This document shows, in pieces, positions 1 through 30,186 of a DNA stretch of 30,186 bases (within the stretch, counting starts at the first letter, position 1; each line of letters begins with the position of its first letter). Origin of the DNA: a virus. The stretch spans positions 1 through 30,186 of the IMG/VR virus record IMGVR_UViG_3300020475_000543; one strand, given 5' to 3'. Both the position numbers and the translations under genes were made by a program. Under the pieces are notes generated by a model. The model was not told the DNA's origin. It saw nothing but the letters and a program-made list of their open reading frames with translations, and did no database searches.

Positions 1-659
1 TTACTAATAGGGGATCCAAATTTGTTGAGAAACCAACAATAACCATAGATGATGCACAAGGTGGTGGTGGAAATGGATTATCAACAGTTACACTAGAGTC
101 GGGTGGTAATACATACAACCCTAATAGTGGAACTCTTACAAGAACTGCTCAATCAGTATTATACTCTGCTGATTCTCCAACAACTTTACCAAGCGTAGGT
201 AACTCTGCAACCGTAGATGTTGTTGTTACAAATGGATCAGTAGTTTCTGTTGCTATCAATGGTGCTGGTCAAGGATATGCAGTAGGAGAAATTCTTACAC
301 TTGATCCAAACTTCGATGGAGATGGATTAGGTAGTGGATTCAAATTCAAAGTTACTGCGGTTGGTAGCAGTACTGCACCTACTACATTAGCAGTTGCAGA
401 GGCTGATATATTCCCTGTAGATTTTGATGAAGAATACAGTGGTCTTGCTGATGATTATGAAGTAGTTGAAGTTGATGATTCAAATGTTTTAGATCCACTC
501 GCAGAAGATCCTGATTCATTCAAAGAATATAAATTCACAGCTGAAGATCTACCAGAATTTGATAGATTTGCCGTGAAGATTATTATGAAACAGAACACCA
601 CTAGGGGACCTGCGTTTGTTCCTAAACTTGAAGACTTTAGATGTATTGCTACTGCATAA
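1..659 (+). CDS. Virion structural protein, C-terminal part (probable baseplate-wedge type)
   Basis: An open frame enters from the left edge (first full codon at base 3) and stops with TAA at 657-659, giving about 218 residues of C-terminus. It is rich in Gly, Thr, Val and Asp. The first half has a beta-module signature, 'GAGQGYAVGEILTL', of the 'GxGYxxGxxLT' type found in several phage fibre and baseplate proteins. An acidic linker follows, and the end 'FAVKIIMK...FVPKLEDFRCIATA' resembles the C-termini of large T4-like marine phage baseplate/tail structural proteins. The following ATG begins directly after the stop, so the gene shares a transcript with what follows. Whether it is a gp7-, gp10- or other wedge-type protein cannot be settled without the N-terminus. 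That it is a structural protein is fairly likely. Confidence 0.6.
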   Translation, partial: TNRGSKFVEKPTITIDDAQGGGGNGLSTVTLESGGNTYNPNSGTLTRTAQSVLYSADSPTTLPSVGNSATVDVVVTNGSVVSVAINGAGQGYAVGEILTLDPNFDGDGLGSGFKFKVTAVGSSTAPTTLAVAEADIFPVDFDEEYSGLADDYEVVEVDDSNVLDPLAEDPDSFKEYKFTAEDLPEFDRFAVKIIMKQNTTRGPAFVPKLEDFRCIATA

Positions 660-878
660 ATGCCAAACTTTAGAATAGAAGGTCAAAGCGACCTTCTCAA
701 AGATCCCTCAAAGGGATCTGTAATCAATACAGATAAGACTGCATATCAGAGATACATGCAATCTAAAAATCAGAACGTGAAATTTCAAGATGCAGTTAGC
801 GATATAAATAATCTCAAAGCAGAAGTCTCTGAAATAAAAACGTTACTAACGGAATTCCTTAAGAAGAATGGCAACTAA
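660..878 (+). CDS. Small coiled-coil protein, unknown function
   Basis: A 72-residue protein whose ATG abuts the TAA of the preceding gene; its own TAA (876-878) overlaps the start of the giant gene at 868. I do not recognise a named family. The N-terminal half is polar ('MPNFRIEGQSDLLKDPSKGS'). The C-terminal half, about residues 43-70, has heptad-like spacing of hydrophobic residues ('VSDINNLKAEVSEIKTLL') and should form a coiled coil. The tight overlaps suggest translational coupling to both structural neighbours. A small virion, chaperone or assembly factor for the adjacent large protein is an inference from context only. An exact TATAAATA lies inside the gene at 803-810. Confidence 0.75.
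   Translation: MPNFRIEGQSDLLKDPSKGSVINTDKTAYQRYMQSKNQNVKFQDAVSDINNLKAEVSEIKTLLTEFLKKNGN
803..810 (+). promoter_or_regulatory. Candidate T4-type late promoter (TATAAATA)
   Basis: Exact match to the T4 late-promoter element TATAAATA, on the coding strand within the 72-aa gene. With T4 geometry (element about -13 to -6) transcription would begin near 816, about 50 bases before the ATG of the 2810-aa gene at 868. In DNA this AT-rich a few exact 8-mers per strand are expected by chance, so position is the main support. Confidence 0.4.
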
Positions 879-3800
879 TAAAGTACTACTAACCAAAGCA
901 GCGTCTAATTCAAAAACCTTACAACAAGTTGCCGATGACGTTGTTGCAAAGGTTGGTGGTTCTTCGCTGGTAAAGATTCTCGTTAGTCAAGATACAATTA
1001 TATTTGACACTGATCTGTCACAATACAATCAAGTAGAGTTCAAAACTAAAATTGATGAGTTGGATCATGGTGCATCAGTTTTAGACCATGAAAATTTCCA
1101 GTTATATGGAACTAGAACGACTTCTGTTCCAGGATCTTCTAGTACAAGTTATTGGCATTTAGATGCTATTACTAGATTAGATTACTCTGCTAGTGTTAGT
1201 GCTGGTAATGTAGGATCATACTCAGCAACTAATGAAGGTGATGAAGTAGATATCTATATTTTAGACAGTGGTGTTAGAGGTGCTAGTAGACCAACAGGAG
1301 TCAACGTTGGATTGCATCCAGAACTATTCAGTCCAGATAACAAAGCAAACCTAAACGGTACTTCAGAACAGGGTGATTATAGGGTATACGAACTCTCTAG
1401 TTCTCTATTCACTCCAAATAATACTGGTAATACAAACGAACCATCATCTACAGGTAGTGTAAGTAGAGATGGTCATGGTACTAATGCTGCTATATGTGCT
1501 GCTGGAATCAATGCTGGTGTAGCAAACAAAGCAAGAATCTATTCACTTAGAATTAGTGATGATGGTGGTAGCATGTCTTTGTCTACCATAAGAAGTGCAT
1601 ATGATGCGGTTTATAATCATAATGATCCAGATCATGCAGGATTCAAAGGAAATACTTTAGATGGCAATACTAGACCAAGACCTTCTGTAGTCAACTGTAG
1701 TTTTGGTAATACTTGGCCAAACCCAAAAGAACCATATGTTGATAGGAATGAAAGACATGTTGGACAAAACTATAACTTCACAGTTACTGCATCAGGTAGT
1801 TCAAACTATACTATTAGTGGAACTGATGCTAATGGATCAGTATCGGGATCAGACCCAACAATTACAGTCAAGAAAGGAGACACCCTAACATTCACAATGA
1901 ATGCAGCTGGTCATCCATTCCATGTTCAGACTGGTGGAGCGTCATATAATGCAGGATTAGCTGCTGCTGGTGTGACTGGTGCTGGTACTGCTAGTGGTGG
2001 AAATGTTGTATTTGATACTGGAACTGCTCTTGTAGGAAAAGCATCTGGTGGTTTCAAGTATTTCTGTCAAGCACACGCCAGTATGAATGGCGATATTACT
2101 GTTGAGGAATCATCATCTACAGCAAGTGGTAGTGGTGATCAACAGATAGATGATGGTGAATATAAATTAGGAATGCTGAAAGGTGTTACTGTTTGTAGAG
2201 CTGCTGGTAACGGATTAGATTTCTTTGATCCAGATCAAAATGCTGACGTTGATTATGGTCCTGTAAATACTAAAGTTGTATACGGATCTAGAAATTCTGG
2301 TCAGGCATCAAAACTTGATGCAGAAATTACATATACAGATGGTTACTCCAGAAGAGGAGAAGAAGTTGGATATGGATCTGCTGATGTATCTGATATCATT
2401 ACTGTAGGTGCTCTAAAAGTAGGTACTAATAATAAACTAACCTTTGCAGATTTCACCAACTATGGTGATGCTGTTACTGCATATGCACCAGGACAAAATT
2501 TATTGATCCCAAGATATGATTGGGCATCAAATACTGTTACTGCTGACAATTATAGTGCTGGTAATCATGACACTATAAATGGAACATCATTCTCTTCTCC
2601 AATCGTAGCTGGAATGGCTGCTATTTTCAGACAGGTTCATGATGGAGCAACAGGTACAGGTGAAGGTAAAGTATGTGCTAAATGGGCTGCAGAGAGAAGA
2701 TATCAATTTGCTGATTTTGATGATGATACTTCTATAGCAACAACTCCAGTAGGAGGTTGGTTGAATGCTAATACTATCAGTGAAAAGGCTGCTACTACAA
2801 GATTCCTAACTGATCAGAGTACTGAAACTCATTATAGAATGAAGACTAATGCTGGAACTAGTAATATTGTTTTCCAGTTGACAAATGCAGAGTATGCATA
2901 CCTAAGTCCACAAGTCAATGATGTTTATGAATTTGAATTTCCTAGAGTAGAAGATTCTCCTAATGCTCCAGATGCAAACTCATTGATGAGAGCGCAGATG
3001 AAGAAGGATACATTTAACCTTGGAGAAAGAAGAGACTATAAAGTAACAGTTACTAATACTGGTGGAGGATCACCAAGTAACTATTCTATTTCAGTAACTA
3101 ATAGTGGTGCTTCTGCTTATGTACTTAATGGAACTGACGGTAGTGGAAGTATTAGTGGAAACAATCTAACAATAAATTGTGTTGCTGGAGACACTATTGA
3201 TTTCAATGTAAGTGTTGGTGGACATCCATTCTGGATTAAGACAGCAAATACTACTGGTACTGGTAGTGGTGCATCTGGTGTAACTAACAATGGTGCTGAA
3301 TCTGGAACTGTTACTTGGACTCCATCTTCTCCTGGAACTTATTATTATATCTGCCAATATCATGGGGGCATGGTAGGAACTATCACCGTTGCTTCTAGTG
3401 GTGGTGCAAATAAACTAACTTTTGATAGAATGCAAAATGGTGTTCCTAATGGATCTCCATCAGCAGGACCATCAATAGTAATGGAGAATGGTGTTGTATA
3501 TCGTTTCTATCAAACTGATGCAACTAACCTAACTCACCCCATAGCAATATCTAACCTTTCAGATGGTACTCATGGTGGAGGAAAATCTTTTACAGATTAT
3601 GTAGATCAGGATTTGGGTAAAGGTGCTCATGGTTATAAGATGAATCTTAGATACTATGCTGATCAAGGTTCAGGTGTAGCAGAAGTACCCAAGACACAAT
3701 ATGATAATATAGCAGGTTCAGGTGTTACATGTTATCTTGAGTGGATCAACCCAATGGGTAATACACACCCAGAGGTAGATTCTGCTGTATATCCAACAGA

Positions 3801-6800
3801 CTATCATTACTATTGTGTGAATCATCCTGGTATGGGTAGTACTTGGATTCAAGATCCTGCTAACAGTGGATTTGGTACTAACACAGAATGTAAGATTGGT
3901 GGAATAGATCTTCAAGAATTTTGTTCTAAGTGGAGAAAGATTACAGCATTTTCTAGTGTTGATAAAACAATTACCTTTGCAGCAGATAGTAATGCAACTC
4001 ATACAGAAGAAGGTGGTGGAGGTGGATTCAATAAATGTACAAAGGATGTTGAATATGATACTGGTAATAAACCACGTTGGCCAATGCGTTTCACCAAGAT
4101 CACTGGTACGTTCTATGAGAATGATGCTTTCTGGAATTGGATCAATAACTATTCTGCTGTAGTTTCTAATAATGCTAGGTATCAGGGTGGATCACATATT
4201 GCTGGTGAATATTGGGCTCAGTTAGAAGCAGAAGAAAATGTTTCTGATGGTAAACCTGTTCAGTACTTCCCAGTTCCAAAATCAAGATTTACTCATGAAT
4301 CAATAGGAGCAGAATTTGATAGTACACACGCTTATCCAAACAATACCTTCTATAATGCAGGTTCTCGTTGGGGTCGTGGTATGTACGACAATCAACAACA
4401 TAAATTCAATCCAGTACCAGAAGAATTTGGTAGGGATCATATCTATGATGCTATACCAGCATTCCAAACTTATATTGATTTAGTTGCATCTTGGACAGAA
4501 CCAAGTGGTTCTTTGGCAACACTGACTAATGGCAGCAATCTTAGTAAGGATTTATCAATTGCTACTATTACAACCTTTGCTAATGAAACTGTATCATCTG
4601 GTGCTACACCAGTATATGAATTAGTTTCTGGTGGAGGAAGATCTCCTTTCACTAAGACTGGTAGTAATTATGTAATAGATGGAACAGGAATATCTGTCAA
4701 TGAAACAACTGGTGCTTGTTCAGGAACTTGTACTAGTCCAGTCAATGACACAACTTATACTCTTCAAATAAGAGACAAAGTAACCAATCAAACTAATGAT
4801 TATAGCTTTACTCTTGTAGGAACTGGTTCTAGTTCTTCTACACTTACAATTACTGGAAGTCCTTCAAATGCAACAGGTGATGGTTCATATTCAGTAGACA
4901 GTGGAACTGTATCCTATACAGCTTCAGCTACAGATAGTTTAGGCACAACACTTGAGTATCAGTGGAAGTATGCAATAAACTCTACACAAGCAAACTTGGG
5001 TAATTGGACTAATGTTCCAATTACAGGAACATTTGCAGGTGCTGGAGGAGTAAATTCAGCAACTCTAACTATTCCTGATAATGTATTACTCAATGGGTAT
5101 TACTTTATATGTACTGTCAATTCAGCTACTGCTGCATCCTCTGCAGATACTGGATATGCATCACTGACTATAACAGTTACAACATCTTGTACTGTATGGT
5201 GGAGTGGACAAACAACTCTTTGGCCAGCAAGTGAATGTGCAGGAACAAGTGGATCATGTGTACAAGCAGAAGTTGAGATACAAACAGTTTCTAGTGATGG
5301 AGCAACTCTAACTGTCGTTCCAGAATATTCTAGTACACCAACCAATTCTACTGGTATTGTTAGTACAATAGTTGATAGTAATAATTTCTGTTTAGAAGCA
5401 TTAGGTGGTAATGGTTCCAATGGACATCCATTATACCGTGTAAAACTTGGTGAAGGTACTGATGGAAACACAGCATTCTCTGATGATACTGCACAGATTC
5501 AAATAAAAGCATCTCACCCAACTGGTCTTGCAAATGATGTTATTGCGACTGGTTTAGGTGGTCCATTTACAGTTCAAGGTCCGAGTTATACATTTAGTAC
5601 TAATCTTGCAGCAACTGGATCTATACAATCTGGCAATAGTCACACACTTTCAATAACTGGTGCTAATGCTGGTTCTGGTGGTGGTGTTGCAGATGCAACT
5701 GTAACTTGGTGGTATAAAGAAAGTGGTGGAAGTACTTGGTCAATAGTTGATAGCACAGAAAGTTGGTATGGATCAAGAGGCACTGGAACTGCTAATGCAG
5801 GAACATTAGTAATTACACCAACTACTTCATTAGATCAATCTCAATGGAAAGCAGTTTTATATACTGATACTGCAAGTAGTGGAGTTACTGATACTAAGAA
5901 CATCATCAAATTTAGTGGTGTTGCCAGTGACGTACAAACTCTAACAGTTCAGGCTGCACCTACAATTGATATCGTAAAACCAAGTGGTGTTACTCCTGAC
6001 AATAGTATTTCAATTACTAAAGGTACTCTATCTACATCTGAGCACTTACTAACAATTGCATCAGATGGTTTACCTGATCCTGCTACTCATGGAGCAGACT
6101 TTGTATCTCCAAATGAGATGCAAGTTATAGATCGTAGTCATAGTATTATTTACAGAGGAGGTACTAATACTCCATCTCTAACTCCTTGGACTGGTTCACC
6201 ATTAGGTGTATTCGCTAACGGTGTTAGTGTAAGATATCCATCTGCAGGAAACGATACACTTCCTGAGTGTCAACAAACAAGTCCTGCTGGATTAGAATTC
6301 AACGAAGTTCATTTTGCTGCATTATACAATGCAGACTCAGCAAGTGGATTTACAGAAGGTAATGGAGAATATCATTATCAAACAAGTGCGTTCTTGACTT
6401 CTGGTGATTGGGATGGAGTAAAAGACGGATCTGCTTATTACAGAAATAGTAATTCTGGTGGAGATTATTTCAGACATGCTGATGGTCACTCCAAGATTGT
6501 AGGTATCGCATATGATGGATATCCAATTTACGGTCCTTGGGGTTATACAACATATAACGATAATACTTCAGCACCAAAGAGACTTACATCTTCATTCGGT
6601 CTAAAAGCAACTGATGCTCATAGACCTACAAGCTTCAAGTTTACTGATCAAGTAGATTTCAATGACAGTACACCAAGTCAAACATTGGTTGCTGGAAGTT
6701 TTGTTGAAGACTATCAGTACAATCCTGGTTCTGGTGACTTAGACCAATCTAATGGTAGATATTGTGTAACTCCTGATTATCCAAATGGAACTTATGCATA

Positions 6801-9300
6801 CTTTATGCCTCAAGATGCAAGTAATGTTCCACAATATCCATACATTGTTGGTACAGCACTAAGACAGGCATATTACTTACCTGGAACTAATGCTGCTGAT
6901 CCAGGTGGAACAAATACTCAAGGACCAGGTAACGGTGGATTTGATATCCGTTCTATCTTCACTAAGGGTATTACAATGGTCGCTGAAGGAGGTGGCAATA
7001 ATACTCGTGAGATTACTGGTGATGCTGCATCAATGGCATTTGGTTCCGCACCATATACTTATCAATGGCAGAAGAGTACCGATCAAGGAGCAACATTTAC
7101 TAATATAAATTCAGATCCTGGATTCTTCAATGAGAATAGTCAGACTTTATCAATCTATGATAATAATACAGGTGTTGATAATTTACTTGTTAGACTCAAG
7201 GTAACAAATAGTCTAAGTGTATATAAGATTTCTGATGCTATTCCAGTTCAGTATATTGGATCTACACTTTCAATATCATCTCAACCAGCAGATGCAAGTA
7301 TTATATCTGGACAAGCAGCAACGTTTAGTGTTACTGCAGCAACAACTGATGATGTAACTCTTACATATCAGTGGGAAGAATCTCAGGATACTGGTACTAC
7401 TTGGACTGATCTTCCTGGAGAAACAGCAGCATCTATGGTTAGATCTGGTCTCCAGACTGCAGCAAGTGCAAATGGTTATCAGTATAGAGTAAAAATAAGT
7501 TCAACCTCTGCTACTAACTCACCTCTTACAAGTGATGTTGCTGACCTAACAGTAGCACAGGGTTCTATTACTATTGCTACTCAACCAGCAGATGTAACTA
7601 AGAATGAAGCTAGTAACCATCAGTTCAGTGTTCTTGTTACCACTAACAGTGGTTTAGATGTAATATACCAATGGCAACAATGGGATGGTTCTGCATGGCA
7701 ATCTGTTGGGACTAATGCAAGTACATTAGATCTTACTGCTGTTGATTATGCAACTTATAATGGAGCACAGTATCAGGTCATTGCTACTATTCCAGGATTA
7801 GGAGCACTAACCAGTGACACTGCTACTCTAACTGTTCAAAGAACAATTAGTATTGATACTAATCCTGTAGATGTTGAAATATATGCTACTCAAAATGCAA
7901 CATTCACTGTAACTGCAAATGTTTCTAGTGGAACAGCAACTTATCAGTGGGAAGAATCTCAGGATACTGGTACTACTTGGTCTGATCTTGCTGGAGCAAC
8001 AACTGCTAGTTATACAGTTAATGCTGCAACAACAGCTCAGAGTGGATACAAATATAGAGTAAAGGTTGATGTAACTGGATCATCTGGTTCTATTACATCT
8101 GGTATTGCAACTCTAACTGTTGCTGTACAACCAACACTTGTGATCACAGGTCAACCAGCAGATGCATCTGTATACCAACCAGATACTCATGCATTCAATG
8201 TAACTGCTTCTGCTTCTGACGGATCAGGTCTAACATGGCAATGGCAAAAATCTGATGATAATGGAACTAGTTGGGCAGATATAGCAGGTGCTACTACTAA
8301 TGGGTATGTAACTCCATCTACTGCAACTGCAACTGATAATGGAGATCAATATAGGGTAGTAATTTCCCACCCTGCTGCGACAAACAGTCCACTGACTTCT
8401 AATGCAGCAGTTCTAACTGTTATAACTCCAGTTATTACAATCGGAAATCAACCATCCAGTGTACAAACAACTGCTGGTGTACCAACAAGTTTCTCTGTTA
8501 GTGCTTCTGTTACTAGTGGTAAGAATATTACCTATCAGTGGCAAGAGTCTGGTGATAATGGTACTACTTGGACTGATGTTACTGCTGCTACAGCAGATAA
8601 CTTCTCAGTTACTGGTAGTTCAGCAAATAATAATTACAGATATAGATGTGTAATTAATTCGTTAGGTGCTTCTGAAGTAAATTCTCAGTCTGCTACTCTA
8701 ACACTTACATTTATTGCTGAACCAACAATACAAACTTCTCATATAGACTCTACTACAAATAAGACATTCGTAAGACAACCTAAGATTCAAGCAAGTCTCT
8801 TTATAAGTTATCTTGGAAATGGACACGCAGCTAGTTTCTGGAAGATAGTTAAGAACAGTGATAATTCAACTGTTTATGATACAACTACAGATGTATCTGC
8901 TACTGGAGATGAAACTAATAAAGTTGAATTGACAACTATTGTACTTGAATGGAATACTTCATATACAATTACAGTTAGGTATAAGGATGCAGCAGGGTAT
9001 ATAAGTACTGAAAGTCCTGGAATTGGATTTACAACTCCAGTTGCTGATCAACCTACATTTACTCTACCTATTCCAACTAGTCTAAGACCTACTATTACAC
9101 TAAATACTCCTAGTTATGATAATGTAAATTATAACCATACATCGACTGACTGGCAGATAGCTGATGATGCATCATTTAGTAATGTAATATATGAATCTCT
9201 TAATGACGTGGACAATAAGACGGAACTTGAAGTTCCATCTAATGTCGTATTACAATCATCGACCAATTATTATGTAAGAACTCGACTCAATGTAACTTAA
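868..9300 (+). CDS. Giant virion protein: S8 subtilase + 3 cupredoxin-like + YHYH + Ig-like repeats
   Basis: A 2810-residue multidomain protein with no signal peptide or membrane segment seen. Residues ~95-690 are a subtilisin/proteinase K-like S8 peptidase: Asp133 in 'YILDSGV', His203 in 'DGHGTNAA', oxyanion Asn448 in 'RAAGNG', Ser574 in 'GTSFSSPIVAGMAA'. A cupredoxin-like domain (~300-415) is inserted between 'SVVNCSFG' (~273-280) and 'AAGN'; its ligand set is H349, C400, H403, M406. Further cupredoxin-like domains lie at ~723-846 (H786, C829, H832, M835) and ~847-1000 (H890, C983, H986, M989). Residues ~1000-1200 are unrecognised. Cadherin/Ig-like stretches follow. A YHYH domain spans ~1695-2010 ('GEYHYQ' 1834-1838, 'GYPIYGPWGY' 1884-1893). 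Tandem Ig-like domains with a 'YQW' core (~2040-2614) precede FN3-like modules (~2615-2810). The start is preceded by 'aagaag'. A surface tail or fibre-associated protein is inferred; protease activity and copper binding are predicted from intact key residues. Confidence 0.88.
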   Translation: MATNKVLLTKAASNSKTLQQVADDVVAKVGGSSLVKILVSQDTIIFDTDLSQYNQVEFKTKIDELDHGASVLDHENFQLYGTRTTSVPGSSSTSYWHLDAITRLDYSASVSAGNVGSYSATNEGDEVDIYILDSGVRGASRPTGVNVGLHPELFSPDNKANLNGTSEQGDYRVYELSSSLFTPNNTGNTNEPSSTGSVSRDGHGTNAAICAAGINAGVANKARIYSLRISDDGGSMSLSTIRSAYDAVYNHNDPDHAGFKGNTLDGNTRPRPSVVNCSFGNTWPNPKEPYVDRNERHVGQNYNFTVTASGSSNYTISGTDANGSVSGSDPTITVKKGDTLTFTMNAAGHPFHVQTGGASYNAGLAAAGVTGAGTASGGNVVFDTGTALVGKASGGFKYFCQAHASMNGDITVEESSSTASGSGDQQIDDGEYKLGMLKGVTVCRAAGNGLDFFDPDQNADVDYGPVNTKVVYGSRNSGQASKLDAEITYTDGYSRRGEEVGYGSADVSDIITVGALKVGTNNKLTFADFTNYGDAVTAYAPGQNLLIPRYDWASNTVTADNYSAGNHDTINGTSFSSPIVAGMAAIFRQVHDGATGTGEGKVCAKWAAERRYQFADFDDDTSIATTPVGGWLNANTISEKAATTRFLTDQSTETHYRMKTNAGTSNIVFQLTNAEYAYLSPQVNDVYEFEFPRVEDSPNAPDANSLMRAQMKKDTFNLGERRDYKVTVTNTGGGSPSNYSISVTNSGASAYVLNGTDGSGSISGNNLTINCVAGDTIDFNVSVGGHPFWIKTANTTGTGSGASGVTNNGAESGTVTWTPSSPGTYYYICQYHGGMVGTITVASSGGANKLTFDRMQNGVPNGSPSAGPSIVMENGVVYRFYQTDATNLTHPIAISNLSDGTHGGGKSFTDYVDQDLGKGAHGYKMNLRYYADQGSGVAEVPKTQYDNIAGSGVTCYLEWINPMGNTHPEVDSAVYPTDYHYYCVNHPGMGSTWIQDPANSGFGTNTECKIGGIDLQEFCSKWRKITAFSSVDKTITFAADSNATHTEEGGGGGFNKCTKDVEYDTGNKPRWPMRFTKITGTFYENDAFWNWINNYSAVVSNNARYQGGSHIAGEYWAQLEAEENVSDGKPVQYFPVPKSRFTHESIGAEFDSTHAYPNNTFYNAGSRWGRGMYDNQQHKFNPVPEEFGRDHIYDAIPAFQTYIDLVASWTEPSGSLATLTNGSNLSKDLSIATITTFANETVSSGATPVYELVSGGGRSPFTKTGSNYVIDGTGISVNETTGACSGTCTSPVNDTTYTLQIRDKVTNQTNDYSFTLVGTGSSSSTLTITGSPSNATGDGSYSVDSGTVSYTASATDSLGTTLEYQWKYAINSTQANLGNWTNVPITGTFAGAGGVNSATLTIPDNVLLNGYYFICTVNSATAASSADTGYASLTITVTTSCTVWWSGQTTLWPASECAGTSGSCVQAEVEIQTVSSDGATLTVVPEYSSTPTNSTGIVSTIVDSNNFCLEALGGNGSNGHPLYRVKLGEGTDGNTAFSDDTAQIQIKASHPTGLANDVIATGLGGPFTVQGPSYTFSTNLAATGSIQSGNSHTLSITGANAGSGGGVADATVTWWYKESGGSTWSIVDSTESWYGSRGTGTANAGTLVITPTTSLDQSQWKAVLYTDTASSGVTDTKNIIKFSGVASDVQTLTVQAAPTIDIVKPSGVTPDNSISITKGTLSTSEHLLTIASDGLPDPATHGADFVSPNEMQVIDRSHSIIYRGGTNTPSLTPWTGSPLGVFANGVSVRYPSAGNDTLPECQQTSPAGLEFNEVHFAALYNADSASGFTEGNGEYHYQTSAFLTSGDWDGVKDGSAYYRNSNSGGDYFRHADGHSKIVGIAYDGYPIYGPWGYTTYNDNTSAPKRLTSSFGLKATDAHRPTSFKFTDQVDFNDSTPSQTLVAGSFVEDYQYNPGSGDLDQSNGRYCVTPDYPNGTYAYFMPQDASNVPQYPYIVGTALRQAYYLPGTNAADPGGTNTQGPGNGGFDIRSIFTKGITMVAEGGGNNTREITGDAASMAFGSAPYTYQWQKSTDQGATFTNINSDPGFFNENSQTLSIYDNNTGVDNLLVRLKVTNSLSVYKISDAIPVQYIGSTLSISSQPADASIISGQAATFSVTAATTDDVTLTYQWEESQDTGTTWTDLPGETAASMVRSGLQTAASANGYQYRVKISSTSATNSPLTSDVADLTVAQGSITIATQPADVTKNEASNHQFSVLVTTNSGLDVIYQWQQWDGSAWQSVGTNASTLDLTAVDYATYNGAQYQVIATIPGLGALTSDTATLTVQRTISIDTNPVDVEIYATQNATFTVTANVSSGTATYQWEESQDTGTTWSDLAGATTASYTVNAATTAQSGYKYRVKVDVTGSSGSITSGIATLTVAVQPTLVITGQPADASVYQPDTHAFNVTASASDGSGLTWQWQKSDDNGTSWADIAGATTNGYVTPSTATATDNGDQYRVVISHPAATNSPLTSNAAVLTVITPVITIGNQPSSVQTTAGVPTSFSVSASVTSGKNITYQWQESGDNGTTWTDVTAATADNFSVTGSSANNNYRYRCVINSLGASEVNSQSATLTLTFIAEPTIQTSHIDSTTNKTFVRQPKIQASLFISYLGNGHAASFWKIVKNSDNSTVYDTTTDVSATGDETNKVELTTIVLEWNTSYTITVRYKDAAGYISTESPGIGFTTPVADQPTFTLPIPTSLRPTITLNTPSYDNVNYNHTSTDWQIADDASFSNVIYESLNDVDNKTELEVPSNVVLQSSTNYYVRTRLNVT
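7366..7404 (+). repeat. 39-bp direct repeat, copy 1
   Basis: Identical over 39 bases to 7942-7980; both encode the 'YQWEESQDTGTTW' core strand of an Ig-like module. Similarity continues imperfectly on the 3' side ('nctgatcttnctggag'). Confidence 0.9.
7942..7980 (+). repeat. 39-bp direct repeat, copy 2
   Basis: Second copy of the 39-base identity at 7366-7404, offset by 576 bases, about two Ig modules. It suggests recent duplication or gene conversion between modules. Confidence 0.9.
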
Positions 9301-9301
9301 C

Positions 9302-9550
9302 ATGGCACAATCGTCTTGGGGATCGGCAATATTTTCCACCCCTACATCACCACATTTATCTACTAAGCCAGTAGTTCTTACTACTGATACCTTTGAAGCC
9401 CAAAGAAGAAAGATCAATCAGATCTCAACTAACGTGGGTGACGTTGGACAACTTTCTGGCAACTTTGCAAATCTTGTTGCAGCTGTTAATGCTTTCCAGG
9501 CTGGTGTTTCAGAAGATGATGTCATTGCACTTACAATCGCACTAGGATAA
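9302..9550 (+). CDS. Small conserved-type structural-region protein, unknown function
   Basis: An 82-residue protein starting one base after the stop of the 2810-aa gene, without a clear Shine-Dalgarno, so it is probably translated by re-initiation. The N-terminus is Ser/Thr/Pro-rich ('SSWGSAIFSTPTSPHLS'). The middle 'FEAQRRKINQISTNVGDV' is helical and polar. The C-terminus is Ala/Val-rich with a possible short helix. I do not recognise a family. Its place between two structural genes and similar codon use suggest a small virion or fibre-assembly component, but nothing in the sequence fixes the role. Confidence 0.75.
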   Translation: MAQSSWGSAIFSTPTSPHLSTKPVVLTTDTFEAQRRKINQISTNVGDVGQLSGNFANLVAAVNAFQAGVSEDDVIALTIALG

Positions 9551-9554
9551 CAAA

Positions 9555-9950
9555 ATGGCAAGTAAATTTAGATCAGCATCCAAGACAGCAGTGGGTCTGG
9601 GACTAACACCAATCTATAACCTAGAATTAGGAACTGGACAGACTGATAAACAAACTGTTCTTGTTGGTGTTACCTTATGTAACATCACTTCTGCTGCTAT
9701 CAATGCTTCAGTAAAGATTGATAGACCTGCTGTTAGTTTGACAGTTTCAGGGCAGAATCCAGTGTCAACTGAAGATGTTTGGTTATGTAAAAATATCCCT
9801 ATTCCTGCAGGGTCATCGTTAGAAATTATGTCAGGAAACAAAGTTGTTCTAGCATATAATGTTGCGTCAGGTGCTGGAGATTCGGTACAGGCGCAATCAT
9901 CAACTGCTTCGTCATTGGATGTCATTCTAAGTTACATGGAGATTAGCTAA
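9555..9950 (+). CDS. Small beta-rich structural protein, unknown function
   Basis: A 131-residue protein with a good Shine-Dalgarno (AGGA, 9544-9547) before the ATG. It is beta-strand rich: 'TVLVGVTLCNITSAAINASV' is followed by 'PIPAGSSLEIMSGNKVVLAY' and a C-terminal strand 'SLDVILSYMEIS'. Small proteins of this pattern (an external-interaction strand, a central 'IPAGSSLEI' turn, a final '(V)ILSYxEI') occur among tail genes of marine T4-like phages; that is recalled similarity, not a search. It ends in a TAATG overlap with the fibre gene at 9950, implying coupled translation. It is probably a minor virion or fibre-attachment protein. Confidence 0.75.
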   Translation: MASKFRSASKTAVGLGLTPIYNLELGTGQTDKQTVLVGVTLCNITSAAINASVKIDRPAVSLTVSGQNPVSTEDVWLCKNIPIPAGSSLEIMSGNKVVLAYNVASGAGDSVQAQSSTASSLDVILSYMEIS

Positions 9951-12253
9951 TGCCATATGTAGGTTATGGTGTAGAAAATAGCACCATTGATTTAGCAGAA
10001 CAGGTAATAACTGCTTCTGGAGGTCTAACAGAAACTTTATCAAGATCTGTAAACGAAGATACAGAACTATTAGTATTTGTCAACAATGTCCTAAAAGATA
10101 CCACCACTTATGAGATTGGTGGAACTCTTAGGAATGAGTTGACTTTTACTACTTCTCCAACTGCAGGAGAAATTATTCTTGTCAGATATCTTCAGAAGAG
10201 TGTTGATATTGTATCAGTTGCTCCTTCTGGAGTAAATACATGGCAAGGTAGAACTGGTGCAGTCAATCTAACATCTACTGATTTGAATGATCTAGTAGAT
10301 GCTGCAGCAGTAAAAGAGAATGCTATTGGAATATCTGAATTATCTTCCAGTTCAACAAATAACTCAGTAAGAGCAGTAAGTAATATTCATATAAAAGATG
10401 ATGCAGTAACTTCTGAAAAGGTTCAGAGCTCTTCTAGTTCAAATAGTAACAGAGCAATTGGTACTGATCATATTAAAACTAATGCAGTAACTGGTGATAA
10501 AATTCCTGATGATACAATTGATCCTAAAAAATTAGCACTAAAATATGCTGATGAGACTGCTGCAAATGCTGCTGGTCTTGTAGAAGGTGATATCTATTAT
10601 GATGAAACATTAGATGAACTAAGATATAATAATGGTAGTGGATGGCAAGATGTTCAGATAGGTGGAACCACAACAGACGTTGGTGACTTACCACTGAATA
10701 CAACATATACAGGAATTAGATATGCTCCTGATATTACAACAACAGAAAATTTAACAGTAAATCCTTCTTCAGCACATGCTTATACCTTCTGTGATAATCT
10801 CACAGTTGATAATGGTCATGTTTTAGATATTGCAAATGGAAAGAATTTGAAGGTTGGTGTATTTGCAAACTTAGGTGGATTCACTGGAGGAACAATTGGT
10901 GGTGGAGGTAGTAGTACATCTATACCAGAACTTACGGATGTTACTGTAAGTGGACCATCAGTCAAGCAAGTCTTACGTTACAATGGAAGTGAATGGGTAA
11001 ATACACAACTAACATATAGCGATCTTAGTGGTCAACCATTTACTCAGGTACAAGCAGATTGGAATCAAACAGAAACAACTCATCTGTCTTATATCAATAA
11101 CAAACCAACTATAGTAACTCCAAACTCTTCTCCAACATTTACGGATCTTACTGTCAGTGGAAATTTACAGGTTCTTGGAACAACTACTCAGAACAATGTT
11201 ACTACTCTAAATGTCAGTAATAATGAATTAGTATTGAATGATAATGTTGGAATCTATGAAGGTAATGCTACTAATGGATCTGCAGTTGTTACTAATATAG
11301 GATCTACTTCTGCTATTACTCAAGGAGCAACAGTTACTATTGATAGTAATGGAGGATCTCTAACACTATCTGGATCTGCAACTGTTGCATCTATTGATAG
11401 TGCAACACAGATAACTCTGAATGTAAACTTTGGTGGTAGTGGTAGTGCTACAGGAATCAAATTATCAATACCAACAGCACCATCTGCTAATGCTTCAGTT
11501 GTAGTAGAACGTTCTGCATCAAATGATGTAAGAGTTAGATGGAATGAAACATCCGATAGATGGGAGTTTACTAATGATGGTACAACATATACCAACATTC
11601 CTCTTCCTTCAGAATATGGTGATTACAATAACCTTCAGAATCTTCCAAACCTTGCTGCTCAACAACAACAAGTAGATTGGAATTCTACTACTGGTGTTAC
11701 TTCAATTGCTAATAAACCAAATATTCCAGATTATCTTGGTGAGTTATCAAACGTATCAACTGCTGCTGGTATTAATAACAGTCCAACTATTACAACTGGA
11801 TATGTATTGAAGTGGAATGGTAGTGCTTGGGCTCCTGCTGCTGAAGCTGGTGCATCTGGTGGTGGTACTACAGGTCTTCAAAGTAGAACAGATGTTGCAA
11901 TTGCATCTTCTTCTTTAGATAATGATGCTACAGATTCAAACGTCAATGCAACTGGATATAAGTCTTATGTATTGTTAGCAATAACAACTGATGCAGATGC
12001 GTGGGTTCGAGTTTATTCAACTGCTGCTGCTAGACTTGCAGATCTAAATAGATCTGAGGGTACTGATCCATTACCAGGATCGGGTGTAATTGCTGAAGTT
12101 AGAGTAAATGGAACTCAGATGATTTCTCCAGGAACCATCGGTTTCAACTTTGAAACTGCACCAGTGAATACAATATATCTTTCTGTAACAAACAGAAGTG
12201 GTTCGACTCAACAAATAACAACAACACTTAAGGTTATACAACTAGAGGCATAA
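9950..12253 (+). CDS. Tail-fibre-like structural protein
   Basis: A 767-residue protein whose ATG overlaps the previous stop. The N-terminal ~115 residues ('ELLVFVNNVLKDTTTYEI', 'GEIILVRYLQKS') form a module also present in the 321-aa protein at 16953 and typical of T4-like marine phage fibre N-termini. Next come a 'NIHIKDDAVTSEKVQ' / 'DHIKTNAVTGDKIPDDTI' repeat, a Gly-rich stretch, two 'QVDWN...NKP' motifs (near 11056 and 11671), and a 'LTVSGNLQVLGTTTQ...' cassette shared with the 326-aa protein at 14750. The final ~130 residues form a separate beta domain. No S74 peptidase or other enzymatic motif is seen. A trimeric tail-fibre subunit is likely; receptor specificity cannot be inferred. Confidence 0.8.
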   Translation: MPYVGYGVENSTIDLAEQVITASGGLTETLSRSVNEDTELLVFVNNVLKDTTTYEIGGTLRNELTFTTSPTAGEIILVRYLQKSVDIVSVAPSGVNTWQGRTGAVNLTSTDLNDLVDAAAVKENAIGISELSSSSTNNSVRAVSNIHIKDDAVTSEKVQSSSSSNSNRAIGTDHIKTNAVTGDKIPDDTIDPKKLALKYADETAANAAGLVEGDIYYDETLDELRYNNGSGWQDVQIGGTTTDVGDLPLNTTYTGIRYAPDITTTENLTVNPSSAHAYTFCDNLTVDNGHVLDIANGKNLKVGVFANLGGFTGGTIGGGGSSTSIPELTDVTVSGPSVKQVLRYNGSEWVNTQLTYSDLSGQPFTQVQADWNQTETTHLSYINNKPTIVTPNSSPTFTDLTVSGNLQVLGTTTQNNVTTLNVSNNELVLNDNVGIYEGNATNGSAVVTNIGSTSAITQGATVTIDSNGGSLTLSGSATVASIDSATQITLNVNFGGSGSATGIKLSIPTAPSANASVVVERSASNDVRVRWNETSDRWEFTNDGTTYTNIPLPSEYGDYNNLQNLPNLAAQQQQVDWNSTTGVTSIANKPNIPDYLGELSNVSTAAGINNSPTITTGYVLKWNGSAWAPAAEAGASGGGTTGLQSRTDVAIASSSLDNDATDSNVNATGYKSYVLLAITTDADAWVRVYSTAAARLADLNRSEGTDPLPGSGVIAEVRVNGTQMISPGTIGFNFETAPVNTIYLSVTNRSGSTQQITTTLKVIQLEA

Positions 12254-12255
12254 GG

Positions 12256-14118
12256 ATGGCAGTCACCAAGACAGAATTTAACGTCAACAGTGGAAACGCT
12301 GGATGGACAGCTCAACAAGTTTTAGATACGCTAGAAACAGCGTTGGGTCCTACTGGTGCTGGACACCATAGTGGTGCTTCTACTAGTGGAACACTAAGAA
12401 AAATTGTAAAACCAACTGACGGATGGGATCAGCTTGGTGGTCAAGTTCCTATCGCCACTCAGAGTACTCCAGATAGAACATGGAATTCAGATTATACTGA
12501 TACTGGAACTTACTATAATGAATGGGATTATACAGATCCTTCACCCCCAAGTGGAGGTACTGCATGTGCAATTACTGTAAGAAGATATGGTTCGATTCAT
12601 CAAAGTTCCTACCAAGGTCAAACTGTCGGTGTATTTGTAAAGACTCCTGGTTCTGGTTACACCAATGGTTATGCTCTTACAATTCCAGCAGCTAATATTG
12701 GTGGAACAGGTGCTACAGATATTGTATTTGGTACAAATAGTGCAACTGTAGCAGAAATCAAAGTATTGACTACTCAAGGTGGAACTTCTAATTGGTGGTG
12801 GAAAGATACTGATGCTCATGCAAATCATGGTAGTTGGGCTTCGCAGATCAAATCTGGTGTTTGTAGAGTAACAAATGATGCTGCTAAATCTTATGGAACA
12901 ACATATTATTCATTTAGTATAGTCGAACCAGGCAGCAGCAGACCTGGACTTATATGTTTCAAATCAGCAGTAGGATTTGATTCAACTTTAACGAATCATG
13001 GAAGTGGTAGTTCACATGGATATCAAGGAGGGTTCACAGGAGAAGTTGGGATGGATAATTTTGGAACGGATTACCTTCAAACAGTAGGTAATGGATCAGT
13101 TCCTGCATCAGGAAAAACTTTGGGTGCTATATCTCGTAGTAGTCTCGCATCACGTATTAGATTTATACCACAATGTTTTACAGACACTACAACTGGATTG
13201 CCTACTTCAAGTAATAACTATGGATCATATGGTGCTTCTTTAGTAAGAGGATTTTGTAGAGCAACTACCCCAAAAGATTACCCAATAAAAATTGTAACCT
13301 ATAAAGCAGATGCTACTCAGGACAATAGATATTGTATTATTCAATTCCAACAAGTAGTAGCTGGAGATGTTGAAACTTACTTAACATTTTCTTTGAATGT
13401 AGGAACTCAATGGGGTCAAAATATTTGGGATTTGGATCATGTATTCCAAGGTGGATTATCATTCTATAGAGATACTGCTAGACCAACAAAAGGTACAGCA
13501 ACTGTTGCATCTTCAGAAAGTGCTGATGTTGTTGCTATATCAACTACGGATTGTGTACAGGATAAGAATCATGATTATTCAGATAATATGCCCAATCATT
13601 TTGCTGGAAATCCAGTGACATCATCTACAAGAATGAGAGAATGTTTATATGGATATGATAAGTATGATCCTGCGTATGGGCAACATTCACCACATGATTG
13701 GAGAGAAGATCATTATCTATGCAACTTTGCTGGTAGGGATTCAAATGATGGTGGTTTAGATAGATACGATTCTACTGAAATAAGACAGTATCATAGAAAT
13801 GATACTTTTGATAAAATAATTTACAATAGTGTAAATTATAAGGTAGATGCTGCTGCTAATTTCCATAAACCAATAAAAGGTTTACCTATAAGCTCCAACA
13901 TGTTCCCATGTCCATATTATCTTCCAGACGATTTTGTAATGATTCAATTAGCAGTTACTCCTGGAGCAACTGTGGTTAAATCTGGAGATACTATTACTGT
14001 CAGTGGTAGTGAGGTTTATACTGTTGTTGAATGTTCTGGTTCAACTAACCAGACTTTATATGATAATGCTAGTGTTACTGTTAGTACATGGATATGCTTC
14101 TGTGCTAGGACAACCTAA
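12256..14118 (+). CDS. Large virion structural protein, probable tail/fibre component
   Basis: A 620-residue protein following the fibre gene by two bases, with GAGG (12245-12248) as possible ribosome-binding site. The N-terminus 'MAVTKTEFNVNSGNAGWTAQ' leads into a 'TVGVFVKTPGSGYTNGYALT' beta module of the same 'GSGYxxGxxLT' type as in the partial gene at 1-659. The middle contains many aromatic and His residues ('GTSNWWWKDTDAHANHGSW', 'YDKYDPAYGQHSPHDW'). The C-terminus is Ser/Thr-rich beta ending in 'WICFCARTT'. No catalytic motif is recognised. Its place among fibre genes and its composition indicate a virion protein; a tail-surface or adhesin role is an inference. It ends in a TAATG overlap with the next gene. 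Confidence 0.75.
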   Translation: MAVTKTEFNVNSGNAGWTAQQVLDTLETALGPTGAGHHSGASTSGTLRKIVKPTDGWDQLGGQVPIATQSTPDRTWNSDYTDTGTYYNEWDYTDPSPPSGGTACAITVRRYGSIHQSSYQGQTVGVFVKTPGSGYTNGYALTIPAANIGGTGATDIVFGTNSATVAEIKVLTTQGGTSNWWWKDTDAHANHGSWASQIKSGVCRVTNDAAKSYGTTYYSFSIVEPGSSRPGLICFKSAVGFDSTLTNHGSGSSHGYQGGFTGEVGMDNFGTDYLQTVGNGSVPASGKTLGAISRSSLASRIRFIPQCFTDTTTGLPTSSNNYGSYGASLVRGFCRATTPKDYPIKIVTYKADATQDNRYCIIQFQQVVAGDVETYLTFSLNVGTQWGQNIWDLDHVFQGGLSFYRDTARPTKGTATVASSESADVVAISTTDCVQDKNHDYSDNMPNHFAGNPVTSSTRMRECLYGYDKYDPAYGQHSPHDWREDHYLCNFAGRDSNDGGLDRYDSTEIRQYHRNDTFDKIIYNSVNYKVDAAANFHKPIKGLPISSNMFPCPYYLPDDFVMIQLAVTPGATVVKSGDTITVSGSEVYTVVECSGSTNQTLYDNASVTVSTWICFCARTT

Positions 14119-14441
14119 TGGCAAATCTTACGATTGCAACAGATCTAACATTGACTGAGGCTGGTGATGGCACTCCATCAAATCCAGGAATTAGTGGTGG
14201 AACTCAGTTGCTCACAACTTATAATAAGAATAATATGAGTTCTGCTGCAAGAATGTATGATGCTGTAGTTCATGAAAATTATAATTGGTCTACTATTCAA
14301 AATATTCTTTATAAAGAATCCATTTCATATGAAGATAAAAAAACTTTATCTTCATCAGTAACGAGAAGAGGAAGAAGAAAGGTACGAGGAATTCTTTATC
14401 CACGTGGATCTTATATTCCTTATAGAAGGAGACTAAGATAA
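14118..14441 (+). CDS. Small protein with basic C-terminus; paralogue of the next gene
   Basis: A 107-residue protein overlapping both neighbours by TAATG junctions. The first ~45 residues ('MANLTIATDLTLTEAGDGTP') align by eye with the start of the following 93-aa protein ('MAALTIITELVLTTAVDGTP'), as do 'NNMSSAARMYD' / 'TNISSAVGMND' and a late 'SSSV'. Its C-terminal third differs, being strongly basic ('VTRRGRRKVRGILYPRG', 'YRRRLR'). No family is recognised. It is probably a small structural protein that arose by tandem duplication; the basic tail might bind DNA or an acidic partner, which is speculative. Confidence 0.7.
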   Translation: MANLTIATDLTLTEAGDGTPSNPGISGGTQLLTTYNKNNMSSAARMYDAVVHENYNWSTIQNILYKESISYEDKKTLSSSVTRRGRRKVRGILYPRGSYIPYRRRLR

Positions 14442-14722
14442 TGGCTGCTCTTACTATTATAACAGAATTGGTATTGACAACTGCTGTTGATGGTACTCCG
14501 TCAAATACAAGTAATGGTGGTACATTACCAGCAACCGTATTTGATAAAACTAATATCAGTTCTGCTGTAGGTATGAATGATGGTTCATATACTCAGAATG
14601 ATCTTACATCTTCCGATATGTCATCAGGTACTCTTACTGCAGCAGATCTCTCATATGCTAGAGGTTTTAGTAGTTCAGTTCGCTATGGTCAAATATTCCC
14701 AAGAACCGTTTACGGTAACTAA
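14441..14722 (+). CDS. Small structural-region protein; paralogue of the preceding gene
   Basis: A 93-residue protein translated from the TAATG overlap at 14441. It shares the N-terminal half of the preceding 107-aa protein (see that entry). Its C-terminal half is acidic/polar and ends 'ARGFSSSVRYGQIFPRTVYG', lacking the run of Arg/Lys. The remaining gap to the next gene (14723-14749) is 27 bases and contains only a weak AGG ribosome-binding site and an imperfect late-motif-like 'actaaata' overlapping the stop codon. Function is unknown; the context suggests a minor virion component. Confidence 0.7.
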   Translation: MAALTIITELVLTTAVDGTPSNTSNGGTLPATVFDKTNISSAVGMNDGSYTQNDLTSSDMSSGTLTAADLSYARGFSSSVRYGQIFPRTVYGN

Positions 14723-14749
14723 ATAAACTTATAACAGGTATTACAGTCA

Positions 14750-15730
14750 ATGTCATCACTTAGAGTAAACACCATTACTGACCTTGCTGGCACAGGTGCT
14801 CCAACAGCAACTTATGGTATAACTGGAGCTATCAGTGCTGCTACACAGTTGGCATTAACTAGTCAAGGAAATAAGGTAAGATTCAATTTTGCAAATCTAG
14901 GAGGATTGCCAGATGCGGGAACGTATGGTGGTATGTTCGCCAAAACTGATGATACGAATAAAGCGTATTTTTCAAATGGAACTAACTGGAAAGAACTAAT
15001 CAGTGAAGTAGGTGGTCAGACTATTCAAGGTGCTCTCACTGTAACAGGTAATCTTACTGTACAAGGCACTACAACTAGAATCAATACAACCGATTTAGAT
15101 GTCTCTGATTCTATAATAAGACTAAGAACTGGTCAGAGTGTTTCTGCTGGAGTAGGTGGTATATCTGTTGTTCAAACTACTGACGCTTCAAGTGCAGTTA
15201 CTTCAGAAAGAACAATACGTTATAACAATACTGGTTCTAAGTGGGAAATAACTAATGATGGAACTAATTTCTTAGAGGTTTCTACTGGTGACTCATCCAG
15301 TAAAGCAGATCTTGCAACAGCTAATACCTTTGCTGGTAATAACACATTTACAGGTCGTGTAGATTTTCAAGATATAAGAGAAACAGTTACAGATATAACT
15401 CTAAGTTCAGATGCAGGAACTGCTAATTATACATCTGGAGAAATATTTTATATTGATGCATCTGGAGCTGGTGCAAACCTAACAATAGATGCAACTAATA
15501 TTCCTACTGATAATGGTAAGATATTGAACCTTACATTTATTGTTTCTCAAGGTGGTACTGGAAGAACGATTGGAACATTCAAGATTGATGGAACTACAAT
15601 AACAGTAAAGAATATAGGAGCCGCAGCACCTACTCCAACAAATAGTGCTATAGATGTTTTCTCATATAGTTTATTGAGAAGAGGTGATGCATGGACAGTA
15701 CTTGCAGGAAATGCAGTAAACTTCGCTTAA
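14750..15730 (+). CDS. Tail-fibre-like structural protein
   Basis: A 326-residue protein. Residues ~1-85 ('MSSLRVNTITDLAGTGAPTA', 'GMFAKTDDTNKAYFSNGTNW') form an attachment-type N-terminus. Residues ~92-170 carry the cassette 'LTVTGNLTVQGTTTRINTTD' followed by 'TIRYNNTGSKWEITNDG'. The same order occurs in the 767-aa fibre ('LTVSGNLQVLGTTTQ', then 'VRVRWNETSDRWEFTNDG'). The C-terminal ~130 residues are a beta domain ending 'SYSLLRRGDAWTVLAGNAV', a typical phage fibre-shaft/tip pattern. No lectin or enzymatic signature is seen. It is probably a short tail-fibre or fibre-collar subunit. Confidence 0.78.
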   Translation: MSSLRVNTITDLAGTGAPTATYGITGAISAATQLALTSQGNKVRFNFANLGGLPDAGTYGGMFAKTDDTNKAYFSNGTNWKELISEVGGQTIQGALTVTGNLTVQGTTTRINTTDLDVSDSIIRLRTGQSVSAGVGGISVVQTTDASSAVTSERTIRYNNTGSKWEITNDGTNFLEVSTGDSSSKADLATANTFAGNNTFTGRVDFQDIRETVTDITLSSDAGTANYTSGEIFYIDASGAGANLTIDATNIPTDNGKILNLTFIVSQGGTGRTIGTFKIDGTTITVKNIGAAAPTPTNSAIDVFSYSLLRRGDAWTVLAGNAVNFA

Positions 15731-15741
15731 GGAATTAGATC

Positions 15742-16932
15742 ATGCCACTTTTATCTAGAACAGGATCAGTATATGGAAGTATGTTGCCTATTGGTAGGGC
15801 AGCAGGTGGGGGACCTTGGGAAAATGATGGATCAACTTGGAGTAGTTATGTAAGTGGTGGTCCATTTGATATTGCAAAGACAAAGGCATTTGATACTGCT
15901 CATGGTACTGTTAATGAAGGAGATTGTCTGAGAACAACAAACAATGCTCCTATGGTTACTATGGATCTATCAGGTAATCCACAGTGGATAGATGAAAGTA
16001 TATACATTGCAGCGAATACTGATTATTCTTCTTGGATGGAAATTACTGTTGATGGAACTGTATATACACAAACTCCGTCAAATGGAAAATATACTTGGAA
16101 CCTCAGTGGATCTCTTACACAGGTTAGAATACAGAATGATAATGTCAATGGTAGAACATACTTAGAGGGAATAAAAATTGATGGTCAGTGGATGGTTGAT
16201 GGACTTACTGGACAATATGATCCACTACCTTCTGTTGATTTCAATGGAGTTGATCAGAGTTTAGAGATGGCAGCAACAAATGGTAATTTGAATTTTGCTG
16301 CTGATGTTCCAGTTACAATTGAATTTTTTGTCAAGTTGGATACTTTTACACAAGACGATCATCCTTATCAAACTATGGTAGGAAGATGGCACGGTAGTAA
16401 TGGTTATTGTTGGTTGATTGATACTGATGCTGGTCAAGGTGACGTTAACCTTTATCTTGGTAATGTAAGTGGTGGTTACGTTGGATCTATTCATGCTCCT
16501 AATAACAGTATCCCCGACAGAGGTTGGCATCATATAGCTTGTGTCAAGATAAGTAATGCTACATCAAATTCTGGAAAGATTTATGTTGATGGTAGTGAAG
16601 TAGCATCTGGTAATTGGCAATGGGGTAACACTAATACAGCAACAGATGTACAGGTAGGAAATAATAATACTAATCATGGTTCTTCTCTTAATGGGCATAT
16701 ATCTAATTTCAGAGTAACTGTTGGTCAAGCACTTTATACTTCTAATTTTACAGCACCAACATCACCTCTTACAACTACTTCTCAAGGAGCAACTGCTTCT
16801 AATGTGAAAATTTTAATGTGTCAAGATACTGATCCTACAGTTGGAGCAGTAACCACAGGAACGATTACAAATCTTGGAAGTACTCCAACAGCAAAGGATA
16901 GTCCATTCCCTGCTTCATATTACAGTAGTTAA
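15742..16932 (+). CDS. Virion protein with LamG/concanavalin-like lectin domain
   Basis: A 396-residue protein with a strong ribosome-binding site AAGGA (15729-15733) overlapping the previous stop. After a Gly-rich N-terminus ('YGSMLPIGRAAGGGPWENDG') and a beta region, residues ~164-335 show a LamG-type jelly roll: 'SVDFNGVDQSLEM', 'PVTIEFFVKLD', 'RGWHHIACVKIS', 'GKIYVDGSEVASG', 'LNGHISNFRVTVGQALY'. The 'WHHIAxVK...GKIYVDG' core and the 'ISNFRVxxGxALYxxNF' end are characteristic of LamG domains in marine phage tail proteins. Such domains usually bind carbohydrate. The C-terminus (~340-396) is a conserved-looking 'LTTTSQG...VKILMCQD' extension common after these domains. A host-surface glycan-binding tail protein is the likely role. 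Confidence 0.85.
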   Translation: MPLLSRTGSVYGSMLPIGRAAGGGPWENDGSTWSSYVSGGPFDIAKTKAFDTAHGTVNEGDCLRTTNNAPMVTMDLSGNPQWIDESIYIAANTDYSSWMEITVDGTVYTQTPSNGKYTWNLSGSLTQVRIQNDNVNGRTYLEGIKIDGQWMVDGLTGQYDPLPSVDFNGVDQSLEMAATNGNLNFAADVPVTIEFFVKLDTFTQDDHPYQTMVGRWHGSNGYCWLIDTDAGQGDVNLYLGNVSGGYVGSIHAPNNSIPDRGWHHIACVKISNATSNSGKIYVDGSEVASGNWQWGNTNTATDVQVGNNNTNHGSSLNGHISNFRVTVGQALYTSNFTAPTSPLTTTSQGATASNVKILMCQDTDPTVGAVTTGTITNLGSTPTAKDSPFPASYYSS

Positions 16933-16952
16933 CTAAATAAAAGGAAAAAGCT

Positions 16953-17918
16953 ATGGCTTATATTGGTAATATACCAAAGACAGGTAATCAAAGAAAAATT
17001 GATTTTCCATTAGATAGAGTTGGAGGAGGTGCTGGATTCAACGGTTCTTCCCTGCAATTTTATCTAAAGGTTGGTGGTGATCCAGTATATCCAGGTGCTT
17101 ATCAAGTTCTTGTTGTGATCAATGGTGTCATAAAGGAACCAGCAAATCATTATAATATCAATAATGATCTGTTAGTATTCACTGCAGGAAATGCTCCACA
17201 AAGTTCAGATACTTTCTTTGCAGTAGTTCTTGGTGATCGTCTTGATGTTGGAACCGTTTCTGATGCAAGTATAATCGCAACTAAGATTGTTGATGGAACA
17301 ATCACAAATGATAAAATTGGTAATCTGCAAATTGATGCCAATAAGTTGGCTAATGATTCCGTCCAAACGGTTAAGATCAAAGACAATAATGTAACCGCAG
17401 CTAAGTTAGATCAGACTACTGGTGCAGTTACACCTCCCACATTGAATCTTGGAGGATATGCTCCTAGTTCATTACCTAATGCACAAAGGGTTGGTCAAAT
17501 CGCTGCGGATACAAACGGTGATTATTATCTTACAAAAGAAGTAAGTGGATCAGTTGCGTGGACACCACTAGTAAATCAAGAGACTATTCTGTCTTATGTT
17601 GGATATGGTTCCGCAGTAAACACGTCTACATTTACTATTGACGGAAGCACTAACAAACTAAATAGCAATTATATGCTAGACAGCACAGCTGGTGCATATA
17701 CTATTAATATTTCAGCTGCTCCTACTATAGGAAGTTTCATCAGATTGGTTGATGTTACAAATAAATGGAGTATAAATAATATTACTGTGGATGCTAGTGC
17801 GTCAAGCAAAGAATTCAAAGATTATTTGGATTCAGTAGACTCAGAACTTCTTCTTGACACTAATGGTTGGGAAGTTCTTCTTGTATATAATGGAGTAAAC
17901 TGGAAAATAGTTACATAA
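16953..17918 (+). CDS. Tail-fibre-like structural protein
   Basis: A 321-residue protein with a strong AAGGA site (16941-16945). The N-terminus 'MAYIGNIPKTGNQRKIDFPL' and 'YQVLVVINGVIKEPANHYNI' match the fibre-attachment module seen less clearly at the start of the 767-aa fibre. Residues ~105-150 contain 'IVDGTITNDKIGNLQIDANK', a 'xxGxIxxxKI' repeat typical of coiled fibre segments. The C-terminal half is beta-rich and ends 'SELLLDTNGWEVLLVYNG'. No enzymatic or lectin motif is seen. It is likely a tail-fibre or tail-collar fibre. It contains an exact TATAAATA at 17771-17778, inside the coding frame. Confidence 0.8.
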   Translation: MAYIGNIPKTGNQRKIDFPLDRVGGGAGFNGSSLQFYLKVGGDPVYPGAYQVLVVINGVIKEPANHYNINNDLLVFTAGNAPQSSDTFFAVVLGDRLDVGTVSDASIIATKIVDGTITNDKIGNLQIDANKLANDSVQTVKIKDNNVTAAKLDQTTGAVTPPTLNLGGYAPSSLPNAQRVGQIAADTNGDYYLTKEVSGSVAWTPLVNQETILSYVGYGSAVNTSTFTIDGSTNKLNSNYMLDSTAGAYTINISAAPTIGSFIRLVDVTNKWSINNITVDASASSKEFKDYLDSVDSELLLDTNGWEVLLVYNGVNWKIVT

Positions 17919-17922
17919 AGCT

Positions 17923-18303
17923 ATGGCAATTAAGTTATCAGAAATAGCAGCAAGAGGCGGTGGTGGCGGTGGTTCCGTATCATGGGACTTTCATGCAGTC
18001 AATCGTGACGCTGACGGTATGCTTACGTATACTAAAACTACGAGTTCTGACACTGATGTCGTAGATCTTATGAGCGAACCTACTTTAGATGCTAACGGAG
18101 ATATGATTTTCCGTACTATGGATGACTATACAGTCGAAGAGTATGGCACTAATGCAGGTGTTGCGATAACTAAACATGCAAATGATACTTACTACCAGCA
18201 CAAGTGGGACTCAAGAAGTTTATCATATTTCATCGATGATGAAGGATATCTCGTAGCCCGTATGGGATCAGCTTACGATTATAACACAAACGGACCTAAG
18301 TAA
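17923..18303 (+). CDS. Small structural-region protein, unknown function
   Basis: A 126-residue protein starting four bases after the preceding stop, with a poor ribosome-binding site. A Gly6 run at residues ~12-17 ('IAARGGGGGGSVSWDFHAVN') is followed by an acidic beta-rich domain (many Asp, Tyr, Thr) with 'DEGYLVARMGSAYDYNT' at the end. The Gly run looks like a flexible linker between a short N-terminal tag and a folded domain. No family is recognised. Codon use is somewhat richer in C-ending codons than in the upstream genes. A minor fibre or tail component is inferred from position only. Confidence 0.7.
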   Translation: MAIKLSEIAARGGGGGGSVSWDFHAVNRDADGMLTYTKTTSSDTDVVDLMSEPTLDANGDMIFRTMDDYTVEEYGTNAGVAITKHANDTYYQHKWDSRSLSYFIDDEGYLVARMGSAYDYNTNGPK

Positions 18304-18308
18304 CCAAA

Positions 18309-19208
18309 ATGGCAGATTTTAGACTTGGCAGATTAAAATTTAAATGGAAAGGTGATTGGGTAGCCAGCACAGCTTATGTCATCGATGACATCGTAAAGTT
18401 TGGTGCTAATAGCTACGTAGCAACCACCAACCACACTTCAGCAGCAAGTGCTGATGTTTTTTATTCTGACGCAAACGGTGTTTCCAAATGGGGATTACAT
18501 CTAGAGGGAGTAAAGAATGTAGGAGAGTGGACAGCATCTACTTTCTATAAATTGAATGATGTTGTCAAATATGGTAACACGTTATACCTAGTTACTGTTG
18601 GACATTCATCAACGTCCACATTCGACTCAACAAAGTTTTCTGAATATGTTGGGGGATTCCAATTTGAAGATAGTTGGAGTAACCTAACAGCGTATCAACC
18701 AGGAGATGTCGTCTCCTTTGGTGGATACACTTATATTGCAAAGCAATCCAATAACAATAAGCAACCCAATACGTATTTGAATGCTCCCAATGATATCTGG
18801 GATATTCTAACGACTGGGTTTTCTGTTGTTGGTACATATGATAATCTGGTCACTTATGCTCCAGGTAATGTCGTTCAGTTTGGTGGTTATGCGTATTCCG
18901 CAAAAACAACTACCGTTGGTGTTGCACCAAATCAATCTGGACAAACATCATGGGATCTCGTTATAAAAGGTTTTGAATGGAAAGGTGTGTGGTCAACAGT
19001 TACCGCATATTATCCAGGCGACGTGGTTTTTAAAGCACCGAGCACTTATATAAATATAGAAGAATCGACTAATAACGACCCTGCTACTGCCACTACTAAG
19101 TGGTCAATGTTTACTGAAGGTACTAATTCCGCATCTTTGGTAACGCAGAATCAACTAAAAGCTGTAGATACGAAAGCTCTAGGCTACGCAATCACTTTTG
19201 GTTTATAA
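18309..19208 (+). CDS. Five-repeat CBM5/12-like (chitin-binding-type) tail protein
   Basis: A 299-residue protein made almost entirely of five ~50-residue repeats with the CBM5/12 pattern 'W...txYxxgDvVxxxgxxYxA': 'WVASTAYVIDDIVKFGANSY' (~17-36), 'WTASTFYKLNDVVKYGNTLY', 'WSNLTAYQPGDVVSFGGYTY', 'YDNLVTYAPGNVVQFGGYAY', 'WSTVTAYYPGDVVFKAPSTY'. Repeats are separated by 'xGLxxEG/xGF' spacers that would continue the beta fold. Copies 3 and 4 are most alike; copy 4 has lost the leading Trp. In bacterial chitinases this family binds chitin; in phages it is widespread and probably binds other polysaccharides. A surface-glycan-binding fibre or baseplate decoration is likely. An exact TATAAATA lies near its 3' end (19049-19056). 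Confidence 0.82.
   Translation: MADFRLGRLKFKWKGDWVASTAYVIDDIVKFGANSYVATTNHTSAASADVFYSDANGVSKWGLHLEGVKNVGEWTASTFYKLNDVVKYGNTLYLVTVGHSSTSTFDSTKFSEYVGGFQFEDSWSNLTAYQPGDVVSFGGYTYIAKQSNNNKQPNTYLNAPNDIWDILTTGFSVVGTYDNLVTYAPGNVVQFGGYAYSAKTTTVGVAPNQSGQTSWDLVIKGFEWKGVWSTVTAYYPGDVVFKAPSTYINIEESTNNDPATATTKWSMFTEGTNSASLVTQNQLKAVDTKALGYAITFGL
19049..19056 (+). promoter_or_regulatory. Candidate T4-type late promoter before the 2112-aa gene
   Basis: Exact TATAAATA, 191 bases upstream of the ATG at 19248 and inside the preceding gene. Predicted start near 19062. Two poorer matches lie closer (TATAAACT at 19204-19211, CATAAAGA at 19226-19233). Chance occurrence is possible. Confidence 0.28.
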
Positions 19209-19247
19209 ACTCTACCCCTCCGTTACATAAAGACTTAGGAAAGCAAA

Positions 19248-22200
19248 ATGGCAAAGAAACTACTTTACGATTATACGTTTGATGCATCAGCAAGAACAGT
19301 GGCTATAGCAGGTCACGTTGATGTCAGAAAACTTTTATTCATCAATAACGCCACAAGAGGCACAACAATTTATGCCTTAGGTGATGCAGACCTAAAGGTT
19401 ACAAATACAGCGTATGACGCTATAACAGATATAACAACTTATACTCTGACGTATGACACTTCTAGTGCAAGTCATGCTGACGCAGATAAGTTACAAATTT
19501 TTATTGATGAAGAAGGTGCAGAGTTTAAACCAACGGAAACGTTTGTTGATCCTGTCAGTAAACTAAGAGTATCAAACCCAAACACCCTAATTGACACTGA
19601 CTTTGAATATAGTCTTCAGTCAACTAAGTGGGAAACACTAGAAAGAATTCACCAAATTCCTTCATTCTATTCATCTACAGGAGACGTTCCTCTTGGAGAT
19701 GTAAAATCAATTACTTCAGTCAATGGAAGTAAGGATATCACCATCAAGACTAATGGGGTACACGGTCTTGTAAATGGTATTCCACTTGATATCAGAGGTC
19801 TTACACAACAGTCTGCAGAAGGTACATTCATAATCAAGGCTGTTCCCGATGATCAGTCATTCGTTTATGAAGCAAATACTGATCAGACATTTACAGGAGA
19901 TATAAGTACTGTTTATGCTAACGTAATTATTGGTAGATTCTACGTTGGTTCTCAGTTATCTCTTGGAGAGTATTCTGCTGTTACTACAAACGCAGCAGCA
20001 CAAAGTACCCTAACAATCAAGACTCCAGTAAAGTCTAACTATGCAAAAGGTACTCAGTTCTATATTACTAACTCTATTGCTGTAAAACGTAAAGAGTTTG
20101 ATGGTAGAGCATTTACTTCTGGTGGTGGAGTTGATTTCTCACCAACCATTTCATATAAAGAAACTACACAGATGATTCTGTGGAAGCCTGAAGGAACAGA
20201 TACTGAACAGTTCCTTGTTCCAAGTGCTTCATATATGAACTCTACTACTAACACAATTACTCATTATGTTAATAGTGTAGAGACTAATCATGGTCTAAAG
20301 ACTGGTGACTTTATGTTCCTGTCTTATGTAAACGGTAACGTTACTGGTTTTAGTTCTGCAGGTACTTCAGGTACTAGTGCAACATCTACTAACGGTGGTA
20401 ACGGTATTTACTATGTTATCAAAGTTACTGATTCAACTTATAAACTTGCATCAAGTCCAACAAACTGTGCTGCAGGAACTCCAGTAAGTTTCACTTTGAG
20501 TGATACTGGACAGTCAGCAACGCAGCTTGAGATGAAATTATTTGGTAGAGGATATTCTTCTACTGTTATGAACCCATATGAGTTTGATGTTATTGAGTGT
20601 GGAGATATTAATGACACAGCGTTTGGTAGGAGACAGAGATTCTTCTTCCCTGAGTCAATCGATACTTCACAGTATACAATTACAATTCCTAATCACCAAT
20701 TCAAGGATGGACAACCTGTAATATTCCAGAGGGGTCCTTCTCCAAATAGTACTCCTAGTAGTTGGAGTGATCAGTATTGTTACTACATTGAGTATGTTGA
20801 TGCTGATACAGTAAAACTATGTACTTCATTCAACTCACGAGATCCTAACCATGATGGTCCTTACTATGGTGCTGGTGTAAGTAGTATAGCATCAGTTGGA
20901 AACCAAGGAAACTTATATACTTGGGGTACTCCATTCTCACTATGGCCTGCTATCAAGTGTGCTAGAGATATTACCAACAACGCATCTGGTGGTGTACAAA
21001 ACTCCGTTTCTTGGTATAACAGGAACAGAATTATTTGTGAGCACTCAGTTGTAAACTTCGTAGAAGGAGATAAGATCTGCTTTAGATCTAGAAGTAGTGT
21101 TCCAGGTAATATACAGGACACTCCAAATAACTATGACTATAATATGGATGAGAGAACTTACTATGTAAGATATCCAGCCATCAACCAGTCAGTTTCAACT
21201 AAGAACTTTGAGTTCTCAGTTTCAAGAACTCCTAATGGTCCTATTCATGATATTAGTGATTGGCCAAACACAGAGCATTGCTTTGTTTTCAAGATTGAAA
21301 CAGTATCTACTGCTAATACTTGGTATTCACCTCAGCACGGATTCACTACTAACCAAGACGGAGACCCAGATTACTGGCTCCAGTATCGTTTCGACTCCAA
21401 CAACTCTGTTGGTTCTTCGGTAGGTAACATGAGTTCAAACTATTGGTACTGGATGATTCCTGTTACTAATAACCACTTCAGAGTTGCTCTTGCATCTAGT
21501 GATGGAAGTAACAACCAGCCTTTCAGTAGTGGAAGACCTTATCCTAACCAATATCCACAACACAGAGCGAACTCATATATCATCAACCTCACCCACTTTA
21601 GTGGTGATGGAACGAACTTCAGACATAAGTTCCGTGGTGATAATATAGGTAATCCATTCCTTGATACATTCAAGATTGATAATCATGGATTCTCAGAAGG
21701 TAATGCTGTAAGGTATAACTCTAATGGAAACCCTGTTATTGGAGGTCTTCAGAATGGAGCAACCTACTACTGTAGAAATGTAAGTACAGATAGATTTGAA
21801 CTTTCAGATTCTTATGGTGGTACTAGACTAAACATATCCTCTGCTTCTGCTACATCATCTCCAAACCATTACTTTGAAGATACTTCTGCAAAGGGTTCTA
21901 TTGATGGTGCGTATGAAATTACTGCTAAGAATGCAGATGGACTAAATTATGACATGGCGACCAATACACAGATCTTTGGTAAGACTCTTGTATTCTACCC
22001 ACAACAAACATGTGACCTCAAGAGAGGATGGTTCTACATCAAGGATCACGGTCTAAAAACTGGTACTGCTGTTCTATACACAGTTCCTTCAGGTGGTACA
22101 GCAATTGGTAGTAATCCATTACCATCTACTGCACAACAGTCTGCAGGTTATTCATACATGACTCATGATACTACGTATTATGTACGTAGGATTTCAAGAA

Positions 22201-25200
22201 ACTGGTTCGCACTTGCTACTACTGAAGCTAATGCTCAGAATGACGTTACTGTAAAAGAGTACTTCAACTTAGGTAATGATCAGAATGATAACTATCAGCA
22301 TACACTTTATGCAAGTTCAGTCTTCGGTGAAGTAGTTGGTTCTGGTCGTATAACATATACTACTAGGGATAAAACTTGGGATGGATCTAATCAAAGTAAT
22401 GTAAACACATACTCAAACTACGTAACAATTGGTTCTCACCAATTCCAAAGTGGTGACTATGTTGAATACAACGGATTCTCTGGTGCTACAGCAATCAAAG
22501 GTCTAGACTTCGGTGAGAAGTATTACATCCACAGATGGGGTAGTTCTACTATTTCATTCCACAAGAAGAGAAATGATGCACGAAGAAGAAGAAATTCTAT
22601 CAAACTATTCGGTGCAGGAACAGGAACCTTACACCAGGTAAGATACGCTCAGAACGTTCTGAAAGGAACGCAAGATAGAGGACGTTGGAACTCTTCAACA
22701 GAATACTTTGTTGGAGATATTGTAACTCAACAGTATAACGACTCTCAGAGTCAACCACATGATTACTATTATGTTGCTAGTCAAGACTCCTTGGATAACT
22801 GGGATGACTTGAGATATGATTATTCAGATTCTAATAACACAGGTCAAACACCACCCAACAGTCTTGGAAATAACTGGTGGAGACGTTTGAGTGACTATCA
22901 GCAACAGACTGGTGGATCTACAGGTGGATCACTAGAAACAAATATGATCAACCAGTACACTCCTGGTGAGCATGTTCTCCTAGACGATGAGCGTCTATGT
23001 GGATATCAGTATGGATATGGATATTGGAGTTACTCTAATGTAGACAACGGTGGTACTTATGTAAACACACCTGGTTCTAACTATCACAACTTCAGAATGG
23101 CAGATGCTGTTCACTACAGAAATGAAGGTAAGTGGTATGCACTAGAGCAACAAGTAACTACACTACCTACCGATTACGGTGGATTAGAAGATGGAAGCAT
23201 CTATTTCGTCAACGTTGTTGATTACTATAGATTCTCCCTACACCAAAGTCCTGATGAAGCAAGACAAGGTATTAACGCAATTACATTAGCATATGCTTCT
23301 GGTAACAGTTCTTACTATAACCAGCATAGATTCTACAGAATGGAACCTGATATCGTTCCTATCAAAATTATCTCTATCTCTGACCAGAATGAGATGACTG
23401 TGGAAGAACCTTCAACACCTCGTGTGATTGAATTCGACCCACAGGAAAACGCACAAACTGATATCACTCCACAAACAACCGTTACGGTTTGTGATACTAA
23501 CAACGAAATGTTCTTCTTGAAGACAGTTGAAGGTGTCGAAGGTGCTAATGGTGGTAAAGGTGGTGGACTGTATTATGGTTGGGATAAGTATATGAGAACA
23601 GGTACAAGGGTTATCTACTCTCATGATACCGAAGATAGTGCTATCAACGGATTCTCAAAAGACTATAACTACTTCGTTATAAACATGAACAATGGTTACT
23701 ACAGATTTGCTGGTAACGGAACCAATGGTTCATCATATAGACAGTATGCATACTCTGGTAACTATGTAAGTTTCAGTGATACAGGACAAGGTAACAACCA
23801 CACTTGGACTATTTGTACTGAGAACTACAACAACCACAACTATATACTTCCTACGAATGTATATGTCAAACCAAGTTCTTATGCGTTGCATAGACCGTTT
23901 GATGGTGGTGTAGAGATCAATCCAGGTAAGTCTGCTGACTCATCAATTGTTAGACAGACACGTAGATACTTCCGTTACCAGTCTGGTAAAGGTTTACAGT
24001 ACTCAACTGCTACAAACTTCAATCCACCTTTGGAAACGAAGTCTATAACTGGTGGTACTGATGCAAGTTCTAATCCTAACTGTACAATCGTAACAAGGAG
24101 ACCTCATTTCCTTAACGTTGGTGATTTCATCTCATTAGAAGATGTAACCGTTTCTGGTGGTACTAACCATTATCTTGTTAGTAATGCCGAAGTTGCTACA
24201 GTAACAGATGAATTTACATTCACATATCTACTTGCTGGAACACCTTCAGATGCGACACCTGCTGGATTCCCAACACTTCATAAGAATGGTTGGAACAATG
24301 CTGTTGTTCGTGCTGGTATGTTTGATGACCAGAATGGATTCTTCTTTGAGTATGATGGTCAAAACCTCATGGCTGTTAGAAGATCTTCTACACAACAAAC
24401 TGCTGGTTCAGTAAGTGCTAGTTATGAGTCACAGATAATAACTGGTAATGGAACATCATTTACTAAGCAACTCGCTGTTGATGATTACATAGTTCTACGT
24501 GGTATGTCTTATAAGGTTGCATACATTCAGTCTGATACTGAGTTGTATATGACCACAGCATATAGAGGTCAGTCTTCTACTAATATCATAATGACGAAGA
24601 CAGTTGATACTAAGACTCCTTCTTCTGCATTCAACCTTGATAAGTGCGATGGCACAGGTCAAAGTGGATTTGAATTGAACACTAAGAGACTACAGATGGC
24701 ATACATCGATTACTCTTGGTACGGTGGTGGTAAGATCCGCTACGGATTCAAAGATCAGCATGGTAGAGTATTCTACGCTCACCAGTATGTTCACAGTAAC
24801 ATATTCAACGAAGCATACTTCAGATCTGGTAACTTACCAGCACGTTATGAAGTAAGTACTATTGGAGATAGAGAAACTGGTAGTAAGTTCTCTCCATCAC
24901 TATTCCACTGGGGTGCTTCAGTTATTATGGATGGTCAGTTTGAAGATGATAAGGCATACTTATTCTCTGCTGCTGCTGACACAACCTACCTACTTGACCA
25001 GAAAGAGGACGGTGACGAAGATCAGGCAAACAGGATCTATCCTATGCTAAGTATCAGACTATCACCATCTGTTGACGCAGGTGTCAAGGGTAACATTGGT
25101 ACACGTGATCTAATCAACCGAATGCAACTTCAGTTGAAGGCGGTTTCAATTACGTTATCTGATGGTAGTTCATCTGTTGGTTCTGACGTTTCTCAGCAAT

Positions 25201-25586
25201 CACAGGATCCTAAGAAGTCTTGTACTGTAAGACTAATCTTGAACGGAGACCTATCAACCCCATCATGGATCGATACTGCATCTCCAGGACTATCACAGGT
25301 TGTGTTCCATACAAACCAAACTGAGAGTGAATTTGCTAAGATTCAAGACCGTGTAACAAACGGTATCAATCTACTCGAATTCCGAGCAAATGCAAACGGA
25401 ACCACAGAACAGGTTCTGGGTGAGGTTGCTACGCTAGGTAACTCAATTATGGGTGGTGACTACACATATCCAAATGGACCTGACACTCTAACTATTGCGG
25501 TCATACCTGACCACACATACACGAGTTCCAGTAGGCAGTATACAATCTGCTCTGCAAGGATCACTTGGACTGAATCCCAAGCATAA
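19248..25586 (+). CDS. Giant virion structural protein with tandem FCCH-like beta modules
   Basis: A 2112-residue protein with a good Shine-Dalgarno (AGGA, 19237-19240). About eleven diverged modules share 'xHG(F/L)xxGxxVxY...YYVxxVxxxxFxL'; His positions are near residues 172, 348, 483, 599, 697, 813, 934, 1064 and 1620, with degenerate copies near 1290 and 1450. The pattern resembles the E1-FCCH-like module found in many phage structural proteins. A single CBM5/12-like repeat lies at ~1144-1175 ('RWNSSTEYFVGDIVTQQ'). The C-terminal ~350 residues contain 'YIDYSWYGGGKIRYGFKDQH', 'GNLPARYEVS' and 'NIGTRDLINRMQLQLKAV', which resemble large virion proteins of T4-like cyanophages. No enzymatic motif is seen. 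It is likely a long tail/baseplate surface protein. It uses more C-ending codons than the upstream giant gene and ends just before a strong terminator. Confidence 0.85.
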   Translation: MAKKLLYDYTFDASARTVAIAGHVDVRKLLFINNATRGTTIYALGDADLKVTNTAYDAITDITTYTLTYDTSSASHADADKLQIFIDEEGAEFKPTETFVDPVSKLRVSNPNTLIDTDFEYSLQSTKWETLERIHQIPSFYSSTGDVPLGDVKSITSVNGSKDITIKTNGVHGLVNGIPLDIRGLTQQSAEGTFIIKAVPDDQSFVYEANTDQTFTGDISTVYANVIIGRFYVGSQLSLGEYSAVTTNAAAQSTLTIKTPVKSNYAKGTQFYITNSIAVKRKEFDGRAFTSGGGVDFSPTISYKETTQMILWKPEGTDTEQFLVPSASYMNSTTNTITHYVNSVETNHGLKTGDFMFLSYVNGNVTGFSSAGTSGTSATSTNGGNGIYYVIKVTDSTYKLASSPTNCAAGTPVSFTLSDTGQSATQLEMKLFGRGYSSTVMNPYEFDVIECGDINDTAFGRRQRFFFPESIDTSQYTITIPNHQFKDGQPVIFQRGPSPNSTPSSWSDQYCYYIEYVDADTVKLCTSFNSRDPNHDGPYYGAGVSSIASVGNQGNLYTWGTPFSLWPAIKCARDITNNASGGVQNSVSWYNRNRIICEHSVVNFVEGDKICFRSRSSVPGNIQDTPNNYDYNMDERTYYVRYPAINQSVSTKNFEFSVSRTPNGPIHDISDWPNTEHCFVFKIETVSTANTWYSPQHGFTTNQDGDPDYWLQYRFDSNNSVGSSVGNMSSNYWYWMIPVTNNHFRVALASSDGSNNQPFSSGRPYPNQYPQHRANSYIINLTHFSGDGTNFRHKFRGDNIGNPFLDTFKIDNHGFSEGNAVRYNSNGNPVIGGLQNGATYYCRNVSTDRFELSDSYGGTRLNISSASATSSPNHYFEDTSAKGSIDGAYEITAKNADGLNYDMATNTQIFGKTLVFYPQQTCDLKRGWFYIKDHGLKTGTAVLYTVPSGGTAIGSNPLPSTAQQSAGYSYMTHDTTYYVRRISRNWFALATTEANAQNDVTVKEYFNLGNDQNDNYQHTLYASSVFGEVVGSGRITYTTRDKTWDGSNQSNVNTYSNYVTIGSHQFQSGDYVEYNGFSGATAIKGLDFGEKYYIHRWGSSTISFHKKRNDARRRRNSIKLFGAGTGTLHQVRYAQNVLKGTQDRGRWNSSTEYFVGDIVTQQYNDSQSQPHDYYYVASQDSLDNWDDLRYDYSDSNNTGQTPPNSLGNNWWRRLSDYQQQTGGSTGGSLETNMINQYTPGEHVLLDDERLCGYQYGYGYWSYSNVDNGGTYVNTPGSNYHNFRMADAVHYRNEGKWYALEQQVTTLPTDYGGLEDGSIYFVNVVDYYRFSLHQSPDEARQGINAITLAYASGNSSYYNQHRFYRMEPDIVPIKIISISDQNEMTVEEPSTPRVIEFDPQENAQTDITPQTTVTVCDTNNEMFFLKTVEGVEGANGGKGGGLYYGWDKYMRTGTRVIYSHDTEDSAINGFSKDYNYFVINMNNGYYRFAGNGTNGSSYRQYAYSGNYVSFSDTGQGNNHTWTICTENYNNHNYILPTNVYVKPSSYALHRPFDGGVEINPGKSADSSIVRQTRRYFRYQSGKGLQYSTATNFNPPLETKSITGGTDASSNPNCTIVTRRPHFLNVGDFISLEDVTVSGGTNHYLVSNAEVATVTDEFTFTYLLAGTPSDATPAGFPTLHKNGWNNAVVRAGMFDDQNGFFFEYDGQNLMAVRRSSTQQTAGSVSASYESQIITGNGTSFTKQLAVDDYIVLRGMSYKVAYIQSDTELYMTTAYRGQSSTNIIMTKTVDTKTPSSAFNLDKCDGTGQSGFELNTKRLQMAYIDYSWYGGGKIRYGFKDQHGRVFYAHQYVHSNIFNEAYFRSGNLPARYEVSTIGDRETGSKFSPSLFHWGASVIMDGQFEDDKAYLFSAAADTTYLLDQKEDGDEDQANRIYPMLSIRLSPSVDAGVKGNIGTRDLINRMQLQLKAVSITLSDGSSSVGSDVSQQSQDPKKSCTVRLILNGDLSTPSWIDTASPGLSQVVFHTNQTESEFAKIQDRVTNGINLLEFRANANGTTEQVLGEVATLGNSIMGGDYTYPNGPDTLTIAVIPDHTYTSSSRQYTICSARITWTESQA
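19720..24250 (+). repeat. Tandem FCCH-like protein modules (about 11, diverged)
   Basis: Module landmarks (codon of the conserved His): 19761, 20289, 20694, 21042, 21336, 21684, 22047, 22437 and 24105, plus two degenerate copies around 23110 and 23590. Each combines an 'HG(F/L)xxGxxV' hairpin and, 30-60 residues on, a 'YYV/YFV' strand followed by 'FxL'. Linkers vary widely in length. DNA identity between copies is low, so the expansion is old. Confidence 0.65.
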
Positions 25587-25594
25587 GAACGATC

Positions 25595-25622
25595 AAACCC
25601 TCACACCACGTGAGGGTTTTTT
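25595..25622 (+). terminator. Strong intrinsic terminator
   Basis: Stem CCCTCAC (25598-25604) pairs with GTGAGGG (25610-25616) around a 5-base loop, extended by AAA/TTT flanks and followed by a T run. It sits 9 bases after the stop of the 2112-aa gene and separates it from the gp13 unit. Confidence 0.93.
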
Positions 25623-25630
25623 CATAAATA
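25623..25630 (+). promoter_or_regulatory. Candidate late promoter of the gp13-gp16 unit (CATAAATA)
   Basis: CATAAATA directly follows the terminator. It matches the T4 late element at 7 of 8 positions and the relaxed NATAAATA form recalled for cyanomyoviruses. The predicted start near 25636 gives a leader of about 20 bases containing the ribosome-binding site AAAGGA (25638-25643) before the ATG at 25656. Location right after a terminator makes it the most convincing promoter in the window. Confidence 0.65.
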
Positions 25631-25655
25631 CTCTTATAAAGGATTCTGTAGATAA

Positions 25656-26468
25656 ATGTCAGCGACTAAACCTGCAAGTAGAACAGAGCTGAAGGAATAT
25701 TGTCTAAGACGATTAGGCAAGCCTGTTCTTCAAATCAATGTGGATGATACTCAGGTAGAGGATCTCATTGATGAAAGTATTCAATATTTTAATGAACGTC
25801 ACTTTGACGGTGTTGAGAGAATGTTCTTGAAGCACAAATTTACAGCGGCTGAAATAACTAGATTCAAAGAAGGTAATACTACAACTACATCTCCTGATGG
25901 ATCTCAGTGGGAAGAGAGGAATAATTATATAGAAGTACCTATACATGTTTTAGGTATCAATAAAGTATTTGGAATGTCCTCACAATCTATCAGAGGAAAC
26001 ATGTTTGGTATTGAGTACCAGATTTTCTTGAATGATTTGTATCAGTTCGGTGCAATTGATATTTTGAATTACTATATGACTAAGACTTATTTGGAGGATC
26101 TTGATTACATCCTAAATAGTGGGTCTATCATTTCATATAGATTCAATAAGAGGGTTGACAGACTCTACATTGATGTTGATGCTAAAGACGTGGTTGAAGG
26201 TAACTATCTTGTTATTGATTGTCACAGAGCATTAGACCCAACATCTATGACTGAAGTATTTGATGATAGTTTCATGAAGAAATATCTAACTGCTAAAATC
26301 AAACAACAGTGGGGTCAGAATCTGATCAAGTTCAGAGGAGTCAAATTCCCTGGTGGTGTTGAGTTAGATGGTAGACAGGTTTATGAGGATGCTCAATCGG
26401 ACTTGAAAGAGATCGAAGAGAAAATGCTCTCAACTTATGAACTTCCACCACTTGACATGATAGGATAA
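25656..26468 (+). CDS. 13: Neck protein gp13
   Basis: A 270-residue protein of the T4 gp13 neck family (T4 gp13 is 309 aa). Landmarks: N-terminal 'RTELKEYCLRRLGKPVLQIN', 'VEDLIDESIQYFNERHFDG', 'EVPIHVLGINKVFGM', 'YQIFLNDLYQFGAIDILNYY', and late 'LTAKIKQQWGQNLIKFRGVK' with 'GRQVYEDAQSDLKEIEEKM'. gp13 with gp14 forms the neck that closes filled heads and joins them to tails. It is the first gene after the terminator/late-promoter junction, with ribosome-binding site AAAGGA. Its stop overlaps the gp14 start (TAATG), implying coupled, roughly equal translation. Confidence 0.93.
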   Translation: MSATKPASRTELKEYCLRRLGKPVLQINVDDTQVEDLIDESIQYFNERHFDGVERMFLKHKFTAAEITRFKEGNTTTTSPDGSQWEERNNYIEVPIHVLGINKVFGMSSQSIRGNMFGIEYQIFLNDLYQFGAIDILNYYMTKTYLEDLDYILNSGSIISYRFNKRVDRLYIDVDAKDVVEGNYLVIDCHRALDPTSMTEVFDDSFMKKYLTAKIKQQWGQNLIKFRGVKFPGGVELDGRQVYEDAQSDLKEIEEKMLSTYELPPLDMIG

Positions 26469-27379
26469 TGGCATCTCAAAAAAGTACTCACTTTGCAGAA
26501 TACGGTGGTTCTACCACAGAGCAGGCTCTTGTACAAGACCTGATAGATGAACATATCAAGATTCATGGTAGTACAGTTTTTTATCTACCAAGAACTTTGA
26601 ATGATGTTGATCAAGTTTGGGGTGAAGCATCTAATTCTGAATTTAAAGAATCAGTTCAGATAGAGATGTATCTGAAGAGTAATGATCAGTTTGATAATGA
26701 TATCTCAGATACCATTACTGAATTTGGGTTATCTAATAATGATTCCCTCACCTTTATGGTATCTAAGAAAAGGTGGACAGAAGAATTTGATGGAAACTTT
26801 GCAGGTAAGTTAGCAGATGATAGACCTGCAGAAGGAGATCTAATTTATTTTCCATTGACTAAAGGTTTATTTGAAATCAAGTATGTAGAACATCAAGCAC
26901 CGTTCTATCAACTTGGTGATCTTTATTGTTATGAATTACGTACTGAACTCTTCCGCTACTCTGGGGAAGATTTGGATACTGGTGTTGCTGAGATTGATGC
27001 AATAGAAGTTGAGAAAGCAGTCAAGACAAGTCTTGTTATTGATAACACTCTCACTAATAATGCAACTGCATTTACAGTTGATGAAGAAGTTGCTGGATCT
27101 GTTAGTAATGCTACTGCTAAGGTTGTTTCTTGGGATACAACAAATTATATTCTTGTTGTTTATGACAAGACTAATTCATTTACAGAAGGAGAGACCCTTA
27201 CAGGTCAAACCTCTGGTGCTTCATGGTACATAAAGAACTCTACTGCTTCTGGTGCTACAAGAACGGAGACAGTCTATATACAAGATAGTACTGGTGAAAA
27301 TGTAACTAACAGAGTCATTGAAGTTGATGCAGATAGCATAATTGACTTTAGTGAAAAAAATCCATTTGGTGAATTCTAA
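26468..27379 (+). CDS. 14: Neck protein gp14, with an inserted beta module
   Basis: A 303-residue protein (T4 gp14 is 256 aa) whose first ~185 residues match the gp14 neck family: 'FAEYGGSTTEQALVQDLIDE', 'IKIHGSTVFYLPRTLNDVD', 'KESVQIEMYLKSNDQFDND', 'LTFMVSKKRWTEEF', 'YYPLTKGLFEIKYVE'-like 'YFPLTKGLFEIKYVEHQAPF', 'YCYELRTELFRYSGEDLDTG'. Residues ~191-257 are an extra beta module ('AGSVSNATAKVVSWD', 'FTEGETLTGQTSGASWY') of a kind that recurs in marine T4-like phage structural proteins. The true C-terminus resumes with 'VIEVDADSIIDFSEKNPFGE'. It partners gp13 in the head-tail neck. It overlaps gp13 and gp15 by TAATG. Confidence 0.92.
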   Translation: MASQKSTHFAEYGGSTTEQALVQDLIDEHIKIHGSTVFYLPRTLNDVDQVWGEASNSEFKESVQIEMYLKSNDQFDNDISDTITEFGLSNNDSLTFMVSKKRWTEEFDGNFAGKLADDRPAEGDLIYFPLTKGLFEIKYVEHQAPFYQLGDLYCYELRTELFRYSGEDLDTGVAEIDAIEVEKAVKTSLVIDNTLTNNATAFTVDEEVAGSVSNATAKVVSWDTTNYILVVYDKTNSFTEGETLTGQTSGASWYIKNSTASGATRTETVYIQDSTGENVTNRVIEVDADSIIDFSEKNPFGEF

Positions 27380-28194
27380 TGTTTGGAAATTTCTTTTATA
27401 ACGAGATACTTAGAAAAACGGTTGTCTCATTCGGAACACTTTTTAATAACTTTGATATCAAGCGTTTCAATAACGCAGGTGCTGTTGTTGAATCAATTCC
27501 TGTTCCGTTATCATATGGTCCTACACAAAAATTCATTGCAAGGATTCAACAGCAACCTAACCTAAGAGGTAAGGAGACTCAGATAACTCTGCCTAGAATG
27601 TCTTTTGAGATGCAGGGTTTGAACTATGATCCTACTAGAAAACTAGCTCCACTCAAAGTAGCAGTTACTAAGAAGGATAATGATTCAATGTACAAGCAGT
27701 ACATGCCTGTACCATATAATTGTAATTTTGAGTTGTCAATTTATGTACTGAATCAGGATGATGGTCTACAGATTATTGAACAGATACTTCCATTCTTCCA
27801 ACCACAATTTACAATAACACTGAAACTCATAGCAGAGACTGATGAGAAAAGAGATGTTCCAGTTGTATTGAATAACATCAATTATCAGGATGAATACGAA
27901 GGTAACTTTGAAAAGAGACAGGTAATTATTTGGAGACTCAGTTTTACTGCTAAGACATATCTATTCGGTCCTGTTGCAGATACTGGAGTTATCAAGAAGA
28001 CTATTACAAGTTTTTACTCAGATAGTGATCCAAGTACTGCTAGGAGAGAAAGGACTTATACAAGCGTTCCTAAGGCGACTACAGACCAAGATGGTGATGG
28101 GGATGTAGATGCTGCTGATACTGCTCTACTTACAGAGTTGGATAGTGAGGACTTTGGATTCAGCACAACCATTACTGATAACCCATTCACATAA
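27379..28194 (+). CDS. 15: Tail completion / sheath stabiliser gp15, with a dockerin-like loop
   Basis: A 271-residue protein, the same length class as T4 gp15 (272 aa). Landmarks: N-terminal 'MFGNFFYNEILRKTVVSFGT', 'LFNNFDIKRFN', 'VPLSYGPTQKFIARI', 'ITLPRMSFEMQGLNYDPTRK', 'MPVPYNCNFELSIYVLNQDD', 'QILPFFQPQFTITLKLI', 'RQVIIWRLSFTAKTYLFGPV'. gp15 forms the ring that ends the tail tube and sheath and receives the neck. After the conserved core, residues 236-247 (DQDGDGDVDAAD) fit an EF-hand/dockerin calcium loop, an unusual addition discussed among the findings. gp16 begins two bases after its stop. Confidence 0.92.
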   Translation: MFGNFFYNEILRKTVVSFGTLFNNFDIKRFNNAGAVVESIPVPLSYGPTQKFIARIQQQPNLRGKETQITLPRMSFEMQGLNYDPTRKLAPLKVAVTKKDNDSMYKQYMPVPYNCNFELSIYVLNQDDGLQIIEQILPFFQPQFTITLKLIAETDEKRDVPVVLNNINYQDEYEGNFEKRQVIIWRLSFTAKTYLFGPVADTGVIKKTITSFYSDSDPSTARRERTYTSVPKATTDQDGDGDVDAADTALLTELDSEDFGFSTTITDNPFT

Positions 28195-28196
28195 CC

Positions 28197-28616
28197 ATGA
28201 AAGACTTTGAAGCTATAGATAAAACTTTTGACACAGTAACTCCTGAAGTGACTGAGACTCCTGAAGGTGGATGTGCTAAGAGAAAGGATCAACTTGAAAA
28301 TGTTAGTGACCCAGATCAAGACTATGAATATACCAGAGGTAATTTATATTCCTTAATAGAAAAGGGTCAGGAAGCTATGAATGGTATACTGGAAGTAGCA
28401 CAAGAGACTGATTCTCCTAGAGCATACGAAGTAGCAGGTCAATTGATAAAGTCAGTTGGTGATACTACAGATAAACTTCTTGACCTTCAAAAGAAAATGA
28501 AAGACCTAGGTGAGGATAAATCAGGACCAACTAATGTCACAAACAATGCTATATTTGTAGGAAGCACTGCTGAACTTCAGAAGGCATTGAAGCAGTCTAT
28601 GAAAGATAATAAATAA
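28197..28616 (+). CDS. 16: Terminase small subunit gp16
   Basis: A 139-residue protein (T4 gp16 is 164 aa). The core 'DYEYTRGNLYSLIEKGQEAM', then 'AQETDSPRAYEVAGQLIKSV', 'LLDLQKKMKDL' and the terminal 'IFVGSTAELQKALKQ' are hallmarks of the T4 gp16 family. The first ~40 residues are acidic with a short 'GGCAKRKDQLE' segment. gp16 forms ring oligomers, recognises DNA and stimulates the gp17 motor during headful packaging. It sits in the expected place after gp15. gp17 is not adjacent here; small genes follow, as often seen in cyanomyoviruses, and gp17 is presumably beyond the right edge. Confidence 0.93.
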   Translation: MKDFEAIDKTFDTVTPEVTETPEGGCAKRKDQLENVSDPDQDYEYTRGNLYSLIEKGQEAMNGILEVAQETDSPRAYEVAGQLIKSVGDTTDKLLDLQKKMKDLGEDKSGPTNVTNNAIFVGSTAELQKALKQSMKDNK

Positions 28617-28620
28617 TAGT

Positions 28621-28884
28621 ATGAATAGACTATTTGAAAAAAGACTTTATACTATTGGATGGATCTGGAGTGTAGACTTTACCTTCAAAGGTATTAGAAT
28701 GTTTGCAGACTTTTATTATCCACAAGGGACTTACATGAAAAGAGAACGTCTTGAGAAAGATCTTCAAAAACTTTATCCTGGAGCAATCCTAGTTAGTTGG
28801 AGAAGAACAAATCAAGAACCACGTGGACCTCTTATTGTCATGCAAGAATCCCATAAATATTCAAACGAAACTAAAAGAAGATGA
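28621..28884 (+). CDS. Small basic protein, unknown function
   Basis: An 87-residue protein starting four bases after gp16. It is basic and aromatic ('MNRLFEKRLYTIGWIWSV', 'FKGIRMFADFYYPQGTYMKR', 'KLYPGAILVSWRRTNQ'), with a Lys/Arg-rich C-terminus. The pattern of an N-terminal hydrophobic strand, an 'ERLEKDLQKLYPGA' helix and a strand resembles small phage-encoded alpha/beta proteins of unknown role. No Shine-Dalgarno is evident, so re-initiation from gp16 is likely. The late-like AATAAATA at 28608-28615 would place its transcript start at the ATG itself. Its end overlaps the next gene by ATGA. Confidence 0.7.
   Translation: MNRLFEKRLYTIGWIWSVDFTFKGIRMFADFYYPQGTYMKRERLEKDLQKLYPGAILVSWRRTNQEPRGPLIVMQESHKYSNETKRR
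28852..28859 (+). promoter_or_regulatory. Candidate late promoter (CATAAATA) before the 83-aa gene
   Basis: CATAAATA, identical to the element before gp13, sits 21 bases upstream of the ATG at 28881. Predicted start near 28865, giving a 16-base leader with 'agaag' as weak ribosome-binding site. It lies inside the preceding gene, so chance is possible. Confidence 0.35.
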
Positions 28885-29132
28885 TCATTACACCAAAGTC
28901 TGCTGCCGTAGATATCAATGCAGGAGCAAATAATGTAAGCACAGCAAAGTTGGTATCACTAGTGAATACTAATAGTGGAGCTTGTCTTATAGTAAACAGC
29001 AATGGTAATGGATTTTACGTTGCTGCAGGAGAAAGAGTAGTTGTAGAGAAGAAAGCAGCTGAGACATTAGAAGCGACCACAGGGTCTTCTGCGTCCGTCT
29101 GGGCATCGTCTATAGGTTACGTAGGACCATAA
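28881..29132 (+). CDS. Small beta-rich protein, unknown function
   Basis: An 83-residue protein translated from an ATGA overlap. It is Ala/Val/Ser-rich and looks like an all-beta domain: 'MIITPKSAAVDINAGANNV', 'AKLVSLVNTNSGACLIVN', 'GFYVAAGERVVVEKKAAETL' and a C-terminal 'VWASSIGYVGP'. The 'V.N...GACLIV...F.VAAGERVVVEK' pattern resembles small phage proteins that cap or decorate other virion proteins. No named family is assigned. Its position between the small terminase and the oxygenase gives little functional hint. A minor head or tail component is possible. Confidence 0.72.
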   Translation: MIITPKSAAVDINAGANNVSTAKLVSLVNTNSGACLIVNSNGNGFYVAAGERVVVEKKAAETLEATTGSSASVWASSIGYVGP

Positions 29133-29149
29133 CATCATAATCTTATATA

Positions 29150-29845
29150 ATGAAAAATAATTTTCAGAATACTTTACCACTTGAAGCTGGTAGAGTTTCT
29201 CCCAAAGCATCGAAAGCTGCTGCAAAATCTGGTAATCCAGTAGGTGATATAGTAACGCCTGATCAGAATCCATTTGTTCATCATTTATTTTCCACTCCTA
29301 TTTGGCACAATAAGTGTATAGATAACTTTGGTCAAGTACAGGATGAACTTGATGAGGTTATACCACAAATAGATTTCAAGATGATACCTAGTTGGGGATC
29401 TACACACTATTTGTCAACACAGAATTTTAGAGACGATCTATTTGAGAAGTATAAATTAGATGCTCTACTGAAAGAAATTCAAAGAAATGTAATTGCTTAC
29501 TGTAAAGAACTGAGGTTTGAGACAAGACCTTTTCAGTTGACATCTTGGCTCAGTAAGTTTGGTCAGGGGTGTTATGGGCATATCCATAACCACGGAACAT
29601 CAGATATTTCTGGTGTTTATTATTATTCAACTAATGGAGAGGATGGTAATATATTCTTCCAAACACCAGCACCAGGTCATGAGATGAGTAGATGCTTCTC
29701 TCAATATTGTGGTGGTGCAAGACATTATATTCCTAGGGAAGGTGTACTATTATTGTTTCCTGGTTTCTTAGATCATGGCATCAACACCAACACTACAGAT
29801 AACGTTAGGATAAGTCTCTCTTTCAACATAAATTTCAAACAATAG
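29150..29845 (+). CDS. 2OG-Fe(II) oxygenase family protein
   Basis: A 231-residue protein whose C-terminal two thirds fit the 2-oxoglutarate/Fe(II) dioxygenase family common in marine T4-like phages (TIGR02466/2OG-FeII_Oxy_5 type). Key residues: an iron-binding stretch with His144, His146, His148 and Asp152 ('GHIHNHGTSDISGVYYY'), distal His209 in 'FLDHGI', and Arg220 eleven residues later in 'VRISLSFN', placed to bind 2-oxoglutarate. Which of the clustered His residues pairs with Asp152 is unclear. An N-terminal ~40 residues ('LPLEAGRVSPKASKAAAKS') look disordered. Substrate is unknown; in cyanophages roles in nitrogen/2OG sensing or protein/DNA modification are only hypotheses. No ribosome-binding site is evident upstream, so an alternative start cannot be excluded. 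Confidence 0.87.
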   Translation: MKNNFQNTLPLEAGRVSPKASKAAAKSGNPVGDIVTPDQNPFVHHLFSTPIWHNKCIDNFGQVQDELDEVIPQIDFKMIPSWGSTHYLSTQNFRDDLFEKYKLDALLKEIQRNVIAYCKELRFETRPFQLTSWLSKFGQGCYGHIHNHGTSDISGVYYYSTNGEDGNIFFQTPAPGHEMSRCFSQYCGGARHYIPREGVLLLFPGFLDHGINTNTTDNVRISLSFNINFKQ

Positions 29846-29856
29846 GTATTTACTGC

Positions 29857-29862
29857 TATAAT
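29857..29862 (+). promoter_or_regulatory. Candidate sigma70-like -10 element (TATAAT)
   Basis: Exact TATAAT in the 45-base gap after the oxygenase gene, with a weak -35-like TTCAAA at 29834-29839 (17-base spacing). A ribosome-binding site GGAG (29877-29880) and ATG 29891 follow. It suggests host-polymerase transcription of the 62-aa gene independent of late transcription. Confidence 0.4.
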
Positions 29863-29890
29863 TAGTATTGTAATGTGGAGTTGAAAGATC

Positions 29891-30079
29891 ATGTCCCACT
29901 ATACCATAGGGTATCACGATGCCTCACAGCATCATCATGAGATCTGCGAATATGCAGATGACTCATATCAAGCAATTAAAGACGCACAAGAGGATGTTCC
30001 CTTTCTTCGGGAGCATCCTTCTTACGTTGATTACTGTACAAACGAAACAGGTCTTGATTACGTAATAGGTCATGAATAA
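29891..30079 (+). CDS. Small acidic His/Tyr-rich protein of cyanophage type, unknown function
   Basis: A 62-residue protein with a clear GGAG ribosome-binding site. The sequence 'MSHYTIGYHDASQHHHEICE' continues with 'YADDSYQAIKDAQEDVPFLR' and resembles, from memory, a short protein found repeatedly in marine T4-like phages. It is acidic, with a His3 cluster at residues 14-16 that might bind metal. No enzymatic motif is present. The promoter-like TATAAT just upstream suggests it is expressed separately from the late genes. The function is unknown. The next tiny ORF starts within its last codons. Confidence 0.78.
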   Translation: MSHYTIGYHDASQHHHEICEYADDSYQAIKDAQEDVPFLREHPSYVDYCTNETGLDYVIGHE

Positions 30080-30170
30080 GCACGAGATAATGTGGTGGAT
30101 GAGCCGACTCACCATCATGGGTACATCTTTAGGGTTATCAATTGCCCTTGCTGCCAAGGCATATGTCTGA
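30072..30170 (+). CDS. Tiny putative single-pass membrane protein
   Basis: A 32-residue frame, MNKHEIMWW... to ...AAKAYV, begins inside the last codons of the 62-aa gene (catATGaataa, shifted frame) and ends with TGA at 30168-30170. An alternative ATG lies at 30090 (26 residues). Residues ~13-29 are hydrophobic ('LTIMGTSLGLSIALAAK') with flanking Arg/Lys, as in a single transmembrane helix. Overlapping-start coupling and the membrane-like composition support it; its size makes it uncertain. Small membrane ORFs near this locus fit T4-like cyanophages. The last 16 bases of the window hold nothing recognisable. Confidence 0.5.
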   Translation: MNKHEIMWWMSRLTIMGTSLGLSIALAAKAYV

Positions 30171-30186
30171 GGTAGTGTGGTCGGTA

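Follow-up and report, generated by a model that had tools for sequence, protein, structure and literature searches.

The window analysed here (the whole 30,186-nucleotide stretch of IMG/VR virus record IMGVR_UViG_3300020475_000543) encodes a giant protein in which a serial array of small modules is inserted into a conserved core, the number of modules varying widely between relatives. Both features were missed by the original prediction, which described the array itself. We found ten HMM-significant internal modules in the protein, of which eight are of type A (HG-x-G-V...YYV...FxL modules) and the others belong to a related type, B (Table 1). The giant protein falls within PHROG 5838 (S-PM2, S-RSM4, S-BM3, S-CAM1), a large family of phage virion proteins.

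Table 1 Features of the giant protein and its neighbours, positions counted within the window.
Feature	Residues	Nucleotides	Strand	Evidence or remark
Upstream neighbour (299 aa), PHROG 9851 tail fibre with CBM5/12 repeats		18309-19208	+	
2112-aa giant virion protein, PHROG 5838 / T4-GC 863 family		19248-25586	+	ORF call
N-terminal anchor	1-145	19248-19682	+	carries core N half
Module B1 (endosialidase-barrel type)	159-207	19722-19868	+	HMM iE 2.4e-14
Module A1	346-416	20283-20495	+	HMM iE 8.5e-13
Module A2	477-530	20676-20837	+	HMM iE 4e-14
Possible eleventh module (marginal)	~590-680	21015-21287	+	profile-profile 27.4-28.2
Module A3	690-757	21315-21518	+	HMM iE 3.1e-11; profile-profile 32.8
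Module A4	806-864	21663-21839	+	HMM iE 8.3e-20
Module A5	928-1007	22029-22268	+	HMM iE 6.5e-21
Module A6	1057-1119	22416-22604	+	HMM iE 1.2e-15
CBM5/12-like stretch (weak)	~1144-1190	22677-22817	+	Pfam CBM_5_12 13.5 bits
Module A7	1278-1344	23079-23279	+	HMM iE 6.8e-14
Module A8	1449-1503	23592-23756	+	HMM iE 4.7e-08
C half of core	1548-2112	23889-25583	+	HRPFDGG, RYQSGKG ... WTESQA
Module B2, inside core C half	1607-1660	24066-24227	+	HMM iE 1.5e-09
Further small barrel-like insert in core C half	~1718-1787	24399-24608	+	compact/giant alignment gap
Downstream neighbour, gp13-like neck protein (head-tail adaptor Ad2)		25656-26468	+	phrog_211 E 9.6e-45

The original prediction of about eleven modules between nucleotides 19,720 and 24,250 agrees closely with ten significant modules and one marginal, the first starting at 19,722 and the last ending at 24,227. 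The marginal module (residues ~590-680) gave no HMM match at iE<0.01 in the giant protein and was seen by profile-profile comparison only, at 27.4-28.2, about the shuffled-control maximum of 27.4 (column-shuffled profiles averaged 16.4 over 220 comparisons, with a 99th percentile of 24.1; reversed-profile controls scored 22.5 or less). The best profile-profile scores of seven A modules were 54.9-72.3 and that of the eighth (residues 690-757) was 32.8; the two B modules scored only 25.8 and 27.3, their calls therefore depend on the HMM. Training of the module HMMs and counting with them used one and the same family, and in a control with the earlier type A HMM only, none of 104 proteins, shuffled or reversed, gave a match at iE<1. 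As the aligned repeat mostly covers 50-80 columns it is larger than the short motif, and self-comparison above the shuffled controls thus upholds an internal repeat beyond that motif. A modules are 54-80 residues long and start 116-221 residues apart. The very variable linkers described before are confirmed; the word tandem, also used then, has to be qualified in view of this spacing. Identity between modules within the protein is low (mean 21%, maximum 31%, 28 pairs) and no long DNA repeats were found in the array, only short imperfect matches; the array is therefore old, and recent module duplication was ruled out on the same two grounds.

Alignments show, at the level of sequence, that the array interrupts a conserved core, because the gap between the N and C blocks is 32-33 residues in compact ~430-aa proteins (27 of 31 measured) and ~1440 residues in this giant protein; in long members it is 208-2754 residues (101 of 119 measured). 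The C half of the core aligns with residues 83-311 of the compact proteins (HHalign probability 99.6, E 6.7e-25), and the N half, which includes DTDFEY..TKWE (residues 116-129), is homologous to their residues 39-75 (score 29.8 vs a null maximum of 19.8 in 200). In the S-PM2 model, pLDDT is below 50 at the core junctions (101-139 and 314-352); the reunited core is therefore sequence-based. A compact PHROG 1645 protein can coexist with a giant paralogue, as in locus L232 and at two places in S-RIM32. Insertion inside a core, and not extension of an end, thus represents a growth route for virion proteins.

In the PHROG profile search the giant protein matched phrog_5838 (E 3.9e-178, three stretches) and phrog_1645 (E 5e-42), and it shares 67.7% identity over 100% with SBM3_00190 of S-BM3. 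We compared 119 complete, non-identical family members, completeness being defined by a QA/QT end, a sample from which incomplete proteins and identical copies (e.g. L015-L017, L020) are absent; members were extracted from 46 of 80 loci in one set and 33 of 80 in another, and a third set held 71 two-ended ORFs. Lengths ranged from 870 to 3400 aa and type A counts from 0 to 10 per member, with none in 57 and one or more in 62. Length correlated with A count (Spearman 0.875; 0.773 with the S-PM2 clade left out, n=78), at ~134 residues per module with A and B pooled. The terminal anchors were kept in the 119 members and each B module with one or two exceptions; YQSGKG was present in 119/119, as was a W.E[SA]Q[AT] C-terminus in members all preselected by their QA/QT end. 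Almost all A modules (303/306) lay N-terminal of the core C half. For four relatives (L010, L002, L012 and L013) the best partner of each module was found at the same index in 8/8 cases, and in the distant L018 and L195 in 4/8 and 5/8 respectively. We propose that bead number has been gained and lost in evolution, with order kept within a lineage. The two ends are the best conserved parts of the giant protein; dN/dS is 0.03-0.07 in the N-terminal anchor (four comparisons) and 0.16-0.24 in the array.

Structure prediction shows individual beads of the FCCH/endosialidase-barrel fold class, and in these models they fit the beta-barrel of phage endosialidases and the E1 FCCH domain about equally well. 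In the S-PM2 model, the equivalent of B2 matched Uba6 FCCH (Z 9.8, rmsd 2.1, 75 residues) and the equivalent of B1 matched the phi92 endosialidase barrel (Z 10.7, rmsd 2.1, 82 residues). In the array model, VIA matched module A6 (modelled domain ~1036-1137) to Uba6 FCCH at Z 7.7 (rmsd 2.8, 79 residues), a level graded possibly generic by the structure-comparison tool, and to phi92 endosialidase at Z 7.3. We used per-domain VIA rows alone, as the best Foldseek matches of the whole S-PM2 model had low TM and were scattered across domains. Against PDB sequences, the B profile found 4hiz (E 4.5e-5) and 1v0e (0.011), and the A profile reached only 0.064 with endosialidases. Pfam End_beta_barrel (PF12195) scored 25.6 bits at residues 1599-1664 (B2), below its cut-off of 35, and matched 5/45 A and 2/33 B modules at E <= 0.1; E1_FCCH (PF16190) scored 16.4 bits in the giant protein, below its gathering cut-off of 29.5, and matched 2/45 A modules at E <= 0.1 (best 0.017). 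The same Pfam scan of the giant protein found no other E1 domain and no sialidase-domain match. The modules had been called FCCH-like, which is apt for the fold, but as the Pfam scores fall below threshold, membership of the FCCH family is wrong. The S-PM2 equivalent of the ~1718-1787 insert (model residues 475-555) matched phage tail-tube/tail-tip domains (Z 7.5-7.9).

Both models are nearly all beta and lack long helices. The earlier idea of a rod or ring decoration gained nothing from them, as the array model (pLDDT 64.6) has a pTM of 0.40, which does not support a rod, and nothing indicates a ring. Two further matches were set aside because they lie in or near the generic range: concanavalin-A-like matches (Z 6.5-8.5) of the reunited core, taken as residues 95-898 or 313-899, and jelly-roll matches of the C-terminus (Z 6.3-8.5). 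No known structure was found by sequence for the whole family or the compact core, a BFVD search returned mainly unnamed relatives, and a Pfam scan of four members (compact, S-PM2-type and short) gave nothing above the cut-off.

The stretch at residues ~1144-1190 had been read as an embedded CBM5/12 repeat; CBM_5_12 is its best match and the sole Pfam match in 5/5 orthologous segments tested (all sub-threshold, best 18.3), but its 13.5 bits (E 0.076) fall below the cut-off of 26.2. The upstream neighbour matches CBM_5_12 at 52.8 bits (cut-off 26.2, three stretches) and phrog_9851 at E 8.8e-107, and the lectin-type domains of the neighbours, CBM_5_12 repeats and Laminin_G_3, both exceed Pfam cut-offs. 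Homology between the CBM of the upstream gene and the giant protein was considered and rejected: an HMM derived from the neighbour matched L196 at 5e-5 but reached only 0.21 in the giant protein (through its identical copy L007), with one match at iE<1 in 40 shuffled controls.

Presence of the giant protein in virions is supported indirectly. Passages of PMC9146016 report that LC-MS of CsCl-purified virus particles detected S-SZBM1_190, a 424-aa compact homologue, with 3 peptides and a score of 461, at an emPAI of 0.23 vs 27.64 for the capsid protein. In database records the orthologues of S-PM2 and S-BM3 are named as virion structural proteins.

Our preferred reading, to which we give about an even chance, is that a marine T4-like phage carries this protein in its virion, most likely as an adhesin with a length-variable arm of glycan-binding beads. 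The conserved core is split between residues ~100-130 (N half) and ~1548-2112 (C half), which adjoin in short relatives. Here the loop between the halves has been expanded by ~1440 residues, which form a series of predicted small beta-barrels (a B bead, eight A beads and possibly another), and the second B bead is placed in another core loop. The core would anchor and assemble the protein on the particle. The beads would stick out as an arm of variable length, their loops making many weak contacts with host-surface glycans. We infer the glycan binding, the extended shape, the oligomeric state and the position on the particle. Glycan binding is suggested because K1F endosialidase has three polysialic-acid sites, one of them in the beta-barrel, which is also a host-discrimination hotspot (passages of PMC12632334), and because the neighbours carry lectin-type domains. 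Relatives differ chiefly in bead count, which suggests that the arm is adjustable for contact with host-surface sugars. An unlikely, more far-reaching version is an evolvable multivalent glycan reader, in which a discontinuous, lectin-like core would have taken up 0-10 divergent endosialidase/FCCH-type barrels in one of its loops, each bead tuned to a different sugar, bead number and identity setting the host range of abundant marine phages.

A carbohydrate-binding module of the phage A-1(L) neck fibre did not bind its host, according to passages of PMC10966104, a result which counts against a glycan-binding adhesin.

The beads might alternatively set only the length and stiffness of a whisker or stalk and bind nothing, the C-terminal domain doing the work, which we regard as somewhat unlikely. 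Length does follow bead number at the rate given above, the modules have diverged to 21% mean identity in an order that is constant in close relatives, the two ends are best conserved, 57/119 members do without any A module, and the K1F barrel is described as largely tolerant of mutation; yet in passages of the same source (PMC12632334) this solved relative of the barrel is a sugar-binding site. The CBM5/12-like stretch, although sub-threshold, also recurs at the same place in 5/5 relatives tested, which speaks against a mere spacer.

The giant gene lies directly upstream of gp13, the place that wac holds in T4 upstream of gene 13, and so the protein could be a neck or collar component that replaces wac (fibritin) and makes whiskers, a reading we consider improbable. 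The downstream gp13 is shared with S-BM3, S-CAM1 and S-CAM3 and with 22/65 members over 1200 aa, and cyanomyoviruses lack wac in passages of PMC2984593. However, gp13 was not detected downstream in 43/65 long members or in 43/43 S-PM2-clade members, counts subject to contig ends and a single gp13 query, and a family member also occurs in a podovirus, beside holin and endolysin. The nearly all-beta models, without a long helix, differ moreover from the segmented coiled coil of fibritin. Decoration of the head, in line with the PHROG category and the earlier ring idea, seems very improbable: PHROG places phrog_5838 and phrog_1645 in its 'head and packaging' category, but the label itself is just 'virion structural protein', these modules are also present in proteins annotated as tail fibres and in baseplate wedge proteins of the gp7 type, and the compact homologue is scarce in virions relative to the capsid protein (PMC9146016).

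Marine cyanomyoviruses have no recognisable T4 wac, g10, g11, g12, g34, g35 or g37 according to passages of PMC2984593. A family with constant ends and a countable array, of which natural versions with zero to ten type A beads exist, makes the effect of bead number and identity on adsorption directly testable. We found no description of the array in a literature search whose coverage left out most subscription journals.

Among known systems, the closest are other PHROG 5838 members (S-PM2p175, S-RSM4_036 and SBM3_00190), with the same N- and C-terminal anchors and B modules at the same two places, though S-PM2-type members (~1100 aa) have no type A module (46/46 tested) where the giant protein has eight. 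The compact PHROG 1645 'virion structural proteins' (S-RIM50, HMO-2011 gp65, S-SZBM1_190; ~430 aa) possess both core halves in the same order but, unlike the giant protein, no array. T4 fibritin is a segmented coiled coil, whereas the giant protein is modelled as nearly all beta. With the ubiquitin E1 FCCH domain (PF16190; Uba1, Uba6) the beads have a predicted fold in common, but the giant protein stays below the Pfam cut-off. The phage endosialidase beta-barrel (PF12195; phi92 4hiz, K1F 1v0e) shares both this fold and a distant sequence similarity with type B, yet endosialidases carry a single barrel in an enzyme, whilst the giant protein carries many predicted barrels in an array.

The repeated modules that the original prediction placed in the 2112-aa protein are real. 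A profile-profile self-comparison, built on nine aligned family members with the protein itself among them, gave strong off-diagonal matches, mostly of 50–80 columns, with best scores of 54.9–72.3 for seven modules of the predicted kind (type A) and 32.8 for the eighth, compared with a mean of 16.4 and a maximum of 27.4 in 220 column-shuffled comparisons. Two modules of a related endosialidase-barrel type (type B) scored only 25.8 and 27.3 in this comparison. HMM searches counted eight type-A and two type-B modules, and in 104 control proteins, either shuffled or reversed, the type-A HMM found no match at iE<1. A candidate eleventh module (residues ~590–680) scored at the null maximum. The measured array agrees with the predicted coordinates; start-to-start spacing of the A modules is 116–131 residues in four of seven intervals and 171 in one, the remaining two (213–221 residues) containing either the doubtful eleventh module or a weak CBM5/12-like stretch.

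Features of the window and of related phage sequences
Feature	Sequence	Position (nt)
2810-aa giant protein	window	868–9300
299-aa protein, ~five CBM5/12-like repeats, directly upstream of the 2112-aa protein	window	18309–19208
2112-aa protein	window (+)	19248–25586
Module array	window	19722–24227
Giant family member, 3167 aa	L232 contig	2872–12372
Compact family member, 424 aa	L232 contig	15860–17131
SSZBM1_200 (L270), 2073-aa structural protein	S-SZBM1	128574–134795

The modules had been called FCCH-like, which the structural and PDB profile matches uphold as a fold name, whilst the endosialidase barrel is their nearer viral relative; neither Pfam family, E1 FCCH or endosialidase barrel, reaches its cut-off in the 2112-aa protein. 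Against PDB sequences the type-B profile matched phage endosialidases (4hiz, E 4.5e-5), with E1 enzymes ranking behind (0.2–0.6), and the type-A profile was weaker (4hiz, 0.064). When the S-PM2 orthologue was modelled with AlphaFold2 (pLDDT 74.2, pTM 0.64), its first B module resembled the barrel of phi92 endosialidase (Z 10.7, rmsd 2.1 over 82 residues) and its C-core B module resembled the FCCH domain of Uba6 (Z 9.8, rmsd 2.1 over 75 residues). In the array model of the 2112-aa protein (pLDDT 64.6, pTM 0.40) nearly all listed structural matches were to module A6 (E1 FCCH Z 7.7, endosialidase 7.3).

At the sequence level, the array is an insertion into a conserved core. Compact ~430-aa homologues (S-RIM50, HMO-2011 gp65 and relatives) align to residues 1548–1942 (probability 99.6, E 6.7e-25), relative to which the second B module and one further small barrel are extra inserts, and their N-terminal block aligns to residues 95–132 (score 29.8, compared with at most 19.8 among 200 permutations). 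The gap between the two core blocks is 32–33 residues in compact proteins (27 of 31 measured), 208–2754 in long members (101 of 119 measured) and about 1440 here. The reunited core is predicted from alignment, both junctions having a pLDDT below 50 in the model. Three of 306 A modules sit within the C half, in the L006 and L206 proteins, so other core loops can accept beads. A single contig (L232) encodes giant and compact versions and S-RIM32 carries the family at two places; giant and compact forms are therefore paralogues, not alternatives.

The family searches matched 166 phage records and many IMG/VR loci, and 119 complete, non-identical proteins of 870–3400 aa were compared. Of these, 118 have B1 and 117 have B2, whilst A modules are absent from 57 and number 1–10 in 62. 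Protein length rises with the number of A modules (Spearman 0.875, or 0.773 when the S-PM2 clade is left out, n=78), figures which are only descriptive as the proteins share ancestry. Module order is fixed in the close lineage (best partner at the same index in 8/8 for four relatives) and blurred in distant relatives (4/8 and 5/8). Outside the family, none of the ORFs reaching 150 aa in the loci retrieved by that stage had more than three A modules, and tail fibres and baseplate proteins of the gp7 type carry the module singly; the long array is therefore a family trait, with single modules scattered over tail proteins. The contigs of three members (L271, L272 and L273) were assigned to beta-proteobacterial and euryarchaeal MAGs and are probably phage contigs inside the bins.

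The window, in itself a complete virus record of 30,186 bases, covers part of the tail/neck gene block of a T4-like myovirus, in which the 2810-aa and 2112-aa proteins and a row of fibre-type genes are followed by neck proteins gp13 and gp14, the tail sheath stabiliser and the small terminase. Among the isolates of the phage collection, Synechococcus phage S-BM3 is the closest, and its genes around the 2112-aa protein are similarly ordered. Of 65 long family members, 12 were found to have a CBM-type neighbour upstream. In the 2810-aa protein, a subtilase (residues ~90–660) is split by an insert matching plastocyanin-type Copper-bind; both flanks, scoring 29.2 and 49.3 bits, separately exceed the Pfam Peptidase_S8 cut-off of 21.8 bits, and Peptidase_S8 gave no match when the whole protein was scanned. 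It is unusual for a likely virion protein to contain a protease interrupted by a cupredoxin-like domain. Residues 1772–1987 of this protein match the Pfam YHYH domain above its cut-off (E 1.9e-30).

Orthologues of the 2112-aa protein are annotated as virion proteins, and the compact S-SZBM1_190 was detected by LC-MS in virions (PMC9146016, Table 1). The beads could be a mere spacer arm, or the protein may act as a multivalent adhesin arm. We favour the adhesin arm, because the best-studied relative of the barrel is a site for polysialic acid with a role in host discrimination (PMC12632334) and because surrounding genes encode CBM5/12 and laminin-G-like domains that pass their Pfam cut-offs. 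In four pairs, dN/dS was 0.03–0.07 in the N anchor, 0.16–0.24 in the array and 0.15–0.37 in the C half, with synonymous sites close to saturation in two. Purifying selection thus acts along the whole protein and keeps the beads functional, a pattern which fits binding and spacing alike.

As to where the protein sits on the particle, the gene context varies: gp13 was found to follow in only 22 of 65 long members, and in one podovirus the family gene adjoins holin and endolysin genes. Directly upstream of gp13 in S-SZBM1 lies SSZBM1_200, a different protein in which A or B modules were not found at iE<0.01 and which is well covered in the virion proteome (25 peptides; PMC9146016); another cyanophage therefore fills this slot with another giant. 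In the literature searched we found no description of an inserted array with 0–10 copies or of the compact/giant relation, whilst the family, the fold class and single modules are already known.
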